From: Catellatospora sp. TT07R-123 | Lineage (GTDB): Bacteria; Actinomycetota; Actinomycetes; Mycobacteriales; Micromonosporaceae | Direction: 5' to 3' | Length of the DNA: 64,000 nucleotides | Assembly: GCF_018327705.1 (NCBI RefSeq) | Contig: NZ_BNEM01000002.1 | Coordinates: 310,001-374,000 of the forward strand | Part shown: positions 1-64,000 of the stretch, in pieces | Layout: each line of letters begins with the position of its first letter | Numbering within the stretch: position 1 is the first letter of the stretch | Notes under the pieces: generated by a model | Database searches by the model: none | What the model saw: only the letters and a program-made list of their open reading frames with translations | Told to the model about the DNA's origin: nothing | Translations under genes and position numbers: made by a program

Positions 1-264
1 GGGATCCTGCTCGCCGCCGTGTTCACGGTGCTGGGGGTGCTGCCGGTCATCGTGCTGACCCAGCTCGGCATCATCGTCGGCATCGGCGTGCTGCTGGACA
101 CGCTGCTCGTACGCACGCTGGTCGTACCCGCCATCGCCATGCTGCTGGGGCACCGCTTCTGGTGGCCGTCCCGTCCGGAGCGGCAGCCGCACCCCGCCGC
201 CGAGGCACCCGGCGACCACCCGGCCGACCAGCAGCTCAACGCGGTGACTGTGACCGGCCGCTGA
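1..264 (+). CDS. MMPL family transporter, C-terminal end (5' truncated by window)
   Basis: The reading frame is open from base 1 to the TGA at 262-264. It encodes two hydrophobic segments rich in V, L, I and G (GIGVLLDTLLVRTLVVPAI) and then FWWPSRP and a hydrophilic Pro/Ala tail. This is the usual last transmembrane helix pair and tail of MMPL/RND-type lipid exporters of actinobacteria, which sit in the inner membrane and move lipids or hydrophobic molecules using proton motive force. Only about 87 residues are in the window, so substrate and start are unknown. A strong hairpin follows 20 bases after the stop. Confidence 0.8.
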   Translation, partial: GILLAAVFTVLGVLPVIVLTQLGIIVGIGVLLDTLLVRTLVVPAIAMLLGHRFWWPSRPERQPHPAAEAPGDHPADQQLNAVTVTGR

Positions 265-283
265 AGCCGGTCGGCTCAGCCGG

Positions 284-315
284 GGTGGCGCGGACGGATC
301 ACCGTCCGCGCCACC
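284..315 (+). terminator. Rho-independent-like terminator after MMPL gene
   Basis: A perfect 14-bp GC-rich inverted repeat (GGTGGCGCGGACGG, four-base loop ATCA, and its complement) starts 19 bases after the MMPL stop. No T-run follows, which is usual for actinomycete terminators. Confidence 0.75.
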
Positions 316-339
316 CTCTGCCCTCAGGCTGGAGCGGTG

Positions 340-381
340 CCCAACCGCAGGTCGCAGGTTCGATTCCTGCCGGGAGCACCA
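340..381 (+). other. tRNA-like 3' half (T-arm, acceptor strand, CCA)
   Basis: Bases 354-370 read as a T-arm (GCAGG stem, TTCGATT loop, CCTGC stem). They are followed by CGGGAGC, discriminator A and CCA ending at 381. No matching 5' acceptor strand (GCTCCCG) or D-arm is seen upstream, where the MMPL terminator lies instead. It is therefore a 3' fragment, not a working tRNA. Such fragments are typical attachment-site scars left by tRNA-targeting integrases. The isotype cannot be assigned. Confidence 0.5.
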
Positions 382-413
382 CGATAATCAGCGATTTCCC
401 ATAACCAGCCAGA

Positions 414-524
414 ATATTTGGCGGCAGCTTCACTCACGGTCCAGCGCGAGAGACGCAGGACGCGGCGAAGCGAGATGCGTCGCCAGTAGCTCTCGCGACG
501 GATTTACCGGCAGCCGCCAAATAT
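414..524. repeat. Nested inverted-repeat element, about 111 bp
   Basis: Outer arms ATATTTGGCGGC (414-425) and GCCGCCAAATAT (513-524) are perfect 12-bp complements. Inside them lie a second pair CGCGAGAG/CTCTCGCG and a third GACGCA/TGCGTC, all nested on one axis. The whole segment could fold as one long hairpin. It is AT-richer than the surroundings at its tips, has no ORF, and lies just after the tRNA-like fragment. It could be a MITE-like element, a structured RNA or a bidirectional terminator. The sequence does not decide between these. Confidence 0.5.
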
Positions 525-578
525 GCAACCTGGCACCGGCTGCCGCTCCGCCCCTGTAGCGGTTTCGCACATCGAGGC

Positions 579-902
579 TCAACGGACGCCGGAAATGCAT
601 CTGAAGTCGCTTCGAATGACACCGTGCTCCGCGGGTGAGACCCAGCAGCTAAACAGGCTGCCGATGAGGGCTGACTCGTCAATTCCCAGCTGTACTGCCA
701 AAATCGCGGCGTCCGTCCTGTAGATACGCGAGCGATCTTCAATTCCCTGGTACTCCGCGATGCCGCCGCGTTTGCCGAGCACAACGTAGTCCACCCTCTT
801 GCCAGGCCTGCCCGTAGCGGTGTCGTGCCCCATGCGGTCATGCGCGTCGTCTACGGGTAGGCCACAGACACCACATGGCGACACATCCTCAGAAGCGCTC
901 AT
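579..902 (-). CDS. Hypothetical protein with N-terminal CxxC motif
   Basis: This is a 107-residue protein that I do not recognise. It starts MSASEDVSPCGVCGLPVDDA, so residues 10-13 form a CxxC that, with the following Asp and His residues, could bind a metal. The rest is mixed alpha/beta with no membrane segment. The start is supported by a GGGGAGG ribosome-binding site just upstream. It lies in the eroded left region between two tRNA-like fragments, so it may be cargo of a lost integrative element. Codon use is less GC-biased than in the chromosomal genes further right. Confidence 0.55.
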   Translation of the reverse strand: MSASEDVSPCGVCGLPVDDAHDRMGHDTATGRPGKRVDYVVLGKRGGIAEYQGIEDRSRIYRTDAAILAVQLGIDESALIGSLFSCWVSPAEHGVIRSDFRCISGVR

Positions 903-1130
903 AAGGTCATCCCTCCCCGTAGGCGTTTCCGCTACCCAGACCGCCGCGACAGTTGCGAGACGCCGCGCCCGGGTCCACGCGACACCGTACAGCAGCTAAA
1001 TACGGCGACGTCGCCGTCTCAGGCTGACTCTGCCCGTTCGGCAATCGCACCTACAGTCTCCTACTCGACCACCGTCGACCATTCTGCGAGCAATCCGTAG
1101 GTTCAGGGTCGAGAGCTCAGTGAACAGATC

Positions 1131-1607
1131 TCAGCGGACGACGACAGCCCAGACCGGGAAGGCAGGGAGCGGAATGGCCTCGTCGTCATTGATCGAACGG
1201 GTGATCTCGGTCAGGTCATCGGACGGTACGTGGCCCGGATCGAGGTCAGCGGCAGCCAGGGCGACGACTTCGGCGGCGTCGCCGGTGACGCGGTACGTGC
1301 CGCTGAACGGCAACCGGCCTGGGGAAGCTGAGGTCAATGAGCACCTGAGTTGGCCTGCCTGTTCGTCGTACCAGGCGTAGAAGGTGCCCGGGTTCGGTTG
1401 GTCGGCCAGGCGCCGACGCAGCTCCCGCTGCACGACGTCCAGCGCCATCACGGTCGCCTCGACGTCGACCGGGCCGCATACCCCATACCGCCAGGTGTTC
1501 AGCCGGATCTCCCGCTCGAGCTCGTCGGGCCTCAGCGCTACCTCGGGGTCGTCAAGGTATGAGCGCACCATCTCGGCCAGCGTCTGGACCTGGGTGTCGT
1601 CAAGCAC
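1131..1607 (-). CDS. Hypothetical protein, 158 aa
   Basis: This is a soluble, acidic protein of 158 residues. The N-terminal half is helical and charged (residues 1-75, ending in a heptad-like RRRLADQP stretch). The C-terminal half is beta-rich and ends WAVVVR. There is no signal peptide or membrane segment and I recognise no domain. Third-position GC is strong, so it is probably a true gene. It stands alone on the minus strand, with the tRNA-like remnant and its hairpin upstream. Confidence 0.55.
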   Translation of the reverse strand: MLDDTQVQTLAEMVRSYLDDPEVALRPDELEREIRLNTWRYGVCGPVDVEATVMALDVVQRELRRRLADQPNPGTFYAWYDEQAGQLRCSLTSASPGRLPFSGTYRVTGDAAEVVALAAADLDPGHVPSDDLTEITRSINDDEAIPLPAFPVWAVVVR

Positions 1608-1712
1608 TGTCAGCTCCGTGCAACATCCGCGCGACGCCAGTCGGCGAGTCAGTGTTCCAGCGATCGATCACGGTAGGCCACAGGCAACCAACCAGCAAGC
1701 GAGATACTGCGA

Positions 1713-1736
1713 AGACCAGGCCAAACGACCTGGTCT
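1713..1736 (-). terminator. Hairpin downstream of tRNA-like remnant
   Basis: AGACCAGG (1713-1720) and CCTGGTCT (1729-1736) form an 8-bp stem with an 8-base loop. It begins 4 bases beyond the 3' end of the minus-strand tRNA-like remnant, the usual place for a tRNA terminator. Confidence 0.45.
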
Positions 1737-1740
1737 CGAC

Positions 1741-1784
1741 TGCGGTGCGGCAGGGTTCGAACCTGCGACCCTCTGCTTGCAAGC
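1741..1784 (-). other. tRNA-like 3' half, minus strand (anticodon-loop side to acceptor)
   Basis: Read on the minus strand, the segment gives an anticodon-loop-like CTTGCAA, the stem strand GCAGA, variable GGGTC, and a T-arm (GCAGG, TTCGAAC, CCTGC). It then runs into CGCACCGCA. The 5' half expected upstream (above 1784) is absent: the sequence there does not pair with the anticodon or acceptor strand. A hairpin follows. This looks like a tRNA whose 5' half was replaced by an insertion whose junction falls near the anticodon loop. If the loop reading is right the anticodon would be TGC (Ala), but this is uncertain. Confidence 0.45.
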
Positions 1785-1803
1785 CGGACGTTGTGGGTGG
1801 CGC

Positions 1804-2097
1804 ATGCGCACTATGGTGGCTCTCGTGATCGCCAGCTATGCCGCCGGACGTCAGGCCACCCCAACCGAAACTCTGTTGGCAGGCTTGTATTTCATTGCGT
1901 TCGGATGCCTAGGGATCTTGCTGGCGCTGAGGAAACGTCGAGATCCAGACGGGATGCGGAAGCGAGCTCGAACTCTGGGCGGACGGCTGATTGCGCAACA
2001 GTCGTGGCGGTCGAACATGATCGGCGGCATATTCTTCGCATTGGTCGGATTGATAGCGACAGTCGTAGGTCTCACGGATTTGGTGAAAGCGGGCTGA
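1804..2097 (+). CDS. Small two-helix membrane protein, hypothetical
   Basis: This 97-residue protein has two predicted transmembrane segments, near residues 20-42 (TLLAGLYFIAFGCLGILLAL) and 72-93 (IGGIFFALVGLIATVVGL). They are separated by a basic loop (RKRRDPDGMRKRARTLGGR), so both ends are likely outside and the loop cytoplasmic. I do not recognise the family. The ATG at 1804 is chosen because residues before it in the same frame run back through the tRNA-like remnant. GC is lower than in most genes of the window, consistent with acquired DNA. Confidence 0.5.
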   Translation: MRTMVALVIASYAAGRQATPTETLLAGLYFIAFGCLGILLALRKRRDPDGMRKRARTLGGRLIAQQSWRSNMIGGIFFALVGLIATVVGLTDLVKAG

Positions 2098-2296
2098 ATC
2101 CTGTTCGGCGAGGGTTGCCGTGCACACAGCAGTGATGAACCGCAGCGGCCTTGACCTCGCACACGCCCGTTGGCGCCACTACGTGTACAGCCCACCTCGC
2201 ACGTGGGCTTCAACGACCGTGACGCGGCAACTCGGAAGATTTGGGGGCCGGTCAGGCAGGTTGGTCCCCGGCAAGGAGAAGTGCCACCATCTGCGC

Positions 2297-2638
2297 ATGG
2301 ATGCGCCCGGCGAGCTCAGTCATGAGGAGAGCTGCCTGCTGCTGAACGCCGGTGAGCACGACTTGTTGCCCGGCGTCTTGCACGACTGGCGCACTGATCA
2401 ACAGCCCGAGGAGCAACTGTCGCACCTACCCCTGCTTGCGGACGCGCTGCTCGGACTCGTCGACCGAGGGGTCGTTGAGGTCCGCCGACTCTCGCCCGAT
2501 CTGGCTGCGGCTGGCAGTTACGAGGTGCTGGACCGAGAGGATCTGGCCGAGGTGCTGGCCGATCCGGCAACCTGGCAGTACACGGACCGCGGCTGGAGCC
2601 ATCGAGATGAAGGTGTCTGCATCGTGCGGACCAGATAG
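2297..2638 (+). CDS. Hypothetical protein, 113 aa
   Basis: This is a small acidic soluble protein beginning MDAPGELSHEESCLLLNAGE and ending EGVCIVRTR. It is mainly helical, with a wHTH-like pattern in the middle (LLGLVDRGVVEVRRLSP) that resembles small actinomycete proteins of unknown function. An AAGGAG lies about 18 bases before the ATG, which is rather far. A longer frame back to 2120 exists but its extra residues look non-coding. No neighbour clearly shares an operon. Confidence 0.5.
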   Translation: MDAPGELSHEESCLLLNAGEHDLLPGVLHDWRTDQQPEEQLSHLPLLADALLGLVDRGVVEVRRLSPDLAAAGSYEVLDREDLAEVLADPATWQYTDRGWSHRDEGVCIVRTR

Positions 2639-2692
2639 GTTGGCCGATTTCAGGCGGTCCAGCGGTGGCGCTGCGGAACATGCACGAAATGA

Positions 2693-5029
<2,337 letters not shown>

Positions 5030-5030
<1 letters not shown>

Positions 5031-5767
5031 CCGGTATCTCCCAGTGGCGGAAGCGCTGGGGGCTCATCGCCCACCGGCCGATCGTTTTCGCGCTCGTGGT
5101 CGACGGCGACGTCCTGCCGGCCAAGCCCTGGCAGGCCTCGGCCGACGGTGCCGCCTGCCACGTCGAGCTGATCGTGGGGCACACCCGGGACGAGCACCGG
5201 CTGTTCAGCCTGATCGACGGTGTGCTCGGACAGGTCACGCCCGAGCAGGCCGAGGCCGTGCTGCGGCTGCTCGCCCCCGGCCCCGACGGCGCCCGCCGAT
5301 ACCGGCGGGCCTTCCCCGACGCCACCGACGAGGCACTGTACGAGCTGGTCCACGGCGACTGGCTGTTCCGCATGCCGAGCCTCCACCTCGCCGACACGCA
5401 GCTCGCCGGTGGCGGCCGAGTCCACCTCTACGAGCTGACCTGGTCCGCGCCGGGGCTCGGTGGCGGCCTCGGCGCCTGCCACGGCCTGGACGTGCCGCTC
5501 GCCTTCGGGAACCTGAGCGGCGGGCAGTCGACCACGCTGATCGGCGATCCGCCCGCCCCGGCCGCGTACGAGCTGTCCGCGCAGATCCGGGAGGCGTGGA
5601 CGGCGTTCGCCGCGCACGGCGACCCCGGCTGGGCTTCGTACGACGTCGAGCGCCGCCGTACGAAGCTGTTCGACTCGCCGTCCACCGTCGACGCCTACCC
5701 GGAAGAGGCCTCGCGGCTGCTGTGGCAGGACTTCAGGTTCGCAGCGCTGCCGCTGCATGCGCGATAG
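5030..5767 (+). pseudogene. Type-B carboxylesterase, 3' part
   Basis: This frame continues the esterase begun at 2848. It has SQWRKRWGLIAHRP, then VVDGDVLPAKPW, LIVGHTRDEHRLF with the acidic triad region, a helical lid section, and LGACHGLDVPLAFGN containing the catalytic histidine. It ends in LWQDFRFAALPLHAR. This part has no frameshift, so most decay lies in the 5' half. Without the nucleophile domain it cannot work alone. Long antisense ORFs over this stretch are shadows caused by high GC. Confidence 0.8.
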
Positions 5768-5809
5768 CACGCAGCGGCAGTACCACCCGGGTGCGCTGCA
5801 TCCGCCGGG

Positions 5810-7696
5810 TCAGGGCCGGACCGCGAACACCTCGGTCGGGTGCAGCATCGGCTGGGCGATCAGCAGGCTCCCGTCCGGGTTGACCGCCATGGTCCAGATC
5901 CCGGCCGGCAGCGGCATCGGCCAGTTGCTCGTGCCGAGCCGGCCGCGCCAGATCGGGATGCGGCGGGCATGCGCGCACGTGGCATCGGGGCAGACGAGCA
6001 GGGTGGCCTGGATCTCGTCGGACGGCGTGCCGACCTGAAGCCAGAGACCGTCGTGCGGGCGCGGTCCGACGACGATCGCGTAGACGCCGCCTTGCGGCCG
6101 CGCGACCGTCGCGACGGGAACATCCACACCGCACGTGCTCCGCAGGCAGCCGAGCATGGCATCGAACTGGAGCGCGGCGAGCTCCTCGACGTCACCGGGC
6201 GCGAGCTCGGCGACGCCGGCGTGCCCGCAGTCCGCGGTGTCGCACCTGGCGACCCACATGGTGGCGAGGGGAACGGCCGACGCCGTTTCGAACCACGTTC
6301 CGACAGTCGGCGACGTGCTCCGGCCCTCGCCGCTGACCGGCCGGAACGCCACGATCGGGCGCTGCGCGTGGTCCAGCCCCACGGCGATCATCTGCTGCCG
6401 CCAGCCGTCGGCGGGTTTCATGCTGGCGGACACCACCCCGAGCTTCGTCGTACGCGCGTCGGCGCACAGGACGTCGCGGCAGTGGATCAGACCGAGCTCG
6501 ACCTGGGTGGCCTCCTCGCGCGAACCGAGGGGTGTCGCGGTCGCGATCAGGAGCTCTCCGTCCACCGACAGCGCGACCGCCTCGGCCGCCGAATGCGAGA
6601 GCGTCTCGTACATGCCCGTCGTATGCCGGCAGTGGCGCTGCGCGTCGCAGTACGCGAGCACGTCCCGGCCCAGCGCGAACACCGATCCGTCCGGGGCGAC
6701 TGCGGCCGAGCCGGACGGGTGGTACATCAGGATCCCCAGAGCGGTGTTCGTGAAGCTGCTGCACAGCTCGTCGAGGCAGTCCTGGATGCCGCCCTGCCCG
6801 ATGAGCATGGGATGGCGGCCGGCGGGCCAGGCCATCGCGATCCGTGCGGTGAGGTCCGGGCCCGTGAGCGTCGAGACCTCCGGCAACCGGTGCGCCCGGA
6901 CCGAACCCGCCGCGAGCAGCGTGGACAGTGCGAGTAGGCCGCCTGCGGCGGTCACCAGGCGCCGCGACGCGGTGGCCCAGCCCGGCGCGGCAGCGTCAGC
7001 GGCGTCGGGCGCGGGCAGGCGGTTGCGGTAAGCCGCGTGCAGCGCCCCTGCCTGTATGGCGGCGACGCCGACGAAGGCGAGGTCTGTCGCGAGCCAGTGC
7101 AGGGTCCCGAGCCCGAAGGTCGACGGCCGGGTCGCCTCGGCTGCCCACGCCGCCGCGAACGCGGGTGCGACCACGCCGAACGCCACCATCGCAGCCGTTG
7201 GCAGGGCACGTCCGCGGACCAGCCGGGAGGCGCCGGAGAACGCGGACAGACCGCGGTCGTCGGTCGTGACGGCGACGACACCGGCGACCGACAGGCGGGC
7301 GACGACGGGGATGAGCACGACGAGCACGATCGCGGCGACCACTCCGACGGCGACGGCACCGCCGGGAATCGCCGTGCCGAGGGCGAGGAAGCCCGCGGCG
7401 AACGACAGCACACTGCCCACCAGGGCTGTCACCGCCACCGGCAGTGCCCGCCAGGCCTGTCGCAGCGGATCGGGGCGGCATCCCAGGACGGCGACCGCGG
7501 CCAGGACGGCCCAGGTCCACCAGACGGCGGTGAGGCAGGTCAGGATCGCGTCGTCCCCGCCGAACACCAGGGTCGCGTTCACCACCCGCAGCTGGTCGTC
7601 GGCCGCGAGGTGCCAGACCGTCCGCACCACGAACAGCGGCACCAGCCACAGCGCGAGCAGGGTGTACAGACGGGGGCCGGAAGGGCGCATCGGCAC
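5810..7696 (-). CDS. Large membrane protein with C-terminal extracytoplasmic repeat domain
   Basis: This 628-residue protein has about eight hydrophobic segments in its first 290 residues (for example LYTLLALWLVPLFVV and WAVLAAVAVLGC). The soluble C-terminal part of about 330 residues has repeated DGSVFALGRDVLA, DGELLIATATP and DGSLLIAQPM units typical of beta-propeller-like blades. Several Cys pairs (CDAQRHC, CRDVLCADA, CDTADCG, CPDATCAHA) suggest disulfides outside the cell. I do not know its function. Similar membrane-plus-propeller proteins occur in actinomycetes without assigned roles. Start is GTG 7696, with an ATG two codons later. Confidence 0.7.
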   Translation of the reverse strand: MPMRPSGPRLYTLLALWLVPLFVVRTVWHLAADDQLRVVNATLVFGGDDAILTCLTAVWWTWAVLAAVAVLGCRPDPLRQAWRALPVAVTALVGSVLSFAAGFLALGTAIPGGAVAVGVVAAIVLVVLIPVVARLSVAGVVAVTTDDRGLSAFSGASRLVRGRALPTAAMVAFGVVAPAFAAAWAAEATRPSTFGLGTLHWLATDLAFVGVAAIQAGALHAAYRNRLPAPDAADAAAPGWATASRRLVTAAGGLLALSTLLAAGSVRAHRLPEVSTLTGPDLTARIAMAWPAGRHPMLIGQGGIQDCLDELCSSFTNTALGILMYHPSGSAAVAPDGSVFALGRDVLAYCDAQRHCRHTTGMYETLSHSAAEAVALSVDGELLIATATPLGSREEATQVELGLIHCRDVLCADARTTKLGVVSASMKPADGWRQQMIAVGLDHAQRPIVAFRPVSGEGRSTSPTVGTWFETASAVPLATMWVARCDTADCGHAGVAELAPGDVEELAALQFDAMLGCLRSTCGVDVPVATVARPQGGVYAIVVGPRPHDGLWLQVGTPSDEIQATLLVCPDATCAHARRIPIWRGRLGTSNWPMPLPAGIWTMAVNPDGSLLIAQPMLHPTEVFAVRP

Positions 7697-7834
7697 AAGG
7701 TAGCGAAGGCGGTCCAGGATCGCCGGCCCGTCAGGCGCCGGGTGGCGGCGGGCGGCCTTCCTGGCACGGCCGGGGAGCTCTGCGTGAGCGATGCCACCGC
7801 GCCGGGGCTGGGGTTCGTCCTCAGCTGGTGGCTA

Positions 7835-8040
7835 TGCTCGGGCCGGCGCTGGTTCACCTGCCGGGATACGTGCGGCAGGTGTCGTAAGAGGGAACCCGGT
7901 GGGAATCCGGGGCTGCCCCGCAGCGGTGAGCGGGAACGACCGCCGTCAACAGAGCACTGGGCTGCGGCCTGGGAAGCGACGGCCAGTAGGTGACCGGAGA
8001 CATCCGGTCGGGTCCGCGAGTCCGAAGACCTGCCCGCGCC
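7835..8040 (+). promoter_or_regulatory. Cobalamin (B12) riboswitch
   Basis: The conserved core elements appear in order: AAGAGGGAACCCGGTGGGAA (7886-7905), CTGCCCCGCAGCGG, the GCACTGG...CTGGGAAGC...CCAGTAG stem (P6 region), then GTGACCGG and the B12 box GCGAGTCCGAAGACCTGCC (8016-8034). GGCAGGT at 7874-7880 can pair with ACCTGCC at 8028-8034 to close the element. It can alternatively pair with CACCTGCC at 7856-7863. A GCGCACAC/GTGTGCGC hairpin at 8041-8059 lies directly after the box and may be the expression platform. The first gene downstream is an acyl-CoA thioesterase, an unusual target. Confidence 0.9.
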
Positions 8041-8161
8041 GCGCACACGCCGTGTGCGCTGCCGCCGGCCTCGCGGGTGGGTCAGGAGCGGGGTGGTGTG
8101 CTGCCCTGCGCCCGGACATCAGTGTGGTCGAGCGGTGTGCTTTCGAGGGAAGGACGCACGA

Positions 8162-8683
8162 GTGCCGACCACCGCATCATCGCCGACGCTTGCCGGGCGA
8201 TCCCCGGCCGTCTCCGAGCTGACCCTGTCGCAGATCATGGACCAGCATCACACCAACCTGATGGGTACCGTCCACGGCGGACGGATTCTCAACCTCGTCG
8301 ACTCCGTGGCGGGAGTCGTGGCCGCCCGCCACTCCGACGGACCGGCGGTCACCGCCGCCATCGACGAGACCGCGTTCCTGGAGGCCGTACGCGTCGGCGA
8401 CGTCGTCCACGTCCATGCCCGGATCACCTGGGCCGGACGCTCCTCGATGGAAGTCGCCGTCACCGTCACCGCCGACCGCTGGGACCGGTCCGTGCCAGCG
8501 ACCCCGGTGGCCACCGCCCACCTGGTCATGGTCGCCGTCGACGAACTCGGCCAGCCGCGGCCGGTCCCGCCGCTGATACCCCAGACCACCGAGGACCAGC
8601 GCCGGTACGAACTCGCGCAGATCCGCCGGGAACATCGGCTGGCCCTGCGACGGGCGCTGGGCGCGCACCCGGGCGGGCTGTGA
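8162..8683 (+). CDS. Acyl-CoA thioesterase, hotdog fold (YciA/ACOT type)
   Basis: This is a 173-residue single hotdog-domain thioesterase that hydrolyses acyl-CoA to free acid and CoA in the cytoplasm. The typical MDQHHTNLMGTVHGGRILNLVD stretch (residues 23-44) carries the N/D and HGG active-site region. TAAIDETAFLEAVRVGDVVHVHA and the strand AHLVMVAVDELG follow. GTG 8162 is chosen because GAGGGAAGG lies 8 bases upstream; a longer frame to 8054 runs into the riboswitch region. It is the first gene after the B12 riboswitch and overlaps the LysE gene by one base. A link to methylmalonyl-CoA or propionyl-CoA metabolism would explain B12 control, but this is inference. Confidence 0.85.
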   Translation: MPTTASSPTLAGRSPAVSELTLSQIMDQHHTNLMGTVHGGRILNLVDSVAGVVAARHSDGPAVTAAIDETAFLEAVRVGDVVHVHARITWAGRSSMEVAVTVTADRWDRSVPATPVATAHLVMVAVDELGQPRPVPPLIPQTTEDQRRYELAQIRREHRLALRRALGAHPGGL

Positions 8684-9300
8684 TGGGACACCTGCCCCTG
8701 CACGTCATTGCCGGCTACCTGGCGGCGATCAGCCTGCTGATGCTCACTCCCGGCCCTGACATGATGTTCGTCATCGCCAACGGCGCCCGCTACGGCTCGC
8801 GTGCCGGCATCGCCGCGGCCTGCGGGGTCGCCGCAGGTGAGGCCGTCCACGTCGCGGCGGTCGTGGCAGGTCTGGCCGGGCTGATCGCGGACTCGCCGGT
8901 CGTGTTCGGCGCCATCCGCTACCTCGGCGCCGCGTACCTGATCGCGCTCGGTCTGCACGCGCTGCTGCGTACCCACGGCACCGGCGGCGGCCCGCAGCTG
9001 AAACGACCCGGACTGCCCGCCGCGTTCGGCCGCGGCATGGTCACCAACCTGCTGAACCCGAAGATGATCCTGTTCAGCCTCGCATTCCTGCCCCAGTTCG
9101 CCGACCCGGGCCGGGGGCACCTCACCACCCAGCTGATCACCCTGGGCGGTCTGTTCATCGCCGTCCAGCTGATCGTCGACGTCAGCCTCGGTGCGGGCGC
9201 CGGACGGCTCGCGGGGCGCCTCGACACGTGGCAGCGACGCATGCAGCGCGGCTGTGCGGCGGTGTTCATCGGGCTGGGGGTCAAGCTCGCGCTGAGCTGA
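8683..9300 (+). CDS. LysE/RhtB family amino-acid exporter
   Basis: This 205-residue inner-membrane protein has about six hydrophobic segments. It carries the LysE-family signature near its start (LLMLTPGPDMMFVIANGARYGSRAG) and the conserved FGRGMVTNLLNPKMILFSLAFLPQF in the middle. Family members export amino acids or related small metabolites. The ATG lies inside the TGATG overlap with the thioesterase stop, so the two are translationally coupled and likely share B12-riboswitch control. The substrate is unknown. Confidence 0.85.
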   Translation: MGHLPLHVIAGYLAAISLLMLTPGPDMMFVIANGARYGSRAGIAAACGVAAGEAVHVAAVVAGLAGLIADSPVVFGAIRYLGAAYLIALGLHALLRTHGTGGGPQLKRPGLPAAFGRGMVTNLLNPKMILFSLAFLPQFADPGRGHLTTQLITLGGLFIAVQLIVDVSLGAGAGRLAGRLDTWQRRMQRGCAAVFIGLGVKLALS

Positions 9301-9390
9301 ACCGCGGTCGGCGGTGCCCCGGGGCCGGTGCGCACCCGCTGACCCTGCCGAGCCCCTGTCCGGCTCGCAGTCCCGCGCTGTCCGCCCCGG

Positions 9391-9466
9391 TTTTCAATAG
9401 ACGCTGGCCTATCTAGAAGACAGATCTTGGAAAATCGTCCTCCAGATAGGCCAGCGTCTATGAAAA
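9391..9466. repeat. Long palindromic element, 76 bp
   Basis: TTTTC-A-ATAGACGCTGGCCTATCT (9391-9414) is matched by AGATAGGCCAGCGTCTAT followed by GAAAA (9444-9466). This is a 23-bp inverted repeat with one bulged base and a 29-base spacer. It sits between the LysE and YcnI genes, both on the plus strand. It could end the LysE transcript, but arms this long and AT-bounded also resemble a MITE or the ends of a small transposon. Confidence 0.6.
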
Positions 9467-9558
9467 ACGGGTCGCGTCGCCGGGAACTGGAGCGCCTGAC
9501 GCGACGACTACCGAACGTCGGTGGGCCGGTCTGCCGATCTGGTGAGAAGAGGAACGTC

Positions 9559-10239
9559 ATGCTTGGTCGGGTTCTGGGCCGGGTCGCCGTGGTAGCCGCC
9601 GCGGGAGCCGTGGCGGTGGCGGTCATGGCGTTGCCCGCCTCCGCGCATACCGAGATCGAGCTGAAACCGGCCCAGGCCGGTGCGACGAACGCGACCCTGA
9701 AGGTCAACGCCGAGGCGGAAAGCGACGCTGCCGGTATCAAGAGTGTCCAGATGGTGCTGCCCGAAGGCATCACCCCGGCCGAGGTCACCCTGGCGTCCGG
9801 CCCTGCGGGCTGGGCACTGAAGCCCACCGGCGACGGATTCACCGTGGCGGGTCCGGCGCTGAGGACCGGGACCGACGCCGCGTTCACCGTGACGCTCGCA
9901 CAGTTGCCCGCGGCCGCGACGGTGCTGGTGTTCAAGACACTGGTCACCTACGGCAACGGCGACGTCGACCGCTGGATCGGCGCGGCCTCCGACAGCAACC
10001 CGGCCCCGTTCGTCAGCCTCAAGCCCGCAGCCGCCAGTCCGTCGGCAGTGCCGAGCGCGTCGGCGCTCGCGCCGACGGGCTCTGCGGCCGCCAGCCCGCA
10101 GGTCTCGGCCAGTGCCGCCGCCGACAGCGCCTCCCCGTCGAACACGGGCTGGATCGCCACAGCCGTCGTCGTGGCCCTGCTGGTCGCGGGAGCAGCCGTG
10201 TGGCTGGTCCGGCGCGGACGTTCGGGCACCGCGTCCTGA
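9559..10239 (+). CDS. YcnI-like DUF1775 copper-associated surface protein
   Basis: This 226-residue secreted and anchored protein has a signal peptide (VAVVAAAGAVAVAVMALPASAHT) cleaved so that His becomes the first mature residue, as in copper-binding YcnI proteins. The DUF1775 beta-sandwich runs over residues 33-155, including the conserved GWALKPTGDGFTV and Trp in VDRWIG. An Ala/Ser/Pro linker, one transmembrane helix (IATAVVVALLVAGAAVWLV) and basic RRGRSG follow. Start ATG 9559 has GAGGA 7 bases upstream. It is followed by a PepSY membrane protein instead of the usual CopCD partner. Confidence 0.85.
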   Translation: MLGRVLGRVAVVAAAGAVAVAVMALPASAHTEIELKPAQAGATNATLKVNAEAESDAAGIKSVQMVLPEGITPAEVTLASGPAGWALKPTGDGFTVAGPALRTGTDAAFTVTLAQLPAAATVLVFKTLVTYGNGDVDRWIGAASDSNPAPFVSLKPAAASPSAVPSASALAPTGSAAASPQVSASAAADSASPSNTGWIATAVVVALLVAGAAVWLVRRGRSGTAS

Positions 10240-10413
10240 GAGAGCGATGCCCGCGAGCGGCGGTCCGATGCGGGGCCGCCGCCTGGCACGCCCGGATGCC
10301 GGCAGGACGTCGAATCAGACCTCCCACAACGTTCAGGAACTTCCACGCACTTCGTGACGACTAGGTGGCAACTGTCCGGGCGACTGCTCGGTCCCGCCTC
10401 CCAGGAGCACTCC

Positions 10414-11823
10414 ATGTCCACCGTCGTCACCGCCGCACCGGCCATACCCGATGAGGCTTCCGCCGGCCAGCCCCGCAGCACGCTGCAGACCGGTCTGGGT
10501 CCGCTGCTGCGGCGCCTGCACTTCTATGCCGGAATCCTCGTCGCCCCGTTTCTGCTCGCGCTGGCCCTCACCGGCCTGGCATACGCGTTCAGCCCGCAGG
10601 TCGACGAGATCGCCTACCACGACCAGCTGCACGTCGACGCCGTCGGCAGCACCACCGTCCGGCTGTCGCAGCAGGTCGCCGCCGCCCAGGCCGCGGTCCC
10701 GGGCGGCACCCTCGTCGCCGTGCACCCCGCCGCGGCCGCCGACGCCACCACGAAGGTCGAGTTCGCGCTGCCGGAGCTGGGCGGCAAGCAGCGGACGGCC
10801 TACGTCGACCCGTACACGGGTCAGGTGCGCGGCATCCTGACCACCTGGTTCGGGTCCACGCCGGCCACGACGTGGCTGGACCAGATGCACTCCAACCTCA
10901 ACCTCGGCGAAACCGGGCGCGTCTACTCAGAACTGGCCGCCTCGTGGCTATGGGTCCTGGTCCTGGGCGGGCTGATCCTGTGGTGGCGACACCACCACGC
11001 CCGCCGCACCGCCCGCCGCCTGCTGCTACCCGACACCACCGCCAGGGCGGGCGTACGCCGCACCCGCTCCTGGCACGCCACCACCGGCCTCTGGGCGGCC
11101 GTCATGCTGCTGTTCCTGTCCGCGACCGGCCTGACCTGGTCCCAGTACGCCGGAGCCAACTTCGGCTGGCTGCGCAGCGCTCTCAACTCCGACGCCGTCG
11201 CCCTGAACCTCAGCCTCGACCGTGCCGCCCCGCCCTCGGACGAGCACAGCCACCACGGCGGCGCCGCCGCAGGAGGCGCCGCGGACTTCGACGCCATCGC
11301 CGCCTCGGCCGCCTCGGCGGGACTGACCGGGCCGCTGACGATCACCTCGGCCGAGCAGGGCCAGGCCTGGACTGTCGGGCAGGTCGACAACACCTGGCCC
11401 GTCCACCGCGACAGGATCGCGGTCCACCCGCTGACCGGGCAGATCGTGGACACCGTCACCTGGGATCAGCAGCCGCTGCTGTCGAAGCTGACCACCTTCG
11501 GCGTCCAGGCCCATATGGGCGTCCTGTTCGGCCTGCTCAACCAGCTTGTTCTCGCCGCCGTGGCCCTCGGGTTGATCGCGGTCATCGGGTGGGGATACCG
11601 CATGTGGTGGCGCCGCCGCCCGACCCGCGCGCGCTGGAAGCTCGGCGCGCCACCGTCGCGCGGCACCTGGCGTTCGCCGCACCCGGCCGTGCTCGCCGCT
11701 GCCGCGGCGGTCGGGTTCGCCATACCGCTGCTGGGTCTGAGCCTGGTGGCGGTCCTGCTCATCGACCTGGCTGCCGGTGCCGTGGCCCGGTTGCGTCCTG
11801 CGGCCGCCGATATCGGCGGCTGA
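10414..11823 (+). CDS. PepSY-associated TM helix protein
   Basis: This 469-residue membrane protein of the PepSY_TM family has an N-terminal helix LRRLHFYAGILVAPFLLALALTG, a large extracytoplasmic PepSY domain (GGKQRTAYVDPYTGQV), and a second helix pair (WLWVLVLGGLILWWR). A second periplasmic PepSY stretch and three C-terminal helices follow. A His-rich run (DEHSHHGGAA) near residue 275 could bind metal. Relatives serve in iron or copper reduction and uptake. It lies 175 bases after ycnI on the same strand with its own ribosome-binding site (CCAGGAG), so the pair probably acts together in copper handling. Confidence 0.8.
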   Translation: MSTVVTAAPAIPDEASAGQPRSTLQTGLGPLLRRLHFYAGILVAPFLLALALTGLAYAFSPQVDEIAYHDQLHVDAVGSTTVRLSQQVAAAQAAVPGGTLVAVHPAAAADATTKVEFALPELGGKQRTAYVDPYTGQVRGILTTWFGSTPATTWLDQMHSNLNLGETGRVYSELAASWLWVLVLGGLILWWRHHHARRTARRLLLPDTTARAGVRRTRSWHATTGLWAAVMLLFLSATGLTWSQYAGANFGWLRSALNSDAVALNLSLDRAAPPSDEHSHHGGAAAGGAADFDAIAASAASAGLTGPLTITSAEQGQAWTVGQVDNTWPVHRDRIAVHPLTGQIVDTVTWDQQPLLSKLTTFGVQAHMGVLFGLLNQLVLAAVALGLIAVIGWGYRMWWRRRPTRARWKLGAPPSRGTWRSPHPAVLAAAAAVGFAIPLLGLSLVAVLLIDLAAGAVARLRPAAADIGG

Positions 11824-11848
11824 GCAGGTGTCGCAGTAGCGGGCCACG

Positions 11849-11905
11849 GTCCGCATGCGGCTCAGCCGCCGGGTCGACCCGGTCGAGGGGCTCCCGCATG
11901 CGGAC
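11849..11905. terminator. Convergent terminator hairpin
   Basis: GTCCGCATGCGG (11849-11860) and CCGCATGCGGAC (11894-11905) are perfect 12-bp complements enclosing a second small palindrome (CGGGTCGACCCG). The hairpin lies between the convergent PepSY and MFS genes and could stop transcription from both sides. Confidence 0.65.
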
Positions 11906-11921
11906 ACTCCCGGGACCTGAG

Positions 11922-13202
11922 TCAGCGGGCCGGGCTGTCGTCCTGCTCGGTCCGCGCCGGATCCCGGTCGAGCTCGATCCGGCGAAGCGACGGCACCTGG
12001 GCCGCCAGCAGCATCGCCGCGGCCGCGATCCCGGCGCCGGTGACGGCGATCGGCGCCGTCCCGAACGCCGCCGCCAGCGCCGGCGCGGACAACTGCCCGA
12101 GCGGGGAGGACGCCGAGGACCAGAACTCGTCATGGGCGCCGACCCGGGAGAGCAGGCGCTCGGGGATGTGGGTGTTGTTGACCGTCTCCCAGACGACGGT
12201 GAAGAACTCGGCGACCACCCCGCCCAGCAGCGACGCTCCGAACAGCCAGCCGAGGTCCGCCCCGGCGCCGAGCAGGATGAGCGGCAGGGTCGCCAGCGCC
12301 ATCGAGGACAGGGCGGGGACCATCGGCCGCCGCATCAGCGGCAGCTTCATCAGGACCGCGCTGGCCGCCAGGGCACCGATGCCGCGGGCGCTCAGCACCA
12401 GGCCCCAGCCCTCGGCACCGATCGTGTCGTGGGCGATCACGGGGCCGAGGATCTGCCAGAAGCCCATGTTGGTGGCGTTGAAGACGGCGAAGGCCAGTGT
12501 CACCGCCCAGATCCACGGCTGGGACCTGAAGTACGTCCAGCCCTCCCGCATGTCCCGCAGCATCGTCGGGCCGTCCTCGGCGCGTGGCGGCAGGTCGGGC
12601 AGCGACATCCGCCCGAAGCAGGCTGCTGCCAGCAGGAACGAGGCCGCGTCGGCGGCGATCGCCCAGCCGCCCCCGACGGAGGTGGTCAGCAGACCGGCGG
12701 CGGTCGGGCCGGCGATCCGGGCGGTGTTGCCCGCGGCGGCCAGCAGTGAACTCGCCTGCTGGAGGCCGTGCCCGACGGCGAGGTTCGAGAGGATGCCGCG
12801 CAGGGCGGGCCTGGTTATCCCCTGGAAGACGCCGTTGCAGGCGGACAGTGGGAGCAGCAGCGCCGGGTGCTGGTGGGTGAGCAGCAGGACCGCGACGCCG
12901 ACCTGGGTGACGCCCGCGCCGAGGCTGGTCAGCCGCAGCACGGTGTCGCGGCGGTAGCGGTCGGCGATGCCGCCGCCGAAGAGCATCATCGCGACCATCG
13001 GGACCACTGCGGCGGCCGTGACCGCCGACAGCCAGGCCGCGCTGCCGGTGATCTCCAGGACCCCGAACGCCAGGGCGACCGGCGACATGAAACTGCCGGC
13101 CATGGAGATCGAGCGACCGGCGAAGAACCACCGGAAGGCGGCCGAGCGCAGCGGCCGAGCGAACGCGGAGCCGGTCTCCTCGGCTGTTTCTGCTTCGGAC
13201 AC
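11922..13202 (-). CDS. MFS transporter (EntS/MFS_3 type)
   Basis: This 426-residue major facilitator has about 11-12 hydrophobic segments. The N-terminus FRWFFAGRSISMAGSFMSPVAL and the GGIADRYRRDTVL loop (motif A after helix 2) place it with the enterobactin-exporter-like MFS_3 group. That group exports small molecules or siderophores by proton antiport. No biosynthetic genes lie next to it. ATG 13202 is about 60 bases upstream of the reductase gene end, so the two minus-strand genes may be co-transcribed. Confidence 0.85.
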   Translation of the reverse strand: MSEAETAEETGSAFARPLRSAAFRWFFAGRSISMAGSFMSPVALAFGVLEITGSAAWLSAVTAAAVVPMVAMMLFGGGIADRYRRDTVLRLTSLGAGVTQVGVAVLLLTHQHPALLLPLSACNGVFQGITRPALRGILSNLAVGHGLQQASSLLAAAGNTARIAGPTAAGLLTTSVGGGWAIAADAASFLLAAACFGRMSLPDLPPRAEDGPTMLRDMREGWTYFRSQPWIWAVTLAFAVFNATNMGFWQILGPVIAHDTIGAEGWGLVLSARGIGALAASAVLMKLPLMRRPMVPALSSMALATLPLILLGAGADLGWLFGASLLGGVVAEFFTVVWETVNNTHIPERLLSRVGAHDEFWSSASSPLGQLSAPALAAAFGTAPIAVTGAGIAAAAMLLAAQVPSLRRIELDRDPARTEQDDSPAR

Positions 13203-13263
13203 GGGAAGCCAGCGTGCCAGCGTGCCTTGGCTGGATCAAACGGTTTCCGGCAGCGGTGAGGCG

Positions 13264-13806
13264 CTACCCTCTCGGCTCGTATCGCATCGCCACCGCACCC
13301 GAGCCGAGCTCCGACCGGCTCACCAGCTTCAGGTCGACGTGCTTCGACAGCCCCGCGAACAGCGTCGGCCCGTGGCCCGCGAGCCGGGGATGCACCACGA
13401 GCTCGTACTCATCGATCAGTCCCAGCTCCGCCAACGCCAGTGGGAGCTGGACGCCGCCCACGAGCAGTCCGTGGCCCGGCTCCCGTTTGAGCTGCTGAAC
13501 GACCCCGGCCAGGTCCCCGCGCACGAGTTCGGCGTTCCAGTCGACCTGGTCCAGGGTGCTCGACACGACATACTTCTTCGCCGCGTCGATCGAGTGGGCG
13601 AAGGGCTCCACCTGCTCAGGGTCCGCTCCCGCCGGCGGGCGCCACGCCGCCTCCATCATCTCGTAGGTCACCCGGCCGAAGAGGAGGGCATCGGCCTGGT
13701 CGATGTTCCGGAGGTGGTGGCGGTGCAGGTCTTCGTCCGCCGGGATCGCGCGATGATCGCAGCACCCGTCCAGGGTGATGTTGATGGAGTACCGAAGGGG
13801 ACGCAT
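13264..13806 (-). CDS. Dihydrofolate reductase / RibD C-terminal family protein
   Basis: This 180-residue single-domain oxidoreductase of the bacterial RibD_C/DHFR superfamily would use NADPH. It starts MRPLRYSINITLDGCCDHR and has DALLFGRVTYEMMEAAW and KYVVSSTLDQVDWN. GLLVGGVQLPLALAELGLIDEYEL and VVHPRLAGHGPTLFAGL follow, all hallmarks of the stand-alone YyaP/YwjB-like group. The substrate of this group is generally unknown. It is complete and stands upstream of the MFS gene. Confidence 0.85.
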   Translation of the reverse strand: MRPLRYSINITLDGCCDHRAIPADEDLHRHHLRNIDQADALLFGRVTYEMMEAAWRPPAGADPEQVEPFAHSIDAAKKYVVSSTLDQVDWNAELVRGDLAGVVQQLKREPGHGLLVGGVQLPLALAELGLIDEYELVVHPRLAGHGPTLFAGLSKHVDLKLVSRSELGSGAVAMRYEPRG

Positions 13807-13925
13807 CCTGCAAGAGTACCGGCGATGGGGTACACCGGACGATACGCATCAAATCAGCCATGGGCAGGCACGGCGGGGTCGGCCGGGTTTCGCGGGTCGG
13901 CCGACCCCGGCGCGGAGGTGCAGGA

Positions 13926-14351
13926 TCAGCAGAGGACCGGCCAGCCGCCCAGTTCGCAGGTCGCCGGGATGAAGGCGTCGGAGTAGGTGTAGGTCGTCTG
14001 ACCGGCCAGGCTCAGGCCGACCGTCGCCGACAGGACTCGATCGCCCTGCACGGACGGGATGTACTTGGTGCAGTACGAGTCGGCGCTGCCGCAGCCGTAG
14101 GAGCTGCTCGCGCTCGCTCCGCTCACTCCCCAGGTGAAGCTGGTGCCCGGTGCGGCGCCGCTGACCTGGAACGTCACGACGTAGGTGAACGCGGCGGTGC
14201 CGGTGCCACAGGAGCTGGTGTAGCCGCTGGGGCCCGGCTGGACGTGGCAGGCGGCGCTCCCGGCGACGGCGTATGCCGGCGAGGTCACCGCCAGGGTCGC
14301 GGCGACGGCGGTAAGCAGGGCAATGGTCAGGGCTGCGAGTCGTGCGTACAT
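13926..14351 (-). CDS. Small secreted cysteine-containing protein
   Basis: This 141-residue protein has a clear Sec signal peptide (MYARLAALTIALLTAVAATLAV ending in PAYAVA). The mature part of about 110 residues has six cysteines, likely three disulfides (CHVQ, SCGTG, GCGS, YCTK, CELGG and a C-terminal Cys). It has strand-rich Ser/Thr/Gly sequence and ends at the last cysteine. I do not recognise a family; it resembles small extracellular beta-sandwich proteins of actinomycetes. It stands alone. Confidence 0.7.
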   Translation of the reverse strand: MYARLAALTIALLTAVAATLAVTSPAYAVAGSAACHVQPGPSGYTSSCGTGTAAFTYVVTFQVSGAAPGTSFTWGVSGASASSSYGCGSADSYCTKYIPSVQGDRVLSATVGLSLAGQTTYTYSDAFIPATCELGGWPVLC

Positions 14352-14578
14352 GAGCGGCTCCGGGGGTGAGGATGCCTGTCAAGACGAGCGGGCGCTCTTC
14401 GAAGTCAATCGAAGAACATCTATTATTACACACGTCGGCCTGCGCACGCAGGGCCTGCTGCGCCACATCGGCATCAGCGACGTCCACGTTGCACAGGTCG
14501 CCGGTCGACGACGCCGTCACATGGCGGCCCTGACGGCACTGCAGCCCGTATCGGCGTGCCGGTCGGCGGTCTACGCTA

Positions 14579-16168
14579 GTGGCCGTGGATGGCGACACTT
14601 CGGCCGGTGACCGCCAGACACCGTCCGGCGGCCCGATGCAGGCGCAACTGCTGACCGTCGGCCGGTCGATGCGACCCGTGGTGCGGGAGCTGCTGTCGGG
14701 GCTTCCGGCCAGTTGCACCTGGCTGCTGCCGGTCCTCGACGACGGGGACGAGGTGGCGGACTTCGAGATCGCCGCGATCGGCGCGCAGGCGGACGACGTC
14801 GCCGGACGCGGCGGCGAGCAGCGGCTCGGCCACCGTATCGGCGCCCTGTATCCCGGGATGGTCAGCGGCCCGCTGTGGGACCTCTACCACCAGGTGTACG
14901 CCGACGGCCTGCCTCGGCAGCTACCGGACTTCCAGTACCACGCCGACGGTGACGGGGTCGTCGCCACGTCGCTGTTCGATGTGGCCGTGCACCGCGTGTG
15001 CGGCGGGCTGATGGTGTGGTGGCGGCGGCTGGACGAGCAGGAGCGCCGCCGGGAGCAGACGGAGCTGCTCGGCAATCTCGGCTGGGGCGAGACGGATCTG
15101 CTCACCGGCCGGATCAGCTGGTCGCCAGGCATGTACCGGATCTTCGAACGCGACCCGGCGCTGGGCCCGATGAGCACCGCGGAGCAGGCCGCGTACATCG
15201 TCGCCGAGGACCAGCCGCTGCGGGAGACCGCGTGGCAGATGCTCGACAGCGGTCTGGTCTCGGACCTGACTATCCGCGTCCGGGTCGGCGGCAGGGTCAA
15301 GCACCTGCGGCTGCTCGCCGACACCGCACGCGACGCCGCCGGCAAGCCTGTGAAGCTCTACGGCGTGGTGCAGGACGTCACCGCGCGCGAGACGTCACGC
15401 ACCGACGTCGAGAGACTCCAGGAGGAGCTGCGGATACGTGAGCTGACCATGGTCGCCGAGCAGCGGCTCGCCGGGCAGTTGCAGCAGATCATCCAGCCGC
15501 TGCCCGACGGCCCCTTCACCCTCGCCGACCTCGACCTGTGGGTCCAGTACCTGCCCGCCGAGGACAAGGCTCGCGTCGGGGGCGACTGGTACCACGCCCT
15601 GCCCCTGCCCGACGGACGGGTCATCCTGGCGATCGGCGACGTCGTCGGCCACGGGCTGGCTGCCGCCACGGCCATGGCTCACCTGCGCTACGCCCTGGTC
15701 GGCTGGACCGCCGTCGAGGACTGCGAACCTGGACGGCTGCTGTCCCATCTCAACCAGCTCTGCCTGCGGCTCGGCACCACCGGCACCGCCGTGATCGCCG
15801 TCTACCAGCCGGCTGACCGCACGCTGCGCTGGGCGCGGGCGGGCCACCCGGTGCCGCTGCGTCATCACGCAGGCCGCACCCGGCCGTTGGCCCGGGTCGA
15901 CGGACTGCTCCTCGGGGCCTCGGCCACGGCCGACTATCCGGAGACCATGTGCCGGCTCCACCCCGGTGACCTGCTTCTGTTCTATACCGACGGTCTGGTC
16001 GAACGCCGTGGGCGCGACACCGCCGACACCGTGCGCGAGGTCGCCCGCACGATGACCGCCGCCGCAGCTCACCCCGACGGCAGGCCACTGACGCATCTGG
16101 AGACCCTGCTGGGCGCGGCCAGCCCCTTCGACGACACCTGCCTGCTGAGCATCCAGGTGCGGCTTTGA
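14579..16168 (+). CDS. PAS domain-containing SpoIIE (RsbU-type) protein phosphatase
   Basis: This 529-residue signalling protein would dephosphorylate a STAS anti-anti-sigma factor. Residues 1-150 are a GAF-like sensor and about 165-290 a PAS fold (WGETDLLTGRISWSPGMYRIF). A coiled-coil linker (VERLQEELRIRELTMVAEQRL) leads into the PP2C/SpoIIE domain. That domain has metal-binding residues in GGDWYHALPLPDGR and AIGDVVGHGLAAATAM and in the C-terminal FDDTCLL, all intact. It is convergent with the RsbW- and STAS-like genes 12 bases away, giving a complete partner-switching module. A scrambled copy of its catalytic region lies near 27.7 kb. Confidence 0.9.
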   Translation: MAVDGDTSAGDRQTPSGGPMQAQLLTVGRSMRPVVRELLSGLPASCTWLLPVLDDGDEVADFEIAAIGAQADDVAGRGGEQRLGHRIGALYPGMVSGPLWDLYHQVYADGLPRQLPDFQYHADGDGVVATSLFDVAVHRVCGGLMVWWRRLDEQERRREQTELLGNLGWGETDLLTGRISWSPGMYRIFERDPALGPMSTAEQAAYIVAEDQPLRETAWQMLDSGLVSDLTIRVRVGGRVKHLRLLADTARDAAGKPVKLYGVVQDVTARETSRTDVERLQEELRIRELTMVAEQRLAGQLQQIIQPLPDGPFTLADLDLWVQYLPAEDKARVGGDWYHALPLPDGRVILAIGDVVGHGLAAATAMAHLRYALVGWTAVEDCEPGRLLSHLNQLCLRLGTTGTAVIAVYQPADRTLRWARAGHPVPLRHHAGRTRPLARVDGLLLGASATADYPETMCRLHPGDLLLFYTDGLVERRGRDTADTVREVARTMTAAAAHPDGRPLTHLETLLGAASPFDDTCLLSIQVRL

Positions 16169-16180
16169 CCGTCAGCCGCG

Positions 16181-16579
16181 TCAGCGGCTCATCCGCACGC
16201 GGACCACGGTTCCGCCTGCCGCGAACGACACCTCGTCGCACACCTGCGCCACGATCGCCAGACCACGTCCGCGCGGCGCTTCCGCAACCGGCATCACCGG
16301 CGCCCCTGTCCGCCGGGCGCCACGTGGTTGCCGGTCCTCGACCTCGCAGACCACCGCGCCTGTATCGGTCCACACCCGCACCACGCCTGTGCCGCCCGTG
16401 TGTTCGAGCGTGTTCGCCATCAGCTCGTTGACGGCCAGCGCCAGCAACTCAGCCCGCCTCATCGTCAACCCTGCCGCGGCAGCCTGATCCCGCACGAATT
16501 CACGGACCCGGGCCAGGTCGCCGGGCGCGGCGAAGACCGTTTCGCCGGTCGTGGAGCGGACGTCGTCAGCGGGGCCCAT
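16181..16579 (-). CDS. Anti-sigma regulatory factor, RsbW-like HATPase
   Basis: This 132-residue GHKL ATPase of the RsbW/SpoIIAB class would phosphorylate the adjacent STAS protein and sequester a sigma factor. The N-box is ELLALAVNELMANTLEHT. The G1 box is weak (VCEVEDRQPRG) and G2 is APRGRGLAIVAQVCDEV, followed by the strand AAGGTVVRVRM. It starts 6 bases after the STAS gene, clearly one operon. No sigma factor gene is in the window. Confidence 0.85.
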   Translation of the reverse strand: MGPADDVRSTTGETVFAAPGDLARVREFVRDQAAAAGLTMRRAELLALAVNELMANTLEHTGGTGVVRVWTDTGAVVCEVEDRQPRGARRTGAPVMPVAEAPRGRGLAIVAQVCDEVSFAAGGTVVRVRMSR

Positions 16580-16585
16580 CGCCGA

Positions 16586-16909
16586 TCACCGCGCGTCCTG
16601 CGACGGCGGGGCCAGGAGCGCGCCGACCCCGGTCAGCTCCAGCACCGTCGCGACCATGCCGACGGCGTTCGTCACGTACAGCACCGCCCGGCGCGACTGG
16701 GCGGCGTGATAGGCCATGACCAGGACGTGGAGTCCGCTGGAGTCCACGAACCGGAGCGCACCGAGATCCACCTCCGTCCGCGGTGACGATGCCGTCGCCG
16801 CCGTGAGCGCGACGGCCAGCTCGTCGCTGACACTCATGTCGCATTCACCGCCGACCCGCACGACCAGGTGGTCCGCGATCTCGACGGTCGACACCGTCAA
16901 CACTCCCAT
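16586..16909 (-). CDS. STAS domain anti-anti-sigma factor
   Basis: This 107-residue STAS protein (SpoIIAA/RsbV class) has beta strands DHLVVRVGGECDMSVSDEL and VDLGALRFVDSSGLHVLVMAY. The DSSG serine is the expected phosphorylation site of the RsbW-like kinase and target of the SpoIIE phosphatase. In the unphosphorylated state it binds the kinase and frees the sigma factor. It is first in the two-gene operon with the RsbW-like gene. Confidence 0.88.
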   Translation of the reverse strand: MGVLTVSTVEIADHLVVRVGGECDMSVSDELAVALTAATASSPRTEVDLGALRFVDSSGLHVLVMAYHAAQSRRAVLYVTNAVGMVATVLELTGVGALLAPPSQDAR

Positions 16910-17062
16910 ACCGCAACAGCACCCATCTGGCGACGATCGACGGACCGGTCGCCATCATCTCACCGTACTCGCTGCGCTTGGCGAGATGTCCCCTCTCAGG
17001 GCTGGTTTTCACCTTCACCTGAACGCGCCGCGGGCGGACACCGTACCGGGCGGAGCACCCGC

Positions 17063-17599
17063 TCAGTCGATCAGCCGGTCGAGCAGTTCGAAGGTGTCGT
17101 ACTGCTGGTTGTAGTCGCCGAAGTGCCCGTCGTCGCGGATGATCTGCGTGCCGCCGAGACGGTCGAACATGGCCCGGCCCTGCGCGGCGTCACAGCCGTA
17201 CGGATCCTGGGTGGAGTTGATGAAGTAGATGTCGCGGACGTGGGATCTGATCGCCTCCCAGTCGTAGGAGGCCTGGAGCACCGGCTCGTCCGAGGCGTTG
17301 GGCTGGGTCGAGTAGCCCGCCACGAGTATCGCCTGCGCCACTGTCACGTCGAGGCTCTCCAGCAGGGCCAGGAGGAACGCGGCGCCGCCGGAATGCCCTA
17401 CGAGCACCGTGCGCTCATCGAAGTGGTGGTCGGCCAGCACCTTCGGCAGTAGGGTCGCGACCGGCTCGGAGTTCATGCCCGGGTAGTGCGGGATCTCGAC
17501 GGAGTACCCCCGCTGGGCGAGGCGCTCGCCCAGCCACGGAAACCACAGGATCTCGGGATTTCCTCCCGTTCCGTGGAAGATGATCGCGTTTGGCTGCAT
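17063..17599 (-). CDS. RBBP9/YdeN family alpha/beta hydrolase
   Basis: This 178-residue small serine hydrolase begins MQPNAIIFHGTGGNPEILWF, with the HGTGG oxyanion region. It has VLVGHSGGAAFLLALLE (GHSGG nucleophile elbow), the acidic residue in INSTQDPYG and the catalytic His in DDGHFGDYNQQYDTF. The length fits the RBBP9 group, whose natural substrates are poorly known. It is monocistronic; the HTH/Clp-N promoter lies 80 bases upstream and points the other way. Confidence 0.85.
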   Translation of the reverse strand: MQPNAIIFHGTGGNPEILWFPWLGERLAQRGYSVEIPHYPGMNSEPVATLLPKVLADHHFDERTVLVGHSGGAAFLLALLESLDVTVAQAILVAGYSTQPNASDEPVLQASYDWEAIRSHVRDIYFINSTQDPYGCDAAQGRAMFDRLGGTQIIRDDGHFGDYNQQYDTFELLDRLID

Positions 17600-17677
17600 G
17601 CCGAGGGACGATACCGCCCGCCTGGGTCAGCTCCGTCGACCACCTGCCACGTGACGAAGCGCTGAATCGCGCCACCG

Positions 17678-17727
17678 CTCGTCAGCATTTGTTGACGAGC
17701 GCGCTGACGTCAGCATATGCTGACGTC
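17678..17727 (+). promoter_or_regulatory. Two tandem palindromic operators before HTH/Clp-N genes
   Basis: Site 1 (17678-17699) is an imperfect 22-bp palindrome, CTCGTCAGCAT with TTGTTGACGAG. Site 2 (17706-17727) is a perfect 22-bp palindrome centred on GTCAGCATATGCTGAC and ending directly before the GTG start. Their centres are 28 bp apart and both share GTCAGCAT. A dimeric repressor binding here would block the promoter and the start codon. The HTH protein encoded next is the obvious candidate. Confidence 0.8.
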
Positions 17728-17946
17728 GTGCCAGCACTCGCCGACCTTGAGTCGGCCGCATACGGAAGCGATCCTGACGTCGCGCTTCGGGCGGTCGCCC
17801 GACTTCGCCGCCTCATCGAACAACTTGAGGCTGAACAGGTTGCGGCAGCCCGACGAGCTGGCTGGTCCTGGCAGGACATCGCCGTACGGTTGGGCGTCAC
17901 CAAGCAGACCGTGCACCGAAAGTACCGCCGCGAGGAGGAGGTCTGA
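17728..17946 (+). CDS. Small helix-turn-helix protein
   Basis: This 72-residue protein has an N-terminal helix that may dimerise (DVALRAVARLRRLIEQLEAEQ) and a C-terminal HTH (AARRAGWSWQDIAVRLGVTKQTVHRKYRRE). Such proteins are regularly paired with Clp N-terminal-domain proteins in actinomycetes. The GTG at 17728 is chosen because upstream codons fall in the palindromic operators and a natural start right after them fits autoregulation. Its stop overlaps the start of the Clp-N gene (TGATG), so the two are co-translated. Confidence 0.8.
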   Translation: MPALADLESAAYGSDPDVALRAVARLRRLIEQLEAEQVAAARRAGWSWQDIAVRLGVTKQTVHRKYRREEEV

Positions 17947-18653
17947 TGTTCCGAGGCGATCACCCGGATCTACGCCGTACGGTCAACGGGGCCATGGCCG
18001 CAGCCAGCCGCCTCGGCCATCCACGCACCGGCAGCGAGCACCTTCTACTGGCCCTCACCACCTTGGGCAGCACCGTCAGCGCCGTCCTGGCTCGGCACGG
18101 CGCCACCGAAGCGGCCATCGCAGGAGCGGTGCACCAGGCCGCGCCGTTGGGTGCCGGGGCGGCAGCCGACCGCGACGCCCTGGCACCGCTGGGCATCGAC
18201 CTGACCCAGATCCTGTCCCGCCTCAGTCCGACGGCCCTGGATCGGGCTCCTGCCCGGGAGCCGTTGCTGCCGCTCGGAGCTGCCAAAGCGCGACGGCGAT
18301 GCGCACGCATGAACCCGCGGCTCGGGCTTGATGCGCAGGCGGCTTACGAGGCATCCCTCCGGCTGGCGCTGGCCCGCCGAGAGCGCGGGCACCGAGCCGA
18401 ACACCTCGCGCTGTGCCTGGTCGCGCTCGATCCCGGCGCCTCGTGGGTGCTGCGCACCATAGGCGTGGATACCTCAGCACTGCTTATGGACCTGGCGAAC
18501 ACCTTCCCGCCGCCAAAGCGCAATGTGCTGCTTCGCATCGAACGCCGCATCGGGCTACGGCCGCGGCGCGACAACCTCATCGCGCGCTATCAGCGCACCA
18601 CCGGACGCGCGGTCACCTCCGGCGCGTCGAGCGCCCCTCTGATCGTCACCTGA
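17946..18653 (+). CDS. Protein with two Clp N-terminal repeat domains, no ATPase
   Basis: This 235-residue protein has Clp-N motifs at residues 25-60 (HPRTGSEHLLLALTTLGS) and 145-180 (RRERGHRAEHLALCLVALD). These are the two substrate- or adaptor-binding repeats found at the N-terminus of ClpA/ClpC. No Walker motif or AAA module follows, so it is a free-standing Clp-N module, perhaps an adaptor or decoy for ClpC. It is fused translationally to the HTH gene and controlled by the twin operator. Confidence 0.8.
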   Translation: MFRGDHPDLRRTVNGAMAAASRLGHPRTGSEHLLLALTTLGSTVSAVLARHGATEAAIAGAVHQAAPLGAGAAADRDALAPLGIDLTQILSRLSPTALDRAPAREPLLPLGAAKARRRCARMNPRLGLDAQAAYEASLRLALARRERGHRAEHLALCLVALDPGASWVLRTIGVDTSALLMDLANTFPPPKRNVLLRIERRIGLRPRRDNLIARYQRTTGRAVTSGASSAPLIVT

Positions 18654-18797
18654 CATTCCGGTATGCCGGTAACCGCTCGTGGGCAGATCCGGACAACGGC
18701 AAACGGTCGGTGACGCTCTCAGCGAGCAATCAGCCCGCAGATCGAGGCCACTCGTACACAGCTGTCGGCGGTGAGGAGCGGGCGGGAGCCAGCCGGG

Positions 18798-19346
18798 CTA
18801 CACAGCCCGGGACCGGATATGTCGGTCGACGACCTCCGCTCGTTCCTCGACGGTGCCGACGGGTACGTCGATCAGGTCGAAGCCGTGGTCCCGGTAGGCC
18901 TGCACGTGGAAACGCTCGAACGCGACCGACTGCGCGAGGCTGACGCGGTGAGCCGCCGCGGGCGTGATGAACCCGAGCAGCTGGAAGAAGAAGACCCGCG
19001 TTTGATAGACCCCCTCCGCGACCATACGGTCGACCTCCCCCGCCAGCAGCGGCGTCACCGGCAGCCCGAGGAAGCGGGCCAGGGCCAGCGTGCAGATCGG
19101 CGATCGGTCGAAGACCTGGACCGCGGTCCCCGGCGGTGCGGGCTGCTCCAGGCGCTCTCGCTGCAGCAGCGTGATCGCGTCGATGAACCCGAGGTCGCGC
19201 CACGGCTCGTCCCGGCCGAGGGCCCGCAGGCGGATGTTGACCTCGGTCGCCGCCTCGTCGACCACGGCGTATCCACGGCCTCGCAGCGCCGCGAGTGTCG
19301 TCGTCTTGCCGGCGCCAGGTGCACCGGTGATGATGTAGCGCTGCAT
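18798..19346 (-). CDS. AAA_28-type P-loop ATPase/kinase
   Basis: This 182-residue P-loop protein has Walker A at the very N-terminus (IITGAPGAGKTTTLAALRGRG, GAPGAGKTT at residues 8-16). A catalytic-type acidic stretch VVDEAATEVN and FDRSPICTLALARFLG follow. A lid-like region and IDVPVGTVEERAEVVDRHI complete it, resembling nucleoside or NadR-like kinases. The phosphorylated substrate is unknown. It is monocistronic, with a long gap to the next gene. Confidence 0.8.
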   Translation of the reverse strand: MQRYIITGAPGAGKTTTLAALRGRGYAVVDEAATEVNIRLRALGRDEPWRDLGFIDAITLLQRERLEQPAPPGTAVQVFDRSPICTLALARFLGLPVTPLLAGEVDRMVAEGVYQTRVFFFQLLGFITPAAAHRVSLAQSVAFERFHVQAYRDHGFDLIDVPVGTVEERAEVVDRHIRSRAV

Positions 19347-19452
19347 GCGGGGCCTCGGGGCATCGTGTCGGGTGAACGCGTCGAGGGCTGGCGGACAGGC
19401 CCGTCAGCCGGGCGTACTGGCGCCTCAGGCCTGCCCCATGGGGTGCGGCGGG

Positions 19453-20103
19453 TCAGCTGCCCTTGACGTGAGGAAATATCAGCGCGGCGCGCTCGGCCTG
19501 GCTCAGCCTGCCCTGCTGCACCATCACGTCGAGAATCCGGCTCCATCCCTCCTCGGGCTGCGGCCGGTCAGGATGCAGCTGCACCGCCAGCAGCACCGCT
19601 TCGGCGACCGTCAGTTGCCTGGGCTCCTTGCCGAAGTACGCCTGCGCGGCGTCGACCAGGCCGACCGTGCCGCGGCCGAAGTCGGCGCCGGCGAGGTAGA
19701 ACCCGAGGATCTCGGTCCCGGAGTACTTCTCCTCGAACTTGCCTGCCATGATCCGGATCCGCCAGCTGGACTCGTCGGCGTCCGTGTCGCCGCTGGCCAG
19801 CAGGACGTAGCGGCGGGTGATCAGCGACGTGGTGAACATGTTGCCGTCGGAGACGGAGTAGAAGTCCGGGTCGATGGCGGCGACGAACGCGTAGGTCACC
19901 ACGCCCGGCAGCTCGTCCATCACGATCGGGTGATTGGCGCGTATCGGGCTCGGCTCCGGCACGGTGGAGATGTAGTAGTCGGCCAGGCCCAGCAGACCTC
20001 CCCCGGCGACCAGCAGTCCGATCAGGACCACCGCGACCCGGCGCAGGCCCCGGCGCTGCGGAGACGGCGCGGCAGCCGGCCGTGGTTCGACATCGACGGT
20101 CAT
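19453..20103 (-). CDS. Degenerate GT51 (transglycosylase-like) membrane protein
   Basis: This 216-residue protein has a cytoplasmic N-terminus, one helix (VAVVLIGLLVAGGGLLGLADYY) and an extracellular domain related to penicillin-binding-protein transglycosylases. The later family motifs are clear: KFEEKYSGTEILGFYLAGADFG, AAQAYFGKEPRQLTVAEAVLLA. The first motif, normally EDxxFYxH, reads IDPDFYSV (residues 77-84), so the catalytic Glu is replaced by Ile. GSTITQQ is replaced by TTSLITRR. It therefore probably does not polymerise glycan and may bind lipid II or act structurally. ATG 20103 is preferred to a longer frame. Confidence 0.8.
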   Translation of the reverse strand: MTVDVEPRPAAAPSPQRRGLRRVAVVLIGLLVAGGGLLGLADYYISTVPEPSPIRANHPIVMDELPGVVTYAFVAAIDPDFYSVSDGNMFTTSLITRRYVLLASGDTDADESSWRIRIMAGKFEEKYSGTEILGFYLAGADFGRGTVGLVDAAQAYFGKEPRQLTVAEAVLLAVQLHPDRPQPEEGWSRILDVMVQQGRLSQAERAALIFPHVKGS

Positions 20104-20178
20104 GTGGACACGGTAGACGTACGGGCGCAGTTCCACAGTCCCGAGCTGTCGCGGGAGTGCAGCGGACGTGACCGGGCG

Positions 20179-20210
20179 GTCCGGCCGGCTCCCCGTGGAG
20201 CCGGCCGGAC
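20179..20210 (-). terminator. Perfect GC-rich terminator hairpin
   Basis: GTCCGGCCGGCTCC, loop CCGT, and GGAGCCGGCCGGAC form a perfect 14-bp stem. On the minus strand it begins 9 bases after the stop of the alpha-mannosidase remnant, so it is probably that gene's surviving terminator. Confidence 0.7.
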
Positions 20211-20218
20211 GCAGCGTT

Positions 20219-20388
20219 TCAGTCCACCGGCGGCAGGCGGAAGGTTCGCAGCTGGTACGGGCCGAACGTCAGTGGTCCGCCCGTGGGTGGCCCTGCCGCC
20301 AGGGGCTGCTCGGCGAGGTCGCATTCGGTCACCGGTGCGGCGTCGGTGTCCCACGTGACCTCGATGCCGACGCGGCGCTGGCGGCGCG
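20219..20388 (-). pseudogene. Alpha-mannosidase (GH38) C-terminal remnant
   Basis: Read on the minus strand, this gives RRVGIEVTWDTDAAPVTECD, LAEQPLAAG, then PLTFGPYQLRTFRLPPVD and TGA. The ECDLxE...LxFxPFELRTxRL pattern is the usual C-terminus of GH38 alpha-mannosidases, which trim mannosides. Only about 55 residues remain. Upstream the frame runs straight into the stop of the methyltransferase pseudogene, so the rest has been deleted. Confidence 0.6.
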
Positions 20389-20392
20389 AGGG

Positions 20393-21148
20393 TTACTTCT
20401 TGACGCCGTAGGCGAGCAGGTGGATCGGGCAGGCGGCCATCGCGACCTCGGCCTCGCGGGCCAGTTCGATGGCGTGCTCATGCAGGGCCGGGTCGCGCCG
20501 AGCCCACGCACCGGCGGGCCCCTGGACCCCGACCACCTGTACGTCGCCGAACCCGGCGGCCTGCACTTCGGCACGCAGCTCGTCCGGGTCGTGGCGGTAG
20601 GTGCAGCGGTCCCAGGCGTCGCCGTCGGCGTCGCGACCATAGCGCATCACCGCGAGGGTGTGCCGGTGCCATCCCGGGTCGGCAAGGACGCCTTCGGCCG
20701 CCTTGACCAGCGTCCGCGCCCACCGCGACATCCCGGCGACGATCACGACTCCGCCGGTCAGCACCACCCGGTGGGCCTCGGCCAGGACCTGGGCGCGGTC
20801 GGCCGGGTCCGGTAGGTGGTACAGCGGACCGAGCAGCAGGACGGCATCGGCCGACGCATCCGGGCGCGGCACCCGGCGTGCGTCGGCCACATATGCGGTC
20901 ACCGCACGCTCGCGTGCGGCTTCAACATGCAAAGGCACCAGGTCGAACAGCGTCACGGCGTAGCCGCGATCGGCCAGCCAGCGCGCCTACCGCCCGGGAC
21001 CGCCGCCTACGTCGAGCACCCTCGCAGGTGCGGCCGGCAGCCACCGCTGCAACAGCTCATAGGTGCGTTCCCATTCGAGCCGGTTGGCCTCGGCGGCCAT
21101 GCGGTCGAGCTCACCACCGGGCTCGTACACGGCAACAACATCGGTCAT
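20393..21148 (-). pseudogene. Class I SAM methyltransferase with in-frame amber stop
   Basis: A 251-codon methyltransferase frame runs from ATG 21148 (MTDVVAVYEPGGELDRM). It has motif I ARVLDVGGGPGR, then a TAG at 20987-20989, and continues in the same frame as ARWLADRGYAVTLFDLVPLH. LLLGPLYHLPDPADRAQVLAEAHR and the end MAACPIHLLAYGVKK follow. Relatives have Tyr or another residue at the stop, so a single base change created it. The downstream frame is otherwise intact, which suggests a recent mutation or a sequencing error. As written, only a 53-residue fragment would be made. Confidence 0.75.
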
Positions 21149-21508
21149 GGTGGCAAGTGTCGATGCCGCCCTGCCTTGGCGCACCTGATATTCGGGCGGT
21201 CGCGGTGTCCTCGACGGCACGCGGGTGGGGTCACCGCTCGTGCCCTACAACAGAGCGATGGCGTCGCCAAGGGTGGGCCGCCGTAGCCTGCAGAGCAGCG
21301 GTGTGGGCCGTGACGGGGTCGACGTTGGCGACTGCGGCAGTGAGAACGTAGCTAAGGTTGCCGAAACTTCCAGGCCGGGCGACGGTAGTAACTGACGTCC
21401 GGCGACGGCTGTCGATGTGGTGACAGTCCTGCCGGAGTTCCGTTCATGTCTGCGGATAGATCGACTTCAGCCCGCAACCACATCCACGACCGGCAAGCTG
21501 CTGCGACC

Positions 21509-21649
21509 TCAGTAGTACTCGCAGGACCAGGGCGGCGGCGGCATGGGGATACAGAAGTCGGCAGAGGGTGGGGCTGCGACGGCTGCGACCGGAACAGCCA
21601 CAACGGCAGCTGCCATCACGAGGGCAGTGAGAAGAGCGCGCAGTTTCAT
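21509..21649 (-). CDS. Very small secreted peptide, 46 aa
   Basis: It is a typical signal peptide (MKLRALLTALVMAAAVVAVPVAAVAA) followed by about 20 residues, PPSADFCIPMPPPPWSCEYY, with two cysteines and a Pro-rich turn. ATG 21649 has TGAGGA 5 bases upstream, a good ribosome-binding site. The function is unknown; a secreted disulfide peptide is all that can be said. The 361 bases to its left (21149-21508) hold no gene or clear signal. Confidence 0.65.
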   Translation of the reverse strand: MKLRALLTALVMAAAVVAVPVAAVAAPPSADFCIPMPPPPWSCEYY

Positions 21650-21746
21650 AGATATCCTCAAATATTTGAATGGATGCGATGAGTATGGCCTCAACTCGCG
21701 TCTTGGCAAGCAACGCCCGCCGCCGCGCGCCCGGCGAAGGCGGCTT

Positions 21747-22838
21747 TCAGGGGGTGGGCAGGAGAAATCGGGTAACGGCGGTCATTTCAGCGCCGATTTG
21801 GATCTGAATTTGAGGCGATAAAGGTTCGAAGGGGTCCGCGCTGATGGAGCGTCCGGCGGCGCGGCGGCTCCATGTGGCGACAGCGAGCCCGTCAGCGGTG
21901 ATGGTGGGTCGGATGAGGCCGCCGCCTGGCCAGACGTGGCGCTGGTAGCTGGCGGGTACGGACAGTTCACGGCTGCGGTAGCCAGTGAGGTAGTTGTCGT
22001 ATGCCGGGAGCATGCGCACATCGGGCTCGCTCAGCGGGTCCTGCGATTCATTCGTCCCTCCAGCGGGAGCAGCCAAGGCGCCGTAGTCGGTGATCAGGCC
22101 GGATTGCGCCAGCTTCCTCCAGGCGCGTCGGGCCAGGGTGATCGGCAGGCCCGACCAGCTGGCGAAGTCCTCCACCTCGGCGGGGGCGTAGGCGCTCAGA
22201 TAGCGGCGGGCGAGTTCGGTGGCGGCGGCGTCTTCTTGCCAGAGGGCATCTTCGGCGGTGGCAGGCAGCCAGTCATCGAACAGCACGAACGTGGCTTCGC
22301 TGGCGCTCCGAGGGCCGTGGCAGGCGATGCCGGAGAGCGCGGCGTGGCGGATCAGGTGGAAGGGTGCCTGACCGGTCGGGTCAACGCCGAGGGTGGTGAG
22401 GCGCTCGGCTAGTTCGGGGCGGGTGAGTGGGCCGTGGGTAGCGAGGGCGCGGCTGATGAGGCGGTCGGAGCGGTCGCGGAGGTCGTCGTTCAAGCCGAGT
22501 TGGTGGTACCGGCGGCTGGTGCCGGCGAGGATGCGGGGGCCGAGGAGCCGCTGCACCCAGCGGGCATCCGGGCTGGGGATGGTGTGCAGGGTGCCGCGCA
22601 TGAACCAGTTGCGGACGATGCTGCGGTCGTCCTCGTATGCGGCACGGATGTCTTCTGCGCTGATGCACCGGCCCCGGACCCGGATGCCCAGTTCTGCTGC
22701 GACGGCGTTCTGGGCCTGTACGGCGAAGACTCGCCGTACAACCGCCGCGGCCGAGTCGTGCCTGACCCCGCCGCCGATGGCCTGTGCGCGGGCCCGCATG
22801 CCGCGTACACGTTCCTGTCCCAGCGTCGGGGTCGTCAC
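21747..22838 (-). CDS. Winged-helix DNA glycosylase-like protein (HTH_42/AlkZ family)
   Basis: This 363-residue protein belongs to the HTH_42 (DUF1006) family that includes the AlkZ and YcaQ DNA glycosylases, which remove alkylated or crosslinked bases. The QxQ motif of AlkZ-type enzymes is at residues 41-43 (FAVQAQNAVAAELGIRVRG). RNWFMRGTLHTIP and PDVRMLPAYDNYLTGYRSRE are further family signatures. Some members sit beside toxins they protect against, but most are of unknown role. It ends the minus-strand pair with the hydrolase gene, 9 bases downstream of its stop. Confidence 0.8.
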   Translation of the reverse strand: MTTPTLGQERVRGMRARAQAIGGGVRHDSAAAVVRRVFAVQAQNAVAAELGIRVRGRCISAEDIRAAYEDDRSIVRNWFMRGTLHTIPSPDARWVQRLLGPRILAGTSRRYHQLGLNDDLRDRSDRLISRALATHGPLTRPELAERLTTLGVDPTGQAPFHLIRHAALSGIACHGPRSASEATFVLFDDWLPATAEDALWQEDAAATELARRYLSAYAPAEVEDFASWSGLPITLARRAWRKLAQSGLITDYGALAAPAGGTNESQDPLSEPDVRMLPAYDNYLTGYRSRELSVPASYQRHVWPGGGLIRPTITADGLAVATWSRRAAGRSISADPFEPLSPQIQIQIGAEMTAVTRFLLPTP

Positions 22839-22847
22839 TCTGCCTCC

Positions 22848-23585
22848 TCAGGAAGAAACGGTTGCGTTGAGGGTGTCGGCGAGTTCGGCGGGGGCGGACA
22901 GCATCGGCCAGTGCCCCGTGTGCAGGTCGAAGCGCCGCCACGGCGGCTGGTTGAGGAACGCCAGTGTTGGCACTCCAGCATCCAGCAAAGCCCGGAAGTC
23001 GTTACAGACGATCACGACACGGTCCACGTGAGGACCGGGCTCGCCGGAACCGGTGAGCCGCTGCTCGTAGGTCCGGAAGGGCTGTGGCGTGGCATGGGCG
23101 CGCATAAGGTCGCGCTGGGGTACGCCGAGTCCTTCGAGGGTGCTGTCAGAGCCGAGGAACTCGAACGGCGGCATCGGAAGCCGCCAACCGCCTCCATACT
23201 CGGCAACCTGCTTGCGCAGCTGATCTGCGACCTCTTGCGGCATGAGGTCGAGCATGCACATGCCCTCGGCGAATGGAGCGCTGTCGAGATAGACCAGGCG
23301 CTGCAGTCGCGCGCCGAGTCTGCCTGCGGCACCGGTGACAGGGGCCGCCGCGTAGCTGTGTGCCACGAGGGTGACATCGTGCAGGTCCTGCTCCTCGATG
23401 AACGTTGCAATGTCGTCGATGTGAGTGTCTAGACCGGTTTCCGGCGTGCCGAGATCAGCCCGTTCCCCCAGGCCCGTAAGTGTCACCGACAGCGCCGTGT
23501 GACCGTGCGCCCGCAGCGCGCGGGCGGTGTCTTCCCAAGCCCAGGCTCCCAGCCAGGCGCCAGGTACCAGCACGAAAGTAGCCAC
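22848..23585 (-). CDS. Alpha/beta hydrolase (plant methylesterase-like)
   Basis: This 245-residue serine hydrolase starts VATFVLVPGAWLGAWAWED and resembles the salicylate/methyl-ester esterase and hydroxynitrile-lyase group. Its nucleophile elbow is AHSYA (in VTLVAHSYAAAPVTG), with Ala in place of the usual Gly. The catalytic His is probably in LHTGHWPML. The GTG at 23585 has AAGGAG 5 bases upstream, which decides the start. It is transcribed divergently from the WYL regulator with a small palindrome between, and forms an operon with the AlkZ-like gene. Confidence 0.85.
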   Translation of the reverse strand: MATFVLVPGAWLGAWAWEDTARALRAHGHTALSVTLTGLGERADLGTPETGLDTHIDDIATFIEEQDLHDVTLVAHSYAAAPVTGAAGRLGARLQRLVYLDSAPFAEGMCMLDLMPQEVADQLRKQVAEYGGGWRLPMPPFEFLGSDSTLEGLGVPQRDLMRAHATPQPFRTYEQRLTGSGEPGPHVDRVVIVCNDFRALLDAGVPTLAFLNQPPWRRFDLHTGHWPMLSAPAELADTLNATVSS

Positions 23586-23646
23586 GTCGTCTCCTTGCTT
23601 TCGGATGTTGAAGCGAGGGTAGGGTGGATACAGGACAGAATCCGCC

Positions 23647-23659
23647 CTCAATTATTGAG
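23647..23659. promoter_or_regulatory. Palindromic operator between hydrolase and WYL regulator
   Basis: CTCAAT-T-ATTGAG is a perfect 13-bp palindrome, 6 bases before the regulator ATG and 61 bases before the hydrolase GTG. In this GC-rich region an AT-rich palindrome at a divergent promoter is a likely binding site for the WYL protein. Confidence 0.6.
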
Positions 23660-23665
23660 TGGTCC

Positions 23666-24658
23666 ATGTCACACCCATTGACGCGAGTACTGGCACTGCT
23701 CGAACTCCTCCAGACACACTCCCGGCTCACCGGCACAGAGCTAGCCGACCGCCTAGGAACGGACGTTCGCACGGTGCGGCGATACATGTCGCATCTGCGC
23801 GATCTGGGAATTCCCGTGGAGTCGGAACGAGGCCGCTTCGGCGGCTACCAGCTGGCCCGCGGCTACCGGATGCCGCCATTGATGCTTACCAACGATGAAG
23901 CCCTCGCGGTCTTTCTGGGCCTGCTGGCCGGAGAGCGTCTGGGCATGACCACGACCTCCCCAGCCACCGCCGGCGCGCTTTCCAAGATCGAACGAGTGCT
24001 CCCGATATCCCTGCGGGAGCCGCTTGCGGCCATGCGCGAAACCCTGTCCTTCACTGCCAACACCGTGGTCGCGCAGGCACCCGAGGCAGGCGTCCTACTG
24101 GCCCTGGCACAAGCAGCGCGCTCCGGCCGCACCGTCGGGCTGCGCTACCAATCCTGGCGCGAAAAGCACACGGATCGCGACGTCGACCCATACGGCATGG
24201 TCTTCCACGCCGGGCGCTGGTACCTCATCGGCCACGACCACCTGCGGGACGGCCTACGCACATTCCGCATCGACCGGATCGAATCAATCACCGCCCGCGT
24301 CGAGACCTTCACCCTCCCGGACAACTTCGACCCCGTCTCCCACCTCACCACATCCCTGGCCCAGACGCCCTACCCCTGGCAAGTCGAAGTACTGATCAAC
24401 GGACCCATCGATGAAATCGCCCGACGACTGCCCCGGACAGTCGCCATCCTCACCCCCCAACCCACCGGCGTACTGATGCACGCGCGGGTGCAACGGCTGG
24501 ACGGCATGGCCCACCTACTCGCCTCCCTGGAATGGCCCTTCACCATCCACAGCCCAGACGAACTGCGCCAAGCCCTGAAAGATCTAGCTCAACAGCTCGC
24601 GACGGCCGCGACTCGGCGGCCTCAGGAGACGCCGCGGCAATCAGAGGATGGAGGCTGA
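23666..24658 (+). CDS. YafY-type HTH/WYL-domain transcriptional regulator
   Basis: This 330-residue regulator has an N-terminal winged HTH (RLTGTELADRLGTDVRTVRRYMSHL) and the GRFGGYQLARGYRMPPLMLT linker. A WYL domain follows (VDPYGMVFHAGRWYLIGHDHLR...LRTFRIDRIES), then a C-terminal WCX extension. WYL domains sense small ligands or nucleic acids. The ATG at 23666 (MSHPLTRVLALL) matches family starts; the frame extends further without family similarity. It is divergent from the hydrolase and probably regulates it and itself. Confidence 0.85.
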   Translation: MSHPLTRVLALLELLQTHSRLTGTELADRLGTDVRTVRRYMSHLRDLGIPVESERGRFGGYQLARGYRMPPLMLTNDEALAVFLGLLAGERLGMTTTSPATAGALSKIERVLPISLREPLAAMRETLSFTANTVVAQAPEAGVLLALAQAARSGRTVGLRYQSWREKHTDRDVDPYGMVFHAGRWYLIGHDHLRDGLRTFRIDRIESITARVETFTLPDNFDPVSHLTTSLAQTPYPWQVEVLINGPIDEIARRLPRTVAILTPQPTGVLMHARVQRLDGMAHLLASLEWPFTIHSPDELRQALKDLAQQLATAATRRPQETPRQSEDGG

Positions 24659-24819
24659 ACCGCCATGTCCAGGTCAACTAAGCGGACACGTCGATGATCT
24701 TTTTGTCGTCCGCTCTAGACCTAGACAACGCTCTAGAGCCCCGCCAGCGGACGTAGTCGCAGGCCAGTGGCTGTAGTTGGAAGAACCAGGCTGCCCGACC
24801 AACCGGTCCCTGCTACAGA

Positions 24820-25710
24820 TCAGAACGTCCGGGGTACGTAGGCCGCGTCCATGCCGATCAGGCATACCGCGACCGTCAGCACGTACGCTCCGGCGATCTG
24901 CCAGCGGACCGACGGGGCGACCGACAGGTACTGCGCGGCCTGCCCCGATTTGCGCCCACGCCAGCGGCGCCACGTCTCGATGCCGCCGTAGACCAGGACG
25001 AAGAAGAACACCGGCGACGGATGCCAGATGAGCAGCCCGACCGCCGTGGCCATACCGCCCAGCCAGATCGCCGGATGCAGCGCGCCCGCGACCCGGCCGC
25101 CGTCCAGCGGCAACGCGGGCAGCAGGTTGAACAGGTTCATCAGGAATCCGGTGAAGGCCAGCGCCCGCAGCAGGTCCGAGTCGACCGACTCCCCGACCCC
25201 GAACACGGCGGCCGCGCCGAGCAGGCCCGCGATAGGTCCCGCCAACGCGGATACCGCCTCCTGCGCGACCGACCGCTGCTCGCCCTCGATCGTGATCCAC
25301 GCGCCGAAGAACGGCAGGAACATCGGGGCGCTGGCCTTCACGCCCTGTAGCCGCAGCACGAAGACATGCCCGACCTCGTGCACGAAGATCAGCAGCACGA
25401 ACCCGACCGCGAACCTCCAGCCCCAGAACAGCGCGTACGCGGCGACGGACACCAGCATGCTGAGCAGGGTCTTGAACTTCAGCAGCGTGAACAGTCCGAC
25501 CTTGCCCAGCAGTGCGGCCTTGCCCAGCAGCTTCAGGGCTCCGCCCCCGACGGCGACAGAGCCGCCGCCGACCTTCACCGCCCGGTCCCGCCACGACTTG
25601 CGCTGGACCATGACGGAGTTCTGCGCCTGGAGCACGGAGTCGTCGGGCAGCGGCGGTGCGGCCTGCGCTTCGCCGGAAGGTGAGGGACGGTCGGCGGGGT
25701 GGGGGTCCAT
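24820..25710 (-). CDS. Site-2 protease family (M50) membrane metalloprotease
   Basis: This 296-residue intramembrane zinc protease-like protein has the HEVGH zinc motif at about residue 117 (LIFVHEVGHVFVLRLQG). The second metal-site motif is ALPLDGGRVAG near residue 200. Both sit within hydrophobic segments, as in the SREBP-type group. An N-terminal cytosolic stretch of about 50 residues precedes the first helix. The substrate is unknown; such proteins cleave membrane-bound regulators. ATG 25710 fits the family better than a longer frame to 25878. Confidence 0.85.
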   Translation of the reverse strand: MDPHPADRPSPSGEAQAAPPLPDDSVLQAQNSVMVQRKSWRDRAVKVGGGSVAVGGGALKLLGKAALLGKVGLFTLLKFKTLLSMLVSVAAYALFWGWRFAVGFVLLIFVHEVGHVFVLRLQGVKASAPMFLPFFGAWITIEGEQRSVAQEAVSALAGPIAGLLGAAAVFGVGESVDSDLLRALAFTGFLMNLFNLLPALPLDGGRVAGALHPAIWLGGMATAVGLLIWHPSPVFFFVLVYGGIETWRRWRGRKSGQAAQYLSVAPSVRWQIAGAYVLTVAVCLIGMDAAYVPRTF

Positions 25711-25826
25711 ACCGGCCGACGGTAGCAGCCCGCGCCACAGCCGCGCCGACCCCGCGGCACCGACCGTACCTGCGGGCACGGTCGGTGCCGCGACCTGCCG
25801 CGGCCGGGCTGCTAACGTTCGGCGCC

Positions 25827-26585
25827 ATGTGGGCTGAGGAGATCGTGGCCGGGCGACCGGCCCGGCGGCACGTTCCATCCGGCGTGGTCTTCCGGGAGGT
25901 GCCGGGCGGGATCTTCCGCATGGGTCTGTCGGACGCGGAACTGGCGGCGGTCCGGGCGATCGAGCGGGCCGGCGGGGCCGAAGACGGTCTTGAACCGTTC
26001 TTCGCCAACGCCAAGGAGTCCCAGCCGGTACGCGAGGTGCGCGTCGAACCGTTCCTGATCGCCCGGCATCCGCTGACGGTCACGCAGGTCCGGCACTGGC
26101 TGCCCGAGTACGCGGACGGCTACGCCGACGGGGACTCCACCACGGCCCGGGTCGACGACGACCTGGACGACCTGCTCGAAGCGCTGCCGTTCAGACTGCC
26201 GAGCGAGGCGGAGTGGGAGTACGCGGCGCGAGCGGGCACCACCACCCTGACCTTCCGCGGTGACGCGAAACCCGGCGCGGACCAGCTGCTCGACGACTTC
26301 GGCGACGAGCAGCGGACGGCCGCCGCCGAGAACGCGTTCGGGCTGGTGGCGATGGGCTCGGCGAACGAGATCTGCGCCGACGTGTGGATACCCGGGTTCG
26401 CGGGCGCCCCGGCCGATGCCCGCCCACGGACCGGAGCCGGGCCCAGGGCGGTACGCGGTGGCGCGTCCGACGTCTACCCGTGGCAGGGCTGCGACGAATG
26501 GCTGCTGCTGCTCGCCGCCACCCGGTATGAGCAGGCCGGGTTCACCGCGATCCGCCCGGTTGCACCACTGCCGCCCCGCGGGTAG
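25827..26585 (+). CDS. SUMF1/FGE-like domain protein lacking active-site cysteines
   Basis: This 252-residue protein has the formylglycine-generating-enzyme fold signatures: FREVPGGIFRMG, VEPFLIARHPLTVTQVRHWL, FRLPSEAEWEYAARAGT and AVRGGAS near the end. The canonical C-terminal cysteine pair is missing; after RGGAS comes DVYPWQGCDEW. It is thus unlikely to oxidise sulfatase cysteines and may be a binding or non-canonical member. It is divergent from the M50 gene (117 bases between starts) and convergent with sodN. Confidence 0.8.
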   Translation: MWAEEIVAGRPARRHVPSGVVFREVPGGIFRMGLSDAELAAVRAIERAGGAEDGLEPFFANAKESQPVREVRVEPFLIARHPLTVTQVRHWLPEYADGYADGDSTTARVDDDLDDLLEALPFRLPSEAEWEYAARAGTTTLTFRGDAKPGADQLLDDFGDEQRTAAAENAFGLVAMGSANEICADVWIPGFAGAPADARPRTGAGPRAVRGGASDVYPWQGCDEWLLLLAATRYEQAGFTAIRPVAPLPPRG

Positions 26586-26626
26586 CCAGGCACCGCGCCG
26601 CCCGCATTCCGCCGCTGTCCGGATCT

Positions 26627-26660
26627 CGTGCGGGGCAGGTTTCTCCGCCTGCCCCGCACG
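26627..26660. terminator. Bidirectional terminator between FGE-like gene and sodN
   Basis: CGTGCGGGGCAGG and CCTGCCCCGCACG form a perfect 13-bp stem with loop TTTCTCCG. It is placed between two convergent stop codons, 42 bases after one and 8 bases after the other. Confidence 0.75.
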
Positions 26661-26667
26661 CGGCCCG

Positions 26668-27072
26668 TCAGGCCTGCTTGGTCTCCCAGAAGATCTTGGA
26701 GATCTCCTCGATCTTGCCCAGCAGCTGCTCGGCCACGGCCGGGTCGGCCTGGCCCTTCGCGCCACCCGCGCCGGCCAGCTTGGTGGCCTCGTTGAACAGC
26801 TGGTGCAGCTGCGGGTACTTCTCGAAGTGCGGGGCCTTGAAGTAGTCGGTCCACAGCACCCACAGGTGGTGCTTGACGAGCTCGGCCCGCTGCTCCTTGA
26901 TCACCAGCGCCCGGGTACGGAACTCGGGGTCGGTGTTGGCCTGGTACTTCTCGCAGATGGCCTTGATCGACTCGGCCTCGATCCGGGCCTGCGCCGGGTC
27001 GTACACCCCGCAGGGCAGGTCGCAGTGAGCGCTCACGACGATGCGCGGGCGCAGCAGGGTTGACAGTCGCAT
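26668..27072 (-). CDS. sodN: Nickel-containing superoxide dismutase
   Basis: This 134-residue Ni-SOD dismutates superoxide to oxygen and hydrogen peroxide. The nickel hook HCDLPCGVY lies at residues 16-24, so removal of a 15-residue leader (MRLSTLLRPRIVVSA) exposes His1, with Cys2 and Cys6 as ligands. The rest is the four-helix bundle ending KIEEISKIFWETKQA. Its ATG overlaps the flavin reductase stop (TGATG), giving coupled translation. The processing peptidase SodX, normally adjacent, is not in the window. Ni-SOD genes are commonly nickel-regulated by Nur, but here a SoxR-type promoter precedes the operon. Confidence 0.95.
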   Translation of the reverse strand: MRLSTLLRPRIVVSAHCDLPCGVYDPAQARIEAESIKAICEKYQANTDPEFRTRALVIKEQRAELVKHHLWVLWTDYFKAPHFEKYPQLHQLFNEATKLAGAGGAKGQADPAVAEQLLGKIEEISKIFWETKQA

Positions 27073-27569
27073 CAGGTTCCTTCCGGCGACAGCGGTGCGG
27101 TGACGAATTGCCTGGCGTGGTAGATGAGCCGGCCGTCGTCCGGCCCGAGGAGCACGTCGGTCACGGAGGCCACGACGAGGGTTGCCGCGCCGACCGGCAC
27201 CAGGTGCATCGGCGCACCCCGCAGCGCGGCCAGCGCCCCGGTCAGCAGCGGTTCCCCGGACGGCAGGGTCGCCCACCCCTGCTCCGCGGTGAAACGCGGG
27301 CCACCGGCCAGCGAGAAATTCCGCGCCAGCTCGGCATGCCTGCCCCCGAGCAGGTGGATCACGAAGGCAGGCGCCCGCAGCAGCTTGCGGGCCGACGGCG
27401 TACCCATGACGGAGAACGACACGGCGGGCGGTGCGACCGATACGGACGCGACGCTTGACGCAGTCAGCCCTACCGGACCCTCCGACCCGGTCGCGGTGAT
27501 GACCGCCACCCCGGTCGGGTAGCGGCGGAAGGCGTCCTTCATAAGCTCCGTGGTGCTGGCGTGATCCAC
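27072..27569 (-). CDS. Flavin reductase-like FMN-binding protein
   Basis: This 165-residue protein of the flavin reductase (HpaC/ActVB-like) split-barrel family would use NAD(P)H to reduce FMN or FAD. Signatures are FRRYPTGVAVITATG, GLTASSVASVSVAPPAVSFSV and FVIHLLGG. GTG 27569 lies only 6 bases after a good -10 element, suggesting a leaderless mRNA. An internal ATG ten codons later with CGGAG before it is an alternative. It is the first gene of the operon with sodN. Reduced flavin makes superoxide, so pairing with a dismutase is plausible. Confidence 0.85.
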   Translation of the reverse strand: MDHASTTELMKDAFRRYPTGVAVITATGSEGPVGLTASSVASVSVAPPAVSFSVMGTPSARKLLRAPAFVIHLLGGRHAELARNFSLAGGPRFTAEQGWATLPSGEPLLTGALAALRGAPMHLVPVGAATLVVASVTDVLLGPDDGRLIYHARQFVTAPLSPEGT

Positions 27570-27575
27570 GCCCAG

Positions 27576-27606
27576 ACCCTAGAACCTCAACCTGGCTTGA
27601 GGTCAA
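27576..27606 (-). promoter_or_regulatory. SoxR/MerR-type promoter-operator for flavin reductase-sodN
   Basis: On the minus strand -35 TTGACC (27601-27606) and -10 TAGGGT (27576-27581) are separated by 19 bp, the stretched spacer typical of MerR-family promoters. The spacer holds the dyad ACCTCAA-N6-TTGAGGT (27584-27603), which matches the SoxR box form CCTCAA-N6-TTGAGG. Transcription from it would begin at or next to the GTG start codon. No SoxR or MerR gene lies in the window. Confidence 0.7.
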
Positions 27607-27654
27607 GCCGACCGCGTCTTTACCAAAGCGTCCACCTCTGGTCGGCAGCGGTGA

Positions 27655-28118
27655 TGCCTGCCCGCCGAGGACAAGGCGCGCGTCGCGCGGCGACTGGCAC
27701 CACACGCTGCCCCTTCCCAACGGCCGCGTCATCTTGGCGATCGGCGATGTCGTCGGGCTGCCGCCACCGCCATGGCCCACCTGCACGGCGCCCTGGACCT
27801 GCTGGACCGCCGTCGAGGCTGCGAACCGGGACGGCTGCTGGGTCATCCGCTGTCGGACCATGGTTCCGCCTGCCGCGAACGTCACCTCTTCGCACACCCG
27901 CGCCACGATCGCCAGGCCGCCTCCCCGCTGCGCACGAATCCGCAGACCCGGGCCAGGCCGGCGGGACCGGCGAACACCACTTCACCGCGCGCGGTGACGA
28001 CTGCGTCGCCGCCCTCAGCGCAGCGGCCGGCTGATCGCTGACGCCCATGTCGCATTCACCGCTGACCCGCACGACCAGATGGTCCGCGATCTCAACGGTC
28101 GACACTGTCGCACTCCCA
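27655..28118. pseudogene. Scrambled, deleted copy of the SpoIIE/RsbW/STAS locus
   Basis: Four blocks match the 14.6-16.9 kb locus in the same order. 27658-27845 equals the SpoIIE catalytic region near 15548-15750. 27860-27912 equals the 3' end of the RsbW-like gene near 16200-16262, and 27935-27975 its 5' region near 16490-16540. 27985-28118 equals the 5' part of the STAS gene near 16775-16905. Long stretches between blocks are missing and the coding frames are shifted. This is a decayed partial duplication or homologous locus with no working product. Confidence 0.8.
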
Positions 28119-28199
28119 CCCCAGCAACCAGGCGGCATGCGGTTTAAGCGCCTGTTGAGTCGGGTATCTGCGAAACGCCCTATTTTGCGGAGGTCAGCG

Positions 28200-28679
28200 A
28201 TGAGTACGGTCACCGAGTCCGTTGATGTACACGTCCCGGTACATACGGCCTACAACCAGTGGACCCAGTTCGAGTCCTTCCCGAACTTCATGGGCGGGGT
28301 GGAATCGATCCGGCAGCTCGACGACACCCACAGCCACTGGGTCGTCAGCGTCGCCGGCGCGAAGCGAGAATTCGACACCGAGATCACCGAGCAGCATCCG
28401 GATGAGCGCATCGCGTGGAAGAGCACCAGCGGCGACACCCGCCACGCGGGGGTGGTCACGTTCCACCGGCTCGGCGACAGCGACACCCGGGTGACGGTGC
28501 AGCTGGACTGGGAGCCCGAGGGCATGGTCGAGAACATCGGCAGTGCCATCGGAGCCGACAGCCGACAGGTGAAGAAGGACGCCGAACGGTTCAAGGAGTT
28601 CGTCGAGCAGCGCGGTCACGAGACCGGAGCCTGGCGGGGCAATGTCAGCGCCCCGGGCTCGCAGCCCGACTCACGGTGA
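28200..28679 (+). CDS. SRPBCC (polyketide cyclase/START-like) protein
   Basis: This 159-residue helix-grip protein starts MSTVTESVDVHVPVHTAYNQ. The conserved WTQFESFPNFMGGVESIRQLDD and WEPEGMVENIGSAIGAD match the common actinobacterial SRPBCC group (membrane-stress or lipid-ligand binding, exact role unknown). ATG 28200 has GCGGAGG 6 bases upstream. It follows the decayed partner-switching copy and stands alone. A second SRPBCC protein is at 34.8 kb. Confidence 0.85.
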   Translation: MSTVTESVDVHVPVHTAYNQWTQFESFPNFMGGVESIRQLDDTHSHWVVSVAGAKREFDTEITEQHPDERIAWKSTSGDTRHAGVVTFHRLGDSDTRVTVQLDWEPEGMVENIGSAIGADSRQVKKDAERFKEFVEQRGHETGAWRGNVSAPGSQPDSR

Positions 28680-28749
28680 GACCGGGATCGATCGGGAAGC
28701 CGCCGCACGCATGCCGATCCGGTGGCCGGACAGACGGCGTGCGGCGGGC

Positions 28750-28900
28750 GACCATCGCCCAGCTCGTCACCGACAGCGCCCGCCACGACGCAGCAGAGAC
28801 GTTCCAGCACAACCTGAGAAGGCTCAGGTCGGTGGCGTAGGCGTGTGCGCGCATCCGCACCATCGCCTCGGCCAGGCTCACCCCAGCTGGACCCCGTCGC
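28750..28900 (-). pseudogene. Possible fragment of ANTAR-like regulator
   Basis: Minus-strand residues GVSLAEAMVRMRAHAYATDL resemble the helical ANTAR RNA-binding module at the C-terminus of actinomycete regulators. The expected continuation is found only after a frame change (LSQVVLERLCCVVAG). There is no start and no upstream sensor domain. It is offered as a weak relic; the rest of 28680-29000 holds nothing recognisable. Confidence 0.3.
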
Positions 28901-29000
28901 GCCGCCGCACCGCGGCGACCTATCGGCCGAGGCGTCGCGCGCCAATACCGGCGCACGAAAGCAGACTGCGCGAACGTGAAGCCTGGCCTACGCTTCGACC

Positions 29001-29645
29001 ATGGCCGAGATCAAGTCCCCGACCCCGAAGAGAGCCTTTGAGCTGCTGCTCGCCGGCAACCAGCGGTTCGTGGTCGGCGCCCCGGAGCACCCCAACCAGG
29101 ACGCGACCCGCCGCACCGAGATCGCGCCAGGCCAGCGCCCGTTCGCCGTGGTGTTCGGCTGCTCCGACTCCCGGCTGGCCGCGGAGATCATCTTCGACCG
29201 CGGCCTGGGCGACCTGTTCGTGGTCCGCACCGCGGGCCACGTGATGGGCGCGGAGGTGCTGGGCAGCATCGAGTACGGGGCCTCCGTGCTCGACTGTCCG
29301 CTGGTGGTGGTCCTCGGCCACGACTCGTGCGGCGCGGTCGGCGCCGCGTGCGCCGCGCTGGAGGACGGCATGTCCCCCAGCGGGTACGTCCGCGACGTCA
29401 TCGAGCGGGTGACGCCCAGCGTGCTGGCCGCTCGGGCCGCAGGCCGCTTCGAACCCGACGAGATCCTGGCTGAGCACATCCGGCACACGGTCGAGCTCAT
29501 CCTGGACCGCTCCCGGGTGCTGTCCGAGCGGGTCGAGGCAGGAAACGCCGCTGTGGTGGGCCTGTGCTACCGGCTGGCCGACGGTAGCGCCCAGGTGGTG
29601 GCCGCTCGCGGACTCGACTTGGCCGCGGTTTCACCCGCACCCTGA
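29001..29645 (+). CDS. Beta-carbonic anhydrase
   Basis: This 214-residue beta-class carbonic anhydrase catalyses reversible hydration of CO2. Zinc ligands are C54, H107 and C110 (GCSDSRLAAE and GHDSCGAVGA), with the D56/R58 dyad intact. HVMGAEVLGSIEYGASVLDCPLVVVLGH is the family core. It is slightly long at the C-terminus, ending LDLAAVSPAP. It is monocistronic. Confidence 0.93.
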   Translation: MAEIKSPTPKRAFELLLAGNQRFVVGAPEHPNQDATRRTEIAPGQRPFAVVFGCSDSRLAAEIIFDRGLGDLFVVRTAGHVMGAEVLGSIEYGASVLDCPLVVVLGHDSCGAVGAACAALEDGMSPSGYVRDVIERVTPSVLAARAAGRFEPDEILAEHIRHTVELILDRSRVLSERVEAGNAAVVGLCYRLADGSAQVVAARGLDLAAVSPAP

Positions 29646-29808
29646 CCGCCCTGTTGCGGTGTCGGACGGCTCTGGCTGGGGTTCTGGAGACGATGCACCG
29701 TGGCTGGTGTCGCCGAGATCGGCCGGGCGCGCCCGGCCGATCTCGTCAGGCGGTTCCGGATCAGCACCAGAACGCCGCCGACTACCTGCCCCACGTTTGC
29801 CGCGGCAC

Positions 29809-30242
29809 TCATACCACCCGGCCCGGTCGGCGGCCGGTGTCGAGGTCCACGCGCACGGGCAGGTCCGGCCGACCCAGCACGCGGCGGGCGTCTGCCGGAG
29901 CCCCCTGCTCGATACGGTCGCACAGCGCCGCCAGCTGCCCGGGGCTGAGGTCCGTACCCCCACAGCCATGATCGGCTTCTGCGGTTCGCCGAGGAGGCGG
30001 ACCTTCGCCGAGGCGACTCCGCGGTACGCCTCGATCTGGTCCCGCACGGCTTCCTCCAGGGCGGGTGCGGCCAGGGTCGTGTGCTCGCCGGTGTCCGGTT
30101 CGGTGCGTAACGCGACCGCGCGCAGCCGGTCGGTGGCGAGCAGCACCGCGAGCATCCACTTCACGGCCAGCACCAGCATCACGACGGCGCAGGCCACCAC
30201 GACCGGCCACAGCCAGCGGCCGTTGTCGGCGGCGTACCGGCT
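29809..30242 (-). pseudogene. AmaP-like alkaline-shock membrane anchor, truncated and frameshifted
   Basis: Minus-strand ADNGRWLWPVVVACAVVMLV (membrane segment), LRTEPDTGEHTTLAAPALEE and IEAYRGVASAKVRLLGEPQK match the C-terminal part of AmaP/Asp23-anchor proteins, which tether alkaline-shock proteins. A frame change near 29960 is needed to continue into LSPGQLAALCDRIEQGA and DARRVLGRPDLPVRVDLDTG, then the stop at 29809. The N-terminal part is missing: the homology stops at 30242, exactly where the truncated EAL gene begins on the other strand. Confidence 0.65.
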
Positions 30243-31236
30243 CATTTTCGTCAACGTCGAGCCGGTGTCGATGCGTTCTGCCTGCCCCACTGATCTGACC
30301 GACCTGAACGAGCGGGCATACCGAGAACTCCAGGTGGTCGTCGAGATCACCGAACGCCAACTCGACCGCGATCCCGCAGCGCTGGTCGCCTCCATCGCAG
30401 GGCTGCGGGCCCGGTCGGCCCGGATCGCCCTTGACGACGTCGGGGCCAACCCGGTAACCCTCGCCACGTTGCCTCTGGTCTCCCCGGAAGTGATCAAACT
30501 GGATCGCACCGTCGTGCAGGAGCGCACCACCGGCCGGGTCTCCCGCGTGGTCAACGCCGCACTGGCCGAGGCCGAACGCACCGGCGCGGTCATCCTCGCC
30601 GAGGGCATCGAGACCGAACGGCACCTCGCCGTCGCCTCCTCCATGGGCGCGACCTTCGGCCAGGGCTGGTACTTCGGTCGGCCCGGTGTGCTGCCCGGCC
30701 ACTTCCCCGACCCAGGCCCGCAGCTCCCCCGGGTTCCGACGATCGGCGACGGGCCGACCACTCCCTTCGAACACGCCAGTCGGCACCGGACCGCCCGGCC
30801 CACCACCAAGGAACTGCTGATCCCCCTCAGCAGGCACATCGAAAGCCAGAGCCTCTCCCGCGAATCGATCGTGCTGCTGTCCACGTTCCAGGACCTGCGG
30901 TACTTCCGGCAGGCTGAAGACCGCTACCGCAAGCTGGCGGGCCACGCGTTCCTGGTCGCCGCGTTCGGCGCGAACATGCCCGACGAACCGGCTCCCGGCG
31001 TACGCGGTGCCGCACTGCCCCCTGAGGATCCGCTCATCCGCGAGTGGAACGTCATCGTGATCGGCACCTACTTCGCGTGCGCCCTGTTCGCCGGTGATCG
31101 CGGCCGTCCGGGCACCGGCGAGGGCAGCCGGGAGTTCGACGTCATCGTCAGCTACGACCGCGACATCGTGATCGACGCTGCGCGCACCCTCGTGCCACGG
31201 CTGCAAGCGATCACGCAGATCTCGCCGTTCGCGTAG
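30241..31236 (+). pseudogene. EAL-DICT domain protein, 5' truncated
   Basis: The open frame from 30241 begins inside an EAL domain (LIFVNVEPVSM, VVVEITERQL, ARIALDDVGANPVTLATL, VIKLDRTVV, AEGIETERHLAVASSMGATFGQGWYFGRPG). It ends in a DICT sensory domain (LIPLSRHIESQSLSRESIVL...FALFAGDRG-type). The part carrying the EAL motif itself is gone, so cyclic-di-GMP hydrolysis is not expected. The frame stays open further left only across AmaP antisense sequence. No clear start or ribosome-binding site is present, though an internal start could make a DICT-only protein. Confidence 0.7.
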
Positions 31237-31484
31237 GTCCGTACGGTGACCCCCGCGCTGCCGGCGCCGAGCGGTCCTTGCCGTCCAGGATCGGCACAGA
31301 GTCTCGGCCAGGTCCACGAGCGGACATCGCCGTCCCGTCGACCGCACTACCTGCAGTCCGGATCATGGGCGAACTCGACTTCACCTAGCTGAAACCGCTG
31401 CGGCAGGCATTGGCCGAGACCTTCCGCCTCGACGACTCGATCCACCTGAACCAGACTAGCATTAAACCCGATGTATGGTGATCA

Positions 31485-33653
31485 ATGCGGACACAGTGGC
31501 TGGGCAGGCACCATGCCGGCGGGTCAGCACGGGGGGCACGGGGAATGGTGCACGAAGACCGGGTGCCGTCGGACGGCCGCGATCGGGTTCTGCTCGGCTT
31601 CGCGCTGGGGTGCCTCGGCTGGCTGCTGCTGTACGCCACGCTGATCTACCTGAGCCGCGACACGCCGAGCCTGGCCCACTTCACCGGCGAGATCCTCTAC
31701 CTCGTCCCCATCGCCGCCTTCGTCGGCCTGAGCCGGTACGCCGCGCGGCGCGCCACGGGTCGCAGCCGCACTGCCTGGCGGCTGCTGTTCACCGCGAGCC
31801 TGCTGTGGCTGGCCGGCGACCTGACCTGGGCCTATTACGTGTACACCTCGCCCGGCGGCCCGCCGGTGCCCACCCTCGCCGACCTCTTCTACCTGCTGCG
31901 CTACGTGTTCACGATCCTCGGCATCGTGGTCGGCCTGGGCCTGCGGCTGCGCGGGCTGCTCGACGCGCTGCTGGTGGCCGCGGCCGGGGCGGCGATCGGC
32001 TGGCAGGTGGTCATCGCCCCGCTTGTGCCGGAGACCTGGCACGCCGCCGAGTTCGTCAACTTCCTCTACCCGGTGTTCTCAGTGATCATCGTGGCGATGC
32101 TGGGGGCGCTGCTGCTGGTCGCCCCGCGCCGGGTGCCCAGCGCGATGATCATCGTGGGGGTGGCGTTCGGGTTCGCGGTCGTGATGGACGCGATCTACGC
32201 GTACCTCAGCGTGCTGCACCCGTACACCAGCGCGACCTGGCTCAATGTGGGCTGGCAGGTCGAGGCGGTGCTGATGTGCCTGGCCGCGCTGATGGCCGGC
32301 CGCCACCCCGCCGACGAACGCGAGCCACTGGCCGCCCGCGAGGTGGCCTTCCTGCCCGCCCTGGTCGCGGTGCTGATCGTCGGCAGCCTCGCCCTCGCGG
32401 ACATGATCCTGGTCGGGCATATCAGCCGGGTGACGCTGTCCGTCGCCCTGCTGCTGCTGATGGGTCTGCTGGTACGCCAGATCGTCGCCGCCCGCGACCG
32501 CGCCCGGCTCACCGAGCAGCTGCGCACCGCCGCCATCACCGACTCACTGACCGGCCTCTACAACCGGCGCTACTTCCAGGAGAAGCTCGCCGCCGCGACG
32601 GCGGCGGACCACGGCCCGCTGAGCATCATCCTGGTCGACCTGGACCACTTCAAGACCGTCAACGACACCTACGGCCACTCCGTCGGGGACGCCGTGCTGT
32701 CCGAGGTCGCCGACCGGCTGCGGCGCCCGATGCGCGGCAGCGACCTGCTCTGCCGCTACGGCGGTGAGGAGTTCGTCTGCCTGCTGCCGCACACGGACGG
32801 CCGGGCGGCGCTGGACCTGGCCGAACGGCTGCGCGCCGACCTGCGCGCGGCCCCGGTCGTGGTGCCGGGAGTGGCCGAGCCGCTGCCCCTGACGGCCTCG
32901 TTCGGAGTCGCCTGCGCCGACCCAGCCGACCACGGCGGGCGGCTCGCCGTCGACGACGTCATCGAAGCCGCCGACCGAGCGCTGTACGGCGCCAAGGCAC
33001 TGGGCCGCGACCGGGTGCTCGGCTGCGGAGCGTTCGGGCAGGTAGACGCCGCCCCGGCGCTGGGCCTCCCGCCGGCGCTGATATGGCTGGCCGACGAGAC
33101 CGACCGGATCTGCGGCGACGGCTTCCGCAGCGCCGCGATCAGCGGCTGGGCCCGGACCACGGCGGCCCGGCTCGGCCTGGATGAGGCGACCCAGCAGCGC
33201 ATCGCCGCCGCCGCGCGCCTGCGGGGCCTCGCCTGCGCCGACCTCGACGGCTGCCGCCACCACCGTCACGACCTGCCTGACGACCGCGGCACCCGACCGG
33301 CTCCGGACCTCGGCGGTGACTGCCGCACCCGGCCCGAGCAGACCGCGCGGCGGCTCGGCGAGCTGGCGAACCGCCCCGACCTGGTGCCGGTCCTGGCCGC
33401 CCATCACGCGCGCCACGACGGCACCGGCCACCCGCGCGGCCTCGCCGGCCCGGAAATCCCCATCGGCGCGCGCATCATCGCCGTCTGCGACGCGTGGGCC
33501 GATGCGTGCGGCACGTCATCGCCGTACCCGCCGGTCCCGGGTTCGCCCCGCCTCATGCTCGAAGCGGGCCGGGGTACCCGTTTCGACCCTGCGGTCCTGG
33601 ACGCCTTCCTCGCGCTCCTCACCGAGGGCGAGATCGCCGACCGTTGCGATTGA
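31485..33653 (+). CDS. Membrane diguanylate cyclase with degenerate HD-GYP tail
   Basis: This 722-residue protein begins with about eight to ten transmembrane helices (residues 35-325). The GGDEF domain follows (DSLTGLYNRRYFQ, VDLDHFKTVNDTYGH, CRYGGEEFVCLLP near residue 425) and should make cyclic-di-GMP. The C-terminal 180 residues resemble HD-GYP: AAHHARHDGTGHPRGLAG and GARIIAVCDAWADA. However, GYP is GHP and the HD dyad position reads ARLRGLACADL, so hydrolysis is unlikely. ATG 31485 or 31545 could be the start. The 245 bases before it hold no recognisable gene. Confidence 0.85.
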   Translation: MRTQWLGRHHAGGSARGARGMVHEDRVPSDGRDRVLLGFALGCLGWLLLYATLIYLSRDTPSLAHFTGEILYLVPIAAFVGLSRYAARRATGRSRTAWRLLFTASLLWLAGDLTWAYYVYTSPGGPPVPTLADLFYLLRYVFTILGIVVGLGLRLRGLLDALLVAAAGAAIGWQVVIAPLVPETWHAAEFVNFLYPVFSVIIVAMLGALLLVAPRRVPSAMIIVGVAFGFAVVMDAIYAYLSVLHPYTSATWLNVGWQVEAVLMCLAALMAGRHPADEREPLAAREVAFLPALVAVLIVGSLALADMILVGHISRVTLSVALLLLMGLLVRQIVAARDRARLTEQLRTAAITDSLTGLYNRRYFQEKLAAATAADHGPLSIILVDLDHFKTVNDTYGHSVGDAVLSEVADRLRRPMRGSDLLCRYGGEEFVCLLPHTDGRAALDLAERLRADLRAAPVVVPGVAEPLPLTASFGVACADPADHGGRLAVDDVIEAADRALYGAKALGRDRVLGCGAFGQVDAAPALGLPPALIWLADETDRICGDGFRSAAISGWARTTAARLGLDEATQQRIAAAARLRGLACADLDGCRHHRHDLPDDRGTRPAPDLGGDCRTRPEQTARRLGELANRPDLVPVLAAHHARHDGTGHPRGLAGPEIPIGARIIAVCDAWADACGTSSPYPPVPGSPRLMLEAGRGTRFDPAVLDAFLALLTEGEIADRCD

Positions 33654-33788
33654 GTGCTCTCCCGTCAGTACAGCCGCGGTCATGATCCCGGCCGCCGTGA
33701 GGTCGCCGTCGTCGACCGGCAGCCGCAAGAATCCGTCGTAAGACACGAACAGAATGGCCAGCAGCGCGATGAAAAGCCATACCCCGCA

Positions 33789-34551
33789 CCGCTGACCTCG
33801 CTATTGACGAGTTCTCACTGCCTGCGGACGGTCCCAGCCCGGCGTGCGCTGCGGAACCGGCCACGTCGGGTCGGGACGGAAGTCGCACCAGGTGCCGTCG
33901 AACGGAAACTCCCCCGACTCCGCCACCTTGATCAGACGCTCTCCGTCGGCCCTGATCTCCCCCGCCTCGGCCGCGTTCCAATAGTGAGGGTGTCCGGTCC
34001 TGGACACGAACTCGGCCTCGTCCTTCCAGCGGCAGCTCAGATCGGGTTCGATCAGTACGTCCAGTGCGTTGTCGGCGAAGTCGATTCCGCAGGCGTCTGC
34101 ATCGCGCCAGCGGACGAAGGAGTCCTCCAGATTGCCGTACCAGCCGACGAAATGCCCGGCCCGGAAGAACCACCACACCGACCACGGCTCACCGGAGCGC
34201 TGCCACATCAGCACGTCGTGACCGATCCAGGTGAGCGGCTGCAGCATGGCGTCCGCGCCGAGCTCGTCGACCGTGCCATCGTGGTGGTTGCGTCCGTCCT
34301 CGGTCATGAGCCGCCAGTACGTCACACCAGCGGGAAGCCATAGCAGCAGGCCCCGCGCGTCGTCCTCCACTACGCGGGCGGCCTGCAGGAACGTGATCCG
34401 CCCCCCACGCCAGCATCGGCGCAGCACCGTCTGCCCAGGCGTGAAGTACATGGTCCGAGAGCATACAGACGGCGTGGCCGCCGCGGGCGTCATCAGCAGG
34501 GCTATGGCTCGGCCGCATCTCACCCGACGACCGACCCGCTGACCTCGCTAT
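33789..34551. repeat. 16-bp direct repeats flanking the DUF402 gene
   Basis: CCGCTGACCTCGCTAT occurs at 33789-33804 and again at 34536-34551 in the same orientation. The two copies bracket the whole DUF402 gene; the first overlaps its stop codon. A transposase remnant begins at once beyond the second copy. This fits insertion or deletion by recombination at short repeats. Confidence 0.6.
33801..34451 (-). CDS. DUF402 domain protein (nucleoside-phosphate hydrolase-like)
   Basis: This 216-residue protein has the DUF402 core: WYGNLEDSFVRWRDADACGI, FADNALDVLIEPDLSCRWKD and EAEFVSRTG. The conserved Asp, Glu and Lys residues bind divalent metals in relatives (FomD and nucleoside tri/diphosphatase types). 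The N-terminal part MYFTPGQTVLRRCWRGGRI is typical of actinomycete members. The substrate is unknown. ATG 34451 is clear. It is flanked by 16-bp direct repeats. Confidence 0.85.
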   Translation of the reverse strand: MYFTPGQTVLRRCWRGGRITFLQAARVVEDDARGLLLWLPAGVTYWRLMTEDGRNHHDGTVDELGADAMLQPLTWIGHDVLMWQRSGEPWSVWWFFRAGHFVGWYGNLEDSFVRWRDADACGIDFADNALDVLIEPDLSCRWKDEAEFVSRTGHPHYWNAAEAGEIRADGERLIKVAESGEFPFDGTWCDFRPDPTWPVPQRTPGWDRPQAVRTRQ

Positions 34552-34665
34552 GACCCCGCAGCGGTGGCGCTTGCCGGAGTACATGCCGGAGGGGTAACTG
34601 TCTTTGCGTCGGTCGCCGACCGGGACCAGGAACCCGTCGACGCGCACGGTTGCGACCAGCCTTCA
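34552..34665 (-). pseudogene. DDE transposase fragment (IS5/Tnp_4-like)
   Basis: Minus-strand VATVRVDGFLVPVGDRRKD followed by SYPSGMYSGKRHRCGV matches the first catalytic-Asp region (DGTLIPTDR...YSGKHKxHG) of IS5-group DDE transposases. A stop lies just before it and the match ends at the second 16-bp repeat. Only about 38 codons remain. The rest of 34666-34830 holds nothing I can name. Confidence 0.5.
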
Positions 34666-34846
34666 GCGGCCGGCCTCAGGCCCGCGCGACATGACCAGAG
34701 CCACCGTCAGCACGTCCAGCCACGTTCCCCGCAATCGGCCCGATGGGGCCGCACCGAGGCGACACCGTCCGGGCCGGTGCATCGCCGCAAACGCGGGATG
34801 CGCAGGTGAGGTACCACGTACCGTCATGGTGACCGGAGGAGTTGAC

Positions 34847-35260
34847 GTGACGACCTACCACGCTGAGAAGCGCATCAACCACGACGTGACCGACGCCTTT
34901 GCCTATCTGGCCGATCCCGCCAATCTGCCGGAATACTTCCCCCGCATCACCTCCGCCCGGCAGGTCGGGCCGGATCGGGTGCAGACGTCGGCGGTCGTCG
35001 ACACCGACGGTGACGGCGACACCGAGCGGGTCTCGGGCGAGGCGTGGTTCCACACCGACGAGGCCAAGCACGAGATCACGTGGGGTTCGCCCGAGCATCG
35101 CGACTACCACGGTTCCCTCACCGTGACCCGCGGCGGCGGCGAGTCGACCCTGTTGAGCCTGCAGATCGACGCCGCCGACGACCACCCGGGCATCCAGGAG
35201 GCTCTCGACGAGGCGCTGGAGTCCATCGCGCAGCATCTGGCGACGCATTCCGCCGGGTGA
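34847..35260 (+). CDS. SRPBCC family protein
   Basis: This 137-residue helix-grip protein (VTTYHAEKRINHDVTDAFAYLADPANLPEYFPRIT) is of the polyketide-cyclase/START-like type and ends in a long amphipathic helix (IQEALDEALESIAQHLA). The ligand is unknown. The GTG at 34847 is preceded by GGAGGAG at 34835-34841, which makes it better than the upstream ATG. It is convergent with the kinase gene 55 bases away. Confidence 0.85.
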   Translation: MTTYHAEKRINHDVTDAFAYLADPANLPEYFPRITSARQVGPDRVQTSAVVDTDGDGDTERVSGEAWFHTDEAKHEITWGSPEHRDYHGSLTVTRGGGESTLLSLQIDAADDHPGIQEALDEALESIAQHLATHSAG

Positions 35261-35315
35261 CCGCCGGCCGGGACGGAACCTGAGCCCGATACCGGCAGGT
35301 GCCGCCCGTACGTCG

Positions 35316-36821
35316 TCATCCTCTGCCCTTGCCTTTGCCCTTGCCCTTGCCTTTGCCGCCGTCGTCTGAGGAGCCGTCACCCGGATCGTCAGCGGGGACG
35401 GCCGTCGCACGAGGACTGGCGGCCACCTCCTCGACCATGCTGCTGGTGCTCTGGCACGTCAGGCCGTCCAGTGAGAACTGTTCGGGCCGCCCCACGGGCC
35501 TGGCCCGGCCTCCGGTCAGGTGCACGACCACCGCACGCCCCGGCTCCAGCCCGTCCGGTGCGGTGACCGACACCCGTCGGCCCTGCTGGAGCAGCCGCGC
35601 CGGGACCTGCGCGCGCATGGGGTCGTCGTGGCCGCTGGTGAAGGTCAGCCGCCAGCTGGCTGCGGGCCGGCGGGTGTTGGCGCGGATGGTCACCGTCGCG
35701 TCGTAGGCGGTTGCGCTGAGGCGCTCGTCGTATACGACATCGCACCGCTGCGGTTCGGCGGCCTCGGCGCGGCCCTCGTGGTCGGTGGCGCCGGTGCCCC
35801 CGACTACGGCGACGCCCGCCAGCCCGGCGGCGAGCAGGGCGGCCGTGGCTGCCACCGGTGTGGGCCGCAGCCGTATGCGGTCGCGTGCGAATCGCCTCGA
35901 CTCCGCCAGGCGGGCGGTGTCCAGGCTGGCGGCGGACATGGCGAGCACGCGCGTGGGTTCCTGGTCGGCGTCGGGCGCCGCCGCGGGCAGGTCGGCGGGA
36001 TGCGGACCCAGCTGCACGGCGACCTGGGCGGCGGTGGGCCGTCGCGCCGGATCCTTGGCCAGGCAGGCCATGCACAGGGCCGCCAGATCGGGCGGCAGTC
36101 CGTCGACGGTCGGCAGCTCGCGGGGCGGTTGGCGGATGTGGTCGCGCAGCCGCTGGGTCGGGGTGCCTGGCGGCCATGGCAGCATTCCGGTCAGGCAGCG
36201 GTAGAAGATCAAACCCAGTGCGTAGACGTCGCAGGCGGCGGTGACCTCGCCGGTTCCGGCGACCCGTTCGGGGGCCATGTAGTCAACGGTGCCGACCAGC
36301 TCGTCGCTGTCGTCGGCCGTGCCGGACAGAACGCAGATGCCGAAGTCGAGGACTTTCACGCCGTCGGCGGTGAGCATGATGTTGCTGGGGCTGACGTCGC
36401 GGTGGACGATCCCGCGGGCGTGTGCGGCGGACAGGGCCCCGGCGGCCTGCGCGGTGATCTCCACGGTGCGGTCGCGGCCCAGGCCCTGCGGGGCGGCGTG
36501 CAGCGCCTGCGACAGCGTCACGCCTTCGACGAGCTCCATCACCAGGTACGGCCTGACCGGCCCGTCGGGGGCGGTCTCCTCACCGTAGTCGTACACGGCG
36601 GTCAGATGCGGGTGGGACAGTTTCGCGGCCGCCAGGGCCTCCGCTCGCAGCAGCGCCAGCGCATCCGGTTGCGCCGCAAGCGAGGGACTGAGCAGTTTCA
36701 CGGCCACGGGCCGGTGCAGGACCTCGTCGTAGCCGCGCCAGACGACGGCCATGCCGCCGGCGCCGAGCCGTTCCACGAGTCGGTAGCGCCGCCCGAGTAC
36801 CGGCGGAGGGGTTGGTGCCAT
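35316..36821 (-). CDS. Transmembrane Ser/Thr protein kinase (PknB-like) with extracellular domain
   Basis: This is a 501-residue Hanks-type kinase. The Gly loop is RLGAGGMAVVWRG, the ATP Lys is in VAVKLL, the catalytic loop is IVHRDVSPSNIML and the Mg site is LDFGI. GTVDYMAPERV is the activation segment. The usual HRDxKPxN Lys is Ser here. A membrane helix (VAATAALLAAGLAGVAVVGG) near residue 330 leads to an extracellular beta domain like CBM2 (SWRLTFTSGHDDP...). It ends in a Lys-Gly repeat tail (KGKGKGKG) encoded by repeated hexanucleotides. The targets are unknown. Confidence 0.88.
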   Translation of the reverse strand: MAPTPPPVLGRRYRLVERLGAGGMAVVWRGYDEVLHRPVAVKLLSPSLAAQPDALALLRAEALAAAKLSHPHLTAVYDYGEETAPDGPVRPYLVMELVEGVTLSQALHAAPQGLGRDRTVEITAQAAGALSAAHARGIVHRDVSPSNIMLTADGVKVLDFGICVLSGTADDSDELVGTVDYMAPERVAGTGEVTAACDVYALGLIFYRCLTGMLPWPPGTPTQRLRDHIRQPPRELPTVDGLPPDLAALCMACLAKDPARRPTAAQVAVQLGPHPADLPAAAPDADQEPTRVLAMSAASLDTARLAESRRFARDRIRLRPTPVAATAALLAAGLAGVAVVGGTGATDHEGRAEAAEPQRCDVVYDERLSATAYDATVTIRANTRRPAASWRLTFTSGHDDPMRAQVPARLLQQGRRVSVTAPDGLEPGRAVVVHLTGGRARPVGRPEQFSLDGLTCQSTSSMVEEVAASPRATAVPADDPGDGSSDDGGKGKGKGKGKGRG

Positions 36822-36884
36822 GCCGGGCACCTACCCGCTTGGACCGGAAGATAACGGACGAAGGCAGTTCATTGCCTCCGGCAC

Positions 36885-37025
36885 CGGACGCGGGCGCGGT
36901 CTCGTGGATCATCTGGTAGGCCGCGTTGTCGACCAGGACGTCGATGCCGCCCGGTTCCCGTACGGCGGTGTCGACCAGTGTCTGGCAGTCCGCTGCCCGG
37001 CGGCCGACGTGCCGAAACACGTCGC
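36885..37025 (-). pseudogene. Short-chain dehydrogenase fragment
   Basis: Minus-strand VGRRAADCQTLVDTAVREPG followed by GIDVLVDNAAYQMIHETAPA corresponds to the middle of a classical SDR, including the NAA (NNAG-type) motif. There is no N-terminal nucleotide-binding motif and no YxxxK. It is a relic of about 45 residues between the kinase and CsbD genes. Confidence 0.55.
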
Positions 37026-37105
37026 GGCGTACGCCACCCGAGGTTTCGCCGGGTACGGACCCGGGCAGACGCCGGTCAGTATCAGACCGTCGAAGGGAGC
37101 TGACC

Positions 37106-37315
37106 GTGGGTGCCGTGGACGAGGCCAAGCACAAGGCCCAGGAGCTGATCGGGCAGGCGAAGGAGAAGTTCGGTGACGCCACCGACAACCACTCGCTGCA
37201 GGCCGAGGGTGTCGCCGAGCAGGCCAAGGCGAAGGCGGCCCAGGTGGGCGACGACCTGCGCGACGCCGTCCGGGGTCGCGACCGCGACGAGCAGGAGACC
37301 GAGCAGCGGCGCTGA
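37106..37315 (+). CDS. CsbD family stress protein
   Basis: This 69-residue, highly charged helical protein starts MGAVDEAKHKAQELIGQAKE and then KFGDATDNHSLQAEGVAEQA, the classic CsbD pattern of general-stress small proteins in actinobacteria. It has no enzyme motif. GTG 37106 with AAGGGAG upstream is the start. In related genomes it is often under stress sigma factors, which fits the partner-switching systems here. Confidence 0.88.
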   Translation: MGAVDEAKHKAQELIGQAKEKFGDATDNHSLQAEGVAEQAKAKAAQVGDDLRDAVRGRDRDEQETEQRR

Positions 37316-37607
37316 GCTGCGGTCGGGGTGCTGGCGCGCCGTCCGGCAGGCTGTGTCCTGCCGGACGGCGCCGGGTTCAGCCGAACATGAACCCGCGAAG
37401 TGGCCTGGCACGACGTACGACTCCAGGACCCGCCGCCCGGGCTTTGACGCCGCGACAGGCCCACCGAATCCGGTTTCGGGCCGCCGCGCAGCGGGGTACG
37501 AGGGCTGTTGTTCCCGCTGATCAGCAGCCGCAAGCCCGACGATCTACCCGCCTTCTGCGCCCAGCTGGCCGACCCGCTGCGGCGCTGGCAGCGGTTCCTC
37601 GGACGGC

Positions 37608-37638
37608 AGGGTAGGGCCTCAAGCGCACTTGAGGTCAA
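37608..37638 (-). promoter_or_regulatory. Second SoxR/MerR-type promoter, no obvious target
   Basis: Minus-strand -35 TTGACC (37633-37638), 19-bp spacer and -10 TACCCT (37608-37613) enclose the dyad CCTCAA-GCGCAC-TTGAGG (37617-37634). This is the same layout as the promoter at 27.6 kb. No intact minus-strand gene follows at once; the first relic downstream is the SDR fragment. The rest of 37316-37950 holds one strong hairpin and no gene I can support. Confidence 0.55.
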
Positions 37639-37669
37639 GCCGTCCCGGGTGTCGAGGACGAATCGGGAG

Positions 37670-37714
37670 AGAGGTCGGGCGGTCGCCCACCCCCGTTGGC
37701 GACCGCCGACCTCT
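37670..37714. terminator. Long terminator-like hairpin
   Basis: AGAGGTCGGGCGGTCGCC (37670-37687) pairs with GGCGACCGCCGACCTCT (37698-37714) with one bulge and a 10-base loop. It is an isolated strong hairpin between the promoter at 37.6 kb and the YihY gene end. Confidence 0.55.
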
Positions 37715-37950
37715 TCTATGCGGGTGAGTACCGTCCCCCAACGGTTCGTCACCCATCCCCCTCTGGCGCTCCGCTCGGTGCCGCTTGACGAAAACATCGT
37801 CTGAGCTGGGCCTCGCTGGGCTCCTCGTCGAGCGTCGCGCCGCTGACGACCACGCTACGTGCGCATGCCTTCGATCGTCCAGCTCTAGACCAAGATTTTT
37901 TCACTTAAAGTAACTGTTCACATACTGTACGGAATCAACCCCTCGTCGGT

Positions 37951-38931
37951 TCAGTGCTGCCCGCCGTCGTCGCCGATGGCACGGTCGTCCCGCACCTGCA
38001 AATAGGGCTCCTGGTCGGCGGGGTGGCCGGCCGCGATGGCGCGCTGCCGCTCCAGCTCGGCGTCCAGCTCCGCACCGAACAGCAGGGCGAGGTTCGACAG
38101 CCACAGCCAGACCAGGAACACGATGACGCCGCCGAGGCTGCCGTAGGTCGCGGCGTACGAGCCGAAGTGCGCGGCGTACAGGCCGAACCCGGCCGACACG
38201 GCGACCCACAGCACGACCGCGACCACACAGCCGGGACTGATCCAGCGGAACCCGCCCTGCCTGGCGTTGGGCGAGGCCCAGTACAAGACCGCGAACAGCA
38301 CGGACACCAGCACCGCCAGCACCGGCCACTTCAGGACCTTCCAGGTCGCCACGGCGGCCTCCGGCAGCCCCAGCACGCCCCCGACCGCCTCCGCGAGCCG
38401 CCCGCTGAGCACCACGATCAGGACGCTGGCGACCAGCAGCGCGCCGGTCACCACGGTGACGGCGAGCCGGATCGGCAGCCGCTTCCACAGCGGCCGCCCC
38501 TCGGGTACGTCGTAGATCGCGTTGGACGCCTGCCGGAACGCGTCGATGTAGCCCGAGGCCGACCACAGCGCGACCACCAGGCCGATGATCGCCGCGATCC
38601 CGGCCTTGCCTCCGTTGGCCTGCACGTTGGCCAGCGCGGCGGTCAGGATGTCGCGCACCGCGGTCGGCATGATCGGGGTGACCTCGCCCAGGACCTGGCC
38701 GACGAGGGCGTCGTCGAGCAGCCCGACGACCGCGACCAGCACCAGCAGGCCGGGGAACAGCGACAGGACCCCGTAGTAGGTCAGCGCGGCCGCCCATACC
38801 TGGAGGTTGTCGCGGTCGGTCTCCTTGACGGTGCGGCGCAGCGCGGCCCACCAGGCGTGCCGGTCCAACTGGGCCGGGCTGCGGGGTCCGGCGTCCGGCG
38901 GCGGTGCGGTCGGTGCGGAGCGGTCAGACAT
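37951..38931 (-). CDS. YihY/BrkB family inner-membrane protein
   Basis: This 326-residue polytopic protein has about six helices. The family opening is DNLQVWAAALTYYGVLSLFPGLLVLVA (AAALTYY is diagnostic), followed by WSASGYIDAFRQASNAIYDVPEGRP and KRLPIRLAVT. The C-terminal helices include YGSLGGVIVFLVWLWLSNLALLFGAELDAEL. The role is unsettled; once called ribonuclease BN, it is now regarded as a transporter-like membrane protein. It is monocistronic. Confidence 0.9.
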   Translation of the reverse strand: MSDRSAPTAPPPDAGPRSPAQLDRHAWWAALRRTVKETDRDNLQVWAAALTYYGVLSLFPGLLVLVAVVGLLDDALVGQVLGEVTPIMPTAVRDILTAALANVQANGGKAGIAAIIGLVVALWSASGYIDAFRQASNAIYDVPEGRPLWKRLPIRLAVTVVTGALLVASVLIVVLSGRLAEAVGGVLGLPEAAVATWKVLKWPVLAVLVSVLFAVLYWASPNARQGGFRWISPGCVVAVVLWVAVSAGFGLYAAHFGSYAATYGSLGGVIVFLVWLWLSNLALLFGAELDAELERQRAIAAGHPADQEPYLQVRDDRAIGDDGGQH

Positions 38932-39108
38932 GGCGGGTACATACCGCGATCAGCCGCCGGTCAATCACCGTTTCCCGGCGGCATCTATCGGAAATATCGG
39001 ATGGTATGGGTGCGGCGCCCGCGAACTGCCCACCCGCGCCCCGAGCGGGCGGCAGGCCGGTTCGGGACCGGCCTGCCGCCGGAGCACTCCGCAGCGGCGG
39101 TACGCCGG

Positions 39109-40110
<1,002 letters not shown>

Positions 40111-40123
40111 CTACTTGAACTGA

Positions 40124-40137
40124 GTACAAATTTGTAC
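40124..40137. promoter_or_regulatory. Palindromic TetR operator
   Basis: GTACAAATTTGTAC is a perfect 14-bp AT-rich palindrome flanked by further partial symmetry (CTGA/TGAG). It lies 28 bases before the TetR GTG and 44 bases before the reductase ATG in the divergent promoter region. Confidence 0.75.
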
Positions 40138-40164
40138 TGAGTCCAGGATAGTTACACTGGTCTG

Positions 40165-40761
40165 GTGACCACCGACCCCTCGCCGTCGAAGCCGGGCCTG
40201 CGCGAGCGCAAGAAGCGCGATGTCCAGCACACCATCCGTACGGCGGCGCTGCGCCTGTTCCTGCAGCACGGCTATGCGGCGGTCAGTGTCGAGCAGATCG
40301 CCGCCGCGGCGAACGTCGCCCGCACCACGTTCTTCAACTACTTCCCCAGCAAGGAAGCCGTCCTCACCGACCCCGACCCCGACCTGGTGGAACGCTGGCG
40401 CCAGCGGTGGACCTCGCGGCCGCCGGGCGAGCAGCCGTGGACCTCTCTGACCGCGATGCTGGTGCAGTGCACCCGCGACCTGTCCGACTGGCTGTTGGCG
40501 GTCAAGCAGCTCAAGTCGGCGGACGCCGGGGCGGCACCCAACCTGTACGGCGGCAACGACCCGCTGACCAGGCCGCTGCGCACCTGGGTGGTCGACGAGG
40601 CTTCCGAGCAGCGGCGCGCCGCCGCGCGGCTGCAGTTCGCCGTCGCGAACGCCGCGCTCAGCACGGCGTTCGAGGAATGGGACGCCGCGGAGCCGATCGA
40701 GGAGCTCGTGGAACTGGTCCAGCGCTACCTCGATCAGCTCGCCCCGGCGTTCGCCGCCTGA
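40165..40761 (+). CDS. TetR family transcriptional repressor
   Basis: This 198-residue repressor has the N-terminal HTH TIRTAALRLFLQHGYAAVSVEQIAAAANVARTTFFNYFPSKEA, the standard TetR DNA-binding domain, and a helical C-terminal ligand domain (MftR-like). GTG 40165 is the first in-frame start after the operator. It most likely represses the aldo/keto reductase and itself. Confidence 0.9.
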   Translation: MTTDPSPSKPGLRERKKRDVQHTIRTAALRLFLQHGYAAVSVEQIAAAANVARTTFFNYFPSKEAVLTDPDPDLVERWRQRWTSRPPGEQPWTSLTAMLVQCTRDLSDWLLAVKQLKSADAGAAPNLYGGNDPLTRPLRTWVVDEASEQRRAAARLQFAVANAALSTAFEEWDAAEPIEELVELVQRYLDQLAPAFAA

Positions 40762-40777
40762 CGGCCCCGGCCCAGGC

Positions 40778-41401
40778 TCAGGCGCGGGCGCTGCGCAGGG
40801 CCAGCGGGTCGGCCGGGGCGTCGGCCTTGGCCGCCTGCATCCGCTCGCCCAGCTCCCGCAGCCGGTTGCGGCCCATGGCCTTGCGAACCTGCGGGAACCA
40901 CTCCTGCTCCTCTTCCTTGACGTGGTGGCGCACGTTCTCCATCAGCACCGTCATCTTCGCGTCGAACCGCTCGTCCCGGGCATCGGCGCCGCCGAGCTCC
41001 GACAGCATCCAGGCGACCACGTGGTGCTCCTCGACGCTTTCCAGGACGTGCTCGCCGGTGTCGGGTGCGGCCTGCCGGGCGGTCGGGTAGAAGATCGTCT
41101 CCTCGATGTAGGCGTGGCGGGTCAGCTCCGTGATCACCTCGTCGACGATGCGGCGCTTGGTCGCGTACGCGCTGTCGCCCGCCTTCTCGAACTTCTTGAA
41201 CAGGCCCTCCACGGTCTTGTGGTCGGCCTTCAGCAGGGCGATCGCGTCCTGCCCGGTGGTCGCGGCCTTTCCGACGATCGACTTCTTCGCGGTGGTCTTC
41301 GGCTTGCCCACGGCTGAGGCGGCGTCCTTCGACACCGACTTGCGTGCCGCGGTCGCGGTGGACTTCTGCTGGCGCGATCCGGCGCGCGCGGTCTGGCTCA
41401 T
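40778..41401 (-). CDS. Hemerythrin HHE domain protein
   Basis: This 207-residue protein has a basic Ala/Lys/Ser-rich N-terminal tail (residues 1-45, QKSTATAARKSVSKDAASAV, possibly nucleic-acid binding). The di-iron four-helix hemerythrin domain follows: LLKADHKTVEGLFKKFE, ELTRHAYIEETIFYP, SVEEHHVVAWMLSEL and ENVRHHVKEEEQEWFP supply the His and Glu ligands. It is likely an oxygen, nitric-oxide or iron sensor or store. It is convergent with the TetR gene 17 bases away. A second HHE protein is at 43.7 kb. Confidence 0.88.
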   Translation of the reverse strand: MSQTARAGSRQQKSTATAARKSVSKDAASAVGKPKTTAKKSIVGKAATTGQDAIALLKADHKTVEGLFKKFEKAGDSAYATKRRIVDEVITELTRHAYIEETIFYPTARQAAPDTGEHVLESVEEHHVVAWMLSELGGADARDERFDAKMTVLMENVRHHVKEEEQEWFPQVRKAMGRNRLRELGERMQAAKADAPADPLALRSARA

Positions 41402-41698
41402 GACAGCCTCCAAGGTCGACTCTCTCCGTTCACGTCTACCCGCGCCACCGTGGTATTACACCGCCTTCCGCCTAAAACGGGCGCCCGGAATATGTCTGGC
41501 TGCGCCGATGCCGAACAGGGCCGGATCTTGCCACCGCACCGCGGCCCACTCACCGGAGGCAACTCGCCCGCACTACCTACAGTCACTGTGCGTACGCATT
41601 CTGTAACTATGGTTTCGGGCGGTACGGCCCCGCGATCACCTTTGCGGAGCCCCCGGCCATTCGGCCAACCCGCGAACCGCGCAAGGAGTCAGCTGATC

Positions 41699-42958
41699 AT
41701 GTCCGTACCCGTCGTCGACGTATGGGGACCGGCCTCACCCGGGGCACGCTCCTCGTTTCCCCCCGCACCGGAGCCGCATGAGGAATGGCCTCTCGCCGGC
41801 GGAACCGCCTGGGTCTACTACAGCCCGCTGAACCGCAGGCAGCTCATCCGGCCCGTCATCCTGTCCGACGGCTTCTCCGGCGGGGCCAGCAACCTCGACC
41901 AGCTCTGGCAGGGCCTGGAGGAGAACGGCGACTTCCGCTTCGTCTCCGAGCTCCACGCCTGCGGTCGTGACGTGATCATCCTCGGTTACGACAACCGGAC
42001 GGCGTCGATCACGGACAACGCCGACACCGCCGTCGACTGCATCCGCCGGGCTCTGGCCGAGCGGGTGGGCCGGGCGAAGCTGGTCGTGGGCGGTTTCAGC
42101 ATGGGCGGGATGGTCACCCGCTACGCGCTGGCCAAGATGGAGCAGGACCCGACGCTCCCCGACCACGAGACGTCCGTCTACCTCTCCTACGACTCGCCCC
42201 ACCAGGGCGCCTGGTTCCCGATCTCGCTCCAGGCGTTCATGCACTTCGCGACGGACAACTGGGCAGACGACCCCACCGTGGGCCCCGCCCTGCGCCAGTT
42301 CGCCGCGCTGCTCAACAGCCCCGCCGCCCGGCAGATGGCCCGGTGGCACCTCGAGAAGATCGGGGACACCGCGGAGCAGGCCCCGGAGCGGGTGGCGTTC
42401 CTGCGGGCACTCGACGAGGTCGGGGGCTGGCCGCGCAACGTCCGCAGGATCGGCGTCGCCAACGGGGTGGACACCGGCACCGGAAACGGCGTCAAGCCGG
42501 ACGTGACCGCGGTCCGGGGCAACGGCAGGACGCTGAGCGACACGTGGCTCAAGACCCAGGCGCAGGGCGACCAGGTGGTCGCCAGGCTCCAGAAGGCAGG
42601 CGACCAGCCGATCTCGGTCCGCGCCGGTGGTCTGCCCGCCGTCGACGGCGCCCCCGGCGGCCTGTTCACCATGCCGTCCCCGGCGGGCGACCCCGGCAGC
42701 TTCGGCCTGGCCGCCCTGCTCATGGGCCTGCTGGGCAACGCGGTGGACGAGGGCGTCATCGCCACGTCCTGCTTCATCCCCAGCATCAGCGCCGTCGCCG
42801 CCGGTGACGTCGACGACCAGAACGCGCTCTACCGCCCGATCACGCCGGACCAGAGCGAACTCGACGCCTTCCTGTGTGCCAGCCGCAACGAAGGACACAC
42901 GACCATGACCGAGGAACTCGGCGCGTGGATCGTGAACGAGATCGTCGCGGCCGGATGA
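41699..42958 (+). CDS. Alpha/beta hydrolase, lipase-like
   Basis: This 419-residue protein has IRPVILSDGFSGGASNLDQL near residue 60, DVIILGYDNRTASI, and VVGGFSMGGMVTRYALAK (GFSMGG nucleophile elbow). VYLSYDSPHQGAWFP follows, as in triacylglycerol lipase or PGAP1-like acyl hydrolases. The likely His is in RNEGHTTMTEELG near the end. No signal peptide is visible from ATG 41699, so it is probably cytoplasmic. AAGGAG lies 10 bases upstream. It is monocistronic with a strong terminator. Confidence 0.8.
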   Translation: MSVPVVDVWGPASPGARSSFPPAPEPHEEWPLAGGTAWVYYSPLNRRQLIRPVILSDGFSGGASNLDQLWQGLEENGDFRFVSELHACGRDVIILGYDNRTASITDNADTAVDCIRRALAERVGRAKLVVGGFSMGGMVTRYALAKMEQDPTLPDHETSVYLSYDSPHQGAWFPISLQAFMHFATDNWADDPTVGPALRQFAALLNSPAARQMARWHLEKIGDTAEQAPERVAFLRALDEVGGWPRNVRRIGVANGVDTGTGNGVKPDVTAVRGNGRTLSDTWLKTQAQGDQVVARLQKAGDQPISVRAGGLPAVDGAPGGLFTMPSPAGDPGSFGLAALLMGLLGNAVDEGVIATSCFIPSISAVAAGDVDDQNALYRPITPDQSELDAFLCASRNEGHTTMTEELGAWIVNEIVAAG

Positions 42959-42964
42959 CCACCC

Positions 42965-43000
42965 GGGGTGGGCGGGCCGTCCCCACGGCCCGCCCACCCC
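42965..43000 (+). terminator. Strong terminator after lipase-like gene
   Basis: GGGGTGGGCGGGCCGT, loop CCCC, and ACGGCCCGCCCACCCC form a perfect 16-bp stem 6 bases after the stop. A C/T-rich tract follows (43005-43030). Confidence 0.8.
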
Positions 43001-43043
43001 GACTACCCCCTCCCCTCCCCCTCCCCCTCACCTGCGGTGCTTG

Positions 43044-43109
43044 GCGCAGTTTCGGGGAAAGTGCGCCAATCACGACCATGATTCGTGCAGCTTCCCCGAA
43101 ACTGCACGA
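43044..43109. repeat. Intergenic palindromic repeat unit
   Basis: GCGCAGTTTCGGGGAA (43044-43059) is mirrored by TTCCCCGAAACTGC (43092-43105). The inner flanks (GTGCGCCAAT, ATTCGTGCA) are also related. The shape and sequence look like a dispersed REP-like unit, which I believe occurs repeatedly in Micromonosporaceae genomes; only one copy is in this window. Confidence 0.5.
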
Positions 43110-43268
43110 AGTCAACGGGGGCAGCGCCCGGACGGCCGCGCCGACGGACGCGCAGAGCACTCCGCAGGGTGACCCGTCGCCCCTCGCCCGGTAACGGGTT
43201 CGCGAGAACTTGTGCCTGACCAGTAGGGTGTCGCCGGTCAGCTTCCAACCCCTCACCGAAGGCGTGAC

Positions 43269-43664
43269 ATGTCAGACCCGTTCAACCCGGTCAGCCCGGA
43301 GACGCCCGCTCCCAAGAAGAAGAGCAAGGGCAAGATCTTCCTCATCATCGCCGTCATCGTGCTGGTCGTGTGCGGCGGCGGCGCCGTGCTCGCGTACAAC
43401 CTGCTGAGCAAGGCCGTGGACGTGGCCTACGCCGAGGGCAAGTGCGTCGACATCCTGCCGACGTCGGCCACCGCGGTCGCGGTGACCCCGAAGCCGGTCG
43501 AGTGCACCGACGCCAAGGCCGCCGCGAAGATCCTGAAGGTCGCCGACGGCAAGACCGCTGCCGACGCGGAGGCGGTGTGCGGTTCCGTCCCGGGTGCCGT
43601 CAGCTTCGTCCAGATCATCAAGACCGACGGCACGAACAAGCTGCTCTGCCTGGGCGCCAAGTAA
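43269..43664 (+). CDS. Single-pass membrane protein, LppU-like, hypothetical
   Basis: This 131-residue protein has a Pro/Lys-rich cytoplasmic start (FNPVSPETPAPKKKSKGK) and one helix (IFLIIAVIVLVVCGGGAVLAY). The extracellular domain of about 85 residues has four cysteines (KCVDIL, VECTDA, AVCGSV, LLCLGAK), likely two disulfides. It resembles the LppU/SCO3897 group of actinobacterial surface proteins of unknown role. It is followed by a textbook terminator. Confidence 0.75.
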   Translation: MSDPFNPVSPETPAPKKKSKGKIFLIIAVIVLVVCGGGAVLAYNLLSKAVDVAYAEGKCVDILPTSATAVAVTPKPVECTDAKAAAKILKVADGKTAADAEAVCGSVPGAVSFVQIIKTDGTNKLLCLGAK

Positions 43665-43674
43665 GTCGTCCGAC

Positions 43675-43714
43675 CGCCCCGCCGACCTGGTGCGTCCAGG
43701 TCGGCGGGGCGTTT
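43675..43714 (+). terminator. Rho-independent terminator
   Basis: CGCCCCGCCGACCTGG, loop TGCGT, CCAGGTCGGCGGGGCG (16-bp perfect stem), then TTT. It lies 10 bases after the LppU-like stop. Confidence 0.88.
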
Positions 43715-43748
43715 CCGGTTCCGCCGTCTCCGGCGGCCGAACCCGCCG

Positions 43749-44273
43749 CTAGGCCTGGGCCGGGCGGGACTGCGACCGGGCGGCGGCCACGTACCGCTGC
43801 GGGTCCTTGTCGCGGAAGGTGAGGCCCTTGCCCGAGGGATGCTCGCCGTAGAAGGCCAGCCACTGCGCGCCGAGACGGGCCCGCAGCTCGTCGCTGGCAT
43901 GGCGCCGGAAGTCCGGCAGCCCTTCGTCCTCCTCCTCGCCGAGGTGCTCGGTGTTCTCCCGGCGCGCCCGCCACACCGCCGACCACCACGGATCGGTGCC
44001 GACCTCGTGCCTGCGCGACTCGGCGATCGCATCCCGGATCTTGTTGTGGTCGCGGATGGCGTCGAGGCTCTCCTCGTCCGCGTGCTCGCCGCCGCGCCGC
44101 AGCAGGTGGGGGTACAGGATGCGCTCCTCGGCCTCGGCATGGATCTCCAGGTGAAGCGCGAGCGGCTCCCAGACGGCACGCATCTGCTCAGCGTCCTTCG
44201 CGTCGTCGAGGCGCGCGAAACCTCGCCGGAAGGCGGCATGGTCGTCGAGGATCAGTGCGGTGATGTCGTCCAT
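43749..44273 (-). CDS. Hemerythrin HHE domain protein
   Basis: This 174-residue protein has a di-iron hemerythrin-like four-helix bundle. Ligand motifs are LILDDHAAFRRGFARL, LHLEIHAEAEERILYPHLL, AIRDHNKIRDAIAES and HLGEEEDEGLPDFRRHA. A C-terminal tail (GLTFRDKDPQRYVAAARSQ) is typical of actinomycete members. AAGGAA lies 5 bases before ATG 44273. It lacks the basic N-terminal tail of the HHE protein at 40.8 kb. Confidence 0.87.
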   Translation of the reverse strand: MDDITALILDDHAAFRRGFARLDDAKDAEQMRAVWEPLALHLEIHAEAEERILYPHLLRRGGEHADEESLDAIRDHNKIRDAIAESRRHEVGTDPWWSAVWRARRENTEHLGEEEDEGLPDFRRHASDELRARLGAQWLAFYGEHPSGKGLTFRDKDPQRYVAAARSQSRPAQA

Positions 44274-44338
44274 GCCATTCCTTCTACCGCAGCACGCCCC
44301 TGGCAAACCCGCCGACACGGCCGGTGCCGGCCCTGCGG

Positions 44339-45295
44339 TCAGTGAACCGGCCGGTGGCCGCCGCGGCGGAACGTGCGGCGGTAGGTGTCCGGCGGCACGC
44401 CGACGGTGCGGTTGAAGTGGCGGCGCAGCGTCGTGGCGGTGCCCAGCCCGATGGCCGAGGCGATCCTGTCGACGTTGTCGTCAGTGGTCTCCAGCAGCTC
44501 CTGTGCCCGGCGGATCCGCTGCGTGAGCAGCCATTGCAGCGGCGTGGTGCCGGTGACCGACCGGAAGTGCCGGCCGAGGTTGCGCGAGCTCATGTTGGCC
44601 TGCCGGGCCAGGTCCTCCACGGTCAGGGACTCGTCCAGCCGGTCGATGACCCACGGGAGCAGGTGCGCCAGCGGATGGTCGGTCTGCGCGGGCATGGGCG
44701 TGCTGATGAACTGGGCCTGGCCGCCGGAGCGGTGCGGCGGCACGACCAGCCGCCGTGCCGCCGTGTTGGCCACGACCGAGCCGTGGTCCAGGCGGACCAG
44801 GTGCAGGCAGAGGTCTATCGCGGCGGCCTTGCCCGCCGAGGTGAGCACCTGCCCGTTGTCGATGTAGAGCACGTCCGGGTCCACCGCGACGTTCGGGTAG
44901 CGGGCCGCCAGGGCGTCGGTGTGCGCCCAGTGTGTCGTCGCGCGGCGGCCGTCCAGCAGGCCCGCGGCCGCCAGCACGAACGCGCCCGTGCACAGCGACG
45001 CCACCCGGGCACCCGCGTCGTAGGCCGCCCGCACCGCGTCGACCAGCTCCCCCGGCGGGGCGAGGTCCACGTCGGCGGGCGCGGGGACGATCACGGTGTC
45101 GGCGCGGGCGAGCTGGTCCCAGCCGTGGTCGGGCCGCACCTGGAACCGGCCCGCGGCCACCGGGCCCGCGCCGCACAGCGACAGCTCGTACCAGCGGTCT
45201 TCCAGGCCGGGCGGGGACGACCCGAAGATCTCGCAGGCGGCGGCCAGCTCGAAGTGCAGCATCCCGTCCGTCACGGCCAGGGCCACAGTGTGCAT
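44339..45295 (-). CDS. GlxA family AraC-type regulator
   Basis: This 318-residue regulator has an N-terminal DJ-1/PfpI-like domain (VALAVTDGMLHFELAAACEI, ASLCTGAFVLAAAGLLDGRR with the conserved Cys). The C-terminal AraC double HTH follows (LTVEDLARQANMSSRNLGRHFRSVTG, IASAIGLGTATTLRRHFNRTVGVPP). GlxA regulators sense metabolites and activate neighbouring oxidoreductases. ATG 45295 matches the family start. It is divergent from the saccharopine-dehydrogenase-like gene, which is the likely target. Confidence 0.9.
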   Translation of the reverse strand: MHTVALAVTDGMLHFELAAACEIFGSSPPGLEDRWYELSLCGAGPVAAGRFQVRPDHGWDQLARADTVIVPAPADVDLAPPGELVDAVRAAYDAGARVASLCTGAFVLAAAGLLDGRRATTHWAHTDALAARYPNVAVDPDVLYIDNGQVLTSAGKAAAIDLCLHLVRLDHGSVVANTAARRLVVPPHRSGGQAQFISTPMPAQTDHPLAHLLPWVIDRLDESLTVEDLARQANMSSRNLGRHFRSVTGTTPLQWLLTQRIRRAQELLETTDDNVDRIASAIGLGTATTLRRHFNRTVGVPPDTYRRTFRRGGHRPVH

Positions 45296-45392
45296 GTCCG
45301 AAAGTGTACGCACCTTGGCGTTCCCGCCACTCGTGCCCGGAACGCGGCACCGCGATGATTGCATCTGCAACGAGATCGAGCACTTGGGAGAG

Positions 45393-46439
45393 ATGATGAA
45401 GACCGACAACACCGTCGTGGTGTACGGCGCCTACGGCCACACCGGACGTTTCGTGGTCGCCGAGCTGCTGGAGCGCGGATACGTCCCGATCCTGTCCGGT
45501 CGCGACGCGGGCAAGCTGGCGGAACTGGCCGCCGAGACCGGGTGCGAGGCCCGGCCCGCCCCGGTCGACGACCCGGCCGCGCTGGACCGGGCACTGGCGG
45601 CGGCCGCCGCCGTCGTCAACTGCGCCGGGCCGTTCGCCACCACCGCCGCCCCGGTGATCGAGGCGGCGCTGCGGGCGCGGATCCCGTACGTCGACGTCGC
45701 CGCCGAGATCGAGGCCAACCTGGACACCCTGGCCCACTTCGCCGACCGCGCCCGCGAGGCGGGCACCGTCGTGGTCCCCGCGATGGCGTTCTACGGCGGC
45801 CTGGCCGACCTGCTGGCCACTGCCGCGATGGGCGACTGGACCGGCGCGGAGGAGGTCCACGTCGCGTACGGGCTCAGCAGCTGGCACCCCACCGAGGGCA
45901 CCCGGATCGCGGGCGCGGTGTCCCACAGCCGCCGCAACGGCCGGCGGGTCCGCTACAGCGGCGGACGGATCGAATACCACGACGACGCCCTGCCCACGCT
46001 GCGGTGGGACTTCCCCGAGCCCATGGGCACCCGGACCGTGCTCGGCCGGTTCTCGATGGCCGACATCGTGACCATCCCCAGCCACCTGGCCGTGTCCGAG
46101 GTCCACACCTACATGGCCGTCGAGGCGGCCGGTGACCTGTCCTCGCCGCAGACCCCGGCACCGTCGGCCGTGGACGAGCGCGGCCGGTCGGCGCAGACCT
46201 TCCTGGTGGACGTCGTCGTGCAGGCCGGCGGCGTGCGGCGGCGTGCCACGGCCAGTGGCCAGGACATCTACGCCATCAGCGCGCCGCTGGCGGTGGAGGC
46301 CGTCCACCGGGTCCTGACCGGACAGGTCAAGACGTCCGGGGCCGTCTCCCCCGGTGCGGCGTTCGACGCCGCCGACTTCCTCCGCGCGCTGTCGGTCCAC
46401 CTCACCGTCGAGCTGCCCGGCGTCGTGGCGGTCTCGTGA
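45393..46439 (+). CDS. Saccharopine dehydrogenase-like NAD(P)-binding protein
   Basis: This 348-residue protein has a Rossmann start VVVYGAYGHTGRFVVAELLERG (GxxGxxG) and NCAGPFATTAAPVIEAALRARIPYVDVAAEIE, the hallmark of saccharopine-dehydrogenase-like reductases. The C-terminal alpha/beta half is of the short type. Its substrate is unknown. Tandem ATGs at 45393/45396 follow GGGAG. It is divergent from the GlxA regulator with 97 bases between; TTGCA-TC-TGCAA at 45359-45370 is a candidate operator. Confidence 0.85.
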   Translation: MMKTDNTVVVYGAYGHTGRFVVAELLERGYVPILSGRDAGKLAELAAETGCEARPAPVDDPAALDRALAAAAAVVNCAGPFATTAAPVIEAALRARIPYVDVAAEIEANLDTLAHFADRAREAGTVVVPAMAFYGGLADLLATAAMGDWTGAEEVHVAYGLSSWHPTEGTRIAGAVSHSRRNGRRVRYSGGRIEYHDDALPTLRWDFPEPMGTRTVLGRFSMADIVTIPSHLAVSEVHTYMAVEAAGDLSSPQTPAPSAVDERGRSAQTFLVDVVVQAGGVRRRATASGQDIYAISAPLAVEAVHRVLTGQVKTSGAVSPGAAFDAADFLRALSVHLTVELPGVVAVS

Positions 46440-46494
46440 CAGCGGCCGACCGCCGCGCAGCGCACCGGTCGACCACGCCGGGGCGAACGGACGG

Positions 46495-47169
46495 TCAGCG
46501 GGCCCGGGTCTCCCAGACCGGCTGCTGGGGCTCGTCGTTGTGGACGATGATGTCGACCTGGTCGGTCGGGCGGACCGTGGCGAAGTAGAGCTGCTGGGAG
46601 GGGAGGTAGCGCTCGCGCCAGCGCCGTTCGACCTCGGCACGGGAGGACACCTGGCGCTCCCGGATCACGGCACGGTCCACGGTCTTCTCGAGCGCGGTCG
46701 ACACGAAGACGCGCAGATCCCACCGGTCGATCAGTTCCGGGCGCATGAGGAAGACACCGTCGAAGACGAGCACGGCGTCGGCGGGGGCGGTCGTGACCGG
46801 TGCGGACAGCACCGTATCCGCCGTGCGGTCGTAGACCGCGTGCTGGAAGCGTCGATCTCCGCCGGGGCCGAGCGGATCGAGCAGCACCCGGTTCAGCGCG
46901 TCGTGGTCGTGGGCGTCGAGGTAGCAGCCTTCAGCCGAGTACTCGCCGCGCGGATAGCGCCGTGCCCGGGGGAACAGGAAATCGTCGATCGTCGCGCGGA
47001 TGACGTCGCGGCCCTGCGTGCGCAGGACGGCGGCCAGCTCGTCGGCGAGCGTGGTCTTGCCCGCGGCGGGCGGTCCGTCGACGGCGACCCGCGTCGGGTG
47101 TGCGACGGTCACGGACCCGACCGCCTCGGCCAGGCGGCCGAGCATCTCGTCCCGATTGCCCCGACCCAT
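46495..47169 (-). CDS. Uridine kinase-like P-loop kinase
   Basis: This 224-residue P-loop kinase has Walker A RVAVDGPPAAGKTTLADELA, then VIRATIDDFLFPRARRYPRGEYSAEGCYLDAHD (nucleoside-binding region of the uridine kinase group) and AVLVFDGVFLMRPELIDRWD. The lid is RERQVSSRAEVERRWRERY. It phosphorylates a nucleoside or similar small molecule; specificity is not determinable. ATG 47169 fits the family start. Confidence 0.88.
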   Translation of the reverse strand: MGRGNRDEMLGRLAEAVGSVTVAHPTRVAVDGPPAAGKTTLADELAAVLRTQGRDVIRATIDDFLFPRARRYPRGEYSAEGCYLDAHDHDALNRVLLDPLGPGGDRRFQHAVYDRTADTVLSAPVTTAPADAVLVFDGVFLMRPELIDRWDLRVFVSTALEKTVDRAVIRERQVSSRAEVERRWRERYLPSQQLYFATVRPTDQVDIIVHNDEPQQPVWETRAR

Positions 47170-47268
47170 GTCCTGCCCGTCCTGATCTCGCGAAGACCGC
47201 GGTGTCGAGCCGACCGCATGCCGGGCCCGTGGTCCGGACGGCAGTGGGAACATACCCGGCCGACCTGG

Positions 47269-47826
47269 TCAGCCGGGCCAGGCGGCGGTCGCCGCGATCT
47301 TGGCGGTGACGGCGGTGCCCAGCGGGCCGGAGTCGATGGTCAGCCGGTCGGAGAAGCAGCGGGCGATCCACAGGCCGTACCCGGAGCTCTGCTCCTCGGT
47401 CGGCGGCTGCCAGCCGGCCGTGCACGGCCGTCCCATGCCGGGGCCGCTGTCGGTCACCTGGCAGAACACCCAGCCGGGATAGCGGGACAGGTGCAGCCTG
47501 CCCTGGCCGTCGGCGTAGCGGACCACGTTCACGACCAGCTCGGTCGCGACCGCGCCGAGCGCGAACACGGTCTGGCTGTCCAGCCGCCACGGATCGGCCA
47601 GCTGCTGGATCCGCGCCCGCAGCAGGCTCAGGGACTGGCGGGTGAACGGGCCGGGCACGGTCAGGTGCTCCTGCGGCCGCGACGGCACCTCGTCTGCCGG
47701 AGCGACCGGTTCGGGTGGGTTCGCCTGCCGGGCAGCGGCGGCGCCGCGCGCACCGGCGAGGGCCGCGCGGTGCGCTCCGTACAGGCGCAGGCGGCTTGCT
47801 CTCAGGCGGCGAACGTCGGGCGTCAT
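47269..47826 (-). CDS. RsbW-like ATP-binding (HATPase_c_2) protein
   Basis: This 185-residue protein has a basic Ala/Arg N-terminal tail (about 50 residues). The GHKL ATPase fold follows: N-box VFALGAVATELVVNVVRYADGQ, G1 QVTDSGPGMG, G2 SSGYGLWIARCFSDR and end PLGTAVTAKI. This is the anti-sigma/serine-kinase type common in many copies in actinomycetes. It has no STAS or sigma gene next to it. ATG 47826 with GGAG upstream is chosen over a start at 47871. Confidence 0.82.
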   Translation of the reverse strand: MTPDVRRLRASRLRLYGAHRAALAGARGAAAARQANPPEPVAPADEVPSRPQEHLTVPGPFTRQSLSLLRARIQQLADPWRLDSQTVFALGAVATELVVNVVRYADGQGRLHLSRYPGWVFCQVTDSGPGMGRPCTAGWQPPTEEQSSGYGLWIARCFSDRLTIDSGPLGTAVTAKIAATAAWPG

Positions 47827-47955
47827 GGTCACTCCATCGGCAGGCGGCATCACCGCGCCGTATACCCACACGGGGCTGTTCCGATCATCGTTTCGACCGG
47901 TCGTTTCGGCAAGACCGCCGCAGGATCTCAGGATGATCCGGTTATCTCGTCCATA

Positions 47956-49125
47956 TCACCTCAGATCTTCCTTCTGATACATACGTCGCAGGTCGTCCCG
48001 CAAGTCGCGCACCCTTGCCCGGTCCAGGCCGCCCGGCAGCGGCCCGGGCGACCTGTGCTCGCAGACGAACATCGCCGAGGTGACGATGTGCAGTTCCGCC
48101 GCTGACAGGGCGAGCACGTTCCAGGCGCCGTACCGCCCGGGGCGGTGTCCCTCGCGCAGTCTGGCCGCCAGGACGTCGGCCGCCACAGGGTCCTTGAGCA
48201 CTCGGTACAGGGGTTCGTCGTCATCGACGCCGAGAGCGTGTTCGATCATGAGCGCCCACAGTTCGAACCCGCCGGGGTCGCCCTGGACCCGCAGCCGCTG
48301 CGGTTGCAGCAGCATCGCCGTCCGCCGGGCCGCCAGCGGCAGGTTGATCGTCACCACGCCGAGGAGGTCCTTGGCGGTCTGCCAGGTCCATCCTTTCGAC
48401 AGGGTCACCGCCGTCGCGCCGTCGGCGGCGGCGCGGTGGACGTCGGCCCCCGCCAGCCGCAGGACGGCGACGACCTGCTGCTCGTCGCGTTCCACGGCGT
48501 ACATGAGTGCGGTGCGGCCGTGCCGGTCGGCGGCGTCGGCGTCCGCGCCGGCCTGAAGCAGCACATCGACCGCGGCCGCGTCGCCGCGGCGGGCGGCCAT
48601 GACCAGCGCGGGTGTTCCGTCGGAGCGGTGCTCGTCGGGTGACGCCCCGTGCCGCAGCAGCTCCCTCAGCACTACGGGCGGGGCCCCCTCCTGCACGGCC
48701 GTCACCAGCAGCGGTTCCTCACCCGGCGCGAGGGGCGCGGAGTGGGCCAGCAGCGTGCTCAACGTCGCCAGGTGCGCGCCTGATCCCGTGATGCAGGAAG
48801 CGAGCGCGATACGCGGCAGACTCGGTGGGCTGTCCTGCGGCTCGGCGGCCAGCCCACCTCGCCGGATCAGCAACTCCACCGTCCCGGCGGCCCCGTCGCA
48901 GACCGCGTACATGAGCGCGCTGGAGCTCAGCTCCGGCACGATGCCCCGCAGGCGCGACCCGACCGGCACCCCGGCGTCCAGCAGCATCTCGACCACCTGA
49001 ACATGGTCGCGACCTGCGGCCTCGACCAGCGCCCGCTCCAGCACGGAGGCGTCGCCCTCGCGAACCGCCCGCGACACCCACTGTTCCGTCAGGTAGTCAT
49101 CCTGGTCGTCCGTCCCCACGATCAC
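47956..49125 (-). CDS. Ankyrin repeat protein
   Basis: This 389-residue soluble protein has ankyrin repeats over residues 20-235, such as HVQVVEMLLDAGVPVGSR, RSDGTPALVMAARRGDAAAV, DVLLQAGADADAADRHGRTA and LMYAVERDEQQVVAVLRLAG. A C-terminal helical region of about 150 residues has no recognised domain. Ankyrins mediate protein contacts; the partner is unknown. The start is uncertain: tandem GTG codons near 49125 lack a strong ribosome-binding site. Confidence 0.8.
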   Translation of the reverse strand: MIVGTDDQDDYLTEQWVSRAVREGDASVLERALVEAAGRDHVQVVEMLLDAGVPVGSRLRGIVPELSSSALMYAVCDGAAGTVELLIRRGGLAAEPQDSPPSLPRIALASCITGSGAHLATLSTLLAHSAPLAPGEEPLLVTAVQEGAPPVVLRELLRHGASPDEHRSDGTPALVMAARRGDAAAVDVLLQAGADADAADRHGRTALMYAVERDEQQVVAVLRLAGADVHRAAADGATAVTLSKGWTWQTAKDLLGVVTINLPLAARRTAMLLQPQRLRVQGDPGGFELWALMIEHALGVDDDEPLYRVLKDPVAADVLAARLREGHRPGRYGAWNVLALSAAELHIVTSAMFVCEHRSPGPLPGGLDRARVRDLRDDLRRMYQKEDLR

Positions 49126-49357
49126 GCCTGCATTCTGCTCCGAACCGCCCGGCGCACCGACCCGCGGATCTCTTCTCACCACGGATGGTCGTCGCCGCCA
49201 GGAGGAAGTCCGCCGGCCTGATCGTCCCCCGGAGTAGTGGCGGCACGTCATTACCACGGCCCGAGAGAACGAAAAGGAGTTACCCGGCAAACCAACCGCA
49301 CCAGCCTGCCTCGCGCGATGATGTCGGCAAAAGCGTCTCTGTCACTGGGGGTATGGA

Positions 49358-50182
49358 ATGGCCGACTGGGACGGCGCCGGTTACGTGCGCGTCAGCGGGT
49401 TGCAGCGGGCGATGGCGACGGCCTCCCTCGACGCCCTCACGGTCGCGGGCGACGAGCGCGTGCTCGACGTGGGCTGCGGCGACGGGTACGTCACCCGGCA
49501 GATCGCGGCCCGGGTGCCGGCGGGTTCGGTCGTCGGCGTGGACGCGTCGCCGCGCATGATCGACACGGCCCGTGCCGCCGACGACCGGGCCAAGAACGTG
49601 TCGTTCCAGGTCGGCGACGTCACCACGATGGCGTTCGGGCCCGACTTCGACCTGGTGGTCTCGTTCAACGCCCTGCACTGGGTGCCCGACCAGCAGGCCG
49701 CCTTCCGCAACATCGCGGCGGCGCTCGACCCGTACGGCCGGGTGCTCGTGCAGTTCGTCTGCCACGGTCCCCGCCCGAGCGTCGAGCGCGTCACGATGGA
49801 GGTGTGCCGCGATCCGCGCTGGGCGCCCGCCTTCGCGGGCTTCGCGCCGCCCTACGTGCACATCGATCCCGATGACCTGGCCGGGATCGCGGGCAGCGCG
49901 GGCCTGGACGTCACGGGGCAGTCGGTCGCGGACCGCGAATGGGACTTCGGCTCACGCGAGCAGTTCGCCCAGTGGTGCGCGGTCGGGTTCACGGACTGGA
50001 CGTCGCGGCTGCCGGCGGCGGACGGTCCCGTGTTCATCGACGCCGTCGTCGACCGGTACCAGGCGGTCGTCGGCAGGCCGGGACTGTTCCGGTTCCTGCA
50101 ACTGCGGGCCGAGCTCCGGCCGAGCCCGGCGGCCGCGAGATCTGCGGCCGCGGACTCGGGCGCGAGGCGGGGCAGGTTCTGA
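49358..50182 (+). CDS. SAM-dependent methyltransferase (trans-aconitate methyltransferase-like)
   Basis: This 274-residue class I methyltransferase has motif I RVLDVGCGDGYVTRQIA, the acidic residue in VVGVDASPRMID, motif II FDLVVSFNALHWVPDQQ and motif III ALDPYGRVLVQFV. The NALHWV signature is typical of trans-aconitate methyltransferase-like enzymes, though the substrate need not be aconitate. It ends 2 bases from the end of the SDR gene on the other strand, so it converges on the GntR-linked cluster and is not part of it. Confidence 0.88.
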   Translation: MADWDGAGYVRVSGLQRAMATASLDALTVAGDERVLDVGCGDGYVTRQIAARVPAGSVVGVDASPRMIDTARAADDRAKNVSFQVGDVTTMAFGPDFDLVVSFNALHWVPDQQAAFRNIAAALDPYGRVLVQFVCHGPRPSVERVTMEVCRDPRWAPAFAGFAPPYVHIDPDDLAGIAGSAGLDVTGQSVADREWDFGSREQFAQWCAVGFTDWTSRLPAADGPVFIDAVVDRYQAVVGRPGLFRFLQLRAELRPSPAAARSAAADSGARRGRF

Positions 50183-50183
50183 A

Positions 50184-50933
50184 CTACCGGCCGCTCATGA
50201 GGTCGTTGAACCGGGTCACCACGCCTACCTCGTCGGGCCGCTGCGCGTCGCGGCGTTGCCGGGCCCGTTCGACGAGCACCTCGACCTCGTCGGTCTCCAG
50301 CACCCGGAGGGTCTCGGCGAGGTAGTCGGCCAGGGGCATGGCGCGGGGGTCGGTGAGGTTGACCTCCATCAGCCCGGTCTGCGTGTACGGCGGCGCGATC
50401 TCCAGGACCCGCACCGAGCTGCCGCGCAGCCGGTAGCGCAGCGACAGCGTGTACGAGTGCAGTGCGGCCTTGGTCGCGGAGTAGACCGACGACGACGCCA
50501 GCGGCGCGTAGCCGAGCATCGAGGTGACCATGACGACGGTCGCCGAAGGCTGCCGGCGCAGGTGGTCGATGAGCGCCGACACCAGGCGGATCGGGCCGAG
50601 CAGGTTGGTGGCGACGGTGGCGGTGAGCAGGTCGTCGTCGACAGGCCGGCCGGGGTCGTCGCCGTGCATGACACCGGCGTTGCTGATGACGACGTTGAGC
50701 GCGGGGTGTTCGGCGAGCACCTGCGGGATCGCGCGGGCGATGCCGGCGGCGTCCGCGACGTCCATGCACACGGTGCTCATACCGGGGCAGCCTGCGGCGA
50801 CCTCGTCGAGCGGCGCGGCCCGGCGGCCGGCGATGATGACGTGGTTGCCGCGGCGGTGCAGCTCTTCGGCCAGGCCGCGGCCGATGCCGGAGCCGCCGCC
50901 GGTGATCAGGATCGTGTTGCCGGTCAGGTCCAT
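50184..50933 (-). CDS. Short-chain dehydrogenase/reductase (DltE-like)
   Basis: This 249-residue classical SDR has [18 protein letters not shown] (TGxxxGIG), [11 protein letters not shown], catalytic Ser in [12 protein letters not shown] and [11 protein letters not shown] (YxxxK). The [12 protein letters not shown] region matches the DltE-type group. It oxidises or reduces an alcohol/carbonyl using NAD(P)(H). It is the last gene of the five-gene operon that starts at 54024; its ATG lies within the end of the NmrA-like gene (10-base overlap). Confidence 0.9.
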
Positions 50934-51811
50934 GGGCTGTCTCCCCTGGTGTACGCCGCGTACTGGTCGCGTACGTATTCCTCGAACGTGGTGGGCGGCC
51001 GCCGCAGCAGCCAGGTCAGCACATTGGCGTTGCCGACGAAGTCGTGGCTGCTGTAGCGGGCGGTGATCGCGCGCAGCACCCGGACCTGGTGGGTGACCTG
51101 CCGCGGGTCGGTGTCGCCGACCCATGCCCGGAGGTAGGTGTCGGCGTCGATCTCGCGGACCTCGACGGGCCGGCCGAGGACCCGGGTGATGATCTCGCCG
51201 AGCTCGTACGCGGTGTAGCGGCCCGGCCCGACCAGCTCGTAGGTGGCTCCGGCGTGCCTTTCGCCGTCGGTCAGCACGGTGAATGCCACGTCGGTGACGT
51301 CGCCCAGGTCCACCAGCGACTGGCGGCGCTCCAGCGACCAGGACAGCTCGAAGACGCCCCGTTCGAAGACCGGGCGGAGTTTGAGCGGCAGCATGTAGTT
51401 GGCGGGTTGGAGGATGGTGAACTCCAGCCCGGCGGAGAGCAGGTGCTCCTCGACGTCCCGTTTGATCTCGTGCTGGACGAGGTCGGTGGTGATCGCGTGC
51501 AGCACCGAGCTGAACACGAAGTGCCGTACGCCTTCGGCGCGTGCCGCGTCCACGACGGCGAACCCCATGTCGCGTTCGCGCGGGTGGAGGGTGGGGCCGA
51601 CGTGGTAGATCCGCTCGACGCCCCGGACGGCCCGGGTCAGGGTCGCCGGCTCGGTGAGGTCGCCGACGACCACGTCCGTGGCGCCGAGGGCGCGCAGCCG
51701 CGCGGCGGAGGCTTCGGTCTGGACGCAGGCGCGGACCGGCAGGCCCGCGGCGAGCAGTTTCGGCACGAGCAGGCGGCCCTGGTTGCCGTGGGCGGCGGTG
51801 ACGAGGATCAA
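50924..51811 (-). CDS. NmrA-like NAD(P)-binding protein
   Basis: This 295-residue Rossmann protein of the NmrA/TMR group starts [20 protein letters not shown] (GxxGxxG variant). It has [36 protein letters not shown] and [10 protein letters not shown]. Members act as NAD(P)H-dependent reductases or redox sensors. The start is a TTG at 51811 because GGAAGG lies 6 bases upstream and the Rossmann strand begins at once. It starts 11 bases after the amidohydrolase stop, the same operon. Confidence 0.85.
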
Positions 51812-51822
51812 CGGTGGCCTTC

Positions 51823-52944
51823 CTACTTGACCCGGTCGCCGGCGATCCATACGCCGCGGACGGCTCGGGTGGCGGCGATGTCGCTGGTCGGGTCGCCGTC
51901 GACGAGGACGACGTCGGCTCGGCTGCCGGGGGTGGTCACGCCCCGGTCGCTGAGGCCGAAGGTGTCGGCGGCCAGCGATGTCGCGCCGCGCAGCGCCTCG
52001 ACGGGGGTCAGCCCGGCGGCGACCAGGCGGGCGAGTTCGTCGTGCAGCGACTGCCCGTACGGGGGCTGGAACGGGGAGCCGTGGCCGCCGTTGGCGTCGG
52101 TGCCGACCAGCACGGTCTTGCCGGCCTGCCGGAATGCCGCCACGACCGATTCGGCGTGCCGGTATCTCATCCGCAGTCCTGGCACGACCAGGGACAGCAG
52201 CCGCATGTGCAGCCGGCCGCCGATGGCGTGTACGACGCCGTCCATCATCGCCAGGGTCGGGATGATGGTGACGGGCCGCTCGGCGAGCAGTTGCCTGAAG
52301 GCGCTGTCCAGGGTGCCGGCCACCGGTGTGTGGGTGAGGACGTCGACGCCGGCGGTGAGCGCGGTGCGCATGGTGTCGATGCTGACCACGTGGGCCACGG
52401 TCCGCAGGTCGGCCGCGTGCGCGGCGGTGACCAGGGCCGCGATGGTGTCGGCGCGCAGCGGTCTGGCGCCGGGGATCTGCGGGTCCTCGACGATGATCTT
52501 CAGGTAGTCGGACCGCTCGGCGACCCGGTCGGCGACGAAGCGGGCCGCGTCGTCGGGCCCGGTGACGCCGGTCGACGGCGGGAAGCCCATCTTCGTGATG
52601 AACATCGAGCCGGGTCCGCTGGCCACCCGGCCCGCGGATCTGAGCGCGGGCAGGCCGGGGCGGTCCTTGAGGTCCATGGTCGCGTCGAGGTTCGGCGCGC
52701 CCATGTCCAGCACGGTCGTCACGCCCCAGTCGGCCATCGCGCGCAGCTGGGCTGCCTCGTCGACGTGCGCGTGCGTGTCGATGAAGCCGGGCAGCAGCGT
52801 CCCGCCGCCGCCGTCGACGAGGTCGGCTCCGGCCGGGACCGGGCCGGTGCTGATCAGTCCGTCCTGCAGGAGCACGGTGGCGGGGGCGCCGAGCCGTGTT
52901 CCGTCGAAGACCCGGACGTTGCTGATGGCTGTGGCGGATGACAT
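51823..52944 (-). CDS. Amidohydrolase family metal-dependent hydrolase
   Basis: This is a 373-residue TIM-barrel amidohydrolase. Metal ligands appear in [15 protein letters not shown] (HxH), the bridging-Lys candidate in [10 protein letters not shown], His in TVAHVVS and VLTHTPVAG, and the catalytic Asp in [12 protein letters not shown]. The C-terminal [18 protein letters not shown] closes the small beta domain. It resembles imidazolonepropionase or prolidase-like cyclic amidases; the substrate may be an amide, lactam or lactone of the pathway. It is third gene in the operon led by the SnoaL-like gene. Confidence 0.88.
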
Positions 52945-52981
52945 GTCCGGGCGCTCGTTTCGTGCGGCGGTCGGCGGGGGT

Positions 52982-53425
52982 TCACGCGGGGTGGGGGGCG
53001 GCGTGGACGCGGCGGTGGAAGGCCGCGCGCAGGTCAGGCACGAGCGCGGCCGCGGCGGCCGGGTCGGCGTGGTCGCGGCGCAGGTTGAGGATGTTGCCGG
53101 CCCGCAGCTCGGCGGGCACCTGCTCGCCGCGCGGGGCGATGAGCACGTGGAAGTGCGGGTAGGCCTCACCGAAGACCATGAGGTATGTCGCCGGGGCGCC
53201 GGTGACCTCGGTGACCGCCGCGACGACGTCCTGGGCCCGCTGGGCGAACGTGGCGAGCTCGGCGTGGTCGAGGCCGGTGATGCGCTCGGCGTGGCGGCGC
53301 ACCCGCAGGATGAGCCATCCCGGGACGTCGTATCCGGCGACGACCTCGGCGGCCCACAGGTCGTCGCGGAACACCACCGAACTGTCGTCGGCGTTCTCCT
53401 GCGTACACATCAGACAGTCGGCCAT
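52982..53425 (-). CDS. HIT-like protein with altered histidine triad
   Basis: This 147-residue HIT-fold protein starts MADCLMCTQENADDSSVVFR with a CxxC. It has WLILRVRRHAERITGLD and the triad region YPHFHVLIAPRG. The canonical HxHxHxx reads HFHVLIA, keeping the first two His (including the nucleophile position) but replacing the third by Leu. Family members hydrolyse or transfer nucleotide phosphates. It is second gene in the operon, 113 bases after the SnoaL-like stop and 37 bases before the amidohydrolase. Confidence 0.8.
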   Translation of the reverse strand: MADCLMCTQENADDSSVVFRDDLWAAEVVAGYDVPGWLILRVRRHAERITGLDHAELATFAQRAQDVVAAVTEVTGAPATYLMVFGEAYPHFHVLIAPRGEQVPAELRAGNILNLRRDHADPAAAAALVPDLRAAFHRRVHAAPHPA

Positions 53426-53538
53426 GGAGGCTCCTTCGTTGCTGGTGTCGTGCTCGGCGTCGGGGCGCTGCCGGTGTCCGGGCAGCGCCCCGGCGCCGTC
53501 GGTCGGGCGCGTCACCGCGGCTGGCGGCGGCGCGGGGG

Positions 53539-54024
53539 TCAGTGGAAGACTTCGACGGTGGCGTCGGCCGGGATGTCGTCGTTGACCCGGTCGCGGTCGT
53601 TGATGTCGCGCCAGATCTCGTAGCCGTGCTCGCGGCAGATCTTGCCGTCGCGCATCTTGAACGCGTGCAGCAGGCGGATGCTGACGGTGGTGCCGACCGG
53701 GAACGGGGCGTTGCGGAAGCCGTCGCCGGTGATGGTCCACTCGAAGATGCTGTCGTCGAACACCCACTCCTCGGTCGCGAACCGGTGCAGGTTGGTGATC
53801 TTGTGGATGTTCATCGAGCTGAAGATCTTCAGGTACTCCCGCTTGACCTCTTCCACGTCCCGCAGCACCAGGCCGCGGGCCGGGACCTCCCACACGATGT
53901 CGTCGGTGTAGACGGAGATGGCCTTGTCGATGCTCTCGACGTTCTCGTTGTGGAAGTGCACGTCGACCGCGGCGAGGTTGGCGGCGATGATCTCGTCGCG
54001 GGTGAGGTCGGCTTGAGACGTCAT
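53539..54024 (-). CDS. SnoaL/NTF2-like protein
   Basis: This 161-residue alpha+beta cone-fold protein starts NLAAVDVHFHNENVESIDKA and has YTDDIVWEVPARGLVLRDVE, TNLHRFATEEWVFDDSIFEW and LLHAFKMRDGKICREHGYEIW. This is the pattern of SnoaL-like isomerase/cyclase or hydratase proteins. The ligand is unknown. It leads the five-gene operon; the GntR-type motif lies 155 bases upstream at 54179-54198. Confidence 0.85.
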   Translation of the reverse strand: MTSQADLTRDEIIAANLAAVDVHFHNENVESIDKAISVYTDDIVWEVPARGLVLRDVEEVKREYLKIFSSMNIHKITNLHRFATEEWVFDDSIFEWTITGDGFRNAPFPVGTTVSIRLLHAFKMRDGKICREHGYEIWRDINDRDRVNDDIPADATVEVFH

Positions 54025-54178
54025 GTGGGTCTCCTAGGGGACGGTGTGTGCTGAAGGTGATGGCGCCGGCTGCGCGCGGCGGCCGCCCGATATTCCCTGC
54101 TTACCGCACTTTGCGCCCGGGGACGGCGGAGGCGTCACCGGAACCGGCGGGTCGTCGCTTGTTTCTCCGAGATTACTT

Positions 54179-54198
54179 GCGATATGTGATAACAGCAA
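54179..54198 (-). promoter_or_regulatory. Shared GntR-type motif, site 1
   Basis: GCGATATGTGATAACAGCAA on the plus strand is identical at 19 of 20 positions to the site at 60800. It lies in the 208-base gap between the SnoaL-like operon and the AceE-like gene. The TGT-N4-ACA dyad within the complementary strand (TGTTATCACA) is a GntR-like half-site pair. Confidence 0.7.
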
Positions 54199-54232
54199 TA
54201 GGCGCACGGCCGGGACGGCCCTGAAAAGACCT

Positions 54233-56548
54233 TCAGCGGACGTCGAGAGCTGCGCTGACGATGCTGTCGGCGTCGATCCGGTGGTACCGGTAGACCTCCG
54301 CCAGGTCACCGGACTGGCCGAAGCGGGTCACGCCCAGGTGGCTCGCCCGGACCCGGTGGATGCCGGCCAGGAACGCCAGGGCGTGCGGATGTCCGTCCAG
54401 GACGGTGACCAGCGGCGCGGCCCGGTCGGCGGGGAAGGCGGCGTCGAGGATCCAGCTCGGGCCGTCGCCGTGCCCAGACCGCGCCTGCGCCGCCTCGAAC
54501 AGCAGGCCGGGGCTGGTCACACAGACGATGTCGGCCGCGACTCCCACCGCGGCCAGGCGTCCGGCCGCCGCGAGCGCCTCGGGCATCAACGCGCCCATCG
54601 CCGCGATCGTGATATCAGGCCTGCCGTCCGCCCGGCGCCACAGGTAGCCGCCTGCGACGACCTGCCGCCGGCGCCGCTCCCGGACCGCCGCGTCGGCCGG
54701 CACCTCCGCCAGCGCCTGGTCGACCGGCCGCGACGACAGCCGCAGGTAGGCGCTGCCGCCGTCCGGCCGGCCGAGCCGGGCCAGGCAGGCCAGCAGCGTC
54801 CATTCCAGATCGATCGCGAACGCCGGCTCATAGCTGACGCAGCCGGGCTGCTCCAGCCCGATGGACGGCGTCTTGATGGACTGGTGGGCGCCGCCTTCGG
54901 CCGCGAGCGTCACCCCGGCCGGGGTGCCGACCAGGATCGACTGGCCCCCGGCGTAGATCCCGAACGACCACGGTTCCAGGGCCCGCTCCACGAACGGGTC
55001 GTAGAGCACCCCGACGGGCAGCAGCGGCTCGCCCCACCGGCTCCAGGTGGCCCCGAGCTCGCCCAGCAGGCCGACGAGGTTGCCCTCGGCGATACCGAGC
55101 TCGATGTGCTGCCCGGTGGGCCGCTCCCGCCAGTGCAGGATCGTCTCCGGGTCGTCGGCGAACCAGTCGTGCCGGTGGTCGGCCGACCAGACCCCGACCT
55201 TGTTGATCCAGCCGCCCAGGTTCGTCGAGGACGCCACGTCCGGTGAGACCGTGACGATCCGGGACGCCGCCCGCGGGGCCTGTCGGGTGAGGTCCAGCAG
55301 GGTGCGACCCAGCGCCGCCTGCGTGCTGCCGGTGCCCGTCGGCGTACGGCCGAGGTCGGTCGGGACCGGCGCGGGTGACGCGGCCGGCGCCGGGTCGCGG
55401 TGCAGCCGGGCGGCCACCTCGTCGCACAGCCGGCCCGCCGGGGAGGCCGGGTCGAACCGCCGCCACGGCGCCCCGACCGACATGCCGACCCGCTCGGCCA
55501 GCGCGTCGAGCTGCGCAAGCGTCAGCATCGAGGAGTGGTTCTGCGGGTGGCCCTCGGTCGACAGCCCGTACCCCTTGATGGTGTACGCGAAGATCACCGT
55601 CGGACGGGTGTCGTCGATCGCGTCGAACACCTCACCGAGCGCGCGCAGATCGTGGCCGCCCAGGTTGCGGATCGCGGCGGTGAGCACGGCGTCGTCGAGC
55701 GTCGCCAGCAGGCCGTGCAGCGCCTGCCCGTCCGGCCCGCCGCCGGGCAGCCGGTCCCGCAGCTGCGCCGCGGTGCACCGCAGCAGGCGCTGGTACTCGG
55801 GGTTGGGCATCTCGTCCAGGCGGCGCCGCAGGGCCTCGCCACCGGGCCGCTCGAACAATCCGGCCAGCACCGTGCCGTACTTGGCCGTCAGCACCTGCCA
55901 GCCGGCCGCGGCGAACATGGTCTGCAGCCGGGTCGCCGCGAGGTGCGGCACCACCCGGTCCAGGGACTGGCGGTTGAGGTCGACGATCCAGCAGACCTCG
56001 CCCAGGCCGGCCACCATCGGGTCGAGGATCGCCTCCCAGACCGCGCCCTCGTCGAGCTCGGCGTCACCGACCAGCGAGTACTGCCTGCCCGCGCCCGCCG
56101 CCGCCCCGGCCGCGTTGACGTATCTGCGGGCCAGCGCGCCCCAGATCGGCGCGGTCGCCCCGATGCCGACCGACCCGGTCGAGTAGTCGACGGGGTCGGG
56201 GTCCTTGGACCGGCTGGGGTAGCTCTGCAGGCCGCCGAAGGAGCGCAGCGTGGTCAGATACTCCTCCCCCAGGTCGCCGAGCAGGTAGTTGATCGCGTGC
56301 AGCACCGGGGAGGCATGCGGTTTGACCGACACCCGGTCGGCCGCGGTCAGGCGGTCGAACCACAGCGCGGTCATGATCGTCGTCATCGAGGCGCTGGACG
56401 CCTGGTGGCCGCCGACCTTCAGCCCGCTCGGATTCGGCCGGACCCGGTTGGCATGGTCGATCATCGCGGTGGACAGCCACAGCACTCGCTGCTCGACCTC
56501 GGACAGCACCCTGTGCCGAAGTTGCTCGCCGGTTGTGCTCACCGTCAT
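54233..56548 (-). CDS. AceE/transketolase-like thiamine-diphosphate enzyme
   Basis: This 771-residue protein is related to homodimeric pyruvate dehydrogenase E1 (AceE) and transketolase. The N-terminal TPP domain has HANRVRPNPSGLKVGGHQAS and DYSTGSVGIGATAPIWGALA. The cofactor motif is GDAELDEG followed 26 residues later by VDLNRQSLD. The pyrimidine-binding domain follows (IELGIAEGNLVGLLGELGA, with the activating Glu) and a C-terminal transketolase domain. It is about 120 residues shorter than AceE, and no E2 or E3 gene is nearby, so it probably catalyses a carboligation or decarboxylation of its own. ATG 56548 has AAGGGGG upstream. Confidence 0.85.
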   Translation of the reverse strand: MTVSTTGEQLRHRVLSEVEQRVLWLSTAMIDHANRVRPNPSGLKVGGHQASSASMTTIMTALWFDRLTAADRVSVKPHASPVLHAINYLLGDLGEEYLTTLRSFGGLQSYPSRSKDPDPVDYSTGSVGIGATAPIWGALARRYVNAAGAAAGAGRQYSLVGDAELDEGAVWEAILDPMVAGLGEVCWIVDLNRQSLDRVVPHLAATRLQTMFAAAGWQVLTAKYGTVLAGLFERPGGEALRRRLDEMPNPEYQRLLRCTAAQLRDRLPGGGPDGQALHGLLATLDDAVLTAAIRNLGGHDLRALGEVFDAIDDTRPTVIFAYTIKGYGLSTEGHPQNHSSMLTLAQLDALAERVGMSVGAPWRRFDPASPAGRLCDEVAARLHRDPAPAASPAPVPTDLGRTPTGTGSTQAALGRTLLDLTRQAPRAASRIVTVSPDVASSTNLGGWINKVGVWSADHRHDWFADDPETILHWRERPTGQHIELGIAEGNLVGLLGELGATWSRWGEPLLPVGVLYDPFVERALEPWSFGIYAGGQSILVGTPAGVTLAAEGGAHQSIKTPSIGLEQPGCVSYEPAFAIDLEWTLLACLARLGRPDGGSAYLRLSSRPVDQALAEVPADAAVRERRRRQVVAGGYLWRRADGRPDITIAAMGALMPEALAAAGRLAAVGVAADIVCVTSPGLLFEAAQARSGHGDGPSWILDAAFPADRAAPLVTVLDGHPHALAFLAGIHRVRASHLGVTRFGQSGDLAEVYRYHRIDADSIVSAALDVR

Positions 56549-56565
56549 CGCGTACCCCCTTCGAG

Positions 56566-56585
56566 GAATTGTTATCATATATAGC
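56566..56585. promoter_or_regulatory. Shared GntR-type motif, site 2
   Basis: TTGTTATCATATATAGC (56569-56585) aligns with the complement of the other two sites at 15 of 20 positions, in inverted orientation. It lies 18 bases before the AceE-like ATG and 100 bases before the GntR start, so it could serve both divergent promoters. Confidence 0.6.
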
Positions 56586-56685
56586 GCACCGTTCGAGAGT
56601 GCGGCCGTGGACCCTCAGCCTGGTTGAGGCTGATCGCCGTTATAGTTGATGTCGTTGACGTGGACAGCTGAGAGCGAGGCTGCAA

Positions 56686-57396
56686 GTGGGATCAGCGGCC
56701 GTGCGCCCGATCGAGTCCCGGTCCGTAGCCGACCAGGTGATGACGGAGCTGCGCCGCTCCATCCTGTCGGGGGCGCTGGCGCCGGGCCAGGAGTTCTCCC
56801 TGCGCGAGCTCGCCGAGATGCTGCAGGTCAGCATCATCCCCATCCGGGAGGCGCTGCGCAGCCTGGAAAGCCAGGGGCTGGTGCACATGCGGCCGGGCCG
56901 CAGCGCCGCCGTGGCCCCGCTCGACCTCGACGAGTTGCAGAGCATCTACCGGCTGCGCCGCCGGCTCGAACCCGAGATCGCCCAGCGCTCCTGCCGACTG
57001 CTGTCGGACGCCGAGCTCGACCGGTTGCAGCGCGAAGCCTCTGAGTTCGGCGACGAGCGGCGCACCATGAACGAGATCTACGAAGCGCACCACGCGTGGC
57101 ACCTGGCCCTGCTGGCTCCCGCCGCAACGAGCTGGGACCTGCGGATCCTGCTGACACTGGGGCGGGCCGCCGAACGCTACATCCGGATCGGGTTCGGCAG
57201 CCTGGATCCCGATCCGCACGAGCACGACCGGCGCGAGCAGGCGCATGTCGACCTGGTCGCGGCGTTCCGCCAGCGCGACCCGGAGATCGCGGCCAGCGCG
57301 ATGCACCAGCACCTCGCGCACAACGAGCAGATCGCGCTGCTGGCCCTGCGCAAGGATCACCGCGCTGCCCCGCCGCGCACGGACGCGGGCAGCTGA
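56686..57396 (+). CDS. GntR family regulator (FadR subfamily)
   Basis: This 236-residue regulator has an N-terminal winged HTH (SRSVADQVMTELRRSILSGALAPGQEFSLRELAEMLQVSIIPIREALRSLESQGLV-type) and a C-terminal FCD ligand domain. Its helical metal-binding residues are seen in RRLEPEIAQ, EAHHAWHLALL and MHQHLAHNEQ. FadR-type GntR proteins sense carboxylic acids or CoA esters and usually repress catabolic operons. GTG 56686 has GCGAGG upstream. It is divergent from the AceE-like gene and ends 2 bases from the monooxygenase gene end. It is the obvious controller of the cluster. Confidence 0.9.
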   Translation: MGSAAVRPIESRSVADQVMTELRRSILSGALAPGQEFSLRELAEMLQVSIIPIREALRSLESQGLVHMRPGRSAAVAPLDLDELQSIYRLRRRLEPEIAQRSCRLLSDAELDRLQREASEFGDERRTMNEIYEAHHAWHLALLAPAATSWDLRILLTLGRAAERYIRIGFGSLDPDPHEHDRREQAHVDLVAAFRQRDPEIAASAMHQHLAHNEQIALLALRKDHRAAPPRTDAGS

Positions 57397-57398
57397 CG

Positions 57399-58976
57399 TC
57401 AGCCCGCATGCGCGGCAGGGCCGTCGGCGGCCCCGCGTACCCGGTCGATCAGGTCGGCGGGCGCCGGCGGGTGGTCGCCGGACCATGCGACGTACTGGTC
57501 CGGGCGTACGAGCACCAGGTCGGCCCCGTAGCGCGACCGCAGGTCACGGCCGCTGAGGTCGAGGCGTCGCAGGGGCACCCCCCGGTCCTCGGCCGCCCGC
57601 GCGACCAGGTCCGCCCGGCCCGCGGCCGCCTCGGTCAGGACCAGCAGCGTGAACCCCGGCCCCAGCTCGTCGAACAGTGACCGACCACCGAGCCACAGGT
57701 GTGCCAGCCGACCGCCGACGGCGGCGTCCCCGCCGGCGACCACCGGCGAGTCCTCGATCCGGATGTCCAGCACCAGCTCCAGCGAGTGGAACTCCGCCCG
57801 CTTGGTCGCCTGGATCCGGTCGTCCGCCGCGGCCCTGGCCCGCCGGCCGGCCTCGTCGTCGGCGTCGAGGTTGTCGGCCAGCAGCTCGGTCGAGGTGACG
57901 GCCATGTTCGCAGTCGCCTCCCGGATCACCCGCTCCTGGATCGGCCGCCGCTCCTTCTCGTAGCTGTCCAGCAGCGCCGGGCCGCCCCAGCCGTCGAGCA
58001 CCGCGGCCAGCTTCCAGCCCAGGTCGACCGCGTCGCCGAGCCCGGTGTTGAGCCCGTGCCCGCCGAACGGCGGGTTGAGATGGGCGGCGTCACCGGCCAG
58101 GAACACCCGGCCGAGCCACATCCGGTCGACGATCTGCATCCGCGCCGTCCATGGGTCGGTCGACAGCACGGTCGCGTCGACCTCCGCACCGACCGCGGCG
58201 GCGATGAGCTGCCGCGCGTCGCGCTCGCCGGTCTCCCGGCCCACGCCGAACGCGATCATCCACCAGGTGCCGTCCCGGTCGATCGGGCCCATCAGCGCAG
58301 GCGCCTGCCCGTTGACGATCCAGTAGTGCACCGCGGCACCGTGGCGGACCCGGGCCCACAGGTCGGGGGCGGTGAACACCATCCCGAAGTTGGGCCGCAG
58401 CGCGTGCTCACCGTCGTAGACGGCGCCGATCCGCTCCCGCACGGTGCTGCGCGGACCGTCCGCGCCGATCAGGTACTCGGCCGTCACCGTCGTCTCCAGG
58501 CCGGCCTCGTCGCGGACGGTCACCCGGACCTCGTCGTCGGTCTGGGCCACGTCCGTGACGCTGCGGCCGGTGACGAGCGTGCAGGACGCGAGCCCGCACA
58601 CCACGTCGCGCAGCAGCTCCTCCAGCACGTACTGCGGTGCCTGCTGGCCGAGTTCCGGGAAGCGGTCGCCCTCGGCCGCCAGCCCCAGCACCCCGGTGAA
58701 GCGCGACAGCTCCCGCCCGACCAGCGAGGTGCAGAACACGACGTCCTGCGTCCAGTCGGTCGACAGCGGCGCCCGGCTGCGCAGCTCGTCGGCGATGCCC
58801 CACCGGCGCAGGTGCTCCATCGACCGCACGCTGACCGTCTTGCACCGGGGGCGGGCGTGCGACACCGTCCGGCGCGGCTCGACGACCAGCACCCGGATGC
58901 CACGCCGGCCGAGTTCGACGGCGGCGGCGAGCCCGACCGGCCCGCCGCCGGCCACGATGACCTGTGTATCCGGCAT
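57399..58976 (-). CDS. FAD-dependent aromatic monooxygenase (PheA/TfdB type)
   Basis: This 525-residue flavoprotein monooxygenase would hydroxylate an aromatic ring using NAD(P)H and O2. FAD motifs are VIVAGGGPVGLAAAVELGRRG (GxGxxG), LIGADGPRSTVRERIG (DG motif) and VFLAGDAAHLNPPFGGHGLNTGLGDAV (GD motif). The C-terminal thioredoxin-like domain of phenol-hydroxylase relatives follows (LLVLTEAAAGRADLVARAAED). The start ATG is 4 bases after the hydrolase stop. It is third in the FAH-hydrolase-monooxygenase operon. Confidence 0.92.
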   Translation of the reverse strand: MPDTQVIVAGGGPVGLAAAVELGRRGIRVLVVEPRRTVSHARPRCKTVSVRSMEHLRRWGIADELRSRAPLSTDWTQDVVFCTSLVGRELSRFTGVLGLAAEGDRFPELGQQAPQYVLEELLRDVVCGLASCTLVTGRSVTDVAQTDDEVRVTVRDEAGLETTVTAEYLIGADGPRSTVRERIGAVYDGEHALRPNFGMVFTAPDLWARVRHGAAVHYWIVNGQAPALMGPIDRDGTWWMIAFGVGRETGERDARQLIAAAVGAEVDATVLSTDPWTARMQIVDRMWLGRVFLAGDAAHLNPPFGGHGLNTGLGDAVDLGWKLAAVLDGWGGPALLDSYEKERRPIQERVIREATANMAVTSTELLADNLDADDEAGRRARAAADDRIQATKRAEFHSLELVLDIRIEDSPVVAGGDAAVGGRLAHLWLGGRSLFDELGPGFTLLVLTEAAAGRADLVARAAEDRGVPLRRLDLSGRDLRSRYGADLVLVRPDQYVAWSGDHPPAPADLIDRVRGAADGPAAHAG

Positions 58977-58980
58977 CAGG

Positions 58981-59859
58981 CTAGTGTCCCCGGGTCTGCC
59001 AGAACACGCACTCCTCGGCGAACGCCAGCTGCCGCAGGTGCAGCGCGTGCCCGAGGGTGTGGTGGTCGATGCTGTGCCCGACGCCGCGGGCGATGCTCGC
59101 GTCGACGAAGGGGGCGGCGGTGAGCAGTTCGGCGAACCTCGCGACGTTGTCGGGGGTGCTGTCCCACAGCGCGTCGTGTTCGGCGAGCGCGTTGTGGACC
59201 GGCACGTCGATCCGGGGAGCGAGGCCGGGCAGGATGTCGTCGGCCCACTGCGGGGCGGCGATGAGCTCCCGCACCGGCACCGGGGCGTACGCCCCGTGGG
59301 CCTGCTCGACGCCGTCGGCGCTGAACGTGCCCGCCGGGCCGAACATCACCAGGTCCCGCTGGTCGTAGGGCAGGTCGATGGTCGCGTCGGCTGGCAGCGA
59401 GGCCAGCGCCTCGGCGGCGCCGCCACGGCGGATGACCGCGCCCATGCCGGTGACCGAGGCGCCGATCAGCCGGAAGTCGTTGTGCCGTCCGGCGATCATG
59501 AGGGCGATCATCCCGCCGATCGAGTGCCCCACCAGCAGGACCGGCCGGTCGCCGGCCGCCTGGCCGATCGCCTCGTTGAGCAGCCGGGCGTGCCGTTCGA
59601 AGGTGTTGGCCTGCGGTTCGAGGGCGGTGCTGCCGCCGTAGCCGGGACGGTCGAAGCTCACCACCTGGTATCCGGCGGCCGCGGCCAGGTCCATGAACGA
59701 GCCCTGGCCGGAGCCGGCCACGTCGAAGTATCTGGCCGAGTAGGTGCCACCGTGCAGGGCCGCGATGAGCGGCTTGCCGGCAGCTGACCGGCCCTTGGTC
59801 AGGGCCGTGATCGTCAGGCCGTCCACGGTGAATCGAATGTCGTCGGGTGCTTGCGCCAT
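58981..59859 (-). CDS. Alpha/beta hydrolase (ring-cleavage hydrolase-like)
   Basis: This 292-residue serine hydrolase has an oxyanion region LIAALHGGTYSARYFD, nucleophile elbow VLLVGHSIGGMIALMIAG (GHSIGG), acid residue in NALAEHDALWDS and His in RGVGHSIDHHTLG. In aromatic pathways such enzymes cleave C-C bonds of ring-opening products or ester bonds. It lies 28 bases after the FAH-like gene and 4 bases before the monooxygenase, so it is a core member of the operon. Confidence 0.88.
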   Translation of the reverse strand: MAQAPDDIRFTVDGLTITALTKGRSAAGKPLIAALHGGTYSARYFDVAGSGQGSFMDLAAAAGYQVVSFDRPGYGGSTALEPQANTFERHARLLNEAIGQAAGDRPVLLVGHSIGGMIALMIAGRHNDFRLIGASVTGMGAVIRRGGAAEALASLPADATIDLPYDQRDLVMFGPAGTFSADGVEQAHGAYAPVPVRELIAAPQWADDILPGLAPRIDVPVHNALAEHDALWDSTPDNVARFAELLTAAPFVDASIARGVGHSIDHHTLGHALHLRQLAFAEECVFWQTRGH

Positions 59860-59887
59860 CGGGGCCTCCTCGTGGGATTTCAGGGAT

Positions 59888-60739
59888 CTATCGCTGCGGT
59901 GCCACGAACCGGTGCCGCATCCGGCCGATCGTCTCGACCCAGGTGACCAGCTCGTCGCCTGCTTGCAGCAGCTCCTTCGGCTGGCGGGCCCAGCCGATGC
60001 CGCTCGGGGTGCCGGTGAAGATCAGGTCACCGGGCAGCAGCGGCAGGACGGCGGACAGGTACTCCACCAGCTGCGGGATGGAGAAGATCATGTCGGCGGT
60101 ACGGGCCTTCTGCATCTGCCTGCCGTTGACCTGGCAGCCCAGTTCGAGGTCGCCCGGATCGGCGAACTCGTCCAGCGTCACCAGCGCCGGGCCGATCGGG
60201 GCGAAGCCGCGGTAGGACTTGCCCAGGTTGAACTGCTGCGGGGCCGACCCGGCGAACTGCAGCTCCCGCTCGGACAGGTCCTGGCCGGCCGTGAAACCCG
60301 CGATGTGGTCCCAGGCGTCGGCGGCCGCGACGTGCTCCGCGCGCCGGCCGATCACCGCGACCAGTTCGGCCTCGAAGTCCACCGAGCCGGCAGGCCGTTC
60401 GATGTCGCCGTTGGGGCCGGTGACCGAGGCCGGGAACTTCGTGAACACCACCGGGCGGTCGGGCAGCGCCAGCCCCGCCTCGGCGGCGTGATCACGGTAG
60501 TTGAGGCCGATCGCGAACACCTGCGCCGGCCTCGGCACGGGCGCCTCCAGCCGCGCAGGGTCGACGGCCAGCGTGGCCGGCCCCGCGAAGCCGCGGGCCC
60601 AGCCGGCGAACTCGTCCCACCGCTCGTAGACGGCCTGCGGGCTGCTGGTGAACCGGCCTTCGCTGGCGGTCTCGACGTCGACCGCGCCGTCGGCGCCGAC
60701 GCCGAGCGCCAGTCGGCCGGCCAGGTTGTAAACGCGCAC
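59888..60739 (-). CDS. Fumarylacetoacetate hydrolase family protein
   Basis: This 283-residue FAH-fold enzyme has an N-terminal arm, then VFAIGLNYRDHAAEAGLALPD, VVFTKFPASVTGP, VDFEAELVAVIG (metal-binding Glu) and FTAGQDLSERELQ. The end is IFSIPQLVEYLSAVLPLLPGDLIFTGTPSGIG. Such enzymes cleave or hydrate beta-diketo and hydroxydienoate acids at the end of aromatic degradation. It is the first gene of the three-gene operon, with the GntR-type motif 61 bases upstream. Confidence 0.92.
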   Translation of the reverse strand: MRVYNLAGRLALGVGADGAVDVETASEGRFTSSPQAVYERWDEFAGWARGFAGPATLAVDPARLEAPVPRPAQVFAIGLNYRDHAAEAGLALPDRPVVFTKFPASVTGPNGDIERPAGSVDFEAELVAVIGRRAEHVAAADAWDHIAGFTAGQDLSERELQFAGSAPQQFNLGKSYRGFAPIGPALVTLDEFADPGDLELGCQVNGRQMQKARTADMIFSIPQLVEYLSAVLPLLPGDLIFTGTPSGIGWARQPKELLQAGDELVTWVETIGRMRHRFVAPQR

Positions 60740-60799
60740 GCGCTCCTCCAGTGCTCTGAGCAGTGCTGTTCTGGCGAGCCCTGCGCGCTCACGCTATCC

Positions 60800-60819
60800 G
60801 CTATATGTGATAACAGCAA
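60800..60819 (-). promoter_or_regulatory. Shared GntR-type motif, site 3
   Basis: GCTATATGTGATAACAGCAA differs from site 1 by one base. It lies 61 bases before the FAH-like ATG and 160 bases before the divergent P450 ATG. The rest of the 239-base gap holds no other clear signal. Confidence 0.7.
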
Positions 60820-60978
60820 CCCTCGGCGGCAACATGCCCACAACACAGCCGACTTCAGGACGCCGAGCGAGCGGTTCGGGTCGCCGTCCGCGGGACCGCG
60901 CCGCAGTCCTACGGAGTTCATCGACGAGTAACTCAGAGCAGTTGAACAACCGCGCAGCGCCATGCGAAGCTTCGCCGC

Positions 60979-62181
60979 ATGCCGGACACTCCACTGCCGA
61001 CCGTGCGGTTCCCGTTCGTACAGCCCGACGGCGACGCGCTGCTGCCCGCCCCGGTGCCGTGCCTGGACCGGATAGGGCAGGTCACCCTGCCCACCGGTCG
61101 GCAGGCGTGGCTGGTCACGCGGCACGACGACGTACGCCAGCTGCTGCGCAGCCCGGACTTCTCCAGCGACTTCAGCCGGCCGGGATTCCCGCTGCTGCGG
61201 GAGGCGCCGCTGATGGACAAGAGCCGCCAGGCCGGCTTCTTCATCGGGATGGACGCCCCCGACCACACGGTGTTCCGCCGCATGCTGACACCCGAGTTCA
61301 TGATCAAGGCGATGCGGCGGCTGGAGCCCCTGATCCAGCAGACGATCGTCGAGGCGATCGAGTCGATGCGGGCCGCCGGGCCGCCGGCCGATCTCGTCGA
61401 GCGGTTCGCGCTGCCCGTGCCCTCGATGATCATCTGCCACCTGCTGGGCGTCCCCTACACCGACCACGCGTTCTTCCAGCAGCTCAGCCAGACCATGCTC
61501 GACCGGCAGGCCGCCCTCGCGCAGATCCGGGCCGCGGGCGACGAGCTGCGCGCCTACCTGACCGACCTCGTCGCGGCCAAGCTGCGCCAGGGCGGCTCGG
61601 ACGACCTCGTCGGGCGGCTCGCGACCGAGCGGGTCGCCACCGGTGAGATCACCGCCGAGGACCTCGTCGGCCTGTCCATGCTGCTGCTCGTCGCCGGGCA
61701 CGAGACCACCGCCAACATGATCAGCCTCGGCACGCTGGTGCTGCTGCGCCACCCCGACCAGTTCGCGCGGCTGCGCGAACGGCCCGAACTGATCGAAGGC
61801 GGCGTCGAGGAGCTGCTGCGATACCTCACCATCATCCGGACCGGCCTCGGCCGGGTCGCCACGGCCGACACCGAGCTCGGCGGCCACCGGATCCGGGCCG
61901 GTGACGGCGTGATCGCACTGCTGTCGGCCGCCAACCGCGACCCGGCGGCGTTCGAGCGGCCCGACGAGTTCGACCTGTACCGTGCCGCCCACTCGCACCT
62001 GGCCTTCGGCTTCGGCGTCCACCAGTGCATCGGGCAGCCGCTGGCCCGCATCGAGCTGCGTATCGCCTTCGCCGAGCTCACCGCCCGGCTGCCCGGACTC
62101 GCCCTGGCCGCCGACCCGGCCGAGCTCCAGTTCCGCAGCTCCACCGTCTTCGGCGTCGAGCGGATGCCGGTGAGCTGGTGA
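60979..62181 (+). CDS. Cytochrome P450
   Basis: This 400-residue soluble bacterial P450 has helix-I oxygen-binding motif LLLVAGHETTANM, the ExxR region, and heme loop FGFGVHQCIGQPLAR with Cys350 as heme ligand. An NRDPAAF loop precedes it. All features of an active CYP105/CYP107-like monooxygenase are present. No ferredoxin gene is adjacent. It is divergent from the FAH operon across the third motif, so it may belong to the same response. A glycosyltransferase follows on the same strand. Confidence 0.93.
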   Translation: MPDTPLPTVRFPFVQPDGDALLPAPVPCLDRIGQVTLPTGRQAWLVTRHDDVRQLLRSPDFSSDFSRPGFPLLREAPLMDKSRQAGFFIGMDAPDHTVFRRMLTPEFMIKAMRRLEPLIQQTIVEAIESMRAAGPPADLVERFALPVPSMIICHLLGVPYTDHAFFQQLSQTMLDRQAALAQIRAAGDELRAYLTDLVAAKLRQGGSDDLVGRLATERVATGEITAEDLVGLSMLLLVAGHETTANMISLGTLVLLRHPDQFARLRERPELIEGGVEELLRYLTIIRTGLGRVATADTELGGHRIRAGDGVIALLSAANRDPAAFERPDEFDLYRAAHSHLAFGFGVHQCIGQPLARIELRIAFAELTARLPGLALAADPAELQFRSSTVFGVERMPVSW

Positions 62182-62254
62182 GCCGAGACCCGGGCTGATC
62201 TTCCCGGTGACCCGCGGCGCCTCCGGTCCGGCCGGGCGCCACTACTGTGTCGGC

Positions 62255-63532
62255 ATGGCTCGGATTGTGGTGGCGTCGATGCCGTTCGCCGGTCACGTGG
62301 GCGCGATGACCGCGGTCGCCGGTGAGCTGGCGGGTCGCGGTCACGAGGTGCTGGCCTACACCGGCGCGAAGTACGCGCAGCGGTTCGCCGCGGTGGGCGC
62401 GCGGTGGCTGCCGTGGCAGCAGGCCACCGACTTCGACGACAGCGATCTCGCGGCCACGTTCCCTCCGGTCGGCGACGGCAAAGGCCTGCGCGGCGGTATG
62501 GCCAACGTCGAGCACGTGCTCCTGGGCACCGGGGCCGGGCAGGCCGCCGACCTGCTCGCCGAGGCCTCGCGCGAACCGGTCGACCTGTTCGTGACCGATC
62601 ACCTGGCATTCGGCGTCGCGCTGGCCGGGGAGACCCTCGGGCTGCCGTGGGCCTCGGTGGCGGTGACGCCGCTGCCGCTGGAGAGCCGGGAACTGCCTCC
62701 GCCCGGGTTCCCGGCCCTGCCCGCCAGGGGTCCGCTCGGGCGGGTCCGCGACCGGGCCCTGCGCTCGGTGCTGCACGCGGTGGCCGCCCGGGTCGTCGAC
62801 CCGATGCTGAACCGGATGCGGGCCGCCGCCGGACTGCCCGCATCCACGGGCGGGATGGACAGCCTGCTCTCGCCGCATCTGGTGCTGGCGCAGGGCGTGC
62901 CCGGACTGGACTATCCGCGCGGCGATCTGCCGCCGCACGTCCACTTCGTCGGCCGGCTCGCCGTCGCGGCCTCCCCGCAGGAACTCCCGGCGTGGTGGCC
63001 CGAGGTCGTCGCGGCGCGCGCCGACGGCATACCGGTGGTGCACGTGACCCAGGGGACGCTCGACGTCGACTTCACCGACCTGCTGAAACCGGCGATCGCC
63101 GGGCTCGCCGGCGAGCGGGTGCTCGTGGTGTGCACGACCGGCGGCGCTCCGGTCGACGCGCTCGGGCCGGTGCCGGACAACGTCCGCGCGGCCCGGTTCC
63201 TGCCGCATGACCAGCTGCTGCCGCTCACCGACGTGATGGTCACCAACGGCGGCTGGAACGGGGTGCTGGCCGCGGTGCAGGCGGGTGTGCCGCTCGTGGT
63301 CGCGGGCGCGTCGCTGGACAAGCCCGAGGTCGCCCGGCGGGTCGCCTGGTCCGGGGTCGGCCGGAACCTGCACACGGGCAGGCCGGGAGCCGCCCGGGTC
63401 CGCCGCGCGGTGCGGCACCTGCTGGAGCGGCCCGAGCACGCCCGGCGCAGCAGGGAGCTGGGGGCGAAGCTGGCCGCGGCCGGTGGCGCGAGCACGGCGG
63501 GCGACCTGCTGGAAGAGCTGATCGCCGCCTGA
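62255..63532 (+). CDS. GT1-type (UGT) glycosyltransferase
   Basis: This 425-residue GT-B fold enzyme has an acceptor domain beginning MARIVVASMPFAGHVGAMTAVAGELAGRGHEV (His in FAGHV). The donor domain has VHVTQGTLD, RAARFLPHDQLLPLTDVMVTNGGWNGVLAAVQAGVPLVV. In the PSPG-like motif the usual HHGG reads TNGGWN and the end reads LDKPEVARRV, as in macrolide-type antibiotic glycosyltransferases. It transfers a sugar to a small molecule; with the P450 it suggests tailoring or detoxification. It starts 74 bases after the P450 stop. Confidence 0.88.
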   Translation: MARIVVASMPFAGHVGAMTAVAGELAGRGHEVLAYTGAKYAQRFAAVGARWLPWQQATDFDDSDLAATFPPVGDGKGLRGGMANVEHVLLGTGAGQAADLLAEASREPVDLFVTDHLAFGVALAGETLGLPWASVAVTPLPLESRELPPPGFPALPARGPLGRVRDRALRSVLHAVAARVVDPMLNRMRAAAGLPASTGGMDSLLSPHLVLAQGVPGLDYPRGDLPPHVHFVGRLAVAASPQELPAWWPEVVAARADGIPVVHVTQGTLDVDFTDLLKPAIAGLAGERVLVVCTTGGAPVDALGPVPDNVRAARFLPHDQLLPLTDVMVTNGGWNGVLAAVQAGVPLVVAGASLDKPEVARRVAWSGVGRNLHTGRPGAARVRRAVRHLLERPEHARRSRELGAKLAAAGGASTAGDLLEELIAA

Positions 63533-63600
63533 GCCCGGCGCACGTCCGGGTCGAGGTGCTCGGGCTGCCGGTCGTCGTAGGTCCCGCATACGATCCGCCG

Positions 63601-64000
63601 ATGATCGACGAGAGATTCGAGCTGCCGGGCACGGCCGAGGAGCGCCAGGTGGTCGAGGCGTTCCTGGAGTTCCAGCGCAACGCGCTGGTGCGCAAGTGCG
63701 ACGGCCTGGACGACCGGCAGTTCCGCAGGCGGTCGGTGCCGACCTCCCGGCTGTCCCTGGCCGGGCTCGTGCGGCACCTGGCCGCCGTCGAGCGGTGGTA
63801 TTTCCAGGCGGTCATCGCCGACGCGTTCCCAGGCTCGCTGTTCGCGACGTCCACTGCCGACTTCGACGACATCGAGGCCGCGACCCGGGACGACACGTTC
63901 GGCATCTGGCGGGCGGAGGTCGAGGTGTCCCGCCGCATCGCCGCCGAGCGGTCGCTGGAGGTGGTCGGCCGGCACCCGGACACCGGTCAGGAGCACTCGC
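63601..64000 (+). CDS. DinB/DUF664 family protein (3' truncated by window)
   Basis: The frame is open from ATG 63601 to the window end (133 residues). Residues ALVRKCDGLDDRQFRRRSVP and SRLSLAGLVRHLAAVERWYF, with the metal-binding His, match the actinobacterial DUF664/mycothiol-transferase-like DinB superfamily (helical bundle). These proteins can use mycothiol as cosubstrate. No further statement is possible for the missing end. Confidence 0.82.
   Translation, partial: MIDERFELPGTAEERQVVEAFLEFQRNALVRKCDGLDDRQFRRRSVPTSRLSLAGLVRHLAAVERWYFQAVIADAFPGSLFATSTADFDDIEAATRDDTFGIWRAEVEVSRRIAAERSLEVVGRHPDTGQEHS

Follow-up and report, generated by a model that had tools for sequence, protein, structure and literature searches.

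The closest described gene make-up that we found is the kpi cluster of Arthrobacter sp. IN13, which serves 4-hydroxypyridine catabolism and in which, according to the parts of the paper that we consulted, the amidohydrolase_1 protein KpiC opens the ring of 3,4-dihydroxypyridine (PMC7356986). A locus of Catellatospora sp. TT07R-123, within the 64,000-nucleotide stretch analysed here (contig NZ_BNEM01000002.1, positions 310,001 to 374,000; hereafter the window), has in common with it, at family level only, a FAD_binding_3 monooxygenase, an alpha/beta hydrolase, an amidohydrolase_1, a FAA hydrolase and a FadR-type regulator. However, Table 1 of that paper contains no E1, HIT, SnoaL or VOC protein, unlike the window or its relatives, and, where proteins are likened by family and length, KpiA has 374 amino acids against 525 for the window monooxygenase (FMO) and KpiC 475 against 373 for the window amidohydrolase (AmiH). 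An earlier sequence-only reading of the window held that its combination of genes matched no known pathway; this stands in so far as no exact match was found, but has to be softened given the five families shared with kpi. Neither a description of the gene set nor a named substrate was found in the literature searched (open-licence papers only).

Further likenesses occur on plasmids. In Rhodococcus (BH4, R. koreensis R85 and R. rhodochrous pNit) there are clusters of a monooxygenase, a VOC protein, a FAA hydrolase (FAH) and an acetoacetate-CoA ligase, with FAH matching at 52-63% and the monooxygenase being either FMO (43%) or a different enzyme, FMO2 (57-62%); pNit also has the thiamine enzyme E1 (72%) and an AsnC gene. 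Neither a HIT match (threshold E 1e-4) nor the motif described below was found in these clusters. A plasmid of the lichen isolate Paraburkholderia sp. D15 has counterparts of the alpha/beta hydrolase (ABH, 40%), FMO (42%), FAH (43%), the VOC protein VOC1 (44%) and E1 (28%), as well as an E2 and an NTF2-like gene, the protein of which did not align with the window SnoaL protein. The D15 cluster differs in its LysR-type regulator, its mdeB-annotated E1 and its additional acyl-CoA-dehydrogenase-type and flavin-reductase genes; at E 1e-4 nothing in it matches AmiH, HIT or GntR. In E. coli, pdhR adjoins aceE, so that a FadR-type GntR gene stands beside an AceE-like gene as it does in the window, although the window E1 belongs to a group of three operons that includes aromatic genes.

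The window locus is marked by a repeated motif, and the repeat is beyond chance. The 20-mer GCTATATGTGATAACAGCAA is matched exactly at 60800-60819 and with one mismatch at 54179-54198, as the sequence-only reading had noticed, and nowhere else in the window at up to three mismatches, while 100 dinucleotide-preserving shuffles of the window gave no match at that threshold. Genome-wide, the 18-bp core TATATKTGATAACARCAA, again at up to three mismatches, finds these first two sites only, and the core pattern read backwards, used as a control, finds none. The inverted 15/20 match at 56566-56585 was likewise reproduced, reading GCTATATATGATAACAATTC; four of its five differences are the last four bases, the end that carries a -35-like box in the other two sites. 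The genes said to follow the sites do encode a FAA_hydrolase, a SnoaL_2 and a transketolase/PDH-E1-like protein, and the middle site lies between E1 and the GntR-FCD gene, as claimed. Site 1 (60802..60819, minus strand), a putative promoter-operator of the FAH-ABH-FMO operon, has a -35-like TTGCTG at 60814-60819, the operator in the spacer and a -10-like TAGCGT at 60791-60796; site 2 (54181..54198, minus strand), the putative promoter-operator of the SnoaL-HIT-AmiH-NmrA-SDR operon, has TTGCTG at 54193-54198, the operator and a -10-like TAATCT at 54170-54175; site 3 (56566..56583, minus strand), in the E1/GntR interval, has the operator core without either box. A standard promoter scan of 50000-61000 returned no promoters.

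The proposed repressor, encoded at 56686..57396 on the plus strand, is a member of the FCD (FadR) subfamily of the GntR family, since both its helix-turn-helix (62.1 bits; Pfam cut-off 27) and its FCD domain (60.9 bits; cut-off 24.3) score above threshold; against the PdhR model it reaches 50.4 bits, where the cut-off is 330. At up to three mismatches the motif is present in all 12 GntR-bearing loci, our own included, with 26 sites in total, compared with a mean of 0.025 sites and a maximum of 1 for 200 permuted motifs; eight comparison stretches contained no site. The operator core with up to one substitution is also absent from ten stretches without this GntR (L122, L123, L131, L132, L133, L134, L137, L096, L028 and L025). 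Layout was examined in 28 sites, namely those with up to three mismatches plus two intergenic sites (our own, with five mismatches, and that of L110, with four), the four-mismatch sites of L115 being excluded. These describe a composite motif, in which the operator lies inside the spacer between a -35-like TTGCTG and a -10-like TAnnnT situated beyond the motif searched for. TAnnnT follows the TTGCTG position in 21 of the 28 sites, at 17 bp in 19 and at 18 bp in two, a count in which sites of related loci are non-independent and the search pattern itself includes the -35-like part; at 16 further offsets tried it occurs in none. The six GntR-E1 intergenic sites retain the operator alone. Because the operator lies between the two promoter-like boxes, repression is the predicted mode of action. 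Among 394 genomes of the class, with seven candidates scored per genome in the orthologue searches, the motif at up to one mismatch occurs in three of the four with a GntR orthologue and in one of the 390 others (Fisher p 1.6e-6; 1.2e-4 without our own genome).

A search of genomes found the GntR gene, the motif and much of the gene set recurring in the 12 loci. As counted by tblastn, E1 is present in all 12, HIT and FAH in ten each, AmiH in nine, and FMO and ABH in an identical seven, so that the lack of joint conservation named in the sequence-only reading as refuting it was not seen; absences are uncertain at the edges where L113 and L034 end (near HIT/VOC1 and E2) and where L098 ends (at the aldehyde dehydrogenase). 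The FAH-ABH-FMO operon, on the minus strand, comprises FAH (PF01557; 59888..60739), ABH with an apparent Ser-Asp-His set (58981..59859) and FMO, a FAD-binding aromatic hydroxylase (PF01494; 57399..58976) whose closest PDB chains are RebC and 2-hydroxybiphenyl 3-monooxygenase. These families had been read as acting in ring hydroxylation and cleavage, which holds in kind, as VOC1, a VOC protein with extradiol-like ligands, occurs in eight of the 12 loci. In our own cluster no ring-cleavage enzyme or extradiol dioxygenase gene was found. Nor was VOC1 found elsewhere in the genome, where the sole two-domain VOC found is distant (C1:39675) and without the motif. Relatives also bring an aldehyde dehydrogenase, an acetoacetate-CoA ligase scoring above its model cut-off (L112) and a transporter with below-cut-off similarity to the aromatic-acid MFS family (L032).

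The second operon, also on the minus strand, begins with the SnoaL_2-family protein (53539..54024; 3/12 loci), for which a profile comparison did not support equivalence to the NTF2-like genes found in L132 and L137. The HIT-like protein (52982..53425) keeps C4, C7, H45, H91 and H93 invariant in six sequences; the HxH is retained but not the third His. Its label is weak, as the PDB gave just two matches, both to GalT (E 3e-4 and 3.8e-4), and no Pfam family was hit at E 1e-5. AmiH, an Amidohydro_1-family metallohydrolase (51823..52944), probably starts at 52944 rather than 53169. The NmrA-like NAD(P)-binding protein (50924..51850) and the SDR oxidoreductase (50184..51125), the true start of which is probably further downstream because its domain begins near residue 70, had been counted as members of the set; they do lie in our operon but are peripheral, with NmrA in three of the 12 loci and a close SDR match in two.

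The AceE/transketolase-like thiamine enzyme E1 (54233..56548, minus strand) has a longest frame reaching 56578, which begins within the middle site; translation more probably starts at the ATG of 56548-56546, which is in frame and preceded by GAAGGGGG, and the middle site would therefore be intergenic. E1 is similar over its full length to AceE and to MdeB-type E1, with scores far under the curated cut-offs of both TIGR00759 (AceE, homodimeric PDH E1; 189.4 bits against 859.9) and TIGR03186 (MdeB-type; 170.6 against 1408.3), and it is about 30% identical to the other homologue in its own genome, presumably the AceE of the organism. Ten of 15 E. coli AceE positions that we take to be active-site residues are kept, with 194, 231, 258, 407 and 522 differing, although a two-residue gap in the alignment would place a His of E1 at 407. 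The description of E1 as a stand-alone thiamine enzyme is true of our own cluster, which has no lipoyl E2 gene, but not of two of the 12 loci, as in L112 an E2 above the TIGR02927 cut-off immediately follows E1 and in L034 a partial E2 match adjoins VOC1.

We consider it fairly likely that the three operons form one regulon, repressed by the GntR/FCD protein and serving to degrade an aromatic or heteroaromatic compound. The switch, the likely repressor gene and most of the enzymes recur in other actinomycete orders and are therefore probably one regulated set, and the protein families suggest aromatic catabolism. Counting against this view are the failure to find a ring-cleavage enzyme or an E2 in our own cluster, the five changed AceE positions of E1, the promoter scan without hits, the weaker sites of one GntR-bearing genome (G703), the motif match in a genome without a GntR orthologue (G708) and the sub-threshold similarity of the L032 transporter. 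In the mechanism we propose, the repressor would occupy the operator TGTTATnAnATAT. At the FAH-ABH-FMO and SnoaL-HIT-AmiH-NmrA-SDR promoters this would place it between the -35-like box and the -10-like box, and it would also bind in the leader that separates GntR from E1; a pathway metabolite acting on the FCD domain may release it. FMO would then hydroxylate the ring, which a cleaving enzyme (VOC1 in relatives) would open. ABH and AmiH may hydrolyse bonds of the ester, lactone or amide type, FAH would cleave an acylpyruvate-like product, and E1, paired with an E2 encoded in the cluster or supplied by housekeeping metabolism, may oxidise a 2-oxo acid.

Alternatively, the regulator could primarily be a PdhR-like 2-oxo acid switch, with GntR, operator, HIT and E1 as the core regulon and the aromatic genes as later recruits for several different substrates. 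L111, where just GntR, the motif, HIT and E1 stand amid gcpE, rimP and nusA, is what this would predict, as is L112, where FMO2 takes the place of FMO in the same frame. We nevertheless think this unlikely, as at least one of FAH, VOC1, FMO, ABH and AmiH is present in 11 of the 12 loci, and the 22 sites outside the GntR-E1 interval lead into genes of these families, the exceptions being the site of L111, the L032 site at 7500 (AmiH) and comparable single-gene cases. It is improbable, too, that the locus encodes a pathway of the kpi kind, acting on a hydroxypyridine or other N-heterocycle, although the five common families include the FadR-type regulator and an amidohydrolase that opens the ring, like KpiC (PMC7356986), would explain the missing dioxygenase. 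AmiH, read by eye, appears to have the full, hydrolase-like HxH, Lys, His, His and Asp set, VOC1 accompanies it in six of the nine AmiH loci, and the length of KpiA and the contents of Table 1 noted above (PMC7356986) argue in the same direction. The likeness of FMO to RebC, RdmE and other biosynthetic hydroxylases, the SnoaL family and the adjoining P450, glycosyltransferase-like and methyltransferase genes could instead denote tailoring genes that belong to a biosynthetic cluster, but the flanking genes queried are absent from the same-genus copy L110 and relatives contribute acetoacetate-CoA ligase, aldehyde dehydrogenase, E2 and VOC, which makes this a poor prospect. Least credible is that another regulator binds the motif while the GntR gene merely co-travels, since, despite one genome with the GntR gene and sites only at three to four mismatches (G703, the source of L115) and another with a motif match but no GntR orthologue (G708), GntR alone among the regulators compared is in 12/12 loci (AsnC in four, L098, L112, L113 and L114; IclR in two, L032 and L040) and the motif follows it across the class genomes.

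Two known routes were considered. The chemistry of orcinol/orsellinate catabolism, as we presume it to be, would suit those relatives that carry VOC, FAH and acetoacetate-CoA ligase. Our own cluster lacks both VOC1 and the ligase, and no comparable gene set for this route was found in the open-licence papers searched, so that it is at most an idea. The lumichrome route of riboflavin catabolism, for which the sections consulted name a thiamin-dependent decarboxylation with pyruvate and acetoacetate, does not fit, its LumK and LumL being proteins of 20 and 23 kDa and its other components a P450, a xanthine oxidase and a Rieske system (PMC12746152). The first enzyme of the ipp cluster for 2-isopropylphenol is, in the part of its description consulted, of the two-component group D type (PMC12442392).

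Returning to the proposed aromatic regulon, we tentatively suggest, as a possibility rather than an expectation, that it is an undescribed regulon that has spread horizontally, in which the AceE-like dehydrogenase and its GalT-like HIT partner would be needed for the end product. Its minimal unit would be GntR, operator, HIT and E1, as in L111, and different actinomycetes may have added different ring-opening modules, VOC1 in some loci and, in the type seen in our own, SnoaL, which would open or rearrange the ring with no recognisable dioxygenase. From a repeat first noticed by eye, a regulon open to testing has emerged: its operator and the way it would be repressed are predicted, and its member genes are listed for several orders of actinomycetes. 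A HIT-like protein of unassigned role is now tied to a 2-oxo acid dehydrogenase E1.

The repeat proposed by the sequence-only reading is borne out: GCTATATGTGATAACAGCAA is found exactly at 60800-60819 and with one mismatch at 54179-54198, the inverted site at 56566-56585 matches at 15 of 20 positions, and the genes downstream of all three agree with that reading's description. Sites 1 (60802-60819) and 2 (54181-54198), both on the minus strand, precede the operons FAH-ABH-FMO (FAA hydrolase family protein, alpha/beta hydrolase, FAD-binding aromatic hydroxylase) and SnoaL-HIT-AmiH-NmrA-SDR (AmiH being of the Amidohydro_1 family), while site 3 (56566-56583, minus) precedes E1, an AceE/transketolase-like thiamine enzyme; the GntR-FCD gene of the proposed repressor lies at 56686-57396 (+). 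Shuffling the window 100 times gave no match to GCTATATGTGATAACAGCAA at up to three mismatches, and at the same tolerance the 18-bp core matched only the copies at 60800-60819 and 54179-54198 in the whole genome (9.17 Mb in two contigs, with the window at 310001-374000 of the 4.48-Mb contig C2).

The E1 gene by itself says little about the gene set, because its relatives are encoded in 435 candidate stretches, the best 80 of which (71-81% identity) show varied settings. In 19 of these 80, E1 is adjoined by a gene belonging to one sequence cluster, the sampled member of which is of AsnC/Lrp type. It is GntR that singles out the set: a GntR match of at least 60% occurs in 6 of 99 E1-bearing loci, some of them just ~4-5 kb long, and an orthologue (threshold E 1e-60) in 3 of 397 genomes drawn from the order and 4 of 394 from the class, counting our own genome in each. 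The most similar GntR among named loci is that of Paractinoplanes pyxinae (L048; 84%), and a close E1 is present in 2 of 11 genomes of the genus. The set is rare and patchy, as expected of a mobile trait.

At up to three mismatches the motif is present in all 12 GntR-bearing loci and in none of the 8 searched stretches that lack this GntR, giving 26 sites over the 20 stretches, against a mean of 0.025 sites (maximum 1) for 200 permuted motifs. Adding two weaker intergenic sites, from the window and its same-genus counterpart L110, gives 28 sites, in which 11 positions are invariant (TGTTATnAnATAT, oriented towards the controlled gene), partly owing to how the sites were selected. In the class draw, a motif at up to one mismatch was found in 3 of 4 genomes with the GntR orthologue versus 1 of 390 others (Fisher p = 1.6e-6, or 1.2e-4 after dropping the motif-source genome, the genomes being non-independent). 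The exception, a single one-mismatch match in the 1.5-Mb genome G708 (C3:36778-36795; L130), which has no GntR orthologue at threshold, is probably due to chance.

Read towards the controlled gene, the sites run from TTGCTG (or TTGTTG) through the remaining operator, within the spacer, to TAnnnT, and we take these hexamers to be housekeeping sigma factor elements. TAnnnT, which was not part of the search pattern, falls at a spacing of 17 in 19 of the 28 sites and 18 in two more, and at none of 16 other offsets tried. It is missing from seven, namely the L112 site and the six GntR-E1 intergenic sites (own, L110, L048, L032, L034 and L040); all six also lack TTGCTG, so the operator is separable from the promoter-like boxes. 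By gene-order comparison, each of the 22 sites other than these six heads into a member gene or, for L113 and L114, into an ABC-transporter operon whose last genes are FAH and VOC1, a VOC protein of the relatives. A standard promoter scan, which demands closer resemblance to TTGACA/TATAAT, found none. Placement of the predicted operator between the boxes argues for repression.

In a tblastn comparison of the 12 loci (own, L110, L048, L111, L112, L113, L114, L115, L032, L034, L040 and L098), E1 was found in all, HIT and FAH in 10 each, AmiH in 9, VOC1 in 8, FMO and ABH in the same 7, SnoaL and NmrA in 3 each, and a close SDR match in 2. VOC1 and SnoaL share none of the 12 loci, and an aldehyde dehydrogenase follows AmiH in 4. 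The smallest form of the regulon is L111 (8012-11741), with only GntR, the motif, HIT and E1, among gcpE, rimP, nusA and DUF2254 genes. L110 has FAH through SDR arranged as in the window, followed by an acyl-CoA dehydrogenase family gene; four window flanking genes used as tblastn queries are absent there. Beyond site 1 lie a cytochrome P450 gene (60979-62181, +) and then an EryCIII-like/UDP-glycosyltransferase gene (62207-63532, +), neither matched at L110, and an ankyrin-repeat protein is encoded at 47956-49290 (-). In L112 (10992-13509), E1 is split between reading frames of 442 and 428 aa that overlap, which may reflect a frameshifted record, and a gene for E2, the lipoyl partner of E1-type dehydrogenases, immediately follows.

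The nearest PDB chains to FMO are RebC and 2-hydroxybiphenyl 3-monooxygenase, and that to FAH is a putative HpcE protein, with acylpyruvases lower in the list. Judged by eye, ABH conserves its Ser, Asp and His, AmiH contains the residues expected of a functional metallohydrolase (HxH, Lys, His, His and Asp), and at what we take to be the extradiol ligand positions VOC1 retains two His and one Glu. E1 retains 10 of 15 positions read against AceE (194, 231, 258, 407 and 522 are changed). The HIT-like protein had no Pfam match and two PDB matches, both GalT chains (E 3e-4 and 3.8e-4); its C4, C7, H45, H91 and H93, invariant in six sequences, fit the pattern of the zinc site and nucleophile in GalT. 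The L112 acetoacetate-CoA ligase and E2 each exceed their family cut-offs, and the L032 transporter scores below that of its closest family, aromatic acid/H+ symport (189.8 versus 418.55).

Similar sets occur elsewhere. In Paraburkholderia sp. D15, isolated from a lichen, a plasmid (L132, 493-12931) carries ABH, two flavin-enzyme genes, mdeB, E2, VOC, FAH, NTF2-like and FMO genes, with homologues of ABH (40%), FMO (42%), FAH (43%), VOC1 (44%) and E1 (28%) and no match to AmiH, HIT or GntR at E 1e-4; this set adjoins a LysR-type regulator gene, unlike our GntR-linked cluster. On three Rhodococcus plasmids, FAH occurs together with a monooxygenase, a VOC gene and acetoacetate-CoA ligase; one of the three also has E1 and an AsnC gene. 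Plasmid pBCI1-2 of Pseudonocardia from the ant Apterostigma dentigerum (L137, 1-10059) clusters VOC, FAH, acetoacetate-CoA ligase, NTF2-like and AmiH genes, the AmiH homologue (43%) adjoining the NTF2-like gene with FAH and the ligase near; other AmiH homologues lie in unrelated settings, such as a Microbacterium plasmid. Since the set recurs under different regulators, a shared pathway is likelier than a chance neighbourhood.

It counts against the catabolic reading that our own cluster lacks E2, acetoacetate-CoA ligase and any evident enzyme for ring cleavage. A search of the genome for VOC1, run without a positive control, found nothing; the genome has one gene for a two-domain VOC protein, at a great distance from the cluster. 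In the 4-hydroxypyridine (kpi) cluster of Arthrobacter sp. IN13, opening of a dihydroxypyridine ring is reported for an amidohydrolase-family protein (PMC7356986), and by this analogy the substrate here may contain nitrogen. No described pathway matching the regulon was found in the open-licence papers searched. Its parts are ordinary and the whole uncommon, a conserved regulon with a readable predicted operator, for which a catabolic role is plausible.
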